Below are positions 1 through 64,000 of a DNA stretch of 64,000 bases, in pieces (position 1 is the stretch's first letter; the number at the start of each line of letters is the position of its first letter). This DNA is from Spirosoma taeanense (GTDB taxonomy: Bacteria; Bacteroidota; Bacteroidia; Cytophagales; Spirosomataceae), in NCBI RefSeq assembly GCF_013127955.1, contig NZ_CP053435.1:3881001-3945000 (forward strand), in the 5' to 3' direction. Under the pieces are notes generated by a model that saw only the letters and a program-made list of their open reading frames with translations, ran no database searches and had not been told where the DNA came from. The position numbers and the translations under genes were made by a program.

Positions 1-341
1 ACTTTGACGATTCGCCGGACACGGTCCAGATTGCCCAGTTCGGCTTTCAGCGTCGACAGCAGCGATACGGTTGTAATTCGGGCGGCTTCGTACCCCTGCT
101 CGACCGTCAGATCTTTACCTAGTTTACCGGTGATACCCGAACCATCGGCACGGCTCGATACGTGTCCGGCCAGAAACACCAGGTTACCCGTCCGAACCGC
201 CTTTACGTAGTTAGCCATGGCTTTAGTAGGCGGAAACAGAGCAAGCCCCATGCTGGTCAGTTTCTGCTCGACGGCCTGCCCGTTGGAGCGATTCAGGAAC
301 GTAAGCAGCACAAGAGTGAGTACGGTAAACGCTTTTTTCAT
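1..341 (-). CDS. RidA/YjgF-family protein with signal peptide (3' part outside window)
   Basis: Reads leftward from ATG at 341 and runs off the window edge. The first 23 residues (MKKAFTVLTLVLLTF...) form a signal peptide, so the product is exported, unlike cytosolic RidA. The mature part shows RidA-family blocks: GNLVFLAGHVSSRADG, then GKDLTVEQGYEAARITTVSL, then LKAELGNLDRVRRIVKV. Family members are trimeric enamine/imine deaminases or binding proteins; the catalytic arginine region lies beyond the edge, so activity cannot be judged. The start overlaps the stop of the upstream acetyltransferase as ATGA, so the two are co-transcribed and probably translationally coupled. Confidence 0.88.
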   Translation of the reverse strand, partial: MKKAFTVLTLVLLTFLNRSNGQAVEQKLTSMGLALFPPTKAMANYVKAVRTGNLVFLAGHVSSRADGSGITGKLGKDLTVEQGYEAARITTVSLLSTLKAELGNLDRVRRIVK

Positions 342-865
342 GCGGGTGAAATAAGTTTTTTCATGACAAAAAATTCGAGCGGCTGCTTCGGTATGCCAAA
401 GCGCGGGTCATCCATCGGGAAAGGTTTTGTTTCGCCGGTAGGCTGATAACCGCGTCGCTGATACCAGACAATGAGTTCGTGGCGGGCCGTGATGACCGTC
501 ATCGTTACGGCCCGGTAACGCCGTTCGCGGGCCATGTCTTCGGCGGCCGTCAATAATCGCCGACCAATGCCACCCGTCTGCGCTTCGGGCGCCACCGTCA
601 GCATCCCCAGATACAGCTCATCACCTTTCTGCTCCAGATAAACGCAGGCCAGCAACCGGCCGGCCTCTTCGTACTTGAGGATAGTAGCGGCCGGGTTCTG
701 CAGCATAGCCCGCAGACTGTCTTCATCGGTGCGGATGCCGTCGAGCAGGTCGGCTTCGGTTGTCCAGCCTTTGCGGGAGCTTTCGCCCCGGTAGGCACCG
801 TTGACCAGTTTATTCAGGGCCGGAATATCCGCTTCGGTAGCGGGTGCAATAGATACGCAATTCAT
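338..865 (-). CDS. GNAT family N-acetyltransferase
   Basis: A 175-residue GNAT enzyme transferring an acetyl group from acetyl-CoA to an unknown amine. The acetyl-CoA loop is visible as VAPEAQTGGIGRRLL at about residues 91-105, followed by the usual C-terminal ERRYRAVTMTV...YQRRGYQPTGE strand-helix-strand. The ATG at 865 is preferred over an upstream in-frame TTG at 874, because the TTG lies inside the TATCTTTG promoter box. It is the first gene of a two-gene operon with the RidA-like gene (ATGA overlap at 338-341). The substrate is unknown. Confidence 0.88.
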   Translation of the reverse strand: MNCVSIAPATEADIPALNKLVNGAYRGESSRKGWTTEADLLDGIRTDEDSLRAMLQNPAATILKYEEAGRLLACVYLEQKGDELYLGMLTVAPEAQTGGIGRRLLTAAEDMARERRYRAVTMTVITARHELIVWYQRRGYQPTGETKPFPMDDPRFGIPKQPLEFFVMKKLISPA

Positions 866-871
866 TGGGCG

Positions 872-899
872 CAAAGATAGAGCGCAGAAGTCGTTACAA
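872..899 (-). promoter_or_regulatory. Bacteroidota-type promoter of the GNAT/RidA operon
   Basis: On the minus strand TTG (897-899) is followed by 17 bases and then TATCTTTG (872-879), which fits the TTG...TAnnTTTG consensus of Bacteroidota sigma factors. The ATG begins only seven bases after the -7 box, so the transcript would be leaderless or nearly so. This is inferred from sequence only. Confidence 0.5.
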
Positions 900-909
900 G
901 GTTTGTTTA

Positions 910-1771
910 GAAGGTGTTTGGGAATTAAGAGAGGTTGAGAGTCGTGTCAACTTTGTTGTGACCAAACGACAAAGCAATGACCAAACAGTGGCAACCACTG
1001 ACCGACTCCCAATGGGCGGCAATTTCGCCCTTCTTCGACCTTAAACGCAAGCGAAAGCATGATTTACGACAGATTATCAACTGCATTCTCTGGCTTTTAC
1101 CAACCGGCTGTCAGTGGCGGAACCTACCCCATGGCTGGCCTCACTGGCAGGCGGTATACTATTACTTCGACAGATGGAAAGCAGATAATCTGTTTGAACG
1201 AGTGAATGCGGCTCTCAATGAGTTGGACCGTAAACAAGTGGATAAAATGCCTACGCCCTCGTTAGTATGCATTGATTCACAGAGTATTAAGTTGAGTCCA
1301 ATGATTGGTAAGGAGCGTGGTCTTGATCCCAATAAACGGGTCAACGGGCGCAAAAGACAATTCATTGTCGACACCGAAGGGCGGCTTTGGGTAGCTCACG
1401 TCCATGCGGCTAACGAAGCGGATGGTCCGGCTGGCTGCATCCTGGTAAGTAGTCTATTGTGGCGGGTTGGTGAGCGCTTGGAGAAGGTGATGGGTGACCA
1501 AGCTTACAATGGCGTATTTGCCAAAGAATTAGCCCACTGGAGCATTGATTTTGAGAAAGCTTCTCGGCCTGAATCGGCTCAGGGGTTTGTGCCAATTGCC
1601 AAGCGATGGGTGGTTGAGAGAACGATTGGCTGGACGAACTTCTTCCGCCGGATCGTCAAAGATTACGAGTATACGCTATCATCTTCGGTGAGTTGGCTGT
1701 ATTTAGCTAATATTCAGATCATGCTGCAACGAATTGGACTGCTTGACCAAAGATAATTCCCAAACATGTTC
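910..1771 (+). mobile_element. Complete IS5-family insertion sequence (862 bp)
   Basis: Imperfect 18-bp terminal inverted repeats: GAAGGTGTTTGGGAATTA at 910-927, and at 1754-1771 a sequence whose complement reads GAACATGTTTGGGAATTA. Both ends are flanked by TTA (907-909 and 1772-1774), a 3-bp TNA target duplication typical of the IS427-like part of IS5. One intact transposase fills the interior, and its stop codon lies inside the right repeat. Intact ORF and matching target duplication suggest a recent insertion. It marks the left border of the AT-rich island. Confidence 0.9.
977..1756 (+). CDS. IS5-family transposase (DDE)
   Basis: A single 259-residue ORF. The N-terminal part (LTDSQWAAISPFF...CQWRNLP) is the DUF4096-like DNA-binding region of IS5/IS427 transposases. 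Candidate DDE residues are in CIDSQSIK (about residue 96), GDQAYNG (about 174) and VVERTIGW (about 215). It is not split into two frames, so no frameshift is needed. The TAA stop at 1754-1756 forms the inner end of the right inverted repeat. Confidence 0.93.
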   Translation: MTKQWQPLTDSQWAAISPFFDLKRKRKHDLRQIINCILWLLPTGCQWRNLPHGWPHWQAVYYYFDRWKADNLFERVNAALNELDRKQVDKMPTPSLVCIDSQSIKLSPMIGKERGLDPNKRVNGRKRQFIVDTEGRLWVAHVHAANEADGPAGCILVSSLLWRVGERLEKVMGDQAYNGVFAKELAHWSIDFEKASRPESAQGFVPIAKRWVVERTIGWTNFFRRIVKDYEYTLSSSVSWLYLANIQIMLQRIGLLDQR

Positions 1772-1774
1772 TTA

Positions 1775-2420
1775 AGCTACTAAATAGGAAGCTTAGTTTC
1801 AATCTGGTTTAACTGCTCGGTGGTTAGCTATTACCACTTTTCCATACCCATTTGGATAATTTAGCTTATGGTGATACACTTACTAAATTGATATGGGTAT
1901 AAATAGTTAAATACTATTTTTAACCGTACTTTAACACAAGGCGATCCTTATAAACTTGCAATAGCCAGATTAGTAGCCAGTTAATTATATATACACAAAT
2001 CTACTATCGTAAATATTTTTTTAACCTGAAAACAGTAAAGTCGAGCTCTTGTAACTCAAATTGCTAATCACTTTAGAAGTAGCCTATAAGCCTGTAAATG
2101 CTTTGTTTTTATCAGAACACTATAGTACCGGGCACAAATATGGCTATATAGACCCATAAGTTCTACTAATGTATTTTAATATCGTACTGCAATGAAACTA
2201 TATAGCGACATAACATTTCACCGATTACTCAAAAGATTTTACTGCTCACCAAGTAAGTGATACCTTACATGAACCTATAGTTGCATCTATCTTAGGTAAT
2301 TCAACTTACCCTATATAGAGCGCATCACAGGATCAGTGCGCAAATGATAATATCAATTACACACCATTAACCCTGCATCTACATATCTACAAATTTTTAC
2401 AACGCTTAATTATAACTAGC
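1775..2420. other. AT-rich stretch without an intact gene
   Basis: No open frame of useful length on either strand. Short plus-strand stretches look like decayed coding sequence, for example about 2072-2158 (TLEVAYKPVNALFL... ending in a stop), but I cannot assign them to a family. The base composition matches the AT-rich genes that follow rather than the GC-richer flanks, which suggests older remains of the same transferred island. Confidence 0.45.
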
Positions 2421-2863
2421 CCTAAGCGCACCCAGCCCTTAAACGGAGGGGTATCCTCTGGACACAAACTTAGGCTGTTTGTGACAAATGAAGATGTACT
2501 ACAGACTCAGCACGGCAATGGTGCTAAGTTTAAACTATGTGACTACTTCGACCTGATCGGTAGTAGCAGTACAAGCTCAATTATATCAGTTTGCTCAGCC
2601 ATTGGCATGAAGGTAAAGACATAAAGGTAAAGTATTTTTAAATCGGATGCATCTACTTCGATGATAAACATAAATGGTTTTGAGATTTTAAACCAACCAA
2701 GGCCAAGTATAATGCTAATCTGCTTGAACGGGAAATATAGCTTGGTCTCGGCGATATATCCCTTGTATGTGACAGAACCCTGACGGATTTGTGCATATTT
2801 ATCAAAAGGTTCAACACCATAGGTGTAGCCGATTACTGCACATCAAAAAGGAAAGTTTCATAA
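2421..2863 (+). pseudogene. Decayed patatin-like phospholipase gene
   Basis: Two plus-strand segments in different frames match the patatin fold in order. The first (2421-2624) has LNGGVSSGH where patatins have the DGGGxRG oxyanion loop, then KLCDYFDLIGSSSTSSII where intact members have DYFDLIAGTSTGGII, ending in TAA. The second (about 2654-2863, other frame) has KWF, AKYNANLLEREI, an in-frame TAG at 2738, LGLGDISL and DLCIFIKRFNT, corresponding to the GDITL and TGLCIVTKR blocks. The nucleophile elbow GTSTG has become SSSTS. With a frameshift, internal stops and lost motifs the gene is dead. It ends 12 bp before the TIR gene, so it was probably the first gene of that operon. Confidence 0.72.
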
Positions 2864-2874
2864 CAAAGAAGTAG

Positions 2875-3660
2875 ATGAAGAAACAGATGCATTCCAGTCT
2901 AGAAAGCCATGTCTACTATTGGTTAGATTATACTTATAAAAACTTTAGATCCAACGTAGTAAAAATCGATAACAAGAAAGCTATTTATAAAAATCAAAAT
3001 AAAGCTATGTTAGTAAATTCATGTTTTATTAGTTATCGGCACTTAAGCGATAATTATGAACTCCCTAAATTTATTGAGCAATTTCATAAAGTCCTTAACG
3101 CTCAATTAATAGCCGAAGTAAAAGGTGGAATCTATCTTGACAAAAGAAGGATGAAAGGAGGAGACTTTGTTGACGAGTCCTTAGCTAAAGCATTATGCGA
3201 GAGCGGCTGTATGATAATGATTTTTTGCCCTCTTTATTTTGATAATGAAAACTTATATTGTACACGTGAATTTTTATCAATGGAAAGACTTGAAAAATTC
3301 CGTAAGCATTACTATACCGGCAATAAAGGCCTTATTATACCTATCATATATAAAAATATTGGATACTATAAGTCAAAAAACGCCATTAATAATAGGGAAT
3401 GTTATGATTTCTCAAATTTTGGTCTTTGGGGAGGAGCCGATATCTTAAAGAGTAAAGAAATGAATTTAGCCATTCGGGAAATGGCTAAATCAATCGCGCA
3501 ACAATTTAGAGATTTTAAAAATACATACCCCATGTGTGAGCACGACGGAAAGCATGAGATGGTTTCTGAAGCGGAAGCTAGAAAATGGCTAAAGGCAAGT
3601 TGGGATGATAGTAATGAATACCCTAATGAAAAATTTCCTTTTGACGAAGATAATGATTAA
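2875..3660 (+). CDS. TIR-domain protein
   Basis: A 261-residue protein with a TIR fold from about residue 47: NSCFISYRHLSDN (first strand), GGIYLDKRRMKGGDF (BB-loop region), SGCMIMIFCPLYF and then CTREFLSMERL, where E132 sits at the position of the catalytic glutamate of TIR NADases. An alternative ATG at 3007 starts exactly at the TIR domain. I keep the longer form because 44 codons stay open in AT-rich DNA, but those codons could be a remnant of the patatin gene upstream. It ends five bases before the STAND gene, forming an operon. A pairing of a TIR-like protein with a KGG-type ATPase/NB-ARC/TPR protein is also known from actinobacterial FxsC/FxsT; that relationship is inferred. Confidence 0.82.
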   Translation: MKKQMHSSLESHVYYWLDYTYKNFRSNVVKIDNKKAIYKNQNKAMLVNSCFISYRHLSDNYELPKFIEQFHKVLNAQLIAEVKGGIYLDKRRMKGGDFVDESLAKALCESGCMIMIFCPLYFDNENLYCTREFLSMERLEKFRKHYYTGNKGLIIPIIYKNIGYYKSKNAINNRECYDFSNFGLWGGADILKSKEMNLAIREMAKSIAQQFRDFKNTYPMCEHDGKHEMVSEAEARKWLKASWDDSNEYPNEKFPFDEDND

Positions 3661-3665
3661 ACAAT

Positions 3666-6600
3666 ATGAGACAAGGCAAGATTTTTACATTTTACTCATT
3701 TAAAGGTGGTACAGGCCGCACAATGGCTGTAGTAAATATCGCGGCTTTATTAGCGGCACCTAACCAAGCAAGCTTTAAAACATCAATGAAGGCGTTGATT
3801 ATTGATTGGGACCTTGAAGCGCCAGGCCTTCATCGATATCTTAGACCTCACTGCTTAAATTTTATAGAAAAAGTTAACTTAGATAGCCATGAAGGTCTAA
3901 TTGATTATTTCATTGAAATCAAAAAAGAAGTTGATAAAATTTATAATAATTCTTTAACATCTTCTCAATGCGAGGAAGTTATAACGTCTGTACCTCTTGA
4001 TAGATATATTATTCGATCAGATATAAGTGGTATTTATTTCTTAAAAGCGGGTAGCTTTACCGAAGGTTATGCAAAAAAAATAAGCGAATTTAAATGGGAG
4101 GAGCTTTTTCGAAGGGCTCCTTATATATACAAAAAGTTTGCAGATAAGCTTTCCAACGATTATGACTTTACATTAATAGATTCTCGAACAGGTCTTACTG
4201 ACACAAGTGGTATATGTACCATGCTTCTTCCTGAGAAGCTTATTCTTGTCTTTACACCAAATAATCAAAGTTTAGAGGGGGTGGTTGATATCGGAAGACG
4301 TGCTACTAAATATCGTTTAAATTCTACTGATATGCGCCCACTTAAAGTGTATCCATTACCATCTCGGATAGAAATGGCAGAAAAGGAGTTAAGAGAGCAA
4401 TGGAGACGTGGCAGCACAATTAAAAAGATTAATGGATACCAAGTAATTTTTGAAAATTTATTTGAAGATATATACCAGCTTAGGAATATAGATTTCACAG
4501 ATTACTTTGACGAAATCCAAATTCAGCATGAGCCGCGTTTCTCATATGGTGAGGAGATAGCTGTACTAGACAGAAATCAAACAGATCGCCTTTCTATGGC
4601 GGAGAGCTATGAAAAATTTTTAAGTAGACTCCTTTCAGATGAAATGATATGGAAATATAAAAAATTCCCCAATAACCATAACCTGCCTGATCGGATTCCG
4701 ATAATTGGCCGTGAAGAAGAATTGAATGAACTCATGAAAGTTATTCATTCTCGATTCCCCATTATTAGCATTCATGGACCAGCTGGAGTTGGTAAAACTA
4801 TTCTTGCCCTTGAAATTGGCCATCTATGTCTAGAGCGTCCAATAACTGTGAATCTAAAAACTGCTAACTTTGAATTCATTATTTGGATTTCATCAAAAAA
4901 TAAACTTGATAAAATAAGAAGTCTAAATGATTTTTTCAACACTATAGCAAATGTTATGGGTTTTTCTAGAATAACGCAAATATCAAGCTCAGAAACTAAT
5001 GCGCAAACGAAAGAGGCCGCTATTTGCAATCTTTTAAGCTCATACAAGGTCTTAGTTATAATTAATAATCTTGAATTAAATCAAACCGATGATGATATAC
5101 TTACTTGGTTAAAGAATATTCCTGAGCCTAGTAAAGTTCTCATAACTACCCGTGCTAAGCATGACGATATTCCTTCTTGGAAAATGCATTTGGATGGCTT
5201 AAACCATCAAGAACAACAGGACTTAATAGACAAACATATTACTTCAATAGGCTTAACTAGGGAATATTTAGTTAAAATAAAAGAAGTTAACGAACTATTT
5301 GATAAATCGAATGGTAATCCTAAGGTGCTTGAGCTCCTTGTCGGTATAATTAAGACTAGTACTATTGATGATTTATCTTCAAGGCAACACATGCTTGATG
5401 CATTAGATAGCAATGATACAGAAGCAGTGTTTAATTTTTTTCATGAGGAGATCTGGAAGACCTTAAGTGAAAATGCTAAATGTATACTGATGACTATTCC
5501 ACTCTTTGTTGGTACCCTGTTTATTAAAAAAGATGCTTTATGCGAAATTAGTGGCTTAAATCCGCTTGAATTCTCAGAATCGATTATTCAACTAATTGAT
5601 CTGAATCTAGTCAGAAACAATAATGACAACCGTTATTTTGTCCATCCAATTACAAGAGAGTTCGGTCGTTCTAAGTTACAAAGTGAGTCCACATTTGAGG
5701 ACAACGTTAGGAGTAGATGGATCAATTACTATATGAGTTTTGTTAATAAGACGATCATACGAGAAGATCCTAAAGAGGTTTATTGGAATGTATTAGTATC
5801 TGATCAAATGCTTGATCTTGACCCTGAATGGACAAGTATTATTGAAGTAATGAAATGGGTATACGAGAAAAGGCCTGAAGAACTTCTTAAGTTTGTAATG
5901 TTATTAGTGCATTATATGGACAGTAGGTTCCACAACCAAGAACGGTTAATGTTTGTTCAAAAAGCTATTGAAACAGCAGAAACAAAAAAAGAATATTTTT
6001 ATGAAGAACTTTTATTAAAAATTGATGCTTTAGGCTGGACTTATGTAGAGGAAAATCAACCAGAAAGAGCAAATGTTATAATTAATAAAGGATTATTAAA
6101 ATTAAATTTTGAAAATAACTTAAGTGTAGATAAAATAAATGCTTTGAATGCGCTTGGTAATGCATGGAAAGCTAGGAGCGCCTTGGAAGCAGGAAAAGAT
6201 TTTAAAATTGTAGACGAGCTTATTGGACAAGCGTTTCGCTATGATATAACAGAGCCTTGGATAAAATTTAGGATAAATATGGCCGCAGGTGATATTTGCG
6301 TCAAGAAAAATGATATTCAGAATGCAGCAAGTTTTTATGAAAAGGCTAGAAATTTTCTTGAGATCTATGGAGGAGAAGGCCATAATTATCAGATTAACCC
6401 GCGTATTGGCATTGCATTTTTGAAGATGGGGAAGCTAGTAGAAGCTGAAAAAACATTTGAAGAGTTACAAACTCTTGAAACCATACCTATTGGTAAATTA
6501 TACGGAAACTATGGAATAGCATTAGTAAATCTTGTTAAAGGTGACATTGATGGGGCACGTCGAACTCTGAGAAATGTTAAAGAAGAGATGAACAGATACA

Positions 6601-6698
6601 CAGCTTCTAATATCTTACAGAATCTGATTGAGAACCTTGAAGTTGATATTATGAAAAATCTCACTAAATATCAACTTGTGAATGCAGTAATCTTATAG
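3666..6698 (+). CDS. MinD/ParA-like ATPase fused to NB-ARC (STAND) and TPR-like repeats
   Basis: A 1010-residue three-part protein. Residues 1-340 form a SIMIBI-type ATPase with deviant Walker A SFKGGTGRT (11-19), IDWDLEAPG (46-54), and LIDSRTG with a TPNNQSLEGV strand after it. Residues about 345-670 form an NB-ARC/STAND NTPase: GREEEL, Walker A GPAGVGKT (about 370-378), Walker B-like VLVIINNLE (462-470), sensor KVLITTR, GNPKVLELL in place of GLPLAL, and an MHD-like FVHPITREFG (about 658). The rest is helical, TPR-like (NPRIGIAFLKMGKLVEAEKTFEEL). In the Walker B position the usual first aspartate (DNLE) is asparagine. STAND proteins oligomerise on ligand sensing and release effectors, so this is the likely sensor/switch for the adjacent TIR. 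The gene is AT-rich, consistent with transfer. Confidence 0.85.
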   Translation: MRQGKIFTFYSFKGGTGRTMAVVNIAALLAAPNQASFKTSMKALIIDWDLEAPGLHRYLRPHCLNFIEKVNLDSHEGLIDYFIEIKKEVDKIYNNSLTSSQCEEVITSVPLDRYIIRSDISGIYFLKAGSFTEGYAKKISEFKWEELFRRAPYIYKKFADKLSNDYDFTLIDSRTGLTDTSGICTMLLPEKLILVFTPNNQSLEGVVDIGRRATKYRLNSTDMRPLKVYPLPSRIEMAEKELREQWRRGSTIKKINGYQVIFENLFEDIYQLRNIDFTDYFDEIQIQHEPRFSYGEEIAVLDRNQTDRLSMAESYEKFLSRLLSDEMIWKYKKFPNNHNLPDRIPIIGREEELNELMKVIHSRFPIISIHGPAGVGKTILALEIGHLCLERPITVNLKTANFEFIIWISSKNKLDKIRSLNDFFNTIANVMGFSRITQISSSETNAQTKEAAICNLLSSYKVLVIINNLELNQTDDDILTWLKNIPEPSKVLITTRAKHDDIPSWKMHLDGLNHQEQQDLIDKHITSIGLTREYLVKIKEVNELFDKSNGNPKVLELLVGIIKTSTIDDLSSRQHMLDALDSNDTEAVFNFFHEEIWKTLSENAKCILMTIPLFVGTLFIKKDALCEISGLNPLEFSESIIQLIDLNLVRNNNDNRYFVHPITREFGRSKLQSESTFEDNVRSRWINYYMSFVNKTIIREDPKEVYWNVLVSDQMLDLDPEWTSIIEVMKWVYEKRPEELLKFVMLLVHYMDSRFHNQERLMFVQKAIETAETKKEYFYEELLLKIDALGWTYVEENQPERANVIINKGLLKLNFENNLSVDKINALNALGNAWKARSALEAGKDFKIVDELIGQAFRYDITEPWIKFRINMAAGDICVKKNDIQNAASFYEKARNFLEIYGGEGHNYQINPRIGIAFLKMGKLVEAEKTFEELQTLETIPIGKLYGNYGIALVNLVKGDIDGARRTLRNVKEEMNRYTASNILQNLIENLEVDIMKNLTKYQLVNAVIL

Positions 6699-7030
6699 AA
6701 TAGAAGCGTTATCACTGATAGTTAGGCAGAGGAACAGTTGTGAATTTACCAAAAACGAGCAGGTTATATGAGGTGGTCCTGTTTAGCCGGACAGTCAACT
6801 ATGCAAGTTTTGATTTAACATTAGGTAATAGTTCTGCTCAAATTGCTCAGGGCTAATGTTGCCCAGCGACGAATGCCGCCGTTTCCGATTGTAATAGCAT
6901 TCAATGTAATCGAACAATTCAATACGGGCATCTTCTAAGGAGCGAAATACGCCATTTTCAAACAGCTCAGCTTTCAAGCGGGACCAATAGGATTCCATAA
7001 ACGCGTTGTCATAGGGATCATCAGGACGAC

Positions 7031-7046
7031 CGCTCAGGCGGCCCTG
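7031..7046 (-). repeat. 16-bp hairpin insertion 1, in OrfB of element A
   Basis: Plus-strand sequence CGCTCAGGCGGCCCTG, placed between GGACGAC and TCATACT. Removing exactly 16 bases restores the conserved SMSRPDDPYDNAF reading, matching element B. With the preceding C it can form the stem CCGC/GCGG around the loop TCAG. In the coding direction the site is followed by GTCG. See the insertions at 8777 and 10255. Confidence 0.75.
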
Positions 7047-7269
7047 TCATACTTTGTCGAAAACGATGGTCAGCCAGAGTTTGGCGGAACGCTTTACCGA
7101 TATACTGCCCACCTCGATCAGAATGGATAATACTGTCTGCTGCCAACTGATTGGAGCTAATCGCTTTACGCAACGCACTAAGCACCAAGTCTTCTCCCAT
7201 GTTGTCAGCTAGAGTCCATGAGATGGTCCAGTTTTGCCGGACAGTCTAAGTGCTTAACTTAGCTGTACC

Positions 7270-7564
7270 ATGAGCCAAAACAAATCCGTGCTGATGCCTC
7301 GTCGAAAGTACGATGAGGATTTCAAAAAAGAAGCTGTTCGCCTAGCTACTACTGGTGACCGGACCGTTGCTGATGTGGCCCGTTCACTGGGCATCTCGGA
7401 GAATCTGCTCTATCGTTGGAAAGGGAATAAAAAAGCAGGCCACCCGGATGGTAGCACCGTGATCTATCGAGGAATATGAGCGGGTCCGGGAACAACTTCG
7501 TCGTGTCGAGCAGGAACGCGAAGTGTTAAAAAAAGCGTTGGCCATTTTCAGCCGGATGACCTGA
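7270..7564 (+). pseudogene. OrfA (HTH) of element B, frame broken
   Basis: Starts MSQNKSVLMPRRKYDEDF and has the IS3 OrfA helix-turn-helix (VADVARSLGISENLLYRWKG). The frame then changes by +1 between about 7435 and 7470: the starting frame ends in TGA at 7477, while the leucine-zipper part continues in another frame (EEYERVREQLRRVEQE...KKALAIFSRMT) to TGA at 7562. A loss of two bases in ATCTATCGAGG would explain it. The A7G slippery run for -1 frameshifting into OrfB is at 7528-7535 but can no longer be reached from the OrfA start. Confidence 0.7.
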
Positions 7565-7566
7565 CG

Positions 7567-8457
7567 GTGGTCTATAAACTGGTTACTGAACTGAGTAATC
7601 ACCACCCGATTCAAGTAATCTGTCATGCCTTGGAGATCAGCCGAAGTGCCTACTATGAATATCGACGGGGCTTGAGCTATCAAGTATCTGAAGAGAAACG
7701 AAAGCTCATTGGTGCTATGCAGAAAAGTTTTGCCGATCATCGTCGTCGATACGGCAGTCGTCGGTTAACGCCGGAATTACAAGAGCAAGGTTATTCGGTG
7801 GGACGGCATCAACTCCGACGGCTGATGCGCCGTGAAGGATTAAGGGCAATTCAGCCCCGAAGCTTTATTCCCCGAACGACGGACAGCCGCCATAATGGAC
7901 CTCTTAGTCCTAATTTGTTAGCAGATAGCCCATTTCCTGCCGCGCCAGGGTGTGTACTGGTTGGGGATATTACATATATTCCGTTGGTTACTGGAGAATG
8001 GGCCTATCTGGCTGCCTGGATGGATCTGTATTCTCGCCTGATCGCAGGCTGGCAGATCGAATTACACATGGAAGAATCGCTGGTCCATGAGGCCTTGAAA
8101 AAAGCCTTATTGCGTCGCAAACTGAATCCGAATGCGATCGTACATTCCGATCGGGGTGGCCAGTATATTGGCAAGTCATTCCGCAATACCCTACTTACTA
8201 ATCAAATTCAACAGAGTATGAGCCGACCCAACGATCCGTACGACAATGCGTTTATGGAATCCTGCTGGTCCAGGTTGAAAGCTGAACTATTAGAAAACGG
8301 AGCCTTCCGCTCACTGGAAGATGCCCGAACTGAGTTATTTGATTACATTGAATGCTATTACAATCGGAAACGGCGGCATTCGTCGCTGGGCAACATTAGC
8401 CCTGAGCAATTTGAGCAGAACTATTACCTAATGTTAAATCAAAACTTGCATAGTTGA
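7567..8457 (+). CDS. IS3-family OrfB transposase of element B (uninterrupted)
   Basis: A 296-residue integrase-core protein with the HTH_21 region (KRKLIGAMQKSFADHRRRYGSRRLT) and DDE residues in LVGDITYIPL, VHSDRGGQYIG and DNAFMESCWSRLKAE. It ends with the IS3 signature RRHSSLGNISPEQFEQ. Normally it is made as an OrfAB fusion through a -1 shift at the A7G run (7528-7535). The GTG at 7567 is only the first start codon in frame. With orfA broken, transposition would need an OrfA from elsewhere. Its stop overlaps the right inverted repeat. Confidence 0.88.
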   Translation: MVYKLVTELSNHHPIQVICHALEISRSAYYEYRRGLSYQVSEEKRKLIGAMQKSFADHRRRYGSRRLTPELQEQGYSVGRHQLRRLMRREGLRAIQPRSFIPRTTDSRHNGPLSPNLLADSPFPAAPGCVLVGDITYIPLVTGEWAYLAAWMDLYSRLIAGWQIELHMEESLVHEALKKALLRRKLNPNAIVHSDRGGQYIGKSFRNTLLTNQIQQSMSRPNDPYDNAFMESCWSRLKAELLENGAFRSLEDARTELFDYIECYYNRKRRHSSLGNISPEQFEQNYYLMLNQNLHS

Positions 8458-8776
8458 CTGTCCGGCTAAACAGGACCACCCCACCAGCCTTTGATTTTAC
8501 GACTGAATAGATCCATCCAAGCTGCCAGGTAGCCCCACTCGCTGCCCGCCAGCGGGATATAAGTAATGTCGCCAACTAAGACTCTATCCGGTGCCGTAGG
8601 AAAATCCATTTCTAATAATAAGTTAGCACAGAATGGCCCACTGTGCTTGCTATCGGTTGTACGGGGAATAAAGCTGCGTGGTTGAATGGCCCCCAGACCT
8701 TTGGCTTGCATGAGTCGCCGGAGCTGATGGCGACCTACTTCAAATCCCTGCTCTTGCAACTCCGTTAACAAGCGAC

Positions 8777-8792
8777 CGCACGGGCGGCCCCG
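8777..8792 (-). repeat. 16-bp hairpin insertion 2, in OrfB of element A
   Basis: Plus-strand sequence CGCACGGGCGGCCCCG, placed between AGCGAC and GACTGCC. Removing 16 bases restores YGSRRLLTELQEQG, the conserved IS3 reading. With the preceding C it forms the stem CCGC/GCGG around the loop ACGG. It agrees with insertion 1 at 12 of 16 positions, but the loop bases differ. In the coding direction the site is followed by GTCG. Confidence 0.75.
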
Positions 8793-8987
8793 GACTGCCA
8801 TAGCGCCGACGATGATCACTGAAACTATCCAGCATTGCCTGCCGTAATTTTTCTTTCCCGGCTGTCAGGCGGTGGCTTTGACCAGCCTGGTAAGTGTAGT
8901 ACGCACTACGACTTATACCAAGCGCTTGACAAAGTCTTTCTACGGGAAAATGCCGTGCTAGTTCGGTCACTACCTGGTAGGATAACG

Positions 8988-9281
8988 TCAAGTCAGGCGG
9001 CTGAAAATGGCTAAGGCTTTTTTTAGTATGTCGCGCTCTTGTTCGGTTCGGCGTAGTTGCTCTCGCAATTGGTCATAGTCCTGCTGGGATATTCCGGTTG
9101 GGCTCTCAACGGATTTGTTTGTATGCCCTTTCCAACGATAAAGTATATTTTCGGAAATACCCAAGGAGCGGGCTACATCCGGCACACTTCGTTGGCCAGT
9201 AGTCACTAAGCGAACGGCCTCGTTTTTGAAGTCTTCGTCGTACTTTCGGCGTGGTTTTACCACGTTGTGCTTCTTGGTCAT
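8988..9281 (-). CDS. IS3-family OrfA (HTH) of element A
   Basis: A 97-residue intact OrfA: RRKYDEDFKNEAVRLV, helix-turn-helix VPDVARSLGISENILYRW, then a leucine-zipper-like tail (YDQLREQLRRTEQERDILKKAL). The run of seven A before G (T7 on the plus strand, 9018-9024) is the usual -1 frameshift site leading into OrfB. Its partner OrfB is destroyed by insertions, so it cannot support transposition of its own element, although the protein could still bind its ends or complement another copy. Confidence 0.82.
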   Translation of the reverse strand: MTKKHNVVKPRRKYDEDFKNEAVRLVTTGQRSVPDVARSLGISENILYRWKGHTNKSVESPTGISQQDYDQLREQLRRTEQERDILKKALAIFSRLT

Positions 9282-9373
9282 GGTACAGCTAAGTTAAGCA
9301 ACTCAACTGTCCGTCAAACCTGTGAGATGGTCTAATAAATCGGCACAGTGAACTTGTCTAATTTCGCAAGATC

Positions 9374-9673
9374 ATGCAGCTTAAAAACAAACCCATTAAC
9401 CGGCGTAAATACGACGCTACTTTCAAGGCCGACGTACTGAAAATGATTGCTAACGGCCAGAGCGTGGCTTATGTGGCACAGGCGCTGGGTATCAGTGAAG
9501 CGCTCATCTACAAATGGAAGCAACGGACAAAAGGGGAAGAAAAGCACCACTCTTCGGGTCAGGCCTCCGAAATGCTGATTGAGAATCAGCGACTGCTACA
9601 GCGTATCAATCAACTAGAAACCGAGCGCGAAATCTTAAAAAAAGCCTTAGCCATTATCAGCCGACAGACCTGA
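9374..9673 (+). CDS. IS3-family OrfA of element C
   Basis: A 99-residue intact OrfA with RRKYDATFKADVLKMI, the helix-turn-helix SVAYVAQALGISEALIYKWK and a zipper region (IENQRLLQRINQLETEREILKKAL). It clearly differs from the OrfA of elements A and B, so C is a different IS of the same family. The A7G slippery run lies at 9637-9644; a -1 shift there enters the OrfB frame (KKSLSHYQPTDLRVRYELIQELASE). Confidence 0.87.
   Translation: MQLKNKPINRRKYDATFKADVLKMIANGQSVAYVAQALGISEALIYKWKQRTKGEEKHHSSGQASEMLIENQRLLQRINQLETEREILKKALAIISRQT
9637..9644 (+). other. Programmed -1 frameshift site (A7G) of element C
   Basis: AAAAAAAG after TT within the OrfA codons for ILKKAL. IS3 elements use this run to make the OrfAB transposase. 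The same run is found in element B (7528-7535) and in element A (complement, 9017-9024). Confidence 0.65.
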
Positions 9674-9699
9674 GAGTACGATATGAACTAATCCAAGAG

Positions 9700-10582
9700 T
9701 TGGCTTCTGAATTTGCAGTTGAAACCCTGTGCTCAGTTTTTGCAGTTAGTCGGACAGCCTACTATCGATACTTACGGGGTGATAGCTATCGATTAAGTGC
9801 TGAAAAAATGAAGCACCAGCAGTTAGTCGAACAGACTTTCAACAACCATAAACGACGGTATGGCAGTCGACGCATTACGGCAGAGTTGCAGGAAAAAGGC
9901 CATTCAGTAGGACGTTGTCAGGTTCGAACGCTGATGAAATTGGTTGGTTTACAAGCCATTCAGCCTAAGTCATTTGTACCACGAACGACCGATAGCACCC
10001 ATAATAGAGGCTACTGGCCAAATTTATTATTAGATCAGCCTATGCCCAAGGCACCCAACTTGGTCTGGGTCAGCGATATTACTTATCTGCCGCTGGTCAA
10101 CGGTGAATGGGGCTACTTAGCTACCTGGATGGATCTATTCTCGCGTAAGATAGTGGGTTGGCAGGTGGATGAAACGATGGAAGATGAATTGGTTGTGCTT
10201 CCCTTACGTCGTGCACTGCAATTACGTCAACCTGCCGAAGGCCTAATTATCCACTGCGCCGGCAGCCCGGTCGGATCGAGGTGGGCAGTATGTATCAACG
10301 GAGTTGAAGGAGTTAGCGCGTTTGTGGCATATTAGGCCCAGTATGAGTCGGGCCGACGATCCGTATGACAATGCCTTTGCTGAGTCGTTATGGAGCCGCC
10401 TAAAGGCGGAGTTATTGGAAGGCGGTGTATTTTTGAGCGTGGAAGATGCACGCACAGAAATCTTCGACTACATTGAGGTGTATTATAACCGGGAGAGAAA
10501 GCATTCGTCGCTGGGCTATAAAAGCCCTGATCAGTTTGAGCAGGAATACATTACAAATCTGACAAATTCAGTGTGCCGCTAA
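9700..10582 (+). pseudogene. OrfB transposase of element C, frame broken by 16-bp insertion
   Basis: Reads as normal IS3 OrfB up to GLIIH (HRRYGS-type region, LVWVSDITYLPL with first D, LFSRKIVGWQVD). The frame then changes by one base. The remaining part, from about 10271, gives SDRGGQY in the other frame, then ELKELARLWHIRPSMSRADD, DNAFAESLWSRLKAE and RKHSSLGYKSPDQFEQ. Removing 10255-10270 restores a single frame. The protein cannot be made intact. Confidence 0.85.
10255..10270 (+). repeat. 16-bp hairpin insertion 3, in OrfB of element C
   Basis: TGCGCCGGCAGCCCGG between CCAC and TCGGATCG. Its removal restores LIIHSDRGGQY, the conserved second-aspartate motif. The complement contains CCGG-GCTG-CCGG, again a 4-bp stem with a 4-base loop. 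The spacing and skeleton match insertions 1 and 2 (GCCG...C.G...CGG next to TCG), while loop and outer bases differ. It could be placed one base to the right with the same result. Confidence 0.72.
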
Positions 10583-10601
10583 ATCGGACCACCTCAGAAT
10601 T

Positions 10602-11282
10602 ATGGCCAGCTATAATTTTTATGACAATGAGGAACGTCCATTAAGGGACCGGTTTTTGTCTGTATTAGACGATACTAGACAAGATGAATCCTCAACTCGC
10701 TCACTTGCACGATGGCAAGAAGCCTTCGGACCGAATGAATCAGTGCCTTCTGAAGAAGCTTTGGCAAATTTGTTAACTGATTTAAAAGCAATACCTACAC
10801 TGTTGTCCAAAGCGACTTGCCCTAAACATCGTTTGTTTGTATCACATCGGCAAATTGACAAAGGATATGGTCTTCGCATTGCCAAGTTAGCTAACGATAA
10901 TGGTTTTGAGTTTTGGCTGGATGTACTTGATCCAGCGCTAAAAGCACTACCCACGTTTTCTCATCTATCTGCAAAGCGGCTGGCCTTACTAACAGCATGT
11001 ATAATCGAAATGGGGCTTATCAATAGCACGCATGTATTGGCTGTTATGACCAGAAAAACAAAGGGGGGCGAATGGGTACCGTATGAATATGGGCGTGTCC
11101 GGCAGGTTAACAATACATCGTGCTGGAAACACCCCAATCACATCTTTACCTTACCTGATTACATAGAATTAGGAGCAATAACAAATAGTGAAGCAACGAT
11201 AAACTCTTGGCTTTCGGGTTTTTCTCCTAGTCCGTCTATTCTATGGAAACCCGCTTGGATGATCACTAAACAGTTACCATAA
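10602..11282 (+). CDS. TIR-like domain protein
   Basis: 226 residues. Residues 1-75 are an unrecognised helical region (ERPLRDRFLSVLDD...SEEALANLLTDL). From 77 a TIR fold follows: HRLFVSHRQIDKGYGLRIAKLA (first strand and helix), GFEFWLDVLDP, STHVLAVMTRKTKGGEWVPYEYGR, in which E162 takes the catalytic-glutamate position. The ATG lies only six bases after the end of element C, so the native promoter has probably been lost or replaced. It is followed 36 bases later by another TIR-like gene, forming an operon. Function unknown; an NADase effector or regulator is a guess from the fold. Confidence 0.75.
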   Translation: MASYNFYDNEERPLRDRFLSVLDDTRQDESSTRSLARWQEAFGPNESVPSEEALANLLTDLKAIPTLLSKATCPKHRLFVSHRQIDKGYGLRIAKLANDNGFEFWLDVLDPALKALPTFSHLSAKRLALLTACIIEMGLINSTHVLAVMTRKTKGGEWVPYEYGRVRQVNNTSCWKHPNHIFTLPDYIELGAITNSEATINSWLSGFSPSPSILWKPAWMITKQLP

Positions 11283-11318
11283 GTATAGAAATAAATTTAC
11301 AAGTTGATTGAAGAGAAT

Positions 11319-12164
11319 ATGCCAAGTCATTACATTCATTATCTTCCTAGACGGGCTTATCTGCGATTCCTGAATGATAAGCAATCGCCAAATTTTGAAC
11401 AGCAAGATAGATCCCACACCAAAGATGTTGATGAACCTTGGTATGCTGAGGACCAAAGGTTAGACAGTGGCTTTCTCCGTCCCACATATCATATCACAAG
11501 GAGTAATAGTGGTCCCGCTGAGGCAATTAAACCAGGTGATACTATCTGGATAATCAGTCAATTATTTTCTCCATGGGGCCATTTACCCCCAGCATTAGAC
11601 GCTAAGGTTGATGTGCAGGAAGTAATAAATCAGCAAGACGGCACTATAAAATTTATAGCGGCTGCTTCTTCAATTTGGTTTCCCTTAGCCGATATATCTA
11701 AGATATTAAATGAATTATATACAGTTCCAAAAATTGGACAACCAACTCATTTAATGTCCGATAAGAATAAACCTGTTGGTATTTATCTTCAAAGCATCAG
11801 AAAGCTAGAATCGTCAACTAGGCTTTTAGAATGGTCTAATAAATTAAAAAAGCGAGATTTTAAATTTATTAGCTATCGAATAAAAGATGGCACAGAGTGC
11901 GCCTATAAGTGTGCTCAGAAATTACTGAAAAAGAAAAAGGCAGTTTATTGGGATAGATGGTCTTTACCGAGAAGGTTAGTTGAGCGAAGAGAGACAGTAG
12001 ATGATAAGGCGTTAAACCTAACCTTAGAAAGCGTAATAAGCGATCCTAAATGCTCAACCGTGTATGGCATAGAGTCGCCACTTTACTCAGACCCAACCAG
12101 CTATGCACAGAGAGAAGCAACGCTTGCAAAGCAATTAGGGAAGTATTTAAGCGTTCCTTGCTAA
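11319..12164 (+). CDS. Unrecognised N-terminal domain fused to a TIR-like domain
   Basis: 281 residues from ATG 11319; an in-frame TTG at 11304 is less likely. Residues 1-175 are a domain I do not recognise (LRPTYHITR, GDTIWIISQLFSPWGHLPPALD, FIAAASSIWFPLAD). From 181 the pattern is TIR-like: FKFISYRIKDG, KKKKAVYWDRWSLPRRL, STVYGIESPLYSDPTSYAQREATLAKQLG, in which E266 corresponds to the catalytic glutamate after the PLYS strand. It is co-directional with the TIR gene at 10602 and probably its operon partner. The reading after 12100 has a competing open frame (REVFKRSLLIADEIASKAL), so the C-terminus may be shortened by a frameshift. Confidence 0.65.
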   Translation: MPSHYIHYLPRRAYLRFLNDKQSPNFEQQDRSHTKDVDEPWYAEDQRLDSGFLRPTYHITRSNSGPAEAIKPGDTIWIISQLFSPWGHLPPALDAKVDVQEVINQQDGTIKFIAAASSIWFPLADISKILNELYTVPKIGQPTHLMSDKNKPVGIYLQSIRKLESSTRLLEWSNKLKKRDFKFISYRIKDGTECAYKCAQKLLKKKKAVYWDRWSLPRRLVERRETVDDKALNLTLESVISDPKCSTVYGIESPLYSDPTSYAQREATLAKQLGKYLSVPC

Positions 12165-12212
12165 TCGCAGATGAAATTGCTAGTAAGGCATTGGAATTAA
12201 CTCAGCAAAAGC

Positions 12213-13250
12213 CTACAATCTCCTCCTTACTTCCACAGCCACAGCCTTTACCTGCACCCAATCCTTCTCTATATCAGCTTCGGTGAGAAAGTAGAACGGT
12301 GCAAACGTATTGCAGGTAATGCGATTTAGCCCGCGGAAGGGCTGTACGGCCCTCCAAGTGGCGTTGGCGAAGCGGTTCAGTAGTTGTTTGTCCTTCTGGC
12401 CAATTGTGTTGTTGTTTATGGATTCCAGGATGTCAGAAGGGAGCTTTTGCTGAGTTGTAGCCAAGTAGTCGAGGCCGCAGGTGAGGGCGTAAAATCCAGC
12501 TAGGTTTGTGGCAATTTTCTGTTCTTTTACGCTTTTCGTTACGGTAGCGGTTTCGTCTTCGGGCGAAAGAAAAGGGTGAACTGGTTTTTGCTGGCCTTTG
12601 TAATAACTGGCGTCCAGATGAGACGCTATCTCGGCCGCAAACGATTCGCTTTGTAGCAGACTGCGTAATTTGCTCATTTGATCGTTCAGCGAGCCGTTCC
12701 GAACGTCCTGCATGGCGATCTGCAGTTTCTCAGCAGCCGCCTGAATCTGGTCGTAATCCTTTTGGACTTCGTCTTTTGGCAGGAAGCTGGCCATGGTAAA
12801 AACCGAGCGCTCAATACGATCTAGCCCCTGGAATGGCTGTCCGGCTTTCCAGGTAGCATTAGCGAAGCGGTTGAGCAGCAGAAAGGTGGCAGAATCAACC
12901 TTGTTGTTTATAATTGCTTGGAGCATATCGGTTGGCTTCTGATCGGACTGAGCACACAAAGCCCCAAGGCCGCATTCCAGCGCGTAGAAACCGGCCAGGT
13001 TAATGGCTATTTTTTCGTCTTTTCGGGTAATAATTACCTTGGCAGTATCATCGCCCGACTCCAGAAAAGGCGGAGGAGTTGCACCAATATTAGCATAATA
13101 AGCATTGTGCTCGGCCTTCGCTATAGCGAAGGCAAACTCCTTGTTACGTAGCAGGGAGTCAATCGCGCTTAACTCACGGTGTATCTGCTGTTGCTGTCGG
13201 TTGTCATCATCTTTCTTCATACAGCACAAAGGTATGAGCAGAAACAGCAC
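12213..13250 (-). CDS. Internally duplicated protein, partner of macro-TIR gene
   Basis: 345 residues built from two copies of a roughly 145-residue unit (about 33-176 and 197-340). Shared blocks are IAxNLAGFYALxCGL (81-95 and 246-260) and LLNRFANATW with QPFxGLxRI (125-145 and 290-310). The family is not recognised. The best start is GTG at 13250, giving a short hydrophobic leader (LFLLIPLCC) that may anchor it as a lipoprotein, although the lipobox is poor; ATG 13220 would make it cytosolic. It begins 30 bases after the macro-TIR stop, so the two form an operon. An immunity or partner role is possible from context only. Confidence 0.7.
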   Translation of the reverse strand: MLFLLIPLCCMKKDDDNRQQQQIHRELSAIDSLLRNKEFAFAIAKAEHNAYYANIGATPPPFLESGDDTAKVIITRKDEKIAINLAGFYALECGLGALCAQSDQKPTDMLQAIINNKVDSATFLLLNRFANATWKAGQPFQGLDRIERSVFTMASFLPKDEVQKDYDQIQAAAEKLQIAMQDVRNGSLNDQMSKLRSLLQSESFAAEIASHLDASYYKGQQKPVHPFLSPEDETATVTKSVKEQKIATNLAGFYALTCGLDYLATTQQKLPSDILESINNNTIGQKDKQLLNRFANATWRAVQPFRGLNRITCNTFAPFYFLTEADIEKDWVQVKAVAVEVRRRL

Positions 13251-13279
13251 GCTACCCCTTTATCCATCTTTGCTAATTT

Positions 13280-14494
13280 TCAGTTGCTTATGATTTGATC
13301 AACGGAAGCTTTTAACTTTTCCATATCGCCTTCTGTGCAGTCAATGTAGCTATATATGGCCATCATTGGCGGCAGGTCGGCATCGTTGCAGAAGTTGATA
13401 GTTTTAATGGTGAGTTTCTTACGTTTCTCCATGACGTACGCGCATTGAAACTCATCCCAGCAGACGTCCGACTTACTATATTCAGGGGTAAGCACACAGA
13501 CCACGCTTTTCGAGCGCTGAATGGCGTCGGAAATCATTTTGATCCACAAACCACCTGTGGGAATGTTGTCGCGGTCGTAAAAAATAGTGGAGTCGGGGTG
13601 CCTGACCTTTAAGGCGTTGACCAGTTCCCGTACGGCCGCCGTGTGTTTGTGTGAATAGCTAATGAAGTAATCGTAGGTAGTCGGCTTAACCGGTGTGAGT
13701 ACAGATTCTAGATCGTCGACGTCGATATCTCTAGAGTTCGTGAAGTCGATCCGCTCGTCGGTTTCTGCCTGAACCAGTTCCCGTAGTGCGTACTCCATCT
13801 TAGGTAGAGCTTGCTCCGTGAAAGTAGTTCCGTTCAGGATATTGATCTTCGTGAGCGCCGTATTAGCACTCATTAGCCCGACTTCGGCCATGTGCTTGAG
13901 TTCATATTGCTTCCTGACATTCTCAAAAATGGGAAAGCCTTTGGCAACCTGGTCTTCACGGTGTAGCACAAGTTTTAATGAGGTTAGCGGCAAGCCTGTA
14001 TCAAGCCAGAAGATGGCGGTATCCAATAGAATAGGCAGCATAGTTTCAAGCGGAAACAGCTGATCATCAGTTGCCAGAACCGGCATCGCAACTTCGTTGT
14101 GCAGATCGTCAATGGCAAAGGCGTTAATGCCACGAAATAGGTTGCCTGCTTCCGTTTCGGCATCACTAACATTCCCAATTGGTTCGAAGCAAAGGATTTT
14201 CCTGAAATTAAAACGATGCTGCTGAGCCTCGGACAAAGGTTTGGAAAGCCAGCACCCCAACTGATTAAGTAAGTCGATGTCTTTATCTTCGGCTAGCTCG
14301 GCAACCGAGACGCCAACATTATTCAGCGCCGACATCAGCGTACCGAGCACTGGCTCATAGCTCCCCCGAATGGCGGAAACGGCTAAGATATCCACGGCCA
14401 GTTCGGTTGGTATAGCCGTCAAGTCACCGTGCAGGAGTTGAATATAGGCATTGCCCTCTGGTCGAGAGATTTTAATCTGGGAAAGTAGTTCCAT
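13280..14494 (-). CDS. Macro-like domain fused to a TIR domain
   Basis: 404 residues. Residues 17-180 look like a macro domain: IQLLHGDLTAIPTELAVDILAVSA (GDxT and DAIVxxA positions), YEPVLGTLMSAL, then MPVLATDDQLFPLETMLPIL and a final LKLVLHRE strand. Residues 273-400 form a classical TIR: YDYFISYSHKH, TIFYDRDNIPTGGLW, SKSVVCVLTPEYSKSDVCWDEFQCAY, with E348 at the catalytic site. Macro domains bind ADP-ribose-type nucleotides and TIR domains cleave NAD, so a sensing or feedback link is plausible (inference). A 28-bp near-palindrome lies just upstream (14516-14543). First gene of a two-gene operon. Confidence 0.82.
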   Translation of the reverse strand: MELLSQIKISRPEGNAYIQLLHGDLTAIPTELAVDILAVSAIRGSYEPVLGTLMSALNNVGVSVAELAEDKDIDLLNQLGCWLSKPLSEAQQHRFNFRKILCFEPIGNVSDAETEAGNLFRGINAFAIDDLHNEVAMPVLATDDQLFPLETMLPILLDTAIFWLDTGLPLTSLKLVLHREDQVAKGFPIFENVRKQYELKHMAEVGLMSANTALTKINILNGTTFTEQALPKMEYALRELVQAETDERIDFTNSRDIDVDDLESVLTPVKPTTYDYFISYSHKHTAAVRELVNALKVRHPDSTIFYDRDNIPTGGLWIKMISDAIQRSKSVVCVLTPEYSKSDVCWDEFQCAYVMEKRKKLTIKTINFCNDADLPPMMAIYSYIDCTEGDMEKLKASVDQIISN

Positions 14495-14515
14495 AGCCGA
14501 TGAGGTCTTGCGAGT

Positions 14516-14543
14516 GGATTGGTTACCGACAGGTTACCAATCC
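14516..14543 (-). promoter_or_regulatory. 28-bp near-palindrome, candidate operator of the macro-TIR operon
   Basis: Arms GGATTGGTTACC and GGTTACCAATCC flank GACA. They pair at 11 of 12 positions. The box starts 22 bases upstream of the macro-TIR ATG. The inner GGTTACC is also a direct repeat with an 11-base period. Placement and symmetry suggest a repressor site; no regulator gene is adjacent. Confidence 0.5.
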
Positions 14544-14789
14544 CTGAAGCGACAAGTTGTTAAGTTATATCTAATCTCTCGTTCATAAAACGACGGTTTA
14601 TTGAACGGAAGAACCTATCTCGCTGAAGCGTTACACCTAATTCATCTGCACACATTTATCATTATACTCTTTTTGAACTTATCCATAAGCCTTTACCAAG
14701 AATACTACATTCCTCAATCCTGGCAAATACGACCCAATACCTATCCTGAACGGTTTCCGGGTAAATTAGGGCCGTAATACATCCTGCTC

Positions 14790-16511
14790 ATGAACAAACA
14801 CCTGTACCTGCTGCTCACCTTCCTGAGCGTTTCAGCCTTTGCCCAGACTAAATCAACTCTGATTACGCCGTATGAACGGAGCCAGGGGCGGCAAACCGCT
14901 ACCTATACCGAAATCATTCGCTACTATCAACAGCTCGATCGGCAGTTTAAGCAGGCGAAACTGATTGAAATCGGCAAAACGGACGTGGGCAAACCGTTGC
15001 ACCTGTTTCTGCTCGCAGCCGATCAGGTGTTTACGTCCCGCCCCGACCGGGTTACGCTGCTGATCAACAATGGCATTCATCCCGGTGAGCCGGAGGGTAT
15101 TGATGCGTGCATGATGCTGGCCCGCGACCTGCTGCTGGCGAATAAACTGCCCAAAAACGTGCTGCTGGCCATTGTGCCAGTCTTCAACGTAGGCGGCAGC
15201 CTGAACCGGGGTGTATCACGGGCGAACCAGAACGGCCCTGAGACCTATGGCTTCCGGGGTAATGCCCGCAACCTGAACCTCAACCGCGATTTCATCAAAG
15301 CCGATGCCGAAAATACCCGATCGTTTCAGGCTATGTTCCAGTCGCTCAAACCGCAGGTGTTCGTCGACAACCACACCAGCAACGGAGCCGATTACCAGCA
15401 CGTGGTGACGTATTTTGCCACGCAGAAAGACAAGCTGCACCCGGCCGTATCGGGCTACATGACGCAGACCTTCCAGCCGAATCTGGACAAAGCCCTCACC
15501 GAAAAAGGCTTTCCACCCGCGCCTTATGTCAACAACTTCAAGGATACGCCCGAGAGTGGTCTGCTGGGGTATAACGATTCACCACGTTACACGACGGGCT
15601 ACGCGGCCATGTTCAACTGCTTTGGCTTTACGCTTGAAACGCATATGTGGAAAGATTATCCGGCGCGGGTGAAAGGCAGTTACGCCTTCGATGAAGCGGT
15701 TCTACGTCTGTGCGAGCGCGACGCCCGAACGATTCTGGCCAATAAGCAGCGCGCCGATGCCGCCGTTAGTCAGCAGACCCGCTTTGCGATTAACTATAAA
15801 CTCGACCGCAGCCAGACTGATTCGATTCTGTTTCTGGGTTACGAAGCGGCCCATAAACCCAGCGAGGTGTCGGGTTTGAAACGACTCTATTACGACCGCA
15901 CGAAACCATTCACGAAGCGCATTCCGTACCAGAACACGTTTGTGCCCGACGCGGAACTGGTCAAACCGGAAGCTTATGTCATTCCGCAGGGCTGGCGGGA
16001 AGTAATCGTGCTGCTAAAGCGTAATGGCGTTCGGATGCAGCCACTGAACGGCGATACGCTGCTGACCGTAACGGCTTATTACCTCGACGATTACCAAACG
16101 AGCCAGCGGCCCTACGAAGGGCACTATCTTCACTCGGCGGTGAGGGTCCGCCCGGCGGTGCAGCGCATCCAGTTCTATAAAGGCGACTATGTTATTCAGA
16201 CGAATCAGCCAACGAATCGGTACCTGATCGAAACGCTGGAACCGCAGGCGGCCGACTCGTTTTTTGCCTGGAACTTCTTTGACAGCGTGCTCGATCAGAA
16301 AGAATACTTTTCAGACTATATTTTCGAAGACACGGCCGCCGATCTGCTCCGGAAAGACCCGGCTCTACGTCAGCAGTTAGCCGACCGGCGAGCCGCCGAC
16401 AAAGCTTTTGCCGACAATGCCCGAGCGCAACTGGAGTTCATCTACAGAAAAACAACGTATTTCGAAAAGACCTTCAATCGTTACCCGGTGTATCGGCTGG
16501 AAGGCAGGTAA
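14790..16511 (+). CDS. Exported M14-family zinc carboxypeptidase
   Basis: 573 residues with a signal peptide (MNKHLYLLLTFLSVSAFAQ). M14 motifs: HPGEPEG (HxxE zinc ligands, about residue 100), GNARNLNLNRDF (substrate arginine), VDNHTSNG (zinc histidine, about 197) and FTLETHMW (catalytic glutamate, about 286). The C-terminal 200 residues are an accessory region typical of long Bacteroidota M14 proteins. Likely removes C-terminal residues from peptides in the periplasm or outside the cell. Ends in a weak hairpin (16514-16528). Confidence 0.9.
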   Translation: MNKHLYLLLTFLSVSAFAQTKSTLITPYERSQGRQTATYTEIIRYYQQLDRQFKQAKLIEIGKTDVGKPLHLFLLAADQVFTSRPDRVTLLINNGIHPGEPEGIDACMMLARDLLLANKLPKNVLLAIVPVFNVGGSLNRGVSRANQNGPETYGFRGNARNLNLNRDFIKADAENTRSFQAMFQSLKPQVFVDNHTSNGADYQHVVTYFATQKDKLHPAVSGYMTQTFQPNLDKALTEKGFPPAPYVNNFKDTPESGLLGYNDSPRYTTGYAAMFNCFGFTLETHMWKDYPARVKGSYAFDEAVLRLCERDARTILANKQRADAAVSQQTRFAINYKLDRSQTDSILFLGYEAAHKPSEVSGLKRLYYDRTKPFTKRIPYQNTFVPDAELVKPEAYVIPQGWREVIVLLKRNGVRMQPLNGDTLLTVTAYYLDDYQTSQRPYEGHYLHSAVRVRPAVQRIQFYKGDYVIQTNQPTNRYLIETLEPQAADSFFAWNFFDSVLDQKEYFSDYIFEDTAADLLRKDPALRQQLADRRAADKAFADNARAQLEFIYRKTTYFEKTFNRYPVYRLEGR

Positions 16512-16672
16512 AAATTCAGGGACTGAATCTGTTTTAAGAATAACCAGAGCCGGGTGAAGATCTCACGATCGTCGAAACCGGTTTGTAGTTTCACAGTAGG
16601 CATACAGACCAAACACGGCTCACACACCGTCAGCAAACGCAGGCGTTCCAACGATTAACGCAAATACCGGGA

Positions 16673-16875
16673 TCACATCGCGAACGCCATCGCCAGCAAT
16701 GCACCTGACATTTCCTGTGGCTCCAGACGGGCGATTCTAGCACCGATGACTCCGACCAGCAGACAAGGGCTAAAACAAAAGCGCCCGGTCGCCAATGCCA
16801 GCTGGCCAGAAGCAGTAATAGAGAAGGAATGAGCACACCGACAGGCCGCATCATCAATCTTCTATTCTTTTGCAT
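16673..16875 (-). pseudogene. Remnant of a small membrane protein gene
   Basis: Minus-strand reading gives RPVGVLIPSLLLLLASWHW and VLAL in one frame, then, after a +1 shift, CLLVGVIGARIARLEP and SGALLAMAFAM followed by a stop. Together these resemble the end of a small uncharacterised four-helix membrane protein family (the GxIGAxIARxxPxGMxxAL pattern). The N-terminal half is missing. The rest of the 16512-17015 gap contains nothing I can support. Confidence 0.4.
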
Positions 16876-17015
16876 GGGATACGGTAGTTTACGTTGTAGC
16901 TGAAGAGTCCACTCAAGAAGCCAGGTCTGTATGCCGAAGTTTGGCCCAGAATACCTTGTAACAAATCAATGATTTTATGTAACTTGACTACATCATTGCT
17001 GCTCCTAACCCCCAC

Positions 17016-20000
17016 ATGAAGCCATTCTACAGTGCGCGGTGGCCCGGCCTGCTTGCCATCACTCGGGGCTGGCGTCAAGCCTCGACCAGTTTTGCGTTAA
17101 GGACCCGCCAAAGGACGGTGTTCCACTGGCCAAAGCTTCGAAGGAGCACGTCGGCAATAATCCGGTCTGGTCGAAGTCAGACGGCTCGATGTGTGCTATA
17201 CCTGCTGCTGTATGCGCTGCCCATTCAGGCTCAGAATTTTACGTTTAACCGGGTTCCTTTATTTGAAGAAAATATCCGGGGATTCATTACGGCAATGGCC
17301 CAGGATGACCACGGCTATATGTGGTTTACGGGCGTAAATCTGTACCGCTATGACGGGTATCACCTGATCACCTATAGAAATGATCCGCGGGATTCTACAT
17401 CGATTGCCCCTTCCCGACTGGAATCAATCTATATTGGCAAAAACGGCATCATCTGGATTGGTACGTTCGGGTCCGGCCTTGAGCGGTTTGATCCAGCCAC
17501 CGGCATCTTCACGCACTACCCAAATAAGCCCCATGATCCGGGCAGTCTCAGTAACAATATCGTTACGTCCATCCTTGAAGATCAGGACGGCCTGCTTTGG
17601 GTGGGTACGCACGGTGGCCTGAACCGGTTCGACCCGAAGACAGGAAAATTCAGGCGATACCAGCATAATCCCGCCGACCCGACCAGCCTGAGCAATGATC
17701 AGGTCAGGATCTTGTATCAGGACAGGCAGGGCACGCTCTGGATTGGCTGCGGCAGTCCGTTCGGAAACGAGTCGCCGGGCGAAGCGGGCGGCCTAAACCG
17801 GCTCGATAAAAACACGGGCCTCTTTACCCGTTACCTGCATGACCCCAGAGACCCGAATAGTCTGCTCGACAATAAGGTCCGGGCCATCTGTGAGGACAGC
17901 CGGGGCAATTTCTGGATTGGCACGGCCGGCGACGGCCTGCATCAAATGAACCGGCAAACCGGACGGTTTACCCGATTCCGGTACGATCCTCTCCAACCGG
18001 ATAAACTCAGTGCCCCCGAGAAAAAAGGCGATTTTCACCATGTCACCTTTGTGCATGAAGACGTAACGGGTGGTATCTGGATTGGTGCATTTCCCAGCGG
18101 GCTGAATTATTTCGATCCGAAGACATCGAAAATAACCCGTTACGTAGCCAACAAGGACAAACCCGAAGGACTGCAGGAGAACTCGGTCTGGTACGCCTAC
18201 ACGTCCCGCGATGGAGTTCTTTGGATCAGCACCCAATTTTATGTGTACCGGATTGACCCCTTACGCCCGCACGTTACCCACATCACTACCGATGGCCGGG
18301 TTAATGCTTTTTACGAAGACCACCGCACGCTATGGATCGGCACGGATAAGGGCCTACTCCGAAGCGACCTGAATTCGTCATCGGCCACGTCTTTCCGGCA
18401 TGATCCGCAGCGCACGAGCAGCCTTAGCAGCGATGTTGTGTTATCGCTCTGGAAAGACCGGAAAGGGAACCTCTGGGCCGGCACGGCCAATGGCCTGAAC
18501 CGGTTCAACCCCCAGACAGAAACGTTTACGCGGTACGAACATAACCGCGCCGATGCCAGTAGTATAAGCCAGGGAGGAGTTTTGTCTCTTTATGAAGATC
18601 ATCTGGGCGATTTCTGGATCGGCACCGACTCCGGACTGGATCGCATGGACCGTGTACAAGAACGCTTTACGCACTACAGGCATAAGCCCGGCGAAGGCGG
18701 CAGCCTCAGTAATAACACGGTAAAATGCATTAACGAAGATCAGTCCGGCACGCTGTGGATAGGTACCTGGAGCCGGGGTGGCATTAACCGCCTGGACCGA
18801 CGAGCGGGCCGGTTCAGGCGATATCTGGAAGGCAGCAATGTGGTCAATATCGCTCAGGATGCGCAGGGCACCCTCTGGGTAGCGACCGAATTTGGCCTGT
18901 TCCGGCGGAACGATAAACAGGATCTATTCACCCGCTTCACCGACGCGGGGCCGGAATTGAGCACAGCCAACATTGTAAGCATTCTGGAAGATTCTAAACG
19001 AAACCTCTGGCTGGGTTCGGTATCGGGTATCTTCAGACTCAATGCCAGTCGGGCCAGCGCCCAGGTTTACGGGAAGAAATACGGAATTCTGCCCAACGGT
19101 CTGTCGGACATGGTAGGCCATAAGCGCCCCGATGGTGCCTTGTTATTTGGCGATGAAACGGGTTATTACGTCTTCCATCCTGGTGAAATTAAAACCAATA
19201 CCAAAGCACCGCAGGTGCTCATTACGGATTTTAAAATTGCCGATATGCCGGTCAAACCGGGCCCGGATAGTCCGTTAAAGAAGCCTATCGAAGAAACCCG
19301 GGCGATTGAACTCACCATCAAACAGAATGTATTTTCCTTTGAGTTTTCCGGGATTCACTACAGCAGTCCCGAAGCCAATAAACATCTTTTCATCCTGGAA
19401 AACTACGAGAAAAACTGGCGCAGGGCCGGTTCGGAGAAGGCCGCCTACTATTCAAATGTGCCGCCCGGCAATTATGTATTTCGGGTAAAAGCCGCCAGCA
19501 GCGACGGCTTATGGGCCGAGAATGCCCTTCGCGTTACGGTGCTGCCGCCCTGGTGGGCAACCTGGTGGGCATACGGCCTCTACGCAATCCTGTTTATGGG
19601 TGGAGTCTACGGCGTGCATCGCTTTCAGAAGCAGCGCGTGATTGCCATCGAGCGGGAACGAACCCGGGAACGGGAACTGGCGCAGGCAAAAAAAATTGAA
19701 CAGGCCTATACAGAACTCAAAACAACGCAGACGCAGCTCATTCAATCCGAAAAGATGGCTTCGCTGGGTGAGTTAACCGCCGGCATTGCCCACGAGATGC
19801 AGAACCCGCTGAACTTCGTCAATAACTTCGCCGAAGTCAGTACCGAGTTAGTTGATGAGTTAAAGGAAGGGCCCATCCAGAAATTACCGGATGCGGATAA
19901 GCAGTATGCCGATGAGATTTTAATTGATCTCAGCCGGAACTTAGCCAAGATTACCAATCATGGCCAGCGGGCCGCGTCCATTGTGAACGGTATGCTCGAA

Positions 20001-20531
20001 CACACGCGTATGGGCACGGGTGAACGTCGGCTTACCGACTTGAATACGCTTTGTGATGAATATCTTCATCTGGCTTACCACGGGCTACTGGCCAAGGACA
20101 AAACCTTCAGCACCAAACTGGAAACAGACTTCGAAGCCGATTTGGGCCTGGTTGATGTTGTGCCGCAGGAATTAGGCCGGGTGCTACTGAACCTGTACAA
20201 CAATGCGTTTTACGCCGTTTCCGAGAAAAAACAGCAGTCGGCTGTCGCGTATCAGCCGATCGTTCGGGTAAGTACCAGACGGGTTGAGGATACGATCGAA
20301 ATTCAGGTGCTGGACAACGGCATCGGCATACCCGACGCGGTCAAAGCGAAGATTTTCCAACCTTTTTTCACGACTAAACCCACGGGCGAAGGTACGGGCT
20401 TAGGCCTATCGCTTTCCTATGATATCGTGACCAAGGGACATGGCGGGTCGTTGCTGGTAGAAAGTCAGGCCGGGCAGGGAACTCAGTTCGTCATTCAGTT
20501 GCCGCAACCACAGGTTATCAAGAAGACGTAA
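17016..20531 (+). CDS. Reg_prop beta-propeller sensor histidine kinase
   Basis: 1171 residues. After a hydrophobic leader ([13 protein letters not shown], about 61-73) come more than ten propeller repeats with the pattern LWIGT..GLNRFDP.TG.F.RY and NSL/SLS N.V, making a two-propeller periplasmic sensor. Then a Y_Y_Y domain ([24 protein letters not shown]), one membrane helix ([18 protein letters not shown]), a coiled coil, HisKA with [16 protein letters not shown] (H926) and HATPase with LDNGIGIP and [11 protein letters not shown]. Unlike hybrid two-component systems it lacks receiver and AraC domains, so a separate response regulator must exist. The first 60 residues look unlike a normal N-terminus; the true start may be the GTG at 17193 or one just before it. 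Confidence 0.87.
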
Positions 20532-20557
20532 CGGCCAGTAACACGCTCCCTAAAACC

Positions 20558-20584
20558 AGAAGGAGACCCATTGGGTCTCCTTCT
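20558..20584. terminator. Hairpin terminator between convergent genes
   Basis: AGAAGGAGACC pairs with GGTCTCCTTCT across a short loop. It lies between the kinase and the M3 peptidase genes and can serve both. Confidence 0.8.
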
Positions 20585-20616
20585 GCATATGAGCTGATTC
20601 AATCTAAAGATAATCC

Positions 20617-22752
20617 CTACACATCCTTCAGCAGACCGCGCCGACGCAGCAGGGGTTTGATGTCGGGCTCGGCTCCCCGGAAGTTGCGGTAGAGCTTCAT
20701 CGGCTCGTCGGTGCCACCGCGCTCCAGCACGTTCTTCCGGAATGACTGCGCCGACTTCTGATCAAACAGTCCTTTCTGCTTAAACACCTCGAAAGCATCG
20801 GCATCGAGCACCGCCGACCAGATATAGCTGTAGTAACCCGCCGAATAACCACCCGCAAAAACGTGCTGGAAGTAGGTACTCCGGTAACGCGGTGGGATCT
20901 GATCAATCAGACCAATTTTGTCCATAGCCTGCTTTTCAAAAGCCAGCACATCGGTCGGCACCTGATCGGGTTTGAGCGTGTGGTAGGCCATGTCGAGCAG
21001 CGACGCAGCGAGGTATTCGCTCGTGGCAAAGCCCTGATTGAACAGGCTGCTCTTTTTGATTTTTTCCACGAGTGCATCGGAGATGACCGCGCCGGTCTGG
21101 TAGTGTTTGGCAAACAGCTTCAGCATCTCCGGCTCAACGGCCCAGTTTTCCATGATCTGCGACGGCAGCTCGACGAAGTCGCGCGGCACCGACGTACCCG
21201 ACTGGCTACCGTAATGTACGTTGGACAGCAGACCGTGCAGGGCGTGGCCAAACTCGTGGAAGAACGTGCTTACCTCGTCCAGGGTCAACAGCGCGGGGGC
21301 GTTGCTGGTCGGTTTAGAGAAGTTACAGACGATAGAAACAACGGGCGTAATTTTCTTACCGTTCTCGATTTCCTGTCGCCGGTAGCTGGTCATCCAGGCA
21401 CCACCCCGTTTGCTGGCGCGGGGGTGAAAGTCCATGTAAAGAATACCAATATGTTGCCCATTGGCTTCTTTCACTTCGTAGGCAATGGCGTCGGGATGAT
21501 AGGCTGGTACGTCAGGACGGCGCTCGAACCGCAGGCCGTAAAGCCGGTTGGTCAGCATGAAAATACCATCCCGCACACCTTCGAGCGGAAAATAAGGACG
21601 TAACTCCTGCTCATCGAGGGCGAATTTTTCTTTACGCAGCTTTTCGGCGTAGTAGCGCCAGTCCCAGCTGGCTAACTTTTCGCCCCGGCCTGGACTGGCT
21701 TTCCCTTCCTTATCCATCAGGGCCTGCAACTCGGCGGCTTCCTGCTGCGTAACGGGAACGGTAGCCGCCCAGAGCTGATTAAGTAGTTCGCTTACTTTGG
21801 CCGGGGTCTGGGCCATGCTTTCTTCCAGTACGTAAGCCGCGTGGTTCTCGTAACCCAGCAATTGCGCTTTCTCCGCCCGCAGCGCGACCATCTTCGCCAT
21901 AATCTGCTTGTTGTCGCGCTCGTCATTATGATTGCCCCGCTCCAGATACGCCCGGAAAATCTTCTCCCGCAAGGCGCGGTTGTCGGCGTACTGCAAAAAC
22001 GGCATGATGCTCGGATTCTGCAGGGTGAACACCCACTTGCCCGCCAGATTCCGCTTCTGCGCTTCGTCGGCGGCAGTGGCTACAATTGACGCCGGCAGAC
22101 CGCGCAGATCTTCCTGTTTGTCGATAACCAGGGCGTAGGCGTTGTTTTCGGCGAGCAGGTTCTGGCCAAACTTCAGGGTCAGCACGGAGAGTTCGCCATT
22201 GATTTTTCGCAGGCGATCCTGCTTGTCGGACGCCAGGGCCGCCCCGTTGCGAACGAAATTTTTGTAGGTCTTTTCCAGCAGCCGCTGCTGATCGCCGGTT
22301 AGTTTGAGCCGGTTGCGCTGGTCATAGACCGCCTTTACACGCTGAAATAAGACCGGATTCAGTGAAATATCATCGCTATGTTTCGATAGCTTCGGCGCCA
22401 CCGTCTGGGCGATTTTCTGCAGTTCATCGTTCGTGTTGGCGCTGTTCAGGTTACCCAGAACGGTGTTTACCCGCCGGAGCAGGTCACCGCTTGCTTCCAG
22501 CGCTTCAATGGTGTTGACAAAACTGGGCGCCTGCTTCTGACTGGTAATTATACTAATTTCAGCGGCCTGCTGTTTCATGCCTTCGTCAATTGCCGGCTCA
22601 AAGTGTTCGGGCTTGATTTTGTCGAAAGCGGGTACGCCGAAGGGCGTATTGTAGGCCGTAAAGAACGGATTGTCTACAGTTGGCGGTTTAGTCGCCGGTG
22701 CGGATGCACTCATAAACACAGTCGATAAAAAAACAGCGATTGTGGCTTTCAT
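20617..22752 (-). CDS. dcp: M3-family peptidyl-dipeptidase (Dcp-like), exported
   Basis: 711 residues from ATG 22752 (MKATIAVFLSTVFMSASA signal peptide). An in-frame GTG at 22779 overlaps the promoter box and is rejected. The zinc motif HEFGHALHG (about residue 500) with downstream glutamate region defines the M3 family. The length and the DNPFF..Y.TPFGVPAFDKIKPEHF opening are typical of Dcp/oligopeptidase A. It removes C-terminal dipeptides from peptides; the leader places it in the periplasm. Lipobox absent. Confidence 0.9.
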   Translation of the reverse strand: MKATIAVFLSTVFMSASAPATKPPTVDNPFFTAYNTPFGVPAFDKIKPEHFEPAIDEGMKQQAAEISIITSQKQAPSFVNTIEALEASGDLLRRVNTVLGNLNSANTNDELQKIAQTVAPKLSKHSDDISLNPVLFQRVKAVYDQRNRLKLTGDQQRLLEKTYKNFVRNGAALASDKQDRLRKINGELSVLTLKFGQNLLAENNAYALVIDKQEDLRGLPASIVATAADEAQKRNLAGKWVFTLQNPSIMPFLQYADNRALREKIFRAYLERGNHNDERDNKQIMAKMVALRAEKAQLLGYENHAAYVLEESMAQTPAKVSELLNQLWAATVPVTQQEAAELQALMDKEGKASPGRGEKLASWDWRYYAEKLRKEKFALDEQELRPYFPLEGVRDGIFMLTNRLYGLRFERRPDVPAYHPDAIAYEVKEANGQHIGILYMDFHPRASKRGGAWMTSYRRQEIENGKKITPVVSIVCNFSKPTSNAPALLTLDEVSTFFHEFGHALHGLLSNVHYGSQSGTSVPRDFVELPSQIMENWAVEPEMLKLFAKHYQTGAVISDALVEKIKKSSLFNQGFATSEYLAASLLDMAYHTLKPDQVPTDVLAFEKQAMDKIGLIDQIPPRYRSTYFQHVFAGGYSAGYYSYIWSAVLDADAFEVFKQKGLFDQKSAQSFRKNVLERGGTDEPMKLYRNFRGAEPDIKPLLRRRGLLKDV

Positions 22753-22778
22753 TAAACGGAAATTAGTTGACGAAACCA

Positions 22779-22786
22779 CAAAGATA
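22779..22786 (-). promoter_or_regulatory. -7 box (TATCTTTG) of the M3 peptidase gene
   Basis: TATCTTTG on the minus strand, 26 bases before the ATG. No convincing -33 TTG at the expected distance. Confidence 0.4.
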
Positions 22787-22907
22787 CTGGTTTTCAGGGA
22801 TAGAATAGCTAGTTTATTTCAGAGCATAAAACTTGATTCTCAACTGTTTAAGCGGCTCTCGCATTTCTGACGGAGCTATTTTTCTTCACGTTTTCGGATG
22901 GGTACAG

Positions 22908-22915
22908 TAAGTTTG
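22908..22915 (+). promoter_or_regulatory. -7 box (TAAGTTTG) upstream of the NIPSNAP gene
   Basis: TAAGTTTG matches TAnnTTTG and lies 48 bases upstream of the chosen ATG at 22964. It also argues against the earlier in-frame start at 22898. Confidence 0.4.
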
Positions 22916-22963
22916 TTTCTACGTGTTCCTTTTTTAGAGGATAGTCACTTTTTATTAATCAAC

Positions 22964-23752
22964 ATGCTCAGTACCCGTAAAACAGGCCATTCCATCGCCT
23001 TCTGGCTGATAGCCGCTTTTCTGATCACCGCCGTTCAGGCATTTAGCTTTGCTCCCAAACGTGAATTCTACCAGCTTAAAATCTATCACCTGAAAGACAA
23101 CAACCAGAAAGACCGGCTGGAGACTTATCTCCAACAGGCATATCTGCCCGCGCTGCACCGAGCGGGCATCGGGAAAGTAGGCGTGTTCAAGCCCGCAACG
23201 AACGCCGATTCCCTGGTGTATGTGCTCATTCCGTTCAGGTCGGTGGACCAGTTCATGTCGCTTTCCGAAACCCTGGCGAAAGACAAACAGTACGTAGCCG
23301 CCGGGCAGGATTACATCAATGCCGAATACAACAACCCGGTTTTCAGCAACATTGAGTCGGTCTTGATGGAAGCGTTTGCGGGTATGCCTACGTTAATCGT
23401 TCCGAAGCTGCAGGCGCAGCCTTCCGAGCGCATTTACGAGCTGCGCCGATACGAAGCCGCGACGGAGAAGCTGCACGAAAACAAGATTAGCCAGTTCAAC
23501 AATGGCGAGCTGGACATTTTCAAACGGCTGGGCTTCAACACGGTTTTCTGCGGGCAGGTGAAAGCCGGCAGCAAGCTACCCAGCCTGATGTATATGACCT
23601 CGTTCGAAAACAAGGCTTCCCGCGACGAGCACTGGAAATCGTTCAGCGCCGATCCCGGCTGGAAACAACTAAATTCCAAGCCCGAATATGCCCACAACTT
23701 CCTGCGCGCCGACATCTACCTACTGCACCCAACCACGTACTCGGAGATTTAA
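22964..23752 (+). CDS. NIPSNAP-family protein with two domains, exported
   Basis: 262 residues from ATG 22964. The leader MLSTRKTGHSIAFWLIAAFLITAVQAF is a signal peptide or anchor. Two NIPSNAP (dimeric alpha-beta barrel) units follow: REFYQLKIYHLKDNNQKDRLETYL at about 36, and ERIYELRRYEAATEKLHENKI at about 153, the latter ending with FENKASRDEHWKSFSADPGWKQL. The biochemical role of such exported bacterial NIPSNAP proteins is not known. It stands alone, followed by a strong terminator. Confidence 0.85.
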   Translation: MLSTRKTGHSIAFWLIAAFLITAVQAFSFAPKREFYQLKIYHLKDNNQKDRLETYLQQAYLPALHRAGIGKVGVFKPATNADSLVYVLIPFRSVDQFMSLSETLAKDKQYVAAGQDYINAEYNNPVFSNIESVLMEAFAGMPTLIVPKLQAQPSERIYELRRYEAATEKLHENKISQFNNGELDIFKRLGFNTVFCGQVKAGSKLPSLMYMTSFENKASRDEHWKSFSADPGWKQLNSKPEYAHNFLRADIYLLHPTTYSEI

Positions 23753-23788
23753 GAACACCAACTGCGTTTCGGAGTAAATCAATGAGAG

Positions 23789-23817
23789 AAAAGAGAGGCC
23801 CGTGAAGCCTCTCTTTT
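23789..23817 (+). terminator. Rho-independent terminator after the NIPSNAP gene
   Basis: AAAAGAGAGGC pairs with GCCTCTCTTTT across a 7-base loop, ending in a T run. Confidence 0.8.
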
Positions 23818-23880
23818 CGTTTGTCCGGCCGAAAAACCGTATCTTGCCTGAAAACGCAGCTTCACACAAACGCCTTATCC

Positions 23881-25662
23881 ATGCGCTTTACGCTAGTTCT
23901 TCTCGTTCTGCTCTGTACCAGACTGACCCTTGCTCAAACTTCCTCCGCTTCGGCTTCCGGTTTTCAACGGATGCTGGACTCCTATTATGAGGAGTTTTTA
24001 AAACTGAACCCAACGGTTGCGTCAAGCAAGGGTGACTATCGGTACAACGACCAGCTCGAAAACTCCCTCAGTCAACCCTACCGCGCTCAGATGCAGGCTC
24101 TGTTTACGCGGTATCTGGACAGTTTGAAAGCCTATAACCTGCAGCAACTGCCGGAGCGTGACAAGCTCAGCTACCAGATTTTTCGCTACGATCTGGAAAA
24201 GAGTCTGGAAGGCATGCAGTATATGACCTACCTGACCCCCATGAACCAGATGGGCGATTTTCGGCTGTCATTTTCGCAGATGGGTTCGGGAAGCAGTGTC
24301 CACCCGTTTAAATCGGTTAAAGACTACGATGATTTTCTGAAACGGGTAACCGGTTTCGTCGCCCAGACCGATACGGCCATCGCCAACATGCGGAAAGGGC
24401 TGGTCATGAACCGGGTGCAGCCGCAGGTCGTGATGGTAAAGGTTCTGCCTCAGATCAAGGCGATGCTGGTTAACGATGTCACGAAAAGCCTTTTCTATAC
24501 CCCCATCAAAAACCTGCCGACCAGCTTTTCAGCCGATGAAAAGCAACGACTGACGACGGCTTACACGGAGGCCATTACGCAGCAGATCATTCCGGCCTAT
24601 AATCGCCTGTATACGTTCATTCAGAACGACTATCTCCCAAATACCCGCCAGACCGTTGCCCTTGAAGCCCTGCCCGATGGTAAAGATCAATACGCCTATC
24701 TGGTGAAATCGTGGACGACTACGAACCTCTCACCCGATGAGGTACATGCCATTGGTTTGAGCGAAGTAAAGCGGATTCGGCAGGCTATGGAAAACATCAG
24801 GCAGCAGGTGGACTTCAAAGGCGACCTGAAAGCGTTCTTTCAATACGTATTTACCGACCCGAAATTCTTTCCGTATAAGACCGACGAGGACGTAGTGAAT
24901 GGCTTTCAGAAGATTTACGAAACTATAAAGCCGCATCTGGCGAGCCAGTTTAATGTGGTGCCTAAAACGGCCTTTGAAATCCGGCCGATCGAGAAATACC
25001 GCGCGGCTACGTCGGCGGCTCATTACATGGGCGGCACACCAGACGGCTCCCGGCCAGGTGTTTTCTACTTCCCCGTACTCGATGCCAGCAAGTACAGCTA
25101 CTGGCGGATGGAAGATTTGTTTCTGCATGAGGCAATTCCCGGCCACCATTACCAGATTTCGTTGCAAACCGAAAACCCAGCCGTTCCGAATTTTCAGAAA
25201 GTAGGACGCTACGGGGCTTACGTCGAGGGCTGGGGTTTATATGCCGAACGCCTGGGAAAAGACTTGGGTCTGTACAGCGACCCGTACCAGGTGCTTGGCC
25301 AGTTGCAGGGCGAAATGCACCGGGCGATCCGGCTGGTAGTTGATTCGGGTATGCACCATAAAGGCTGGACCCGCGAACAGGCCGTTCAGTACAGTTTGGA
25401 CAACGAACCCACCACCGAGGCTACGGCCATTCAGGAAGTTGAACGGTATATTGCCATGCCGGGGCAGGCGTTGTCCTATAAAATTGGTGAGTTAAAAATC
25501 ATAGAAATCCGTCAGAGAGCGGAGAAAGCCCTCGGCAACCGGTTCGATGTTCGGGCCTTCCACGATCAGGTGCTGAAAGACGGGGCTATGCCCCTCGCTA
25601 TTTTCGAAGCGAAGATGAACACGTGGATTAAAACTCAACAGGCGTCGTCAAAGAAAAGCTGA
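23881..25662 (+). CDS. DUF885 family exported protein (putative metallohydrolase)
   Basis: 593 residues from ATG 23881 (MRFTLVLLVLLCTRLTLAQ signal peptide); the in-frame TTG at 23821 lies within the terminator/promoter region. DUF885 features: LNPTVASSKGDYRYND near the N-terminus, HEAIPGHHYQ (HExxxGHH, about residue 418), YVEGWGLYAERLGKD and the C-terminal YKIGELKIIEIRQRAEKALG. The HExxxGH and the downstream E suggest a zinc peptidase-like site; substrates are not established. Closed by a strong hairpin at 25684. Confidence 0.88.
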   Translation: MRFTLVLLVLLCTRLTLAQTSSASASGFQRMLDSYYEEFLKLNPTVASSKGDYRYNDQLENSLSQPYRAQMQALFTRYLDSLKAYNLQQLPERDKLSYQIFRYDLEKSLEGMQYMTYLTPMNQMGDFRLSFSQMGSGSSVHPFKSVKDYDDFLKRVTGFVAQTDTAIANMRKGLVMNRVQPQVVMVKVLPQIKAMLVNDVTKSLFYTPIKNLPTSFSADEKQRLTTAYTEAITQQIIPAYNRLYTFIQNDYLPNTRQTVALEALPDGKDQYAYLVKSWTTTNLSPDEVHAIGLSEVKRIRQAMENIRQQVDFKGDLKAFFQYVFTDPKFFPYKTDEDVVNGFQKIYETIKPHLASQFNVVPKTAFEIRPIEKYRAATSAAHYMGGTPDGSRPGVFYFPVLDASKYSYWRMEDLFLHEAIPGHHYQISLQTENPAVPNFQKVGRYGAYVEGWGLYAERLGKDLGLYSDPYQVLGQLQGEMHRAIRLVVDSGMHHKGWTREQAVQYSLDNEPTTEATAIQEVERYIAMPGQALSYKIGELKIIEIRQRAEKALGNRFDVRAFHDQVLKDGAMPLAIFEAKMNTWIKTQQASSKKS

Positions 25663-25683
25663 TGTTACAGAATTCTAACTGTC

Positions 25684-25715
25684 AAAACAGCGCACCCTCA
25701 AGGGTGCGCTGTTTT
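25684..25715. terminator. Rho-independent terminator after the DUF885 gene
   Basis: AAAACAGCGCACCCT and AGGGTGCGCTGTTTT form a perfect 15-bp stem around CA, with a T run on either strand. Confidence 0.85.
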
Positions 25716-25719
25716 AGTT

Positions 25720-25962
25720 AAATCCCGGAACGTAACGCGTTTATCCAGAGTGGCAACCAGTTTTCCATCAACCTCGACGTAGGGATAGATAAAGTAGTTG
25801 AGTGGTTATTGTTAGTCCAGTGATGCGCTGAAACAAACTATCGTGCGGCATGGGCAGCCAAAGGTCTACGTGCCTGGCTCCGGCCGGAATGCCGTTAACA
25901 GCACTCTGGTAGGTGAACTGCACTGTTCGTTCGGGGGCCGGACGCCAGCTGTTGCCATCGGC
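25720..25962 (-). pseudogene. Remnant of a transglutaminase-like gene
   Basis: Minus-strand reading: ADGNSWRPAPERTVQFTYQ, AVNGIPAGARHVDLWLPMPHDS and FQRITGL in one frame, then, after a shift, YFIYPYVEVDGKLVATLDKR and VTF. This resembles the N-terminal strand domain preceding transglutaminase cores in Bacteroidota (RxVxFxYxxxVxxxPAGARxVDLWxPLP). The catalytic core is absent. The rest of the gap to 26122 also holds stops in all frames. Confidence 0.42.
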
Positions 25963-26122
25963 CTAACGTAAAAACTCATGCCCTTACCAGCCACACTGCC
26001 AGATACCCTGTACCACCTGCTCTGATTGTCATTTGCATTTGCATCTGACGCTAAAAGCTGGCTATACTACCGATGGCTCCCTAAGGACTGGGATGGACTA
26101 AGATCGTATTAATTTCAATTGG

Positions 26123-27682
26123 CTACCGGCTAACCTCGCGGAAATCGAGTTGCTGAATCAGGGCGGGGTTCTCCGGTGTGAGCGTAAAGAATACGTCGAT
26201 ATTCGCTTTTTCGCCTTCCAGCAGAAAATGACCGCGCAGCTGATTTTCGGGGATTAACTCACCGACGCGCTGAATTTTACCGGCTTTGGCATACAAATCC
26301 TGCACCGTTTTCCGACGCAGGGCTACCGACTTATCGGGGAAGAAATTTTCGGCGAAGATACCGCTGGCTTCAGCGTTCGTCCAGTCGGGCAAGAGCTTCA
26401 CCAGTTCGGCTTTGCGCTGCGCCAGAATAGATGATACCGGCAGTTGGCGGGGCTGGAGCTTGCCGATGGCAACCAGCGTATCGAGCACGGCCGAATTTAC
26501 CGATCCCAGACCGGCATACGTCAGATTGCCATACGCAATTACGCCGATGCCGTAGTCAGGCAGGATGCGCCACTGGCTGCCAAAACCGGGCAAACCACCG
26601 CTATGCCCGACGCTAACGCGTCCGGTGCAGCTATGACTCCAGCCGAGGCCGTAGCCATAGCCACTCGTTACGGGGCAGATCTGCCCCGCCGAATTCCGGG
26701 CCTGCGCAGCCATACCCGAAAATACCCAGGGCTGCTGCATCTCGCGCACCGAACTACGCTTCACAGGGCCGTTGTCGGCTTCATTGCGGGGTGGCCAGGC
26801 CGCCAGATGCAGGGCTACGTACTTGCTGAAATCCTCAATGGACGTAATTAGTCCACCCATCGCGCCGTATGAACCGTCGTGCAGCAGGGGTTCCTCCAGC
26901 CACTGCCCCTCCTGCCAGCGATAGCCATGTGCCAATTGACTGGCTGGTACGCGCGTGTATTCCCACTGCGTATCGTTCATGCCCAGCGGTTTCAGAATCG
27001 CGTCGGTGATGTATTGCTGATAGGGTTTACCCGACACGACCGTGATGATACGTCCCAGCATGGCGAAACCAAGGTTACTGTATTCATAAGCCACGGCGGG
27101 CGCGTTGGCGTTCGAGATTCCTCCTTTAATGAGCGCCAGCAGATCCGCGTCGGAGTCGGCCAGCTGCCGGTCGCCCCAAGGATTGTCCTCCGGGAAACCC
27201 GCCGAGTGCGTCATCAGGTTACGGATCGTTAGGCGGGGCGCATCGGCCGTGAGGTATTTATGCGTTTTCAGTTCCGGAATGTATAGCTCGGCGGGGTCGT
27301 CGAGCCGGAGTTTACCTTCGTCGCGCAGCTTCAAAATAGCCATCGTCGTTACGCTCTTGCTCATGGAGGCAATCCGGAACAGCGATTTAGGCGTTGCGGC
27401 AGTTTTGTTCGCTACGTCGGTATAGCCCGTCCCGCCCGAATAAACCAGCTTTCCATCGACGACAATCCCGAACGCGAGGCCCGGATAGTGATGCTGCTCA
27501 GCCCGGTCGCGGTACAGTTTCTCGACAATCGGGAAAGCGGCTTCCAGCTTTTTCAGTCGGTCGGCATCCGCAAAGGTGGGCGGCTGGTAAGTCGTTACGT
27601 GGGCAACCGGAGCCGGTTTAGTTGACGATTGAGCGCAGGCGGAGTAGGCAGCGAACAGACAGGCGATAAACAGAGGTTTCAT
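26123..27682 (-). CDS. Serine hydrolase, class C beta-lactamase fold, exported
   Basis: 519 residues from ATG 27682 (MKPLFIACLFAAYSACAQ signal peptide); the upstream 32 codons are rejected. Motifs are SMSK (SxxK nucleophile, in FRIASMSKSVTTMAI), YSN (YEYSNLGFAMLGR) and HSG (VGHSGGLPGF) in the KTG position, as in esterase/D-peptidase members of this fold. A C-terminal extension of about 120 residues follows. Likely hydrolyses esters or peptides in the periplasm; classical beta-lactamase activity is not implied. Confidence 0.9.
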   Translation of the reverse strand: MKPLFIACLFAAYSACAQSSTKPAPVAHVTTYQPPTFADADRLKKLEAAFPIVEKLYRDRAEQHHYPGLAFGIVVDGKLVYSGGTGYTDVANKTAATPKSLFRIASMSKSVTTMAILKLRDEGKLRLDDPAELYIPELKTHKYLTADAPRLTIRNLMTHSAGFPEDNPWGDRQLADSDADLLALIKGGISNANAPAVAYEYSNLGFAMLGRIITVVSGKPYQQYITDAILKPLGMNDTQWEYTRVPASQLAHGYRWQEGQWLEEPLLHDGSYGAMGGLITSIEDFSKYVALHLAAWPPRNEADNGPVKRSSVREMQQPWVFSGMAAQARNSAGQICPVTSGYGYGLGWSHSCTGRVSVGHSGGLPGFGSQWRILPDYGIGVIAYGNLTYAGLGSVNSAVLDTLVAIGKLQPRQLPVSSILAQRKAELVKLLPDWTNAEASGIFAENFFPDKSVALRRKTVQDLYAKAGKIQRVGELIPENQLRGHFLLEGEKANIDVFFTLTPENPALIQQLDFREVSR

Positions 27683-27961
27683 AGGGTTAATGAAGCAAAT
27701 ACCGGTTGCAGGATGTAGTTCAGCCTGCAACTTAAGAAATAAGCGAATCAAACGGTCAGCCGGTTCTGCTTTCCTCATGCGCTCTCAAGCCCTTAGCTAT
27801 CAACGTAAAACCGTCCTGTTGCGCCGTTGAGTAATCCGTTGGCTCGTTGCCCGCAGGCTAACCGCCCGAACCAGCTTCTTTGTACCAGTGTTGGTCTTTT
27901 CAGGCAATCTGCTGTATTCGGGCAGTTGCCTGAACTCAATCGCTCCGCTCAAACCAACGCT

Positions 27962-29032
27962 ATGTCGATTCTTTTTTCGCCCCTCACCCTCCGCCGTATA
28001 CAGCTCAAAAACCGGATTGTCGTATCGCCCATGTGTCAGTATTCCAGTCAGGATGGTTTCGCCAACGACTGGCATCTGGTGCATCTGGGCAGCCGGGCCG
28101 TGGGTGGCGCGGGCCTGGTCATTACCGAAGCTACGGCCGTATCGCCGGAGGGCCGCATTACGCCCGACGATCTAGGTATCTGGTCCGACGAACACATTCC
28201 CGGTCTGCAACGGATTACGCAGTTCATACGGGCGAGCAGCTCGGTAGCGGGTATTCAGCTGGCGCACGCGGGCCGCAAAGCCAGCCACCGACGCCCCTGG
28301 GACGGCGGCACAGCCATTGCCCCGACCGAAGAGCGCGGCTGGCAGACCGTAGCGCCCAGCGCCCTGCCCTTTCTGGAAACGGAACCCGTCCCGACGGCCC
28401 TAACCTCCGACGGCCTTGAGAAGGTTCTGGCCGATTTTCAGGCCGCGGCTATCCGGTCGCGGGAAGCGGGCTTTCAGGTAATCGAGATTCACGCGGCTCA
28501 CGGGTATCTGCTGCATGAGTTTCTGTCGCCCCTCAGCAACCACCGTACCGACGCATACGGCGGCTCCTTTGATAACCGTATCCGGTTATTGCTTGAAGTC
28601 ATTGAGCGCGTACAAACCGTCTGGCCCGCCGATCTGCCGCTGTTTGTGCGCATTTCGGCAACCGACTGGACCGAGGGCGGCTGGACGGCCGATGATTCGG
28701 TGGCCCTGGCCGCTGTTCTGAAAACCAAACGGGTTGATGTGGTAGACTGCTCAACGGGCGGCAACGTGCCCCGCGCGACGATTCCGGTTGGTCCCGGTTA
28801 TCAGGTAAGTTTTGCTGAGCGAATCAAACAGGAAACCGGTATGCCAACCGCTGCGGTCGGAATCATTACCTCCGCCGAACAGGCCGAGTCAATCCTGGCC
28901 AACGGACAGGCCGATCTGATCCTGCTGGCCCGCGAGTTTCTGCGCGACCCTTATTTTCCGCTCCACGCGGCTCACCAACTGGGCGATGACCTGGCCTGGC
29001 CCGTGCAGTATGAACGCGCCAAACCCCGATAA
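27962..29032 (+). CDS. Old yellow enzyme family NADH:flavin oxidoreductase (YqjM/NamA-like)
   Basis: 356 residues from ATG 27962 (MSILFSPLTLRRIQLKNRIVV); the 45 earlier codons are rejected. Motifs of the thermophilic-like OYE class: VSPMCQYSS (with the redox-tuning cysteine), GGAGLVITEATAVSPEGR, IQLAHAGRKAS, VIEIHAAHGYLLHEFLSP, SNHRTDAYGGSFDNR and the phosphate-binding VGIITSAEQAESIL plus LLAREFLRDPYFPL. FMN-dependent reduction of activated alkenes such as enones; cytosolic. Stands alone. Confidence 0.92.
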   Translation: MSILFSPLTLRRIQLKNRIVVSPMCQYSSQDGFANDWHLVHLGSRAVGGAGLVITEATAVSPEGRITPDDLGIWSDEHIPGLQRITQFIRASSSVAGIQLAHAGRKASHRRPWDGGTAIAPTEERGWQTVAPSALPFLETEPVPTALTSDGLEKVLADFQAAAIRSREAGFQVIEIHAAHGYLLHEFLSPLSNHRTDAYGGSFDNRIRLLLEVIERVQTVWPADLPLFVRISATDWTEGGWTADDSVALAAVLKTKRVDVVDCSTGGNVPRATIPVGPGYQVSFAERIKQETGMPTAAVGIITSAEQAESILANGQADLILLAREFLRDPYFPLHAAHQLGDDLAWPVQYERAKPR

Positions 29033-29064
29033 ACGCGGCCAATCCGATGGTAGCGGTCCGTTAT

Positions 29065-29277
29065 TCATTTTTTGTTGTGTACGTATTCCAGAATGTCGCC
29101 TGGCTGGCAGTCTAATGCCTTACAAATTGCGTCCAGGGTGCTAAAACGAATTGCTTTCGCCTTACCTGTCTTTAAGATAGAAAGGTTGGATAATGTCAAA
29201 TCAACTCTTTCAGAAAGTTCATTCAGAGAAATTTTTCGTTTTGCCATCATTACGTCCAAGTTTACAATGATTGGCAT
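29065..29277 (-). CDS. XRE-family (Cro/CI) transcriptional regulator
   Basis: A 70-residue helix-turn-helix protein: MMAKRKISLNELSERVDLTLSNLSILKTGKAKAIRFSTLDAICKALDCQPGDILEY. This compact YozG-like type is usually paired with a DUF2975 membrane protein, as here (three bases after the DUF2975 stop, same strand). It probably regulates its own operon; targets are not visible. Confidence 0.9.
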   Translation of the reverse strand: MPIIVNLDVMMAKRKISLNELSERVDLTLSNLSILKTGKAKAIRFSTLDAICKALDCQPGDILEYVHNKK

Positions 29278-29280
29278 AGC

Positions 29281-29760
29281 TTAAATTGTTAAGTCATTTT
29301 CAGATTTCATATCGATAGCGTTCTGCAGGATTTTTTCAAATATTGCCGCAGCAGTTGCAACTACGATAGAAACAAAAGTAGTTACGATACACATGGCAAG
29401 AAAACCCGCCGGGTCATCCTCTTTATCATGGAATATCCTTATGTAGAGTCCTGCCATGACAATAAAACCGCTTAATACGATTGCACAATACTTTATGCTC
29501 TTTAAAGAGCCAATAGAGTCTGATGAGAATACTTTATTGTGCCCGATGTACCCAAGTAATCTGAACGCCTTGTACAGCGCAACAAAAAAAGCAATTGATG
29601 CTGCGTATCCATACAGGATGAACGGGTCAGCGTAAATGCTGAGTATATCTAAATCTTTAGCCCTCCCCTCGGTTAAGGGAAGCCGAATCATAATGACAAG
29701 TGCCACAATACCGATCAGCACGATGACGGCCTGAAGAAATACTATTGAAATTCGTTTCAT
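29281..29760 (-). CDS. DUF2975 membrane protein
   Basis: 159 residues with four predicted membrane helices: VFLQAVIVLIGIVALVIMI, PFILYGYAASIAFFVALY, YCAIVLSGFIVMAGLYI, and MCIVTTFVSIVVATAAAI. The loop DSIGSLKSIKYCAI is typical of DUF2975. First gene of the operon with the XRE regulator. The function of such pairs is not established. Confidence 0.87.
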   Translation of the reverse strand: MKRISIVFLQAVIVLIGIVALVIMIRLPLTEGRAKDLDILSIYADPFILYGYAASIAFFVALYKAFRLLGYIGHNKVFSSDSIGSLKSIKYCAIVLSGFIVMAGLYIRIFHDKEDDPAGFLAMCIVTTFVSIVVATAAAIFEKILQNAIDMKSENDLTI

Positions 29761-30067
29761 GATGATTTTCGGAATTTTAATTGCACTGCATAGATAATAA
29801 AAAATTATTGATAAACAATAAATATTTAGCGCTTTCTACAGACTTTTTAAAATAGATGCCTCTTATCGTATAAAGGAATTTACAAATTCTGAATTCGAAT
29901 TATCAAACTATTAGGATTAGTTGGGGTTCGTCCGTTACAATGACCGCTAACGGGTTCCTTCGGCATGGCTTCTTCTAAAACACCCCCAGGTTGGTTAAAC
30001 CCCCACGGCGTATCTGAGTTTATACTACCACCTTCATTCACTTCACCCATTCGCGTCCATTCAGAAT
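29761..30067. other. Intergenic region between divergent genes
   Basis: Holds the upstream regions of the DUF2975 and DUF4403 genes. An AT-rich stretch at about 29790-29880 is the likely promoter area. No gene or clear repeat was seen. Confidence 0.4.
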
Positions 30068-31456
30068 ATGAGCATACGAAGTTTACTCTATCTAATCTTT
30101 TGCGGAGCCTGCATGCTCCTGCTGATTCAGTGTAAGAAAATAGATTCGGAGGCTCCCAAAGCAGAAGGATTCGATCCGCCAATTGCTCCTACTCCATCAT
30201 ACCTGGCTGGCACCCTTACGTTCCCCCTTAGCGAACTGCAAGCCAAGATCAACGAAACGCTGGATCCGGTCCTGGTTGGCAAAAAGTCGCAGAAAGGGCT
30301 TCGGGTATCGTTTTTTCCGTTCAGTGTTATCCGTTCGGGACCAGTCGAAATTCAGTATTCCAACCAGCAGATTCAGTTTTCGGCTCCCCTGCAGGTGCAG
30401 CTCCGCAGACCGCTGAGTTCAAAAAAAGACACAATCTCGGACAGTCCCTTTTGCGAACTGCAGGTCAATTTTATGAGCCCGCTCACGCTCACCTCCGAGT
30501 GGCGGATGAAAAGCCATGTCCATTTTGACAACTATAAATGGATCACCAAACCGAAGCTCAATATTCTGGGCATAAAAATTTCGCTGGTCAACTTCGCGCA
30601 GAAAATTCTGGATAAACACCAGACCGACATCGAAACCGCCATTGATACGGCTATCTACAAAGAACTGCGGCTCGATGAACTGGTACGTCCCATCTGGCGG
30701 GATTTGCAAAAGCCGTTGCGGATTGATAAGCAGTATGGCCTCTGGCTCATACCAAAACCGGTTCGCGTGGCTGCCAGCCCGATCAGTGGCGACAATACCC
30801 ACATAACCACTCCCCTGCTCATTACGTTTAACACGGAAACCAAACTAAGCCCTGAGGAGCCCGACTACCCTGTTACGCCCCTGCCACGGTTAGAAAAACG
30901 CGAACAGATTCCTGAGCAGGCGGATCTGCATCTATTGAGTTCTATTCCCTACGCTGACATCAACCGGATGCTGGACCGCACACTGCAGAACAAGCAGATT
31001 AAGGTAGCGCTGGGCACCCTGCACGTCAACAAAGCATCCGTCTATGGCGCCCAGAACTCGATTATCGTTAAAACGGAAGTCAGCGGACTGATCGACGGAA
31101 CGCTTTACCTGCGCGGGCGGCCCATGTTCGACACGACAACCAACACTCTACGGGTAAGCAATCTGGGATTTGTGAAGCAAACAGAAGAATCCCTGCCCAA
31201 AACCGTTGGTACGGATTGGCACGAAGGTCTCAGCAGCCTGCTGGAGGGACTGCTGAAAATATCCCTGGGTGATGACTTTGCCCAGTTGCCGCAGAAAATA
31301 GATAAGGCGTTTGAAGGAAGTAAAGCCGGCAAAAAGACTGATCTTGGCATCAGAACCTTTCGGTTTGTCCCCCAGAAAATTGCGGTTCGGCCAGATGGTC
31401 TTCAGGTCCTGATCAAAGTAGAATCGAAAATAGCTGTGCAGGTAAAGAATCTATAG
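30068..31456 (+). CDS. DUF4403 family lipoprotein
   Basis: 462 residues with a lipoprotein signal (MSIRSLLYLIFCGACMLLLIQC, lipidated cysteine about residue 22). The body matches DUF4403: the LAGTLTFPLSELQAKINETL opening, the IWRDLQKPLRIDKQYGLWLIPKPVRVAASP block and the second half starting at IPYADINRMLDRTLQNKQI. Two similar lipid-binding-like halves are usual in the family. Envelope-located; function unknown. Confidence 0.88.
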   Translation: MSIRSLLYLIFCGACMLLLIQCKKIDSEAPKAEGFDPPIAPTPSYLAGTLTFPLSELQAKINETLDPVLVGKKSQKGLRVSFFPFSVIRSGPVEIQYSNQQIQFSAPLQVQLRRPLSSKKDTISDSPFCELQVNFMSPLTLTSEWRMKSHVHFDNYKWITKPKLNILGIKISLVNFAQKILDKHQTDIETAIDTAIYKELRLDELVRPIWRDLQKPLRIDKQYGLWLIPKPVRVAASPISGDNTHITTPLLITFNTETKLSPEEPDYPVTPLPRLEKREQIPEQADLHLLSSIPYADINRMLDRTLQNKQIKVALGTLHVNKASVYGAQNSIIVKTEVSGLIDGTLYLRGRPMFDTTTNTLRVSNLGFVKQTEESLPKTVGTDWHEGLSSLLEGLLKISLGDDFAQLPQKIDKAFEGSKAGKKTDLGIRTFRFVPQKIAVRPDGLQVLIKVESKIAVQVKNL

Positions 31457-31513
31457 CACTGCAGCCGAGGCCCACAAAAAAATTTCACCTATTGAAACTT
31501 TGCCGCTCAATTA

Positions 31514-31527
31514 AATGTATATACATT
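31514..31527. promoter_or_regulatory. 14-bp perfect palindrome upstream of yceI
   Basis: AATGTATATACATT, 45 bases upstream of the YceI start, in an AT-rich leader. Size and symmetry fit a winged-helix (MarR-type) operator. No regulator gene is adjacent. Confidence 0.42.
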
Positions 31528-31571
31528 AAATACCTATACACGATATTTAAAAGCTAAATTTTCAACCTCTC

Positions 31572-32120
31572 ATGGACGCATCAACCATTACCAACACCGT
31601 CTGGACTATTGACCCAATGCACTCAGAAGTCCAGTTTAAAGTGAAGCACCTGATGGTCTCCACCGTAACAGGCTCATTCAGCCAATTCGAAGGTCAGGTA
31701 GAAATGCCGGACGACAATTTCGAAGCGGCTACTATTACTTTCTCGGCTGACATTGACAGCATCAGCACTGGCAATGCGCAGCGCGATGAGCACCTGAAGT
31801 CTTCTGATTTTTTCGACGCCGAGCAGTTTCCCAAGCTGACCTTTGCCTCAACCCAGTTTAAGAAAACCGGCGAAGACACCTATGAACTCGCTGGCGACCT
31901 GAGTCTGCACGGCGTAACGAAGCCTGTCATCCTTAAAGCTGAATACGGCGGACAGATGCAGGATTTTTACGGCCAGACGAAGGCTGGTTTTGAGGTTTCG
32001 GGAACGATCAAGCGTAAAGAGTTTGGTCTGACCTGGGATGGCGTTACCGAAGCTGGTGGCGTAGTCGTTAGCGACGACGTCCGGTTAGTGATGAATATTC
32101 AATTGACCAAGCAGGCGTAA
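31572..32120 (+). CDS. YceI-family protein (cytosolic form)
   Basis: 182 residues without a signal peptide. YceI lipocalin-like barrel: TVWTIDPMHSEVQFKVKHLMVSTVTGSF, ADIDSISTGNAQRDEHLKSSDFFDAEQFP, GDLSLHGVTKPV, RKEFGLTW. Members bind polyisoprenoid-type lipids. A second YceI at 55568 is exported. A palindrome upstream may control it, and a strong terminator follows. Confidence 0.92.
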   Translation: MDASTITNTVWTIDPMHSEVQFKVKHLMVSTVTGSFSQFEGQVEMPDDNFEAATITFSADIDSISTGNAQRDEHLKSSDFFDAEQFPKLTFASTQFKKTGEDTYELAGDLSLHGVTKPVILKAEYGGQMQDFYGQTKAGFEVSGTIKRKEFGLTWDGVTEAGGVVVSDDVRLVMNIQLTKQA

Positions 32121-32142
32121 TTCTTTATAAACGACACTGGTT

Positions 32143-32183
32143 AAACCGCCCTGGGGAGAGAAGTCTCCCCAGGGCGGTTTTTT
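32143..32183 (+). terminator. Rho-independent terminator after yceI
   Basis: AAACCGCCCTGGGGAGA pairs perfectly with TCTCCCCAGGGCGGTTT across GAAG, followed by more T. Confidence 0.88.
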
Positions 32184-32359
32184 GTTTAAGCCCAACCGCA
32201 TATTGACCGTTCAATAATTCATCCGGCCTCTGATCACGTATCCGGCAAATTGGTTAAAAAGGATAGAATATATTTACTAACCAGCTCATTATTAGCTAGT
32301 TTACAAGTAACCTGATAGAGCTGAGTATTGTCTTATCCCTTCCTTAACCATGTCAGGTA

Positions 32360-33763
32360 ATGAACAAACCACTTAAAGGCAATCAGGCCATCGTGATTGG
32401 TAGTAGTATGGCGGGATTAATTACCGCCCGTGTGTTAGCCGACCATTTCAGACAGGTGATACTGCTTGAGAAAGACGAGACAGATGATGAACCGAAACCC
32501 CGCAAAGGCGTACCCCAGGGTCACCACCTGCATGGGTTACTGGCGCAGGGACGCACCCTTCTGGAAACGTTTTATCCGGGTCTTGGCGACGAACTGATTG
32601 CCGATGGAGCCATAACCGGCGATATGGGCGAAAGCATGCGCTGGTATCATTTTGGCGGTTATAAAAAGAAGTTCTCCAGCGGACTAAAGGGTCTTTTGAT
32701 GAGCCGCCCGCTATTGGAAATCCACGTTCGTCGGCGCACCGTACAACTGCCCAACGTTACGCTGCGTATGGGCTGCCAGGTACGGGAACTGATGACCGAC
32801 GTTACGGGTCAGCGCGTTACGGGGGTCCGGCTTGAAACATTGGGTCAGGAAGTTATCCGGCGCGAAAGTCTGGAGGCCGATCTGATCGTTGATGCCAGTG
32901 GCCGGGGGTCGGCTTCCCTGCGCTGGCTGACCGCTCTGGGCTATCATAAACCACCGGAAGAAGAGGTAAAGATTGGCCTCAGCTACGCTACCCGTCTATA
33001 CCGGCGGGAAGTTGACCCGCTGGGCCAAGTCGAGTTAATCATGGTAGCTCCCGAACCACCACACGACAAGCGGGGCTGCTTCGCCTTCCCGATTGAAGAC
33101 AATCGCTGGATTGTCACCATGTCTGGTATACTGCATGAAAGTTGCCCGAAAGACCCGGACGCCTTTCTCGATTTTACCAAAAGCCTTTGTGCGCCCGACA
33201 TTTATGAGTTACTCCAGACCAGCGAGCCCCTATCCGACATTGTTCTTTATAAATTTCCGTGTAGCCTTCGTCGGCATTATGAACAGCTCAAGGCATTTCC
33301 GGATCGTTACCTGGTTGTGGGCGACGCTGTCTGCAGCTTTAATCCAATCTTTGGGCAGGGCATGACGTCGGCGGTTCTGCAGGCCCAGACGCTCGATCGT
33401 TGCCTGCAGAATAGTAAAACGCTGGATGGCCTGTGGAAACCATACTTTAAAGCAATCGCCAAAGTGGTAGACAGTCCCTGGCAAGCCGCCACGGGCGAAG
33501 ATTTTCGGTATCCCGAGGCCGAGGGGCAGCGGCCACCCGGCTTTGAACTGCTGAACCGCTATACCGAAGCCGTCCACCGTGCTACGCAGCGGGATACTGT
33601 CGTTTATAAAGCGTTTCTGGAGGTAATGAACCTGATGCGCCCACCCCAGTCGCTGATGCGACCAACTATTTTCTGGCGGGTCATGAAAGATAAAATGCTG
33701 CACCAGCGGCAGTCAAAAAATCGCCGGGAAGGCATAGCTGAAACGGTTAGCGCACCGGCCTGA
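32360..33763 (+). CDS. FAD-dependent monooxygenase/reductase of the PHBH fold
   Basis: 467 residues. N-terminal Rossmann motif AIVIGSSMAGLITARVLAD (GxSMAG in place of GxGxxG), middle DLIVDASGRGSAS (DG motif region) and the ribityl-binding VVGDAVCSFNPIFGQGMTSA. Resembles FAD-binding monooxygenases and geranylgeranyl-reductase-like proteins. The substrate is not evident and no biosynthetic neighbours are present. Probably cytosolic. Confidence 0.85.
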   Translation: MNKPLKGNQAIVIGSSMAGLITARVLADHFRQVILLEKDETDDEPKPRKGVPQGHHLHGLLAQGRTLLETFYPGLGDELIADGAITGDMGESMRWYHFGGYKKKFSSGLKGLLMSRPLLEIHVRRRTVQLPNVTLRMGCQVRELMTDVTGQRVTGVRLETLGQEVIRRESLEADLIVDASGRGSASLRWLTALGYHKPPEEEVKIGLSYATRLYRREVDPLGQVELIMVAPEPPHDKRGCFAFPIEDNRWIVTMSGILHESCPKDPDAFLDFTKSLCAPDIYELLQTSEPLSDIVLYKFPCSLRRHYEQLKAFPDRYLVVGDAVCSFNPIFGQGMTSAVLQAQTLDRCLQNSKTLDGLWKPYFKAIAKVVDSPWQAATGEDFRYPEAEGQRPPGFELLNRYTEAVHRATQRDTVVYKAFLEVMNLMRPPQSLMRPTIFWRVMKDKMLHQRQSKNRREGIAETVSAPA

Positions 33764-33955
33764 GCAGTCAGCATAAAAGTCTGGCACGATGGGCAAAGAC
33801 AGCCGCCGGAGACCGGCCCGTAGCGTATTGTTCTGCCTGATAGCTCACTTACCGACAGGCTTCAGAACCGGGAGACCCGCCGGCAAGTGAACTTGCGTCC
33901 CTGAAATAGACGTTATCAAACCGACAAACCATGGTCTGGCAACCTTATCTCTCCT

Positions 33956-34477
33956 ATGGACGATCGCAAATTTCCTATTGGGCCCCTGGCAATCCAGGAT
34001 AACTATTCTCCCGACGAGCTGGTGCATTTCATTGCTGTGCTGGAAAACAGCCCGGCCCTATACCGCCAGGCAGTCGAAAACCTTTCGCCCGCCGAACTGG
34101 GCCGGACCTACCGCGAAGGCAGCTGGACCGTTCAGCAGCTAGTGCATCACGTAAGCGACATCCAGCTGCTGCATTACCTCCGCATGAAAAAAGCGCTGAC
34201 CGAGCCGGACTATAAAGAACTGACCCTGATCAACATGGATGGCTGGGCCGCTACGGCCGACGCAACCACCGCGCCGATTACGGACTCGCTGATGCAGTTT
34301 GAAGGCATTACCCGACGGTATGTATATCTGGCCCGCTCGCTCGATGACGAGCAGCTGGCTCTTGCCTATTACCACCCGGTACGTCAGTTCACAATTAATC
34401 AGGGGCAGGCTCTCGCCATGTCGGCCTGGCATGTACAGCACCATCTTGCCCATATTCACCTGGCTTTGGCAGAGTAG
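33956..34477 (+). CDS. DinB-fold YfiT-like metal-dependent hydrolase / bacillithiol transferase type
   Basis: 173 residues. Opens with RKFPIGPLAIQDNYSPDEL as in YfiT-like proteins. Three metal-ligand histidines of the DinB fold are visible in LVHHVSDIQ (about residue 63) and HVQHHLAHIHLAL (about 160). Related YfiT/BstA proteins are metal enzymes of thiol transfer or hydrolysis; Bacteroidota members are not well characterised. Convergent with the GH43 gene. Confidence 0.85.
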   Translation: MDDRKFPIGPLAIQDNYSPDELVHFIAVLENSPALYRQAVENLSPAELGRTYREGSWTVQQLVHHVSDIQLLHYLRMKKALTEPDYKELTLINMDGWAATADATTAPITDSLMQFEGITRRYVYLARSLDDEQLALAYYHPVRQFTINQGQALAMSAWHVQHHLAHIHLALAE

Positions 34478-34497
34478 CCAACGGGCTAGTCTCCGTC

Positions 34498-35604
34498 TTA
34501 TTTACCCATTGGCTCAATGGTTTCGATAGTGCCGTCGGGGTTGCGCTTCAGTTCGGTTACCTTGATGTTGCGCAGGTGCGTTTTGTTGGACAGTTCGGTG
34601 TCGTGGTAGAAGATGTACCACTTGCCCTTGAATTCCACAATAGAATGGTGAGTCGTCCAGCCCTGCACCGGGTTCATGATCACGCCCTGATACGTAAAGG
34701 GGCCATAAGGTGAGTCACCAACGGCATAGGCCAGGTAATGCGTATCGCCGGTCGAGTACGAGAAATAATATTTGCCGTTGTATTTGTGCATCCAGCCACC
34801 CTCAAAGAAACGCCGGTCGTGGTCGCCCGCCAGCAGCGGCTTACCGTCTTTGTCCACAATCTGAACGTCTTTCACCGGCTCGTCGAAGCGCAGCATGTCT
34901 TTGCTCAGGCGAGCCACTTTAGCACTTAAAGCGGGCTGCTTGTCGTTCTTGAGATCGGTCTCCGAGCCGTTGGCGTCGTATTTGCCGGTAGCCCACTTCT
35001 GCAGCTGGCCACCCCAGATGCCGCCGAAATACATATAGGCGTTTCCGTCAGCATCCGTAAATACGGCCGGGTCGATGCTGAAACTGCCCGGTATCGGATT
35101 GGCTTCGGCTTTGAAGGGCCCCGTCGGCGATTTGCTGGTTGCAACGCCGATGCGGAACACGTCCTGCTTGTCTTTAGCCGGAAAATAGAGGTAATACGTC
35201 CCGTTTTTAAAAGCGGCATCGGGCGCCCACATCTGCCGCCCCGCCCAGGGTACATCCTTGACGTCGATCGCCACACCATGATCGGTCACCTTGCCGTTGA
35301 TGCTGTCCATCGACAGTACGTGGTAATCGCGCATGGCAAAATGACTGCCTTTGTCGTCTTCAGCTACACCAGCTTCAATATCGTGCGACGGATAGATGTA
35401 AATCCGGCCGTTGAAGACGTGTGCCGAGGGGTCGGCCGTATAGATGTCACTTACCAGAGGTTGCGACAAAAAACGCTTTCCGGTCGAATCGCCAGTTGCC
35501 GTTTCGGTCGTGTTGTTTTCTTTATTGCCCTGACAGGCCCCGAGCAGCAAGCCGGAAGTAAGTACGCAAAGCGCCCGGAGGACGCTGGTTTTGTAACGAA
35601 TCAT
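34498..35604 (-). CDS. Glycoside hydrolase family 43 lipoprotein
   Basis: 368 residues; lipoprotein leader ending in LLLGAC (cysteine about 24). GH43 five-bladed propeller with catalytic base in YTADPSAHVFNGRIYIYPSHD, pKa modulator in FSIDPAVFTDADGNAYMYFGG and acid in RRFFEGGWMHKYNGKYYFSYS. Likely acts on arabinose- or xylose-containing glycans at the cell surface. No SusCD pair is adjacent. Confidence 0.9.
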   Translation of the reverse strand: MIRYKTSVLRALCVLTSGLLLGACQGNKENNTTETATGDSTGKRFLSQPLVSDIYTADPSAHVFNGRIYIYPSHDIEAGVAEDDKGSHFAMRDYHVLSMDSINGKVTDHGVAIDVKDVPWAGRQMWAPDAAFKNGTYYLYFPAKDKQDVFRIGVATSKSPTGPFKAEANPIPGSFSIDPAVFTDADGNAYMYFGGIWGGQLQKWATGKYDANGSETDLKNDKQPALSAKVARLSKDMLRFDEPVKDVQIVDKDGKPLLAGDHDRRFFEGGWMHKYNGKYYFSYSTGDTHYLAYAVGDSPYGPFTYQGVIMNPVQGWTTHHSIVEFKGKWYIFYHDTELSNKTHLRNIKVTELKRNPDGTIETIEPMGK

Positions 35605-35726
35605 ATTACCGTGTTTAGGAATTTATCGGCAATATAGACAAAGCCATTTTAGAACGTATTCCAAACGGTCAGAATCGCAGCAACCCCGGTCTCTCGCCCT
35701 CCGGACTACTCATACGCTAACAGTTT

Positions 35727-37121
35727 CTACTTGCTACCCGACAGTTTGCCGGCGGGTTTATACTCCGTGAGCTGACTCTCCACCTTGCTCCGATCCCCCA
35801 CAACGATCATTGTCATGTTCTGCGGGTTGATGTATTTCTGGGTCAACTGCTGCACCCGCTCCGGCGTAACGGCCATTACGTTTTTAACGTAATTGGTCAG
35901 GTAGCTTTCGTCCAGCCCGTGAAAGTCAATGAACGATAGCTGGTTGATAATTCCCCCCGGGCTGGAGTTGCGCAGCACAAAAATGCCCGACTCGTAATTC
36001 TGAATACCCGTCAGCTCTGCCTTCGTCGGTGCGGTCGTGCGAAGCAGATTAACCTCTTTCAGAATTTCCCGGATCGACGCGCCCGTGTGCTCGGTCGTTA
36101 CGTCGGCCCGCTCGCTCCAGGTTCCCCCGCGATAGTAGCTGCTAATTGAGCTGTAAGGCGAATAAGTATAGCCTTTGTTCTCGCGGATGTTGCTGGTAAT
36201 GCGCGAGCCAAACGAGCCGCCCAGCAGTGAATTGGTCACCACCATCGGCACGTAGTCCGGTTGCGTCGGGTCAATCATGGGTAGCCCAACAATCAGGGTT
36301 GACTGCGGAGCGCTGGGCCGGTCGAGCAGGGCGAACGATTTGGCCGTGGCTGGTTTAGCGACTGGTATGTTCATCGCCGGACCTTTACGCCAGTTACCCA
36401 GCGACGACCGGATGGCTTTTTCGACGGCGTCTTTATCGAATTTACCCGATACATACACCTGCGTGCGCTGGGCACCAAACTGTGTATCGTAGAACCCTTT
36501 CACTTTGGCCAGGTCGTAGCTCGTCAGCATCTCCTCGGTTGGATAGATCCGGCCGTAGGGCTGATCGGGATACATGACAGCCGCAAATTTTTCGTTGGCC
36601 TGCGACTGGGGCCGCGATTTGTCGACGGTCAGGTCCCGTTTCAGATTAGCTTTCAGGCGTTCGAGTTCCGAAGCAGGCAGCCGGGGATTGGTCAGCACGT
36701 CGGCCAGCAAACTGACCAGCGCGGGCGCAAACTCCGACAGCACGGAGCCGGAAATAACCATCGCGCTGAAGTTCGAATAGACTGAAATCGAACCACCCAT
36801 CCGGGCGGCTTCTTCCGATAGGGCCTGGGCCGTGCGGGAGGTTGTGCCCTCCTGCATAAGCTGCGCCAGCAGGTCGGACAGCCAGATTTCATTGGCCTTT
36901 TCATGCATGTTTCCCGTCCGGACAAAGATGTTCACCGTCACCTTCGGAACGTCACCATAGGGCACCAGGGAGGCTTTTAGGCCATTATCCAGCGTAATCA
37001 CCTGCCGCCGGGGCAGCGTAAAATCCCGGGGTTTCCCACCCTCGGGCGGGGTCTGTTTCTGGGCCAGCATTGGGGTCGTTGCCAGGGCCAGACCCGTAAG
37101 GAGTAAGAGAAGGCGTTTCAT
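35727..37121 (-). CDS. M16-family peptidase subunit lacking the zinc motif
   Basis: 464 residues with a signal peptide (MKRLLLLLTGLALATTPMLAQ). M16 fold (VITLDNGLKASLVPYGD, ILKEVNLLRTTAPTKAEL, GSFGSRITSNIRENKGYTYSPYS), but where active members have HxxEH it reads IWLSDLLAQLM, so it has no catalytic zinc site. It begins three bases after the stop of the active M16 subunit. The pair matches M16B heterodimers in which this subunit helps bind the substrate. Confidence 0.9.
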   Translation of the reverse strand: MKRLLLLLTGLALATTPMLAQKQTPPEGGKPRDFTLPRRQVITLDNGLKASLVPYGDVPKVTVNIFVRTGNMHEKANEIWLSDLLAQLMQEGTTSRTAQALSEEAARMGGSISVYSNFSAMVISGSVLSEFAPALVSLLADVLTNPRLPASELERLKANLKRDLTVDKSRPQSQANEKFAAVMYPDQPYGRIYPTEEMLTSYDLAKVKGFYDTQFGAQRTQVYVSGKFDKDAVEKAIRSSLGNWRKGPAMNIPVAKPATAKSFALLDRPSAPQSTLIVGLPMIDPTQPDYVPMVVTNSLLGGSFGSRITSNIRENKGYTYSPYSSISSYYRGGTWSERADVTTEHTGASIREILKEVNLLRTTAPTKAELTGIQNYESGIFVLRNSSPGGIINQLSFIDFHGLDESYLTNYVKNVMAVTPERVQQLTQKYINPQNMTMIVVGDRSKVESQLTEYKPAGKLSGSK

Positions 37122-37124
37122 ACG

Positions 37125-38534
37125 TTAGTTGGCTTTCTTTGCGGGTTCGATGAACAGAAGAGTGCGGTTGGTAGGGCGTAGGTACTCGCGAACAGTACGC
37201 TGAATGACGTCGGGCGTTACCTTCCGGAATTCGTCTTCAATGGTGTTGATACGATCCGGTTTGTTATCGAACAGCGCCAGTGAGGCCAGCATGTCGGCCC
37301 GGCCAAAACCGGAACTGACGGCATCGTAGAAGTTCGAGCGCAGTTTCACCCGGGCCAGGTCCAGCTGCTGCTGCGTAACGCCGTTCTTATCCAGTTCGGC
37401 AATGGCTTTGTTCAGTTCCTGAATGACCGAATCGGCCGGCACGGTGCTGTCGTAGATCAGGTCGCCCATCCAGAGCATCGGCCCTTTGTAGTTGAACATA
37501 TTACCCAGGTAGTTGATCCCGCCCGACACGTTACTGGTATAGCCTTTTTTTTGCACCAGCGCCTGATACAGTTTGCTGTCGTTCCCCTGCAGCAGGATCT
37601 GATCGAGCAGGCCCATGGCGTAATACTCGGGCGTGTTCCGTTCGGGCATCTGGTAGGCGAACGCCAGCGCAGGTTTGTTGGCCAGCGAATCTTTCTTGGT
37701 CGCCCGTTTTTCTTTCGTCTGGCGGGGTTCCGAAATATCGGGCTGAGTTGGCAGTTGCGCCGATGGAATCCCCGCAAAATACTTCTCCACAAAACCTGTG
37801 GCTTCGGCCGGGTCGAAGTCGCCGACAATGGCCAGAACGGCGTTGTTAGGCGCGTAATACGTCTTGAAAAAATTCTTTACGTCGTCTAGTTTGGCCGCGT
37901 CCAGGTCTTTCAGGTCGCCGTAGAAGTTATGGGCGTTATACCAGTTGCTGTTGGCGTACTGCGGCATATCTAGCCACGGGAAGCCACCATAGGGCGCATT
38001 GAGGACGTTGACCCGCACCTCGCTTTTCACAACGCCCTGCTGATTGGTCAGGTTGTCCTGCGTAATGGCTAGCCCTTTCATCCGGTCGGCCTCCGCCCAG
38101 AGCGCCGTTTCCAGCTTATGGGCGGGCAGCGTTTCGAAGTAGTTCGTGAAGTCGAAGCGCGTCGAGCCGTTGAGGATGCCCCCGTTTTTCTGCACCAGTT
38201 GAATAAACTCCATTTTACCCAGGTTCTGCGAACCCTGAAACATCATGTGCTCGAAGAGGTGCGCGAAGCCGGTGCGGTCTTTCGGCTCAATCCGGAAGCC
38301 GATGTTGTAGTAGACCGCCGTCGTTACTGTCGGACTGGTATGGTCGGGCGACAGGACCACCCGCAGACCGTTGTTCAGTGTATAATACTGAACCGGAATC
38401 TGAAAATCGGCCACCGGCGCTTTAGGAGCGGGGGCCGCGTTTTGTCCGTGGACGAACGGAGTCGTCAGCAAGGCCAGCAGAAAACAGCTCAGCGGTTTCC
38501 GCAGCCTGAGAATTCGTAGATAAGAAAACAGCAT
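37125..38534 (-). CDS. M16-family zinc peptidase, active subunit
   Basis: 469 residues with a signal peptide ending at FVHGQ. The inverted zinc motif is HLFEHMMFQGS (HxxEH, about residue 90), with the distal glutamate in LETALWAEADRMKG. GFGRADMLASLALF and the LRPTNRTLLFIEP end are typical. First gene of the operon with the inactive subunit. Periplasmic or outer-membrane-associated peptide degradation is likely. Confidence 0.92.
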   Translation of the reverse strand: MLFSYLRILRLRKPLSCFLLALLTTPFVHGQNAAPAPKAPVADFQIPVQYYTLNNGLRVVLSPDHTSPTVTTAVYYNIGFRIEPKDRTGFAHLFEHMMFQGSQNLGKMEFIQLVQKNGGILNGSTRFDFTNYFETLPAHKLETALWAEADRMKGLAITQDNLTNQQGVVKSEVRVNVLNAPYGGFPWLDMPQYANSNWYNAHNFYGDLKDLDAAKLDDVKNFFKTYYAPNNAVLAIVGDFDPAEATGFVEKYFAGIPSAQLPTQPDISEPRQTKEKRATKKDSLANKPALAFAYQMPERNTPEYYAMGLLDQILLQGNDSKLYQALVQKKGYTSNVSGGINYLGNMFNYKGPMLWMGDLIYDSTVPADSVIQELNKAIAELDKNGVTQQQLDLARVKLRSNFYDAVSSGFGRADMLASLALFDNKPDRINTIEDEFRKVTPDVIQRTVREYLRPTNRTLLFIEPAKKAN

Positions 38535-38715
38535 ACGTAACAGGTTGGTGTTCCTTCCTAAAGTAAGCCGATTCTGGCTTGGTCGGCACTGTTTTGGGTT
38601 GAACGGTCATCTTTTCGGGATGAACGAAAAAAGTCAGTCCGAAAAGCCAGTATGTCTCTTTTATAGTTTACGCTATATCCGTCAACCATACCGGCGCATT
38701 CAACACAATTCACCC

Positions 38716-39213
38716 ATGTCATTTTACTCTGCCCAACCCGAAGATTTGCTCTTCGATGCCGCCCGTAAAGGCGACGCAGCCTACCTGAAAGACCTGATTG
38801 ACAACGGCACGAACATCAACATACAGAACGGCAAAGGATTTACGCCCCTGATTGTGGCGGCCTACGATGGGCATCTGGAAGCCACGCGGCTCCTGCTGGA
38901 AGCCGGCGCTTACGTCGATGTGCAGGATGTTAGCGGCAATACGGCCCTAATGGGCGTTTGTTTCAAAGGCTACCCCGAAATTGCCAAGCTCCTGATCGAA
39001 CACGGCGCCGACCTGAACGTTCAGAACGGCAACGGCGGCACGGCCCTGATGTTTGCGACGCTCTTCGGCCGAAACAAGCTGGTGAAACTCATGCTTGAAC
39101 ACGGCGCCGATACATCTATTCGGGACATTCGTGGACTGACCGCCTATGACCTGGCCATTCAGCAGGGGAACGAAGAAGCTCTGCAGCTCTTCCAGCAGCA
39201 CGGCGCAGCGTAG
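38716..39213 (+). CDS. Ankyrin-repeat protein
   Basis: 165 residues from ATG 38716 (MSFYSAQPEDLLFDAARKGD); the 57 upstream codons run through non-coding sequence and are rejected. Four ankyrin repeats are visible: KGFTPLIVAAYDGHLEATRL, SGNTALMGVCFKGYPEIAKL, NGGTALMFATLFGRNKLVKL and IRGLTAYDLAIQQGNEEAL. No signal peptide, so a cytosolic protein-binding scaffold. The partner is unknown. Confidence 0.92.
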   Translation: MSFYSAQPEDLLFDAARKGDAAYLKDLIDNGTNINIQNGKGFTPLIVAAYDGHLEATRLLLEAGAYVDVQDVSGNTALMGVCFKGYPEIAKLLIEHGADLNVQNGNGGTALMFATLFGRNKLVKLMLEHGADTSIRDIRGLTAYDLAIQQGNEEALQLFQQHGAA

Positions 39214-39240
39214 TATTCTCCGAACAAAGGCCCTTCAAAC

Positions 39241-39294
39241 CAGAGCGCGACGCAGAATCGGGAGTGTATTCACCCAACTCTGCGTCGCGCTCTG
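39241..39294. terminator. Bidirectional hairpin between convergent genes
   Basis: CAGAGCGCGACGCAGA and its exact complement form a 16-bp stem with a 22-base loop. It lies between the ankyrin and M16 genes. Confidence 0.7.
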
Positions 39295-39313
39295 CTATTT
39301 ACGAACGAGTGCT

Positions 39314-42235
39314 CTACTTGCTTTTCTTCTTTCCGGCAGGAACGGTTTCCGACGAGGAACCAGCCCGCGCGGGGGCCGCGTCAGTCCCAGCAGCCGTAGC
39401 AACAGGGTCGCCTTCCTTATCTAACTCAACGATTTCATAGCCCAGTCGCGCCAGGCCAGGGCGGATTAGCTCTTTGTTGCCCACAACCGTAATGATCATG
39501 TTGCTGACCGGCAGACGCTTTTTGGCGATGGCATCGATCTGCGCTTTGGTAATGTTGCGCAGGATCTCGCTTTGCTGCTCCACGTAATTGCGCGGCAGAT
39601 CATAGTCGATGATCCGGCCGAGGAAGTAGGCTTTTTGCAGGGACGTTTCGTAACGGAGTGCATCGACCTGACCGAGCGAGCTTTTCACGAACGCCAGTTC
39701 CTGATCGGTAATTCCGGATTTACCGTAGTTAGTAATCTCCTTGATGAACTCCACTACCGAGCTATCCGTAGCAGCTGCTTTCACCCCTGCCTGCGCCGTG
39801 AACGGACCGGGCGTTTTGGTGCTCGAAAAACCCGACCGGGCGCCGTAGGTCCAGCCTTTGTCTTCGCGCAGGTTCATATTGATGCGGCTGTTGAACGCAC
39901 CACCCAGCATGTAGTTGGCCAGCACAGTCCGGTAGTACTCGCCCGTTGCATCGTAGGGCATATCGGTGAGGTAACCCACGCGAATCTCCGACTGGGCGGC
40001 TTTTTCCTTATCGATCAGGTAAATGCGCGTTTTGTCGATTTTCCGGGTCGCGGCCGTTTTCGGCAGCGTTACGGGTTTGGCCGTCCATTTGTTCAGGAAA
40101 GCCAGTTTGGGCACCACAGCCGCCTGCTCTACGTCGCCGACGATGACCAGGTTCGTTACCGACGGCGAAAGCGAGTTTTTGTAAAACGTCTTTACGTCGT
40201 CGAGCGTAATGGCCTCAACGGTTTTGGTCGTACCACTCACCGGCACTGCCCGGATGTTACCGGCACCGTAGAGCAGTTTGTTGTAGGCTTTGTTGGCGAT
40301 CACTACCGGCTGCGTGCTCTGGTTAGCAATCAGCTCCAGTTGCTGCTTCTTGAGCCGCTCGAAATCATCGGCTGCAAACTTGGGCCGCAGAAGCTTTTCC
40401 TCCAGCAGCGCCAGCGTGGAATCCAGATTTTTGGTCAGCGATTCAACCGAGATATTGATTTCTTCGGTGCTGGCCCGGATGTCTATACTGGCACCCAGCT
40501 TTTCGAGCTTTGTATTCAGTTCTTCGTTCGAAAAGTTCTGCGTGGCCTCGTTCATCAGCGCAGCCGTCAGCTGGGCAATGCCCGCTTTTGACGGATCGCT
40601 GGCCGATAGCAGGTGCCCGCCCTTAATGCTGAACAGCATCGTTACGGTTGGAATCTCGTCATTACGCGTGCCGATTACGTTCAGGCCGTTCGCCAGTTTA
40701 TCGGTCCAGAACGGTGGCACTTTTAGGGCCGGGTTCGGGCCGGGGCCGGGTTTAACCTGCCGGTCGAAGCTGTCCTTCGCTTTGGTATAGGTCAGGCCCT
40801 TATAGCCATAGTCCGGGGCCTGATAACCCGCCGTCGAAACCGTGTAGTTGTCTGGTTTCGCAACGATCTCGGCTTTGCCTTTCGGGTAAACCGTCAGCAG
40901 AACGGCATTTTTGCCTTTGATATACTGGTTATACACCCGCATCACATCGGCTTTGGTTACGCTCCGGTAGCGTTTAAACTCCTGCGGGAGGTAGTTGGGC
41001 GTTCCGAGATAGGTCTGGAAAGCTGCCAGCTGCGACACCTTGCCGGACACACTCGCCAGGTCGCCGATGAGCTGGGCCTCGCGGGTGGCGGTAAATTGAG
41101 CAATATCGTCGTCAGTAACGCCCCGACGCTCAAACTCGCTCAGCGTCCGGCGTACAATCGCTTCGGTGCTATCTAACCGCTTATCGGGGAACGGCAATAC
41201 CGTCAGCGCGAACTGACCGGCCAGTTCGGAGGTCGGGTGCGACGCACTCGCCTGAACAGCCAGCTGATTTTTGACCAGATTCTTGTAGAACAGCGAGTTC
41301 TTGCCCCCGCCTAAAATTTCGGCCAGCGCATCGAGAGGAGCCTCGTCGGGGTGGTAGTTCGGCACCGTCGGAAACACGATCTGCAGCATTGGGAAGCGCA
41401 CGTTGTCTTCGTAGGATACGTACCGGTCTTTGTCGAGTACCGGCGTTGGCACCTGCGTTTTGGTCACCTCAGGACCGCGCGGAATCGAGCCGAAATACTT
41501 CTCAGCCAGCGCCACGACCTGTTTGGGCGTTACGTCGCCCCCCACCGTCAGCACGGCATTATTAGGGCCGTACCAGCGCAGAAAGAAGTTCTTCAGATCG
41601 TTAACATCCACCCGGTTCAGGTCTTCGATATAGCCGATGGTGAGCCAGGAATACGGGTGGCCGTAGGGATACAGGTTTTTGGCAACCGTTTCGCCCGCCA
41701 GACCATAGGGCCGGTTGTCGTAGTTCTGTCCCCGTTCGTTCTTGACGGTCGCCCGCTGAATCTCAAATTTCTTCTGCGTAACGGCATCGAGCAGAAACCC
41801 CATCCGGTCGGCTTCGAGCCAGAGCGCCCGCTCAAGCTGGTTGCTGGGCAGGGTTTCGTAGTAGTTCGTGCGGTCGCGGTTGGTCGATCCGTTCAGCGTG
41901 CCGCCCGACTCCGTAACGATCTTGAAGTGCTCATCGTCGGCGACGTGGTCGGAGCCCTGGAACATCATGTGCTCGAAGAAGTGCGCAAAGCCCGACTTAC
42001 CGATTTCCTCCCGGGCCGAACCCACGTGGTAGGTTACGTCGACATGCACAATAGGGTCAGAATGGTCTTCATGAACGACGACCGTCAGGCCATTGGGCAG
42101 AACGTATTTCTCGTAGGGAATCAGGAGTTCTTTTCCCTGCCGCTGCACTTTCTCAACCAGCTTCGTTTGCGAATACGCAGCACCCGCTACCAGCCAGATT
42201 AGTAGTGTTGAGAAGCAAATAATTGTTTTTTTCAT
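39314..42235 (-). CDS. Two-domain M16-family peptidase (fused active and inactive halves)
   Basis: 973 residues; signal peptide MKKTIICFSTLLIWLVAGAAYSQ. N-terminal half with HFFEHMMFQGS (HxxEH, about residue 87) and LERALWLEADRMGF. The C-terminal half (from about 510) has the fold (GGAFNSRINMNLREDKGWTYGARSGF) but no zinc motif. The 35727/37125 pair has the same arrangement as two genes. The tail is rich in Ala and Lys (PAGKKKSK). Likely an exported oligopeptidase. Confidence 0.92.
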   Translation of the reverse strand: MKKTIICFSTLLIWLVAGAAYSQTKLVEKVQRQGKELLIPYEKYVLPNGLTVVVHEDHSDPIVHVDVTYHVGSAREEIGKSGFAHFFEHMMFQGSDHVADDEHFKIVTESGGTLNGSTNRDRTNYYETLPSNQLERALWLEADRMGFLLDAVTQKKFEIQRATVKNERGQNYDNRPYGLAGETVAKNLYPYGHPYSWLTIGYIEDLNRVDVNDLKNFFLRWYGPNNAVLTVGGDVTPKQVVALAEKYFGSIPRGPEVTKTQVPTPVLDKDRYVSYEDNVRFPMLQIVFPTVPNYHPDEAPLDALAEILGGGKNSLFYKNLVKNQLAVQASASHPTSELAGQFALTVLPFPDKRLDSTEAIVRRTLSEFERRGVTDDDIAQFTATREAQLIGDLASVSGKVSQLAAFQTYLGTPNYLPQEFKRYRSVTKADVMRVYNQYIKGKNAVLLTVYPKGKAEIVAKPDNYTVSTAGYQAPDYGYKGLTYTKAKDSFDRQVKPGPGPNPALKVPPFWTDKLANGLNVIGTRNDEIPTVTMLFSIKGGHLLSASDPSKAGIAQLTAALMNEATQNFSNEELNTKLEKLGASIDIRASTEEINISVESLTKNLDSTLALLEEKLLRPKFAADDFERLKKQQLELIANQSTQPVVIANKAYNKLLYGAGNIRAVPVSGTTKTVEAITLDDVKTFYKNSLSPSVTNLVIVGDVEQAAVVPKLAFLNKWTAKPVTLPKTAATRKIDKTRIYLIDKEKAAQSEIRVGYLTDMPYDATGEYYRTVLANYMLGGAFNSRINMNLREDKGWTYGARSGFSSTKTPGPFTAQAGVKAAATDSSVVEFIKEITNYGKSGITDQELAFVKSSLGQVDALRYETSLQKAYFLGRIIDYDLPRNYVEQQSEILRNITKAQIDAIAKKRLPVSNMIITVVGNKELIRPGLARLGYEIVELDKEGDPVATAAGTDAAPARAGSSSETVPAGKKKSK

Positions 42236-42416
42236 ATAAGCAGATTGACGACAAGGTTGTAAGTTACGCAGATACGCTATAGCTAATGAGTACGTATCCG
42301 GCGAAATTCTCTGGTTTTTTGATAAAAGGTTTTTTTGCAGGCTGACTGGTTTTTCGAAACCTGCTGCAGGCGAGCGCCCGGCTTTAATGCGTCTATCTAA
42401 GCTACTCAGGCAGACG

Positions 42417-42965
42417 TCATTTTACCGTAAACCTGAATTTGCCTTCAGTCAGGGTATGGTCTTTGGAGAGAAGCTGCCGGACGCCCGTCGCCGTTTTATA
42501 CTCCTCGATATTCTTCAGCGTAAAAGTTCCTTCCACAGTCCCTCCTTTTGCCGACTCTACCTTGGTCAGTTCAGCTTCACCGGCTATGCCCGTAACGGGA
42601 GTCTCATAAGCAGAATTCTGGGCATACGTAAAGAGGAAGAACGGCCGGTTTGTTACATCAGATACTGAATAGCTATACTTGCCCACCTTGAACGGTGTCT
42701 TGCTGATCAGCTGGAGATTGACGGTCTGGCTGGCTGGTGCCGAATGGGCTACCATACTGATCTGGTACAGGGGTAAGGCTGGCGTACTGGTCATAGCCAG
42801 GGCCGTCGAGGTAACGCCTATCTTTTCGACATACTGGTACGGTTTGCCGTCTAACTTAAATTCGATATAATCACCTCCGCCTACTGCGGGATTATTCATA
42901 ACATCCGTTTCTTTCTTACAGGCAACTAAAGATAGCACACTGATAGCCAATAAACTATATTTCAT
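42417..42965 (-). CDS. Hypothetical lipoprotein
   Basis: 182 residues; lipobox LSLVAC with cysteine at about 16 followed by KKETD. The body is beta-rich (YIEFKLDGKPYQYVEKI, GTVEGTFTLKN, HTLTEGKFRFTVK), as in several small Bacteroidota surface lipoproteins in which GTFSGTL...ITEGKF ends the domain. I cannot name the family securely. Function unknown. Confidence 0.72.
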   Translation of the reverse strand: MKYSLLAISVLSLVACKKETDVMNNPAVGGGDYIEFKLDGKPYQYVEKIGVTSTALAMTSTPALPLYQISMVAHSAPASQTVNLQLISKTPFKVGKYSYSVSDVTNRPFFLFTYAQNSAYETPVTGIAGEAELTKVESAKGGTVEGTFTLKNIEEYKTATGVRQLLSKDHTLTEGKFRFTVK

Positions 42966-43029
42966 AGTGTAGTGTAAATTAAGGTGCGATCATTCGTTTA
43001 ACATTATACTATTGCTATTAGTCGCCAGT

Positions 43030-43133
43030 TGACGTACTGCCAGCTCGATAGCTTGCCCTCTGCAGCGAGGGTTTGGGCAGTAGTCCGGCCAATACCACGA
43101 CTCGGTACCGGTAATGAGTACAGTTTTAGGCAG
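43030..43133 (-). pseudogene. Fragment of a short-chain dehydrogenase gene
   Basis: Minus-strand reading LPKTVLITGT, then, after a one-base shift, SRGIGRTTAQTLAAEGKLSS. This is the TGxxxGIG cofactor loop of SDR enzymes with helix A. Only the first 35 or so residues remain. The following stretch to 43310 contains nothing recognisable. Confidence 0.5.
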
Positions 43134-43310
43134 CGTATCGGGGTTATTCGGTGTAGCTAAACAACTGGAACAATGCTTGTTAACTGCTGCATACTACGTA
43201 AATCCCGGCGTATATATAATAGAACTAAGCGGTTATTTTTTTGAGGGCTTATATACCAATTTACACAATAGCCCTTCGGGCGGAATTCTAGGGACTGCTA
43301 TTTTTATTCA

Positions 43311-43346
43311 AACAAAAAGCCCCTTAAAATTGAGAGGCTTTTTGTT
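43311..43346 (-). terminator. Hairpin terminator of the hicBA operon
   Basis: AACAAAAAGCC and GGCTTTTTGTT form an 11-bp stem around a 14-base loop, directly after the hicA-like stop codon. Confidence 0.65.
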
Positions 43347-43583
43347 TTAGCAGTTCGACTGAAGCCAAGCAGTAAATTCCTTTTTAGTTACTCCCATTGT
43401 TCGCAAATTAGTTTCAATATGGAACAAGGGGATTTCTTTTTCGGCTCCTCGGAAGATAACGGCGCGAAACACACCGGCTTTAGTCCATTTATCGTGGGAG
43501 GCTTCAGTTGATTTGTAGCACTACCCCTGTGATTACAGAAATTTAATCCAACACGATACTTTTACCGACCTTAATTGCCCCAT
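43347..43583 (-). pseudogene. hicA: HicA-like toxin gene with two in-frame stops
   Basis: One frame of 79 codons from ATG 43583 (overlapping the hicB stop as TAATG) to TAA at 43347. It reads MGQLRSVKVSCWIKFL, stop TAA, SQG, stop TAG, then CYKSTEASHDKWTKAGVFR, FRGAEKEIPLFHIETNL and RTMGVTKKEFTAWLQ. The HicA double-stranded-RNA-binding fold and its SHDKW histidine are present, and the frame is otherwise intact, so the gene was silenced recently by two nonsense changes or is read through. Confidence 0.68.
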
Positions 43584-43966
43584 TACGCCGTTACGTATTT
43601 CTCATGAAACTCTGTTTCGGCAGGTAGATTAAAGTTTTCAGCAATCTTGTCTAAACTAAAGTGTTCGGTGTTCAGTAATTGCTTATCCAGAAAAGGACGG
43701 CGCTCCCAGCCAAATTCACGCAGTTCTGCCATCACCTGCGCTTCGGTCATTTGCCGTAAACTATCAATATAGTCTTTCAGCACCACTTCAATCAGCATAT
43801 AAAAAGCTTCTTGTTCGGTTTTGCCGTAACCAGACAAATTCAAGGACGGTATGTAGGCAATTTCATAATCGCCGTCCTTGAACGTTACGACACGCAGAAA
43901 GGCTCTGCCTGGCTTATCCTTCTTGGCAAAGTTGATTTTGATGTATTCATGTTGATTGCTAACCAT
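43583..43966 (-). CDS. hicB: HicB-like antitoxin
   Basis: 127 residues from ATG 43966 (MVSNQHEYIKINFAKK); the upstream TTG at 43972 is rejected. The partly degraded RNase-H-like fold of HicB is visible as FKDGDYEIAYIPSLNLSGYGKTEQEAFYMLIEVVLKDYI. A C-terminal tail replaces the usual DNA-binding domain. It overlaps the broken hicA-like gene (TAATG), and the reverse order, antitoxin first, is known for some hicBA loci. A promoter lies at 44015-44043. Confidence 0.72.
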   Translation of the reverse strand: MVSNQHEYIKINFAKKDKPGRAFLRVVTFKDGDYEIAYIPSLNLSGYGKTEQEAFYMLIEVVLKDYIDSLRQMTEAQVMAELREFGWERRPFLDKQLLNTEHFSLDKIAENFNLPAETEFHEKYVTA

Positions 43967-44014
43967 ACACAATCCTTTTTATAAGAGGACTTAACGCGGA
44001 CTGCAAAACTAAAA

Positions 44015-44043
44015 CAAACATATAGCACTTTTATATTCCACAA
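44015..44043 (-). promoter_or_regulatory. Promoter of the hicBA module
   Basis: On the minus strand TTG (44041-44043), an 18-base spacer and TATGTTTG (44015-44022) match the Bacteroidota consensus. The hicB ATG follows after 48 bases. Confidence 0.5.
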
Positions 44044-44115
44044 GCGGACAAATTGTTCAGGCAGCACTTTTGGTTTATGGGGTCCTAACGAATACGTTAA
44101 CAGCAACTTATCTGC

Positions 44116-45714
44116 CTATCTCTGTGCGACGGGCTGATATCCTTTGCCCATCAATATCTGACCGGGGCGACGGCCGGTATGTTTGCCGTTTTCTATGACC
44201 GGCACGCCATTAACCAGTACGTAGGAAAAGCCGGTTGCATACGCGTGGGGCGATTCGTATGTAGCCGCGTCGCCCACTGTTTTTTCATCGAAAATGACAA
44301 CATCGGCGGCATAACCGGGACGGAGCAGCCCCCGGTCGGCAAAGCCAAACCGCTGAGCCGGCAGCGAGGTCATCCGGCGAATGGCGTTTTCCAGCGGAAT
44401 AATCTGCTGCTCGCGAACGTAACGACCCAGCACCCGCGAATTGGTCCCGTAGGCCCGTGGATGCGGCACACCCGAGTTAAACCTGGCGACACCGGCATCG
44501 GAAGCGATCATTGTGTTCGGATAGCGCATGATCGCCGTAACGTCCTCCTCCGACATGGTGTGGTAAACCATCTGGATTCGTTTCATACCCGCTTTTTCCA
44601 GGAGATCCATAATCAGGTCTGCTTCCGCTTCGGCACTTTTTTTACGGCCCATCTTCTGGTTTATTTTGCTGATGCTCAACCCATTCAGGGTAGTATCGGC
44701 GGCAAAACTGGCGACAACGGCATAGTCGAAGTCTTTCCGGCCGTTCGTTTTCAGCGCTTCAAGCATCTCCCTGCGGATTTTAGCTCGGGTTGCCGGGTCA
44801 CGAAAGCGGACCAGCACCAGCGAATCGCTGTCGGCCAGCGCCCAGGCGGGAACAATGCTTTGCAGGGACGTACTGGAAGCCGTATAGGGGTATTGATCAA
44901 CCGTAACGTCGATGCCTTCTCTTCGGGCCGCTTCGACCAGCGCAATCGTTTGCGCGCTCCCACCCCACAGCGGCTTACTGGCTACCTTGAAATGCGAAAT
45001 CTGAACGGGCAGGTGAGCCTCGCGGCCAATCTGAATCGCTTCGTTGATGGCCGTCGTCACGTCCTGTCCTTCATTCCGGATGTGTGACGCATATACGCCC
45101 CCATAGCGGGCCACCTGTCGGGCCAGGTTAACAATCTCAGGCGTTTTGGCGTAGGTGCCGGGCGTATAAATCAACCCCGTCGCCAGTCCCACCGCGCCGT
45201 CTTTCATGGCCTGTTCGACCAGAGATTCCATCTCGGCCTGTTCGCGCGCAGTGGGCTCCCGGAACGCCGTTTTCATAACCCGGAGCCGGAGTGAGTTGTG
45301 CCCGATCAGCGAGGCCAGGTTAGGCGAGATTCCCACCGCACCCAAGGTGTCGAAATACGCCCGCAGGTTAGTGCGGGAGGTACCGCAGTTACCGGTAACG
45401 AGCGTGGTTACCCCGTCGTACAGAAAATTTTCGGCACCGGGCCGATCTTCCAGGCCACCCTCAACGTGCGTGTGGACATCGATAAAGCCCGGCGCTACAA
45501 TCTGCCCTTTGGCGTCAATCTGGGTTTTTGCGTCCGTAGCCGGAATCATTCCGATCCGGGCGACCTTGCCCTCTTTAATAGCGACATCGGCATAATACCA
45601 GGGGTTACCGGAGCCATCAACAACCCGACCATTGCGAATAACCAAGTCGTAAGACTGCGCAAGAAGCGTTTGAGTGGCCAGACAGCCGGCAATGAGCAGA
45701 GCGAAACAGTTCAT
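44116..45714 (-). CDS. N-acyl-D-amino-acid deacylase family amidohydrolase, exported
   Basis: 532 residues with signal peptide (MNCFALLIAGCLATQTLLAQ). D-aminoacylase-type motifs: YDLVIRNGRVVDGSGNPWYYADV, APGFIDVHTHVEGG (HxH metal site), TLVTGNCGTS, GATGLIYTPG-like AVGLATGLIYTPG, YASHIRNEG, QISHFKVA, and MIASDAGVARF with HPRAYGT. Hydrolyses N-acyl-D-amino acids or related amides in the periplasm. Stands alone. Confidence 0.9.
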   Translation of the reverse strand: MNCFALLIAGCLATQTLLAQSYDLVIRNGRVVDGSGNPWYYADVAIKEGKVARIGMIPATDAKTQIDAKGQIVAPGFIDVHTHVEGGLEDRPGAENFLYDGVTTLVTGNCGTSRTNLRAYFDTLGAVGISPNLASLIGHNSLRLRVMKTAFREPTAREQAEMESLVEQAMKDGAVGLATGLIYTPGTYAKTPEIVNLARQVARYGGVYASHIRNEGQDVTTAINEAIQIGREAHLPVQISHFKVASKPLWGGSAQTIALVEAARREGIDVTVDQYPYTASSTSLQSIVPAWALADSDSLVLVRFRDPATRAKIRREMLEALKTNGRKDFDYAVVASFAADTTLNGLSISKINQKMGRKKSAEAEADLIMDLLEKAGMKRIQMVYHTMSEEDVTAIMRYPNTMIASDAGVARFNSGVPHPRAYGTNSRVLGRYVREQQIIPLENAIRRMTSLPAQRFGFADRGLLRPGYAADVVIFDEKTVGDAATYESPHAYATGFSYVLVNGVPVIENGKHTGRRPGQILMGKGYQPVAQR

Positions 45715-45836
45715 AAGAAGGCGGTTAGGGTGTCTAATCTACAAAATACGTTCGTTCAAACACCAGCGGCCCCGCTTCAACTTACTTCTGTTCTATTTTT
45801 GGCGGATAAAGCAATAAAATGAAGCTCTAAAAACGC

Positions 45837-45885
45837 AAAATGGGGATGGTTGCGCCCGAACGTAAGCTGCATCCACCCCCATTTT
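45837..45885. terminator. Imperfect hairpin after the SDR gene
   Basis: AAAATGGGGATGGTTGC pairs, with small mismatches, with GCATCCACCCCCATTTT across about 15 bases. It lies between the amidohydrolase promoter region and the SDR 3' end. Confidence 0.6.
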
Positions 45886-45902
45886 CTTCGATTAAGAACT
45901 CT

Positions 45903-46649
45903 CTACTTGCCGCCCGGCCGCGTCGGACGTACCTCTACTTTGCTCGGCAGCGTGCGCGGGTTCATTTTGAGCAGGTCATACACCAGTTCACCAATGTCTT
46001 CGGGCTGGATTTTCCAGGCGTCTTTCTCGCTCGGCTGGTTGTCGCCGAATTCCGTAGCGACCGAGCCGGGCATGATGGTCGATACTTTAATGCCCTCACT
46101 CCGCAGATCCAGCATGATGGCCTGCGTGAAGCCAACCAGACCAAACTTGCTGGCGTTGTAGGCAGAGCCTTTCTCAAAGAAGTTCGTACCGGCCAGACTC
46201 GCAATTGTGATGAAATACCCCTGCGATTCTTTCAGCGCGGGCAGGCTTGCTTTGGCGGTATAGAATACGCCTGTCAGGTTAATGTCGATGGTTTCGTGCC
46301 ACTGCTCCGGGGTCATGTCCTGAATTGGTGCGAAGTGACCCACGCCCGCGTTGGCGATGACGTAATCCAGCCGCCCCCACTGCTTCAGAATGGCGTCGAC
46401 AACCTGCTGCTGCGAGGCCAGGTCGCGCACGTCGGCGGCCATACCCAGGGCCGATCCGACGGGTTTATTGGTATCGGACGTATGCCCCGGCTTGATTTCG
46501 TTGAGCCGGGCCGCGGCTGCTTCGGCTGCTTCCTGCGAACGGCTGGTCACCGCCACGTTGATACCCGCTTTGATGAGAACTTCGGCTACGCCATACCCTA
46601 TGCCCTTTGAGCCGCCTGTAATGAGGGCCGTTCTGATGTGATCTGCCAT
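45903..46649 (-). CDS. Short-chain dehydrogenase/reductase
   Basis: 248 residues. Classical SDR: cofactor loop ITGGSKGIGYG, MAADVRD, NAGVGHF, catalytic Ser in TIASLAG, YNASK (Tyr-Lys) at about 163 and MPGSVATEF. A basic residue in TSRSQ suggests NADPH. The substrate is unknown; 3-oxoacyl reductase-like. Stands alone. Confidence 0.92.
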   Translation of the reverse strand: MADHIRTALITGGSKGIGYGVAEVLIKAGINVAVTSRSQEAAEAAAARLNEIKPGHTSDTNKPVGSALGMAADVRDLASQQQVVDAILKQWGRLDYVIANAGVGHFAPIQDMTPEQWHETIDINLTGVFYTAKASLPALKESQGYFITIASLAGTNFFEKGSAYNASKFGLVGFTQAIMLDLRSEGIKVSTIMPGSVATEFGDNQPSEKDAWKIQPEDIGELVYDLLKMNPRTLPSKVEVRPTRPGGK

Positions 46650-46837
46650 GAATACTGTATACTAAATTGGTAAAAATTGGCCTGTATAACCTGGGGCGAT
46701 AACTCCGCCACCAGCCCGAAAGTTTTGAGGATAAAGTAACGTAAGGCGCGTATCGGCTTTATCTAAAAACCAAATTCGGCAAAGAAATTTGCTTTTGTTT
46801 GCGTACAGACCGATTCCAGACCCTACTCGCCTTTCTG

Positions 46838-47950
46838 ATGAAGTTGTCCATCACGGCCCTCCTGTTCGTTCTTCTGACGTTTAGTACGTCCCTTTTGGCT
46901 CAGTCTAGAATCGACAGCCTTCTGCCCGTGCGGGGCTTCTGCATTGCGGCTCCCCAGCCCAAGCAGCTCGATACGTTTCTGAAATTCATTAACGAAGAGC
47001 TGGCTCCGCGACAGGTCAATACGCTGATTCTGCGCGTCGATTTCAACTATGAATACGACAGCCACCCCGAACTCCGCGACAGTATTGCTCTGTCCAAACG
47101 GGAGGTTAAGAAGCTGGTGAAAGCCTGCCAGAAAAACGGTATCCGGCTCATTCCGCAGATCAACCTGCTCGGCCATCAGTCGTGGGCCAGCACAACCCAC
47201 AAACTGCTGAGCGTTTACCCGGAGTTCGACGAAACCCCGCACGTCAAAATGCCCGAGAAATACGTCTGGCCAAACCCCGACGGGCTGTACTGCAAGAGTT
47301 ACTGTCCGCTGCATCCGGGCGTTCATGCGGTGGTGTTTGCGCTGGTCGATGAGATTTGCGATGTTTTTGAAGCCGACGCCTTTCACGCGGGCATGGATGA
47401 GGTCTTTTACATCGGCGACGACAACTGTCCGCGCTGCTCGGGCCGCGACAAAGCCGAACTGTTTGCGGGTGAAGTGACCGAGATCCGGAATCATCTGGCG
47501 CAGAAAAACCGGAAGCTCTGGATGTGGGGCGACCGGCTGCTGGATGGCAAAACAACCGGCCTCGGTATGTGGGAGGCTAGCTTCAACAACACGCACCGGG
47601 CCATTGACCTGATCCCGAAAGACGTCATGATTTGCGACTGGCACTACGAACGCCCTGACCAGACCGCCATTTATTTCGCTATGAAAGGGCTGAGCGTGCT
47701 GACCTGTCCCTGGCGAAAGCCGACTTTTGCCGTTTCCCAGACCCAGGACATGCTCAGGTTCCGGCGAACGGCTACCCCGCCCATGAAAGAGCGGTTTCAG
47801 GGTATGATGCAGACAGTCTGGTCAGGCGCAGGACCGTTTCTGGATGAGTTTTACGGTAAGAAGGTGAATCCGGAAGCCAGGGAGAATACAGCCAGCAACT
47901 GTTTCAGAACGCTGTTCGACGAAATCAAACGCATTGAAACCACCCCATGA
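46838..47950 (+). CDS. Exported GH20-like beta-N-acetylhexosaminidase
   Basis: 370 residues from ATG 46838 (signal peptide ending SLLAQ); 13 earlier codons rejected. A TIM-barrel related to GH20: RLIPQINLLGHQSWA, then FHAGMDEVFYIGDD, where the D-E pair is the catalytic dyad, and a late WMWGDRLL and WEASFNN. Shorter than full GH20 enzymes and without their N-terminal domain. Overlaps the next gene by four bases (ATGA), so both act together, probably on amino-sugar glycans. Confidence 0.82.
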   Translation: MKLSITALLFVLLTFSTSLLAQSRIDSLLPVRGFCIAAPQPKQLDTFLKFINEELAPRQVNTLILRVDFNYEYDSHPELRDSIALSKREVKKLVKACQKNGIRLIPQINLLGHQSWASTTHKLLSVYPEFDETPHVKMPEKYVWPNPDGLYCKSYCPLHPGVHAVVFALVDEICDVFEADAFHAGMDEVFYIGDDNCPRCSGRDKAELFAGEVTEIRNHLAQKNRKLWMWGDRLLDGKTTGLGMWEASFNNTHRAIDLIPKDVMICDWHYERPDQTAIYFAMKGLSVLTCPWRKPTFAVSQTQDMLRFRRTATPPMKERFQGMMQTVWSGAGPFLDEFYGKKVNPEARENTASNCFRTLFDEIKRIETTP

Positions 47951-49176
47951 TTGACACCCACGCCTTTAACCAGACGCTCCCCACGGCAGCGCACCGGTCC
48001 GACCGCATTTACTCTATCGACGTGTTCAGAGCATTGACCATGCTGCTGATGATTTTCGTGAATGACCTCTGGACCCTCTCGGGCATTCCGGCCTGGCTCG
48101 AACATTCGCGGGCCGATCAGGATTTTCTGGGCTTTGCCGATACCATCTTCCCAGGCTTTCTGTTCATCGTGGGCATGTCGATTCCCTTCGCCATTCGGCA
48201 GCGCCTGGCCAAGGGCGAATCGACTCCGGAGATTGTCAGGCATATTGGCGTTCGCTCGGCAGCCTTGCTGATTATGGGGGTTTTTACGGTCAACGTGCCG
48301 GAGCTGAATGAGCAGGCCACCGGCCTAAGCAGCGAATGGTTTCAGATTCTGATGGTGATCGGGTTCTTTCTGATCTGGAACGTTTATCCCAAACGCGACG
48401 ATTCCCGGAAATGGCTCTTTACCGGACTGCAACTCCTGGGCGTGGGTGTATTACTGGTGCTGGCCTTTACGTTCCGGGGAGGTGACAGCGCGGGCCGGAT
48501 GATGCCGCATTGGTGGGGGATTCTGGGGCTCATTGGCTGGACGTACCTAACTTGCGCCCTCATCTACCTGTTCGCGCACAAACGGCCGGTTCTGCTGGGG
48601 CTGGCCTGGGCCTTTTTCAGCCTGCTGACCATTGCGGGACATGCGGGCTGGCTTCGCGACCTCTGGCCCGACGGTCCGCGCGACTGGATTCTGGGTAACG
48701 GCGCTTTTCAAAGCTTTACGTCCGCCGGAATCCTGGCTACGCTCCTGCTGACGCATTTTCGCACTACCGGCCAATCTCGGCGTTTACCCCTCCTTTTAGT
48801 CGCAATTGGTGTTTTGCTGGTGCTGGCCGGACTGGTGTCGCGCCAGTTCTTCATCATTTCCAAGATTCAGGCGACGCCCACCTGGGTGTTTTTATGCACG
48901 GGTATCGCTTTCATAGCTTATGCAGGCATTTACTCTCTGGTCGATCAGCAGCACAAAGCCCATTGGTTCGCCCCCATCAAACCGGCTGGTACCAGCACAC
49001 TGACCTGCTATCTGATTCCGTATGTGTATTACAGCCTGGCCGACCTGTCGGGCCTATCGCTCCCCGCCGGGTTGACGTTCGGCCTGGCAGGCCTGGTGAA
49101 ATCCCTGCTGTTTGCCTTCCTCATTATTGGTATCACGGCCATTCTGGGCCGATTTAAGATCCGGCTTAAGGTGTAA
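47947..49176 (+). CDS. DUF5009 / heparan N-acetyltransferase-like membrane protein
   Basis: 409 residues with about ten membrane helices. It opens with RIYSIDVFRALTMLLMIFVNDLW, the DUF1624/HGSNAT-type start with the conserved D of SIDVFR, and has FADTIFPGFLFIVGMSIPFA and a PIKPAGTSTLTCYLIPY end typical of DUF5009. Relatives transfer acetyl groups across the membrane to terminal glucosamine. Coupling with a GH20-type gene supports a role in amino-sugar processing (inference). Confidence 0.85.
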   Translation: MIDTHAFNQTLPTAAHRSDRIYSIDVFRALTMLLMIFVNDLWTLSGIPAWLEHSRADQDFLGFADTIFPGFLFIVGMSIPFAIRQRLAKGESTPEIVRHIGVRSAALLIMGVFTVNVPELNEQATGLSSEWFQILMVIGFFLIWNVYPKRDDSRKWLFTGLQLLGVGVLLVLAFTFRGGDSAGRMMPHWWGILGLIGWTYLTCALIYLFAHKRPVLLGLAWAFFSLLTIAGHAGWLRDLWPDGPRDWILGNGAFQSFTSAGILATLLLTHFRTTGQSRRLPLLLVAIGVLLVLAGLVSRQFFIISKIQATPTWVFLCTGIAFIAYAGIYSLVDQQHKAHWFAPIKPAGTSTLTCYLIPYVYYSLADLSGLSLPAGLTFGLAGLVKSLLFAFLIIGITAILGRFKIRLKV

Positions 49177-49389
49177 TTGACATCGTTAGCCGTACACACA
49201 TCCGACTAACCATTATTTTTTAATTATTTGAAGATAAATTAAAACGAAAGTACGATATTACACAAAGATAACTTCTAGGTCACAAATGGTCGCTGAGGGG
49301 CTTCAAACGTTACAAATCCATAACGGCTGGGTAACGCCGGGTTAATAATGTTGTCTTCTCTTTGCACCAGTAAAATGTTCTCTCCTTAT

Positions 49390-52300
49390 ATGAACCGACA
49401 TCTATTTTCGCTTCTTTTTTTCCTGCTGTGTACCTGTTTTATGCTTCATAGAACACAGGCGCAAACTACGCAGGCTTCCATTTCCGGCCTTATCTCCGAC
49501 AATCAGAAAAGTCCGCTTCCGGGTGCTACCGTTCAGGTCCGGAACGAGTCGACCGGCTTTACAACCGGCACCGTAACCAATGTTCAGGGCGAATACCTCT
49601 TTAAAGAATTGCCGTTGGGCGGGCCCTACACCATCCGCGTTAGCTACGTCGGCTATGGCGAGCAGAAACGAACCGGGTATATGCTCAACCAGGGCGACGC
49701 CATTCGGATCAACCTGACCATGCAGGCAAGTGGCCAGGAACTGGAAGTGGTTCAGGTAGTGGCTTCAGGCCTGAAAAACAAAACAGAAAACTTTGGAGCC
49801 GCTACGGCCGTAACGGCCAAATCGATTGCTACGCTGCCGGTCAACGGCCGGAATTTCACGACCCTAGTCGACCTGTCGCCGTTGAGCCGTGGGGGAAGCA
49901 TTTCCGGCCAGCTGGGTTCGTCGACCAACTACACCATCGACGGCATGACGGCCAAAAACCCGACATCAGCCGGCTCAACCACCAGCCGCAGCGGAGCGCC
50001 TTATTCGATTTCGATCGAGGCCGTCCGTGAGTTCAAAGTAATCACCAACCAGTACGACGTTGTCTACGGGCGCGCAGGGGGCGGCCTGGTCAGCGCGGTA
50101 ACCAAGGCGGGTACGAACACCTTCAGCGGCAGCGCGTTTAACTATACCCGCGCCAACTGGCTGTCGAGTCCGTACGACATCCGCGGAAACCGACGGAACA
50201 ATAAATTCGCCACCAACCAGTATGGTTTCGCTCTGGGTGGACCAATCATCAAAGACAAGCTTCATTTCTTTGTGGTCTGGGACCACCAGCAGGATTCACG
50301 GCCGCTGATTATCGCGGACGTACAGACCCCCGCCGATGAAAACCGGTTCAACGTGACCCGAACTACCCTCGACCGGTTCGTTGACATTGCCCGGCGTCAG
50401 TACGGCGTTGCCAATACGCAGCAGTACGGGACGTTCGACAAAGCCCGCGGTTCGGATGCCGCCTTTGCCCGGATCGACTGGCAGATTAATTCGAAAAACC
50501 TGCTGACGATTCGCAACAACTTCACCAGCGACCGCAACAAGCTGGGCCTGCAGGATAACACATCCGTCAACATCTTCGAGTCATACGGAAACGATTTCAA
50601 CGTTGATAACAGCCTGCTGGCTACGCTTCGTACGTCGCTAAGTCCGCGGATCACTAACGAACTGAAGGTTCAGTACCTGTACACCTACCAGAAAAGCAGT
50701 CCCGGCGATCAGCTACCAGCCGCCAACATTCCGCGCGCCATTGTTGAAAACGTAACTTCAACGATTGACGGAGCCAGCCGCTCGACCAACATTCAGATGG
50801 GTGGCCATCGCTTTGCGCAGGAAGGTTTTACGAACAACGTAGTTCAGCTGGTCAATAACCTGTACTACAATACCGACAAGATTCAGTACACCTACGGCGT
50901 GGATCTGATGTATACCCATGCCAAGTCCCTGTACGGCAGCGAGGTGAACGGACGTTTTCACTACACGGTCGATGCCGCGGCTGGCCTGACCGCCCTCGAT
51001 AAATTTGAGCGTCTGCAGCCCTATCGCTACTACCGCGAAGTGCCGCTGGTGGCCGACCCAACCGTGTATGGTAACACCCTGAATGCGGGTGCTTATGGCC
51101 AGTTAAGCACGAACCTGGCGCGGGGCCTGAATATGACCGCCGGCCTGCGTTTTGACTACGCAGTCTACCCAAAGGCGCAGTTTAACCAAGTGGTTTTCGA
51201 CGAGTTAAAACTTCGCACCGACAATCAGCTCAAATCGTTTGTGGCCCAGCCTCGTTTGCAGTTAACCTGGGATATCAACGAAGCCCACAGAGACTTTGTG
51301 CGCTTCGGCGCAGGGGTGTTCGCGTCGGATATCAATAACTACGCGATCATTAACAACCTGACGTTTGACGGTAAACACCTGGCTACGGTCGACGTCCGGG
51401 CTCCGAATATCCCAACGCCGGACTTTGCCGCTTACCGGAACAACTACGCCAGCATTCCGTCGTTAGCCGCTTTCCAGCTGCCAACCATCAACCTGACGGG
51501 TAAAGATGCCCGGGTACCGGTGATGTATAAAGCTAACCTCTCCTATAGCCGCTTCCTGACCGACAAGCTGAAGGTAGGCATTTCGGGCTTTATGACCCTG
51601 GGCCGGAACAACTATATGTACGTAGACCGGAACATGGTGGCCGATCCTTATTTCCGCCTGGCGAACGAAGACAACCGGGGCGTTTATGTTCCCCTCAGTT
51701 CAATGCCCGCCAACGGCGCAGGCGACTGGCTGCAGGGCCGGATCAGCCAGAAGCTAGGTCGGGTGCTGGAGCTGAACAGCGCGGGCAAAGTGAACCAGTT
51801 CGCCGTTGTAGCCGACGTAACGTATCAGTACTTCCGGGATGCCGAAATATCGGCCAGCTACACCTGGAACGACACCCGCGACAATGTTTCGTATAACGGA
51901 AACGTAGCCAATACCGCTACGCTGGTGCTGCCGGTGAAAGATGATCCACGGAACCTAAGCCGCATAACGTACTCGGATAACCAGTTCCGCCGGAAGGTCG
52001 TCGTTTACGGTACAGCGCCCAGTTTCTACGGCGTTACCATAGGTGTTCGCTACTCCGGTATTGGCGGCACGCGCTACTCGCTTCTGTCGGGGGCCAACAG
52101 CAACGCCGACTTTGTGTCGGGCACGAACGATCTGGCCTATATTTTCGACCGGAACAACGAGTCAGTACCGGCCAATGTCAGAACGGGACTGCAGGCTATC
52201 CTGGACAACCCGAACGCCAGCCAGAGCATCAAAGATTATATCAACGCCTACTCCGGCAAAATTGCCGAACGAAACGGCGGTATCAACGGCTTTTACGGGG

Positions 52301-52593
52301 TGTTCGATATTCGGGCCAGCAAACGGTTCCGACTCTATAAAACGCACGCCATTGAGGTATCGGCCGATATTTTCAACTTTGCGAACTTCCTCAACAAAAG
52401 CTGGGGCGTAAACCAGTCGCTGGGCACGCAGGCGCTATACGCCCTGGGTATTCCGGCCACCAGCACCAGCCCGGCCGTTGCCGGATTCGACCGGACCAAT
52501 CAGCGGTTCGTGTACCGGGTCAACACGGCAGGGGTTGTGTCGCCATCGGGTGATCCGTACCAGATTCAGTTAGGCGCACGGTATAGTTTTTAA
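49390..52593 (+). CDS. TonB-dependent outer-membrane receptor (Oar-like)
   Basis: 1067 residues from ATG 49390 (MNRHLFSLLFFLLCTCFMLH... leader, cleavage near AQTTQA). A carboxypeptidase-regulatory-like beta domain (ASISGLISDNQKSPLPGATVQV) at about 25-110, a plug with VNGRNFTTLVDLSPL and YTIDGM, and a 22-strand barrel ending in PYQIQLGARYSF. Single-gene Oar type, not SusC (no SusD follows). Imports an unknown substrate with TonB energy. The glycerophosphodiesterase gene follows in the same direction. Confidence 0.92.
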   Translation: MNRHLFSLLFFLLCTCFMLHRTQAQTTQASISGLISDNQKSPLPGATVQVRNESTGFTTGTVTNVQGEYLFKELPLGGPYTIRVSYVGYGEQKRTGYMLNQGDAIRINLTMQASGQELEVVQVVASGLKNKTENFGAATAVTAKSIATLPVNGRNFTTLVDLSPLSRGGSISGQLGSSTNYTIDGMTAKNPTSAGSTTSRSGAPYSISIEAVREFKVITNQYDVVYGRAGGGLVSAVTKAGTNTFSGSAFNYTRANWLSSPYDIRGNRRNNKFATNQYGFALGGPIIKDKLHFFVVWDHQQDSRPLIIADVQTPADENRFNVTRTTLDRFVDIARRQYGVANTQQYGTFDKARGSDAAFARIDWQINSKNLLTIRNNFTSDRNKLGLQDNTSVNIFESYGNDFNVDNSLLATLRTSLSPRITNELKVQYLYTYQKSSPGDQLPAANIPRAIVENVTSTIDGASRSTNIQMGGHRFAQEGFTNNVVQLVNNLYYNTDKIQYTYGVDLMYTHAKSLYGSEVNGRFHYTVDAAAGLTALDKFERLQPYRYYREVPLVADPTVYGNTLNAGAYGQLSTNLARGLNMTAGLRFDYAVYPKAQFNQVVFDELKLRTDNQLKSFVAQPRLQLTWDINEAHRDFVRFGAGVFASDINNYAIINNLTFDGKHLATVDVRAPNIPTPDFAAYRNNYASIPSLAAFQLPTINLTGKDARVPVMYKANLSYSRFLTDKLKVGISGFMTLGRNNYMYVDRNMVADPYFRLANEDNRGVYVPLSSMPANGAGDWLQGRISQKLGRVLELNSAGKVNQFAVVADVTYQYFRDAEISASYTWNDTRDNVSYNGNVANTATLVLPVKDDPRNLSRITYSDNQFRRKVVVYGTAPSFYGVTIGVRYSGIGGTRYSLLSGANSNADFVSGTNDLAYIFDRNNESVPANVRTGLQAILDNPNASQSIKDYINAYSGKIAERNGGINGFYGVFDIRASKRFRLYKTHAIEVSADIFNFANFLNKSWGVNQSLGTQALYALGIPATSTSPAVAGFDRTNQRFVYRVNTAGVVSPSGDPYQIQLGARYSF

Positions 52594-52698
52594 GACGTTT
52601 GTCTGTATGTATCATTTGTAGTCACTGGTAAGTCCTTAATGGTCATTTACCACGAATGGCTCTCCAATGACTACGAATAACCCATTAAATACCCATCT

Positions 52699-53559
52699 AT
52701 GAAAAGCATAGTTTTATTCGGTCTGCTGTTGAGTTCTCAGATGCTCCTGGCGCAGGGACAGCTGAATCGGCAGGGACACCGGGGCACCCGGGGGCTGATG
52801 CCGGAGAATACCATTCCAGCCATGAAAAAAGCGCTCGATCTGGGCGTGCAGACGCTGGAACTGGACGTGGTCATTTCAAAAGACAACCAGGTGGTGGTTT
52901 CCCACGACCCCTATATGTCGGCCGATATTTCGCTGAAGCCAGACGGTACTCCGGTTACCGCCGATGAGCAGAAGAAGATCAACCTGTACCAGTTGACCTA
53001 CGATGAGATTAAGACATACGACGTGGGCAGCAAACCGCATCCTCTATTCAAAGAGCAGCAGCACTTTCGGGCCTATAAGCCGCTGCTGGGGGAGTTGCTC
53101 GACTCCGTAGCCGCCTATGTGAAGGCTAAAGGTCTGCCGCAGCCAAGCTTCAACATCGAGATCAAGTCATCGCCGGCTACCGACAATGTGTATCATCCGG
53201 CTCCGGAAGAGTTTGTGCGGCTTGTTCTGCCAATCTGCCAGCAAAAGCTCGGCAATCGGTTTAATATTCAATCGTTCGATGCCCGGCCATTGCAGTTGAT
53301 TCACAAACAGGCTCCCACTGTTCGGCTGGCTTATCTTACGGCTAACACAAAATCGGTGGCTGAAAATCTGGCCACGCTGGGCTTCAAACCGTATGCCTAC
53401 AGCCCCTATTACAAAGGCGTGACGGCCGAAACCGTCAAAACCTGCCATGAGCAGGGTATACAGATTATTCCCTGGACGGTGAACACCAAACCCGAAATTG
53501 AGAGTCTGGTGCAGTTAGGCGTCGATGGCATCATCACCGATTACCCGAATCTATTCTAA
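52699..53559 (+). CDS. Exported glycerophosphodiester phosphodiesterase
   Basis: 286 residues; signal peptide MKSIVLFGLLLSSQMLLAQ. GDPD motifs: RQGHRGTRGLMPENTIPA (HRG, E-N-T), LELDVVISKDNQVVVSHDP (ExD and HD) and FNIEIKS (metal glutamate), then IQIIPWTVN and DGIITDYPNLF. Cleaves glycerophosphodiesters such as glycerophosphoethanolamine to glycerol-3-phosphate and an alcohol, in the periplasm. Closed by a perfect hairpin. Confidence 0.93.
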   Translation: MKSIVLFGLLLSSQMLLAQGQLNRQGHRGTRGLMPENTIPAMKKALDLGVQTLELDVVISKDNQVVVSHDPYMSADISLKPDGTPVTADEQKKINLYQLTYDEIKTYDVGSKPHPLFKEQQHFRAYKPLLGELLDSVAAYVKAKGLPQPSFNIEIKSSPATDNVYHPAPEEFVRLVLPICQQKLGNRFNIQSFDARPLQLIHKQAPTVRLAYLTANTKSVAENLATLGFKPYAYSPYYKGVTAETVKTCHEQGIQIIPWTVNTKPEIESLVQLGVDGIITDYPNLF

Positions 53560-53590
53560 TTGACCCGACAATCAGGGGGCCTCATTCATG

Positions 53591-53620
53591 CACAAAGCCG
53601 CGCCCCAACGCGGCTTTGTG
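53591..53620. terminator. Bidirectional hairpin terminator
   Basis: CACAAAGCCGCG and CGCGGCTTTGTG form a perfect 12-bp stem around CCCCAA, between convergent genes. Confidence 0.8.
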
Positions 53621-53650
53621 CGTTCTAACCCCGTATAAAGCAGACGTCAA

Positions 53651-55444
53651 TCAGCGGGCTTCGCAGCCCTTTATCCGATACATCTTACCGTCGGCTTTCG
53701 TGTACAGAAAGAATTCATTATTCAGTCCCAGCCCAAAACGAAGGTCTGTTTTCTTGCTGCCGCTCAGGGCCTGAAACGTTGTTACGCTGCCGCCCACCTG
53801 AATTTCCATTTCCTGAATAGCCGCCTGCTGGCCGGGCTTCAGTTGACTGCTTTCGACGTAAAACACGCGCCCGTTCACAATATCGCCGAAGATATACTTT
53901 CCCGTCAGCGGAGGGAGATCCGTCCGCGAATAAACAAATCCCGCCGAGATGGCATTCCCTTCGTCGTGATCGTACAGGGCTGCCGGATACGTGTACTGCA
54001 GCGCAGCATCATCTTCGGGGAGGGCATACACCTTGTCCATTTTCGCCCGGTAATACATCCGGAAGTTGCCTTCCCGCTCCGGCCAGCCATAATCTGCCCC
54101 GGCTACGCCCAGGTTCAGTTCTTCGGCATTGGCATGACCAATATCCGAAATCAGCATCTTTCCGTCCGGCGTCCAGGCAATCCGGTTGGGGTTCCGGAAG
54201 CCCCGGCAAAAAATTTCGCCCAGTGTTGCCGGGTCATTATCCTGCGCGTAAGGGTTACTGGCCGGGATGCCGTAACGACCGTTTTTACTGTTGGTGCCCC
54301 GTGGATCGATCCGTAGCACCGAACTCCAGATGTGGTGATTGTCTCTGCAGATAAACGGGTAGCCATTTTCGGTAGCGCCCCCATCGCCCACGCCGATGTA
54401 CAGCAGACCGTAATCCGGACTACCCGGCCGGGTGTGGGGGTTGAACGTAATCTCCTGGACGCCGTGAATGGGCGATACCATGTTAACCCGCATCATCTCG
54501 CGCCCCGAGCCGACGAATTTGTCGGCCGTTGGATTGGGTAGTTTCCACTCGGTCAGAACCCATTGCAGCGTTACCTTAATCGAATCGGCATAAGCAAAAT
54601 CGGCGGGGGCCGCATGGGCTTTTTCGGTGTGCGTCGTGTAAAAAAGACCGTTTGTATTGAAGTCCGGATGGAAGGCGTAGCTGCCGAAGCCCGTTGCCAG
54701 TCCGGGCGTAGGGATAAAGCCGGAACGCTCTTTAGCCATCTCCATATACACCCGCAGCTTGTTGTCCACCATCTCATACAGCGTTCCCCGCAGATCCTGA
54801 ATAAACAGTCGGTCGGGTTTACCCGGCAGCACCTGCATCTTGTTGATTCGCGCCAGGGGTACTTTTTCGGCGGTAGCCGGGGCGGTGGTAACCTCTTCCA
54901 GAATAAGCCGCAGACCCGATTTTTCTATTTTCTGCGGCATCGGATCGCTCAGTGGTGCACCCAGCCGACTCATATCAGCCGAGGCCGGTTCGCGCTTCTG
55001 GTTACGATGAACAAAGGCCATGATCGCCCGGATATCCGCATCGCTCAGGGTAGAGAACGGCGGCATCGCCTGCTTGTATTCGTCAAACAGCCGTTTGGCG
55101 CGGGCATCGCCACTGCTGATCATGGCCGGAGCATTCCGGATAAACTTATGTATCCAGGCGGGCGACACCTCGGAAGTCACCCCGCTCAGATTCGGCCCTA
55201 TACCCTTCTGCAGAAAGTTATGGCAGGTCGAGCAGTTGGTCTGGAAGAGTTGTTCGCCCTTCTGAAGGGTTGGTTTATCGGTAGCGTACGTCGTTTCTCC
55301 CCTTTTGCTGGCAGGCTGCACTTTGGACGATTGGCCGTTTGCGCCCGCGCAGATTCCCAGAATACCCGTGATGATAAAAACCCAGAATCGTAGTTGCCGT
55401 TTAGCCGGCCGGGACCCATTGAAGAAATGCGTTTGAATAGGCAT
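53651..55444 (-). CDS. Cytochrome c fused to PQQ-dependent sugar dehydrogenase
   Basis: About 597 residues from ATG 55444 (ATG 55459 is also possible). Leader FWVFIITGILGICAGANGQ. A c-type cytochrome domain at about 60-150 with CSTCH and a distal methionine in KQAMPPFSTLSDADIRAIMAF, then a six-bladed GDH/hedgehog-interacting-type propeller (LATGFGSYAFHPDF, YIGVGDGG, GFRNPNRIAWTPDG, ISDIGHANAEELNLG, YGWPEREG). Oxidises a sugar or alcohol and passes electrons to the attached haem. Next to YceI and a di-haem cytochrome on the same strand. Confidence 0.88.
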   Translation of the reverse strand: MPIQTHFFNGSRPAKRQLRFWVFIITGILGICAGANGQSSKVQPASKRGETTYATDKPTLQKGEQLFQTNCSTCHNFLQKGIGPNLSGVTSEVSPAWIHKFIRNAPAMISSGDARAKRLFDEYKQAMPPFSTLSDADIRAIMAFVHRNQKREPASADMSRLGAPLSDPMPQKIEKSGLRLILEEVTTAPATAEKVPLARINKMQVLPGKPDRLFIQDLRGTLYEMVDNKLRVYMEMAKERSGFIPTPGLATGFGSYAFHPDFNTNGLFYTTHTEKAHAAPADFAYADSIKVTLQWVLTEWKLPNPTADKFVGSGREMMRVNMVSPIHGVQEITFNPHTRPGSPDYGLLYIGVGDGGATENGYPFICRDNHHIWSSVLRIDPRGTNSKNGRYGIPASNPYAQDNDPATLGEIFCRGFRNPNRIAWTPDGKMLISDIGHANAEELNLGVAGADYGWPEREGNFRMYYRAKMDKVYALPEDDAALQYTYPAALYDHDEGNAISAGFVYSRTDLPPLTGKYIFGDIVNGRVFYVESSQLKPGQQAAIQEMEIQVGGSVTTFQALSGSKKTDLRFGLGLNNEFFLYTKADGKMYRIKGCEAR

Positions 55445-55567
55445 TGTTAATGAAACCATTATCTGCTCTCACCAGACCAGATGGCGTAACGTTACGATCC
55501 GGCCAGCCTTAGTCAAAGCACAGCCCGTCCATAATCTAATGAATCACAGACCACGAACCGACTCAGG

Positions 55568-56101
55568 CTAACTTTTAGACAGGGTTCGGGCCGCCAGCTT
55601 TACCAGAATCTGTACCTCTACCTCATCGGCCAGCACGAGACTGGATTGCCCCAGTTCAAAATCAAGCCGGTTAAGCCGAAAGCTGCCGCCGAACGTATTG
55701 TCGGCCGAATACGTAAACGGAATCTTTACTTCCCGCTCAATGCCTTTGATGTTCAGATCAAACAGGCCCTCATAGCGACCGCGCCCCGTCCTGCGGATCG
55801 TTTTGGACGCCAGCGTGATGCGCGGAAACTGCTCGCTATGAAAATAATCGGGTCGCTGCAGGTGCTTGTCGCGCAGGACAATGCCCGTGCGGATGCTGCT
55901 GACCGGCACCGACGCCCGAATGTCGGCATTGCCCAGGCGGTCGGGGTCAAACTGAACATCGGCCTCCAGACCCTCAAACGTTCCGTTGACGGTAATGCCC
56001 GCATTCTGGATGCGGAACGTAATGGCAGACTCCCTGATTTCGGACTCGCGGGTCGACCAGGCAGCACACAGGAGCAGTATGAACGTAGCCAGGAGTTTCA
56101 T
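55568..56101 (-). CDS. YceI-family protein (exported)
   Basis: 177 residues; short signal peptide (MKLLATFILLLCAAWS). YceI barrel: ITFRIQNAGITVNGTFEG, IRTGIVLRDKHLQRPDYFHSEQ, FDLNIKGIEREVKIPF and LDFELGQSS. Its ATG overlaps the stop of the di-haem cytochrome gene (ATGA, 56098-56101). A link between YceI and electron-transfer proteins is known from other bacteria and may reflect quinone or isoprenoid binding (inference). Confidence 0.9.
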   Translation of the reverse strand: MKLLATFILLLCAAWSTRESEIRESAITFRIQNAGITVNGTFEGLEADVQFDPDRLGNADIRASVPVSSIRTGIVLRDKHLQRPDYFHSEQFPRITLASKTIRRTGRGRYEGLFDLNIKGIEREVKIPFTYSADNTFGGSFRLNRLDFELGQSSLVLADEVEVQILVKLAARTLSKS

Positions 56102-57621
56102 AATGTTCTGAGATATGCCAGCAGCGCCTTCCGGTCGGCTTCGGGCAGGTCCATACCAAACTCATGGCCGCGAACGGCCTTTTGCGTTACACCCGCGCCC
56201 CGGAAACCCGTCGGTACGTAGTCATCACGCAGCCGCCGGGGATCGAGCAGATCGTCCAGCGTCGCCAGCGAACCGTCGTGCAGAAAGGGGCCCCGATACC
56301 AGAGGCCTTTGAGCGACGGCACTTTATAATAGCCCGTGCCGCGTCGGGTTTTGAGTGCGTAACTCGGGTCGGTACCAACGGAAATATCAAAAATGTCGTA
56401 TTTCTTCCGGTGTTCGTCGGGCACTTCAAAGCCATCCACTGGCGTCAGCATATTGTTGGTGAAGGCCGGTGGCGTATGGCAGCTCACGCAGCCCTGTTCG
56501 GCGTAGATCCGTTCACCCCGTTTTGTCAGGGCACTAGGTTTGTTCGGGTTGGCGGGGTGTTCAAGTGAGTAAATAAACTTGGCCAGCGCATATAACTGGG
56601 CCTCACTGTAGCGAATACCTGTAGCGGGTGCAGGCACCTCTTTAAAGCCTTTACCGGCCGGCACAAACCCGTCGTAGCTGGCGATCATATTCACCGATTG
56701 GTTGAGTGCAACGTAACGCATCAGATCGCCAATATTCCGGTGGCGGTTGACGCCCCCGTGGTCCATGTATTTCCGCTCGTTTACCCCAATCAGGTTGGGA
56801 ACCTGCGGAGGAAACAGAATAGAAGCTCCTTCGCGCAGCACGGTGCCGGGAGGCATAGCATCCAGGGCGTCGGCAATGGCCAGTTTGGACTGTCTGCTCA
56901 ACTGCGTATGCGGATCGTCGGCCAGCCAGGGCGCGCCCATCAAGGCCTTCACAAACCCCTGCGCAGCTGGTTCGGGTACTTCATACCTGCGGTACGTGTA
57001 AGCGACCCGCTGAGCATCGGGTGAGTTGCCCTGTGCGCCTTTTAAAACCGTTCCGTCCGGCATGACCCGCGTATGACACATAACGCATCCTAGACCGCTG
57101 ACAACCACGAGCCCTTTTTTAGGAACCACGTACCGCGCAAACGGCATAATTCCTTCCTTTGTCAGGGGCATGTTGGTATAGGCATACATGGCCGAGTCCC
57201 GAGCTTCCCGAACCGTGAAAACGCCCGTCGTATCGGTGGGCGCATCGAATACCAGTTCACCGGCTTTAATCCAGTCGGCTTCGGTTTTGAGCTTAGCCGG
57301 GTCGAACACCACCTCGGGTTCCTGCTGGTGCAGCCATTCCCAATATCCTTTGGGTTCCCGACCGGGGGCGTAAATCGGGTAGCTTTTGTAGATGACCATT
57401 TCGGGCATCTGGTAGTAATAGTCCGGCGATACGTTTTTCGGCGAAGCTTTGGCCACAGCCAGTGGGATTTCGTAATCGGCCAGTGCCGCGCTGTCCCAGG
57501 TTCGGGGGATGTCGGGAACGAACGGTACCGATAGCAGGGCTTTCTCACCGTCGGGCCGGGTCGTGTAGGCCAGTAAGCCTATAGCTAGGGCAAGCAGCAG
57601 AATAAAACACAGTTGCTTCAT
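56098..57621 (-). CDS. Di-haem cytochrome c (peroxidase-like)
   Basis: 507 residues; leader MKQLCFILLLALAIGLLAY. Two haem motifs: CVMCH (about 183) and CVSCH (about 377), with FAKFIYSLEHP and a late YRGPFLHDGSLATLDDLLDP, as in bacterial cytochrome c peroxidase/MauG-like proteins. The C-terminal domain keeps the TFGTPPAFTNN-type haem surroundings. First gene of an operon with the exported YceI, probably continuing to the PQQ dehydrogenase. Periplasmic electron transfer. Confidence 0.85.
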   Translation of the reverse strand: MKQLCFILLLALAIGLLAYTTRPDGEKALLSVPFVPDIPRTWDSAALADYEIPLAVAKASPKNVSPDYYYQMPEMVIYKSYPIYAPGREPKGYWEWLHQQEPEVVFDPAKLKTEADWIKAGELVFDAPTDTTGVFTVREARDSAMYAYTNMPLTKEGIMPFARYVVPKKGLVVVSGLGCVMCHTRVMPDGTVLKGAQGNSPDAQRVAYTYRRYEVPEPAAQGFVKALMGAPWLADDPHTQLSRQSKLAIADALDAMPPGTVLREGASILFPPQVPNLIGVNERKYMDHGGVNRHRNIGDLMRYVALNQSVNMIASYDGFVPAGKGFKEVPAPATGIRYSEAQLYALAKFIYSLEHPANPNKPSALTKRGERIYAEQGCVSCHTPPAFTNNMLTPVDGFEVPDEHRKKYDIFDISVGTDPSYALKTRRGTGYYKVPSLKGLWYRGPFLHDGSLATLDDLLDPRRLRDDYVPTGFRGAGVTQKAVRGHEFGMDLPEADRKALLAYLRTL

Positions 57622-57715
57622 GACTCGTTGGCATTAGTTAACCAACTGAAAAGTAGCAACTTAATCAACTCCGCCTATGCGGTTTTTCGTAACCGGCAAT
57701 CCTGTTCACCAGCGG

Positions 57716-58408
57716 TCAATATTCATCGAGGATATCGACGGCCAGGGCGTTGACGGTTTCCCACGAAAACGGCAGCCACTGACTCTTTGTATCGTCGAAC
57801 ACTTCGGTAGCCGCTTCGCCCGGGAATAGCTTGTAGTCGAACTTGGGGTAATTACTGACGATGTAGCCGGGGTAATAGTACTGTTTCTGCTGGAGCCGGG
57901 CGTAATTGATCTTCTGGAGCATCAGGTATTTTCCCAGACTGTGTTTGCGATAGGCCGGGTGGTAAAAATTCATGATGCCCGCAATACTCTGATCACCATT
58001 GTCGAAAACCCCAACGGCAATCAGCCGGTCACCGTCCCGCACCTCAACGGCATACGACTCAAAGGCATCGTAGCGCGCGCCGTTGAGCAGCCAGAACCTG
58101 ACCGATTCCGGCGCTTCGAAATCTACCGAGCTTTTATAGAGGCTATAGAGAGCTTCAACTTCCGGGGTAATTATGAACGGCTTCACCACTACCGAGAACA
58201 TTTCGTTGCTTCGGAGCAGTCTACGCTGCTTCGGGCCATACTCCACCCGATTCAAGACAAAGCGCAGCCAGTGCACAGGAAAGATCGTGTTATCGAAAAC
58301 CAGGTATCGGCAGGTAAATATGTCCTGATGCATGCGAAAGTAACCCAGGCTCAGGCACAGATCCAGCTTGCTTCCTTTCATTATGGGGCGGGCGTTTAGG
58401 TAATCCAT
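57716..58408 (-). CDS. Arginyl-tRNA--protein transferase-like protein
   Basis: 230 residues. The C-terminal GNAT-like half has AGIMNFYHPAYRKHSLGKYLMLQKINYARLQQ and YYYPGYIVSNYPKFDYK, the signature of ATE/Bpt transferases. The N-terminal zinc-cysteine region is reduced (LCLSLGYFRMHQDIFTCRY). Bpt relatives attach leucine or arginine to protein N-termini for degradation. The shortened N-terminus makes the exact activity uncertain. Cytosolic. Confidence 0.78.
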   Translation of the reverse strand: MDYLNARPIMKGSKLDLCLSLGYFRMHQDIFTCRYLVFDNTIFPVHWLRFVLNRVEYGPKQRRLLRSNEMFSVVVKPFIITPEVEALYSLYKSSVDFEAPESVRFWLLNGARYDAFESYAVEVRDGDRLIAVGVFDNGDQSIAGIMNFYHPAYRKHSLGKYLMLQKINYARLQQKQYYYPGYIVSNYPKFDYKLFPGEAATEVFDDTKSQWLPFSWETVNALAVDILDEY

Positions 58409-58494
58409 ATCAGGCCGTCAAGTTAATACGAAAGCCTAAACAACCTAATGGCCAGGCATAAATGCCGGAAAGATTACAGTCTGCCGTTCGTAAG

Positions 58495-58878
58495 TTAACT
58501 GTTCAGATAGGCTAGCTTCTGGCTCCAGACCAGCGCGATCTGAGTAGCACGCTGGCGTACCTGCTCGGCAGTGTCGCCAGTGAAATGCTCACTCAGCGTA
58601 GCCGAAAACAAAGTTAACCAGCGCTCAAAGTGTTCCCGGCTGAGCGTATGTGTCTGATTAACCAGCAGATGGGGCCGAAACGGGTGCCCGTCATAGGCGT
58701 TGTTGCCCAGGATTATCGACTCCCAGAAGGCATACATCTTCGGCAGATGACTGGCCCAGTCCACCTGCGCCACATCCGTAAACACAGGCCCGATCAGGGG
58801 ATCGGCCTGGACTTTTTCATAAAATGAGTTCACCAGAAACCGGATGGCTTCGGGTGAATCGAGCGTTTGCTTCGTCAT
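58495..58878 (-). CDS. Group III truncated haemoglobin
   Basis: 127 residues from ATG 58878 (MTKQTLDSPEAIRFLVNSFY); the earlier TTG at 58896 is rejected. Group III pattern: YEKVQADPLIGPVF, WASHLPKMYAFWESIILG, HPFRPHL and the proximal histidine in LSREHFERWLTLF. Binds haem and small gases. Located between the ATE-like and Nif3-like genes on one strand. Confidence 0.92.
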   Translation of the reverse strand: MTKQTLDSPEAIRFLVNSFYEKVQADPLIGPVFTDVAQVDWASHLPKMYAFWESIILGNNAYDGHPFRPHLLVNQTHTLSREHFERWLTLFSATLSEHFTGDTAEQVRQRATQIALVWSQKLAYLNS

Positions 58879-58897
58879 TCCGGTATATCCCGTCAAC

Positions 58898-59806
58898 TTA
58901 TTCGTAGCTGAATAGATTCCCGGATGGAATGTACGTTACGTTGATTCCCGGCACCTTCGGCTTCAGCCAGGTAACGAGCCATTCCATGCCGGCGGCTTCG
59001 CTCATGATATGCCCCAGCACCACCAGGGAAATTTTCTGTCCCTGCTGACGCGCATCCCGAATGTACTCCGGCGTTTCCCACTCACTGGCTTCTCCGCACA
59101 GAACCACATCGGGTCTGGCTGCAGCAATAGCCTTAATCTGATTGCGGCCACCAGCGGCACCCGGCAGCAGCAGGACGCGCTGACACACCTGGTTCTTATC
59201 GCCGACGACGCGCACCTGTTTGATGTCCAGTTTCTGTTTAACGTGCCGAATGAGCTGGTGCAGGGGCGTAGCGGGCATGGTCAGCAATAGCGCATTCTCC
59301 GGACTGCTGTATTTTGCCCAGTCCAGAGCCGACAGCATGCCGGTGGCGATACCATCGGGACGGTGTGAATGCCAGTAGTCATGAAAGCGCCAGACAGCAA
59401 TACCATGTTTAGCGAGCAGGTTCTGTTTATAGGTCACAACAGGATCGTTTTTCAGCCAGTCGGTTTCGTCGAGGTGGTTGTAGAACGTAGGCTCGTGCGC
59501 AATAATGAAGTTAGCCCCGGCGGCAGCGGTTTTTTCAATCACCTCCGCCGTGGCAAACATGGTCGTGACAATGCCCGTCACGGGCTGCGACGCCATCCCC
59601 GATTTCAGCGTATCGACTGTCTTGGGAAAGGGCGCGCCGGGAATCGTTTTGAGAATCAGGTCCATTACCTCACCGACCGTGGGTGCTGCGTAGCTGTCGT
59701 GCACCGGCTGCGCCGAACTGAGAATGGGCGTATTCAGGAGCATGGACGTGCCAACCGCCTGGGTCAGGTTCACTAAAAATTGTCGTCTTTTCACTACGCG
59801 GTGCAT
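58898..59806 (-). CDS. Nif3-like dinuclear metal-centre protein, exported
   Basis: 302 residues. The Tat-like leader MHRVVKRRQFLVNLTQAVGTSMLL is unusual for this family, most of which are cytosolic. Nif3 motifs: FIIAHEPTFYNH (metal-binding HEP), FHDYWHSHRPDGIATGM, ALLPGAAGG-like LLLPGAAGGRNQ, VVLCGEASEWE and VVLGHIMSEAAGMEWL (late H/E ligands). Metal-dependent hydrolase fold; physiological substrate unknown. Confidence 0.87.
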   Translation of the reverse strand: MHRVVKRRQFLVNLTQAVGTSMLLNTPILSSAQPVHDSYAAPTVGEVMDLILKTIPGAPFPKTVDTLKSGMASQPVTGIVTTMFATAEVIEKTAAAGANFIIAHEPTFYNHLDETDWLKNDPVVTYKQNLLAKHGIAVWRFHDYWHSHRPDGIATGMLSALDWAKYSSPENALLLTMPATPLHQLIRHVKQKLDIKQVRVVGDKNQVCQRVLLLPGAAGGRNQIKAIAAARPDVVLCGEASEWETPEYIRDARQQGQKISLVVLGHIMSEAAGMEWLVTWLKPKVPGINVTYIPSGNLFSYE

Positions 59807-59968
59807 GGTCGCAGGTGGGTTATAAGGAGCAAGAGTTTCAACCGGGACGTTGATGCGTAACGAATCAATGTCTCGTTTAGCAAGTTAAGTCGCCGTCCGG
59901 AAACTAAGCGTACCCGGTTCGGGATTATTACGCAAAGCACACATATACCACCAATTTTTCAACTAACG

Positions 59969-61024
59969 ATGGAATTAGGGATCAGTAGCTTTGGCGACGT
60001 AAAACCGGATGATGTATCCGGTGGAGCCGTCAACGCCCACCAACGAATGCAGCAACTGCTGGAAGAAATAAAACTCGCTGATGAAGTGGGACTGGATGTG
60101 TTTGCCCTGGGCGAACATCACCGGCCTGATTTTGTCATATCGGCGCCCGAAGTGGTTCTGGCGGCAGCCGCATCGCTCACCAAACGCATCCGTCTGTCAA
60201 GCGCCGTTACGGTACTGAGTTCCGCCGATCCGGTGCGGGTATTCCAGAACTTTGCCACCCTCGATCTGCTCTCCGGCGGCCGCGCGGAGATCATGGCCGG
60301 TCGGGGTTCGTTTATCGAGTCGTTTCCGCTGTTTGGCTACGACCTGAACGATTACGATGAGCTGTTTACCGAGAAGCTGGAACTGCTGCTGGCCATTAAC
60401 CGGCAGGAAGTCGTTAGCTGGCAGGGTAAACACCGGGCGGCCATCCCGAATCTGGGCGTGTATCCGCGTCCGCTTCAGGCGTCGCTGCCCATTTGGCTGG
60501 CCGTGGGCGGTACGCCGGCTTCGGCCGTTCGGGCGGGGCAACTGAACCTGCCGATGACCGTCGCGCTGCTGGGCGGTACGCCCGACCGGTTCGTACCTTT
60601 GGTGAATCTCTACCGCCAGTCGGCCCGGCAGGCCGGGCATGACATCAGTCAGTTACCCCTGGCCATCAATTCGCACTTCTACGTAGCGGATACGTCGCAA
60701 CAGGCCGCCAATGAGTTCTTCCCGTCGTATCAGGTGCTGATGAACCGGGTTGGTCGGGAACGGGGCTGGCCACCGCTGGGCCGCGAGCAGTTCGAATACC
60801 TGCGTCAGTACGGGCCGCTTCTAGTCGGGAGTCCGCAGCAGATCATCGACAAGATTCTGCACTTCCACGAACTCTTCCAGAATACGCGCTATCTGGCTCA
60901 GGTGCTCGGTGGCCCCCTGACCGATCACGCAAAAAACCTACACGCGATTGAGTTATTCGGGACTAAAGTTGCTCCCGCCGTCCGGAAAGCCCTGCAACCG
61001 GCTCAGGCCGACGTAAACAAATAA
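59969..61024 (+). CDS. LLM-class flavin-dependent oxidoreductase
   Basis: 351 residues. Bacterial-luciferase-like barrel: [72 protein letters not shown] and [13 protein letters not shown] near the end. FMN or F420 type; Bacteroidota homologues probably use FMN. Role unknown, cytosolic. The ArsC-like gene at 61390-61043 is convergent. Confidence 0.92.
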
Positions 61025-61042
61025 AGCGAGCGAGACCGTCGG

Positions 61043-61390
61043 CTATGCCGCAAAAACGGCCTCGTAGTCGGCGGTCTTAAAGCCCAACGCCACAATCTGA
61101 CCGTCTGCTTCAATCAGCGGTCGGCGGATAACGGACGGCCTGTCGAGCATGAGCGCGATGGCGCCTTCGGTATCGGTTGGCTTCTCCGCATCCGGCAGTT
61201 TCCTCCAGGTCACGCCCGACCGGTTCACGAGGTCTTCCCAGCTTTTCTGCGTCAGCCAGCGCTCAATCGTCGGGCGGTCAATACCCTGTTTTTTGTAATC
61301 GTGAAACTGGTACGTAATACCGCGTTCGGCCAGCCAGGTGCGGGCTTTTTTGACGGTATCGCAATTCGGAATGGCGTATAGAATAAACAT
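61043..61390 (-). CDS. ArsC/Spx/YffB-family thioredoxin-fold protein
   Basis: 115 residues from ATG 61390 (MFILYAIPNCDTVKKARTWLAERGI). A single cysteine in PNCDTV, without the CxxC of Spx, and the RRPLIEADGQIVALGF end match YffB-type ArsC relatives. These are small glutathione- or thiol-dependent reductases or regulators; no arsenic genes are near. Confidence 0.9.
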   Translation of the reverse strand: MFILYAIPNCDTVKKARTWLAERGITYQFHDYKKQGIDRPTIERWLTQKSWEDLVNRSGVTWRKLPDAEKPTDTEGAIALMLDRPSVIRRPLIEADGQIVALGFKTADYEAVFAA

Positions 61391-61533
61391 CGAATTTAGG
61401 TAATCTGGCAAAAATACCGCTTTCCGGCTTTAGCGGTTCAGCAAGGGCGACTCGGACCAATAAAAAGCAGCTCATGCCGTTAACTGATAGCCGACCCAAT
61501 GGGTTATTAAGGGTAATAAAACCTTTCTCAACG

Positions 61534-62745
61534 ATGAAAACGTCTTTATTTCTTTTCGCCCTCCTAGGGCTTGGCGGGAGCCTATCGCTGACCTCCTGCC
61601 AGAAAGAGCCCGAAAGCGCCGTTGTCGGAACGGGGAATCCAACGAACACGGGCAATACGGGCGGTAGCCAGACCGGCACGCAAACCGGCACGCCAACGAT
61701 TCGAGTGCAGACGCTGCTGACGAACTACGAGATCATCTGGGGCATGGATTTTCTGCCCAACGGCGACCTGCTCTTTACCGAAAGAAAAGGGCGGCTCTTC
61801 CGCTACGCTGGCGGCACAGCCACCGAACTAACCGGTCTGCCAACCGACATCAACATAAGCGGACAGGGTGGCCTGCTCGACCTTCGCGTTCATCCGGCCT
61901 ACGCCACGAACGGCTGGATTTACTGTTCGTATTCGAGTTCACCAGCCGGTAGCAGGGCTACGCAGCTCAACCTGATCCGGTTTAAGATCAACGCCAACCG
62001 CATCACCAACCTCGAAACCATTTTCAAAACCTCGGCTACCAACACCTGGTATGGGCACTACGGTGCGCGCATTGAGTTTGACAAAAACGGCCTGCTATAC
62101 TTCAGCGTGGGCGAAGGCGGGCCGAGTAGTTATGGAGGGGCTTCGTCGCCCAATCAGAACGCGCAGAACGTAAAAACCGAATGGGGCAAGATTCACCGGA
62201 TGACCGACTCGGGCCAGGTGCCCGCCGACAATCCAACCCTGCCCGGCAACACGACGCCGACCACCATTTTCTCGTATGGCCACCGAAATCCGCAGGGGCT
62301 GGCGCTCAACCCGTTTACGGGCGATCTGTGGGAAACTGAACACGGACCGAAAGGCGGGGATGAGGTAAACATCATCCAGTCCGCAAAAAACTATGGCTGG
62401 CCGCTCGTATCATACGGGATAAATTACGATGGCACCCCCATTTCGACCAGCCCGACCCGCGATGGTATTCAGGCACCCGTTCATACCTGGACACCTTCCA
62501 TCGGTACCTGCGGACTGGCCTTTATCACCAGCGACAAGTTCAAAGACTGGAAGGGCAATCTGGTAACGGGCTCACTGCCGCTCAACTACCTGAGTCGCTG
62601 CGCGATCAGCAACAATAAGGTTGTCAGCGAAGCGAAACTGCTCGAAAACCAGGGCCGCATCCGCAACGTCAAGCAGGGACCGGATGGCAGTCTGTACGTT
62701 TCCATTGAAGGACCGGGGCGGATTGTGCAGCTCATTCCAGAATGA
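61534..62745 (+). CDS. PQQ-dependent sugar dehydrogenase, lipoprotein
   Basis: 403 residues from ATG 61534; lipobox LTSC with cysteine about 22, then a Gly/Thr-rich linker (GNPTNTGNTGGSQTGTQTG). Aldose sugar dehydrogenase (Asd/YliI) propeller: LPNGDLLFTERKGRL, GGLLDLRVHPAY, YGHYGARIEFDKNGLLYFSVGEGG, YGHRNPQGLALNP, WETEHGPKGGDEVN, GYGWPLVSYG-like NYGWPLVSYG. The catalytic histidine is in the YGHYG region. Oxidises sugars at the cell surface. Confidence 0.9.
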   Translation: MKTSLFLFALLGLGGSLSLTSCQKEPESAVVGTGNPTNTGNTGGSQTGTQTGTPTIRVQTLLTNYEIIWGMDFLPNGDLLFTERKGRLFRYAGGTATELTGLPTDINISGQGGLLDLRVHPAYATNGWIYCSYSSSPAGSRATQLNLIRFKINANRITNLETIFKTSATNTWYGHYGARIEFDKNGLLYFSVGEGGPSSYGGASSPNQNAQNVKTEWGKIHRMTDSGQVPADNPTLPGNTTPTTIFSYGHRNPQGLALNPFTGDLWETEHGPKGGDEVNIIQSAKNYGWPLVSYGINYDGTPISTSPTRDGIQAPVHTWTPSIGTCGLAFITSDKFKDWKGNLVTGSLPLNYLSRCAISNNKVVSEAKLLENQGRIRNVKQGPDGSLYVSIEGPGRIVQLIPE

Positions 62746-62829
62746 CCGTCGGCGGGATTCAGCCGCGCGCATAGTAGACTTATGGCTGGTCGCTGCTTTT
62801 GTCGGGGTAACACGCCATCAAGCTGCCTC

Positions 62830-63600
62830 ATGCCTTATATCGCGCCTTTTTTCTGCTTTCTGCTGCTTTCGGTTATCAGCCCGTCCTGGCTGGAGCCGGT
62901 TACGTCCGGCATTTACCGCTGGAACGAAGCGCCGGTAACCAAACAGGCCGCTTCTGAACAGCGAGTCCTGCTGGAAGGTAGCCTGACCGATTTCAGCCAC
63001 ATGAAAGTTCACGCGACGACCCTACCGGCCCATCAGGCTCCGCATCCGGCGCACAAGCACACCGACGAAGAACTTATTATCATTAAGGAAGGTGAACTGA
63101 CCGTAACGATTGCCGGAAAGACCAAAACCCTCAGTACCGGTAGCGTAGCTCTGATGATGCCCGGCGACGAGCATGGGTTTGAAAACAAAGGCGACCAGCC
63201 CGCCACCTATTACGTTATGCGCTACGAATCGAAGGAGCCGGTCGATCTGGAGCGTGGCCGCAAAGCCGGTGGGTCGTTCTGGATCGACTGGAAGGACGTA
63301 GCCTTTCATCCGCACGACAAGGGCGGTGTTCGCCGGATGTTCGACCGGGCTACGGCCATGACCAAACGTTTTGAAATGCACGTAACGACGCTGAATCAGG
63401 GACTGTGGAGCCACCCGCCCCACACCCACCGGGCTGCGGAAATCCTGCTTATGGTCGACAATAGCGCGCAGGAAAGCATCGACGGCCGGATGCACTCTGC
63501 CAAAGCGGGGGACCTGATCTTTCTGGAATCGAACGTTCCCCACGCCATCCAGAACACCAGCCCCGGAAGCTGTACGTACTACGCCTTTCAGTTTGAGTAA
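62830..63600 (+). CDS. Bicupin protein, exported
   Basis: 256 residues from ATG 62830 (MPYIAPFFCFLLLSVISPSW leader). Two cupin domains: HPAHKHTDEELIIIKEGELTV...MPGDEHGF (about 68-115) and WSHPPHTHRAAEILLMVDN...FLESNVPHAIQNTS (about 190-245). Each keeps HxH and E metal ligands. Possibly a sugar or ureidoglycine-type enzyme; no pathway neighbours support a choice. Ends in a 21-bp perfect hairpin. Confidence 0.87.
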   Translation: MPYIAPFFCFLLLSVISPSWLEPVTSGIYRWNEAPVTKQAASEQRVLLEGSLTDFSHMKVHATTLPAHQAPHPAHKHTDEELIIIKEGELTVTIAGKTKTLSTGSVALMMPGDEHGFENKGDQPATYYVMRYESKEPVDLERGRKAGGSFWIDWKDVAFHPHDKGGVRRMFDRATAMTKRFEMHVTTLNQGLWSHPPHTHRAAEILLMVDNSAQESIDGRMHSAKAGDLIFLESNVPHAIQNTSPGSCTYYAFQFE

Positions 63601-63622
63601 CCTGTCAGCGTCATCATTCCTC

Positions 63623-63675
63623 AACCCAAGCCCGCAACGTAGGCCCTGTCTGGTCCTACGTTGCGGGCTTGGGTT
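63623..63675 (+). terminator. Strong hairpin after the cupin gene
   Basis: A perfect 21-bp stem (63623-63643 with 63655-63675; the outer arms read AACCCAAGCC and GGCTTGGGTT) with an 11-base loop. Unusually long for a terminator, but well placed. Confidence 0.7.
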
Positions 63676-63821
63676 ACCCGGCAGTATATAGACGTAACGG
63701 CAATCCACAGCCGAAACACTGAATCGTCAGCACTCATTTTCAGCCAAACAATCCACTAACCTTATGGGTAAACTTCCAAATAACCAATCCGGGCAGCCTG
63801 GCCCGTTAACCGATATTGGGT

Positions 63822-64000
63822 ATGGAGCAGTTACCATTCTCGCGTCGTGATTTCATCCACCGGCTGGGAACAGCTGCCTTATTCATGCCGACTCTGGCGA
63901 CTTTTTCAGGCCTGCAGGGATGCGGCAGTAAAAGCAGCTGTTCCTCCGCCGAATCGGCCTCCTCGACAACCACCGAGTCGGGTGCGGCGCGTAAGCTGGG
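63822..64000 (+). CDS. Tat-exported protein, probably Gfo/Idh/MocA oxidoreductase (5' part only)
   Basis: Starts MEQLPFSRRDFIHRLGTAALF, a twin-arginine leader, followed by a low-complexity Ser/Ala/Thr linker (SCSSAESASSTTTESG) and ARKLG at the edge. In Bacteroidota, Tat leaders followed by RKLGxALVGLG are typical of Gfo/Idh/MocA oxidoreductases, but the catalytic part lies outside the window. An earlier ATG at 63763 ends after 28 codons. Confidence 0.6.
   Translation, partial: MEQLPFSRRDFIHRLGTAALFMPTLATFSGLQGCGSKSSCSSAESASSTTTESGAARKL

Follow-up and report, generated by a model that had tools for sequence, protein, structure and literature searches.

Patatin, TPR-S, TIR, pYEATS and caspase-type domains commonly accompany bacterial immune genes, and TPR-S and pYEATS conflict systems were reportedly described by Burroughs and Aravind in 2020. 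Two of the known systems closest to the locus analysed here couple a TIR enzyme to a ligand-binding domain. In type II Thoeris, a TIR enzyme is paired with a macro domain able to bind products of the ADP-ribose type, according to the available text of PMC11204291; the two reside in separate proteins, with the macro domain joined to a membrane segment (TM-macro ThsA, TIR ThsB), and the available parts of PMC11204291 and PMC12847820 report that these macro domains bind ADP-ribose-type ligands and oligomerise. Cat1, from type III CRISPR systems, instead places a ligand-sensing domain and a TIR NADase in one chain, in which the sensor is a CARF domain (cA4) and the TIR comes first; it becomes active upon ligand-driven filament formation (PMC12162218, sections available).

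Within a 64,000-nucleotide stretch of the Spirosoma taeanense genome (hereafter the window), we analysed a gene whose product carries a macro domain first and a TIR domain last in a single polypeptide. It differs from Thoeris in this one-chain layout and in that its relatives usually lie near a patatin gene. TIR and macro domains as partners in one system are already known, and the single-chain form is a variant of that arrangement. Searches on names for the fusion, which did not extend to the 2015 and 2020 papers likeliest to list it, returned no description of the single chain, nor is it described in the available text of PMC11204291, PMC9503650, PMC8195603, PMC12847820, PMC12162218 or PMC7159879. 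The features of the gene and its nearest neighbour are as follows.

13280..14494, minus strand: macro-TIR fusion gene, 404 aa, ATG start, uninterrupted frame
13901..14494, minus strand: macro domain, residues 1-198 (AlphaFold model, structural and profile matches)
13679..13900, minus strand: variable linker, residues 199-272 (212-236 and 239-270 under pLDDT 50; length and sequence vary among relatives)
13283..13678, minus strand: TIR domain, residues 273-404 (Pfam TIR_2, structural match to the plant TIR RPV1)
14066..14068, minus strand: codon of D143, second ligand loop (all 11 other macro-TIR proteins carry Gly here)
13451..13453, minus strand: codon of the catalytic glutamate E348 (Glu in all 12 macro-TIR proteins; aligned with Cat1 E74)
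12213..13250, minus strand: next gene, 345 aa, 29 bases from the macro-TIR gene

Macro and TIR domains of the window protein

The macro assignment, first proposed in a sequence-only reading of the window, was not an obvious one, because Pfam and NCBIfam gave no match in residues 1-260 of the protein (and no macro match at E 10) and only one of eight relatives reached Pfam Macro, at E 0.077. Against the Pfam Macro cut-off of 22 bits (PF01661), relatives scored 15.7 bits (L012) and 14.1 bits (L053). Modelling of the whole protein with AlphaFold, supplied with 8 relatives, gave residues 1-200 as a well-predicted domain, and the macro domain alone was modelled at pLDDT 88.1 and pTM 0.87, its worst-predicted part being loop residues 142-144 (under pLDDT 50 in the domain model). 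The best structural match was the second macro domain of PARP9 (VIA Z 18.6, rmsd 2.4, 176 aligned), with macroH2A1.1 (Z 17.4), Oceanobacillus MacroD (Z 17.3) and AF1521 (Z 16.6) also matched. Rows not named macro among the structural matches listed were two mitoribosome chains (Z 17.1 and 15.1) and leucine aminopeptidases (Z 14.0), whilst ThsA macro entries were absent among the 50 listed, which says nothing either way. A viral fold search, in which macro-type viral proteins ranked near the top, contributed nothing new.

Profile comparisons pointed in the same direction. A profile of 8 relatives searched against PDB sequences gave four matches at E ≤ 10, all to AF1521 (best E 0.029), and a profile of 17 domains gave 28, of which five lay at E ≤ 0.0014 and the rest at 0.08 or higher. 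Judged by their names, all 28 were macro-domain proteins or chimeras, including viral entries and 1spv, which we take to be macro proteins. Alignment with hhalign to 12 ordinary macro proteins returned a probability of 95.1 and E 3.4e-8, a comparison that had no negative control and was not independent, since the 12 partners had been collected using a profile of the window protein's macro subfamily. Taking the silence of Pfam to mean that residues 1-200 lie outside the macro group was considered and rejected on the PDB profile matches and the structural matches. The structure prediction, named in the sequence-only reading as the check that could refute it, did not do so: the model has a macro fold, and over a domain (residues 1-198) larger than the 17-180 originally suggested. 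The domain belongs to the macro superfamily by its predicted fold over the whole domain, at scores below the Pfam cut-off. Both halves of the proposed fusion are real, the macro half by fold and profiles and the TIR half by Pfam.

For the TIR half, Pfam TIR_2 matched residues 277-392 (E 1.7e-16, 61.2 bits, cut-off 28) and the plant TIR RPV1 matched the structure (VIA Z 15.8, rmsd 2.2, 130 aligned). PADLOC matches of the whole protein (PDC-S66 at 1.4e-8 and others) were confined to this part, and ThsA_Macro (PF20016) gave no Pfam match to the window protein at E 10; a genome search with PF20016 was silent, as were its controls. Among TIR sequences in the PDB, that of Cat1 came closest (E 4.8e-10), and the Cat1 NADase-site residues include S7, H8, N9, N10, D33, S68, E74, K121 and Y122 in the available text of PMC12162218. 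Four of the seven aligned site residues are shared, with Cat1 S7, D33, S68 and E74 corresponding to S279, D307, S342 and E348, whereas H8, N9 and N10 are replaced by Y280, S281 and H282; K121 and Y122 fall outside the aligned part. The designation of E348 as the catalytic glutamate holds, as it is kept in all 12 macro-TIR proteins and aligns with the active-site E74. Judging by these residues, the window TIR looks active as an NADase and probably makes ADP-ribose from NAD+.

Pocket residues of the macro domain were judged from alignments. D24, the Asp of a GDI motif, is invariant in 17/17 aligned domains and aligns (8-row profile match) with residue 20 of AF1521, presumably the adenine-binding Asp. 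MacroD-type ADP-ribosyl hydrolases are characterized by a NAAN motif with the catalytic Asn and by a GGGV loop. In the subfamily, the NAAN position carries residues of V-S-A-F type, the second Asn being replaced by I, F, Y, L or V throughout the 17 domains, none of which has the GGGV loop. The loop-2 Gly143 is kept in 16 of the 17 domains and in 11 of the 12 macro-TIR proteins, the exception being the window copy, which has Asp. Because D24 and the loop-2 Gly are kept and both NAAN and GGGV are absent, the subfamily reads as a binder rather than a hydrolase, with a doubt over the window copy, where an Asp in the phosphate loop weakens any ligand claim. The sequence-only reading had offered three functions for the macro part, namely sensing of the protein's own product, its hydrolysis, or gating by a ligand. 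Ligand sensing or gating fits the alignments, and hydrolysis appears the least likely of the three, disfavoured by the replaced Asn and the missing loop.

Distribution and evolution of the fusion

The suggestion that the same fusion be sought elsewhere proved fruitful, with 12 macro-TIR loci found in Bacteroidota, each counted once (the window, L004-L010 and L050-L053), although not all independent, as L005/L006 and L008/L009 are close relatives. With 12 loci, a lone chance fusion was rejected. Two peptide patterns run across genome contigs recovered at least 7 full-length relatives. In the family of Agriterribacter, 9 of 394 genomes carried the macro subfamily at E ≤ 1e-6 (7 macro-TIR, of which G1048 and G1074 were taken as the same loci as L006 and L008, and 2 other fusions). 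It occurred in 2 of 36 Spirosoma genomes, the window's own included, and a phylum-wide sample gave any match in 6 of 395 genomes, two of them strong, again including the window's own, with the four weak matches not counted as relatives. A search with a profile of the macro subfamily returned 20 matches, 19 of which were likewise not counted. Among 15 of these uncounted loci that were inspected, 13 look like ordinary macro proteins, judged by the presence of NAAN and GG motifs (L018 checked by Pfam), 12 of them serving as comparison set A7, and L014 and L016 look unrelated. No relative was found in a plasmid search with residues 1-249 or in two scans of viral contigs.

The macro and TIR halves have evolved together, both conserved around a variable linker. 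Their pairwise distances correlate at r 0.88 over 66 pairs of the 12 proteins, a value equalled in none of 5000 permutations, and dN/dS in two close pairs was 0.081 and 0.138 for the macro domain and 0.029 and 0.046 for the TIR; between the window and its nearest relative, synonymous sites were saturated, so no dN/dS is given. Decay of the window gene as a whole was rejected, since its frame is open and each domain shows two private changes in a comparison of 10 proteins (without L052 and L053), yet D143 remains a caution on this copy. In the tree, the 17 domains separated from ordinary macro proteins with support 100/100. Ten macro-TIR rows clustered at 93/95, just below the mark, and L052 and L053 fell outside with weak support; a single fusion event is therefore not proved.

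The same macro subfamily also precedes other outputs. Three proteins in L054 and L055 (G952 and G900) carry it, with an ADP-ribosyltransferase-like remainder in the two that were scanned, both matching above cut-off (PF03496 at 1.9e-5 in L054, PF01129 at 2.5e-5 in L055).

L054 7905-9107 and 11359-12564, and L055 9761-10972: macro subfamily plus ADP-ribosyltransferase-like domain (two of the three scanned)
L012 (G310) 961-2037, minus strand: macro subfamily plus DUF4145, beside an McrBC gene

That the subfamily recurs in front of several outputs speaks for a role on the input side. Fusions of macro domains into further bacterial conflict proteins have already been published, in the sections of the literature available. 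A DUF6508 gene follows the L054 fusion gene, and a similar-looking gene is present in L055.

Gene neighbourhoods

In 9 of the 12 loci a patatin gene adjoins the macro-TIR gene or is a few genes away, the exceptions being L004 and L053, which have none, and the window, which has a remnant. The smallest form, in L010, comprises a patatin and macro-TIR; L052 shows the same pair on a contig that ends 488 bases before macro-TIR, so that genes may be missing. The patatins recall CapV of CBASS: the three scanned match NF041079, the nucleotide-activated CBASS phospholipase family (E 9.3e-39 to 6.6e-40), and neighbouring patatins match PADLOC phospholipase effectors at 1.3e-54. They differ in scoring 133.5 to 137.3 bits where NF041079 requires 200, and the neighbour genes scanned included none recognisable as a nucleotide cyclase. 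CRISPR genes were not noticed in the ORF lists of the macro-TIR loci.

The neighbours also resemble TPR-S and pYEATS conflict systems in carrying TPR-S (PF20308), pYEATS (PF20305) and TIR domains. A TPR-S gene lies just upstream of macro-TIR in 6/12 loci (L005-L009 and L050; confirmed by Pfam in L007 and L050 and assigned by similarity in the others), and none of this type turned up next to macro-TIR in L010, L051, L052, L053 or the window. In L004 (Spirosoma validum), a CHAT, TPR-S protein some 4 kb from the macro-TIR gene replaces it. Directly upstream of macro-TIR in four loci (L004-L007) is a protein of 226-245 residues, possibly DrHyd-like on weak, below-cut-off matches. Downstream of macro-TIR in five loci (L005-L009) is another TIR gene, whose product seems on visual inspection to contain membrane segments. 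In L051, patatin and macro-TIR are separated by a pYEATS gene. L004 is flanked by a caspase-amidase-GDSL protein (3150-7007) and a CHAT-TPR-S-LCAT protein (12944-17065).

In the window itself, the adjoining 345-aa gene appears on inspection to encode two similar halves and to begin like a lipoprotein; it matched no family above cut-off, and its relatives lie within 2 kb of macro-TIR in L004 and L010. At 2394-2827 (plus strand) is a broken, shortened remnant of the patatin family found beside the relatives' macro-TIR genes (44-49% to that of L010 in two pieces). A search of the window's genome turned up no intact patatin of this family; the genome holds one TPR-S gene over cut-off, located elsewhere. 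The region 2875-6698 (plus strand) encodes a TIR-like protein followed by a KGGVGR-AAA, NB-ARC, TPR protein, likely a separate STAND-type defence pair. A ThsB-like TIR gene (10602-11282, plus strand; PADLOC E 1.8e-4) has a relative in L004 and is followed by a gene without family (11304-12164, plus strand). Transposase-like genes, some broken, were seen by eye at 977-1756 and 7567-10582.

Candidate mechanisms

We tentatively favour, with somewhat less than even confidence, macro-TIR as a ligand-regulated TIR NADase, its macro domain controlling the TIR, within a patatin abortive-infection cassette. The N-terminal macro domain would bind an ADP-ribose-type nucleotide without hydrolysing it and would control how the C-terminal TIR assembles and hence how active it is. 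The patatin phospholipase would be the protein's partner in most relatives, NAD+ loss and membrane lipid cleavage together halting phage spread. Control by ligand is favoured because of the parallels with Cat1 and with the type II Thoeris macro effectors, and it is in keeping with the macro fold, the Cat1-type TIR residues, the conserved pairing, the retention of D24 despite the loss of NAAN and GGGV, the other outputs and the patatin in 9/12 loci. Against it stand D143 in the window's phosphate loop, the replacement of Cat1 H8, N9 and N10, and the lack of any intact patatin found in the window's genome; in addition, the surroundings of the L010 pair show no further recognisable signal-making enzyme that would supply a separate ligand. 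The identity of the ligand, the switching of the TIR by binding and its direction, and the anti-phage role of the cassette are what we infer. A more speculative extension, which we regard as quite improbable, is that the ligand of the macro domain is what the attached TIR produces, such that the first turnovers would help to assemble more active TIR, forming a self-amplifying NAD+ switch in one chain, and that the same module would be reused to sense ADP-ribose before other outputs (ADP-ribosyltransferase-like, McrBC partner).

The sparse cassettes of L010 and, if complete, L052 could also be read with macro-TIR as the maker of a signal: on sensing infection it would convert NAD+ to an ADP-ribose-type signal that switches on the neighbouring patatin, much as ThsB does for ThsA, and the macro domain would limit or store the signal or detect the trigger. 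The resemblance, below cut-off, of the three scanned patatins to a nucleotide-activated family and the lack of a recognised cyclase among the neighbours scanned suit such a scheme, and a review predicts, in its available text, that macro domains in TIR antiphage systems regulate by targeting cyclic ADP-ribose (PMC9503650). We nonetheless consider it somewhat unlikely, as no case of a patatin responding to an ADP-ribose signal was met in the available literature and the subfamily's place before an ADP-ribosyltransferase-like domain or DUF4145 would go unexplained. Loss of the NAAN and GGGV loops, together with D143 in the window copy, might alternatively mark a macro domain that has lost nucleotide binding and become a structural or protein-docking part, the TIR being controlled by partners such as the TPR-S protein encoded just upstream in half of the loci. 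This is unlikely given that D24 persists in every aligned domain and the loop-2 Gly in all but one, and that in five loci no such TPR-S gene was found beside macro-TIR. Finally, an active hydrolase removing the TIR product or an ADP-ribose mark, as a built-in antidote, would accord with an activity common among macro domains, with a macro and sirtuin pair in a toxin-antitoxin-like system and with cyclic ADP-ribose as a predicted target of macro domains in TIR antiphage systems (PMC9503650, available sections), but the absence of both catalytic motifs from all 17 domains makes it very improbable.

Returning to the favoured reading of a ligand-controlled TIR, the usual proximity of macro-TIR to a membrane-lipid-cutting enzyme suggests a little-studied form of anti-virus defence. 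A conserved macro-TIR chain, usually near a phospholipase gene, would offer a compact model of an ADP-ribose-type ligand controlling a TIR, and it draws attention to a macro subfamily that scores under the cut-off of Pfam Macro and recurs before defence-type outputs, whether TIR, ADP-ribosyltransferase-like or DUF4145 beside McrBC.
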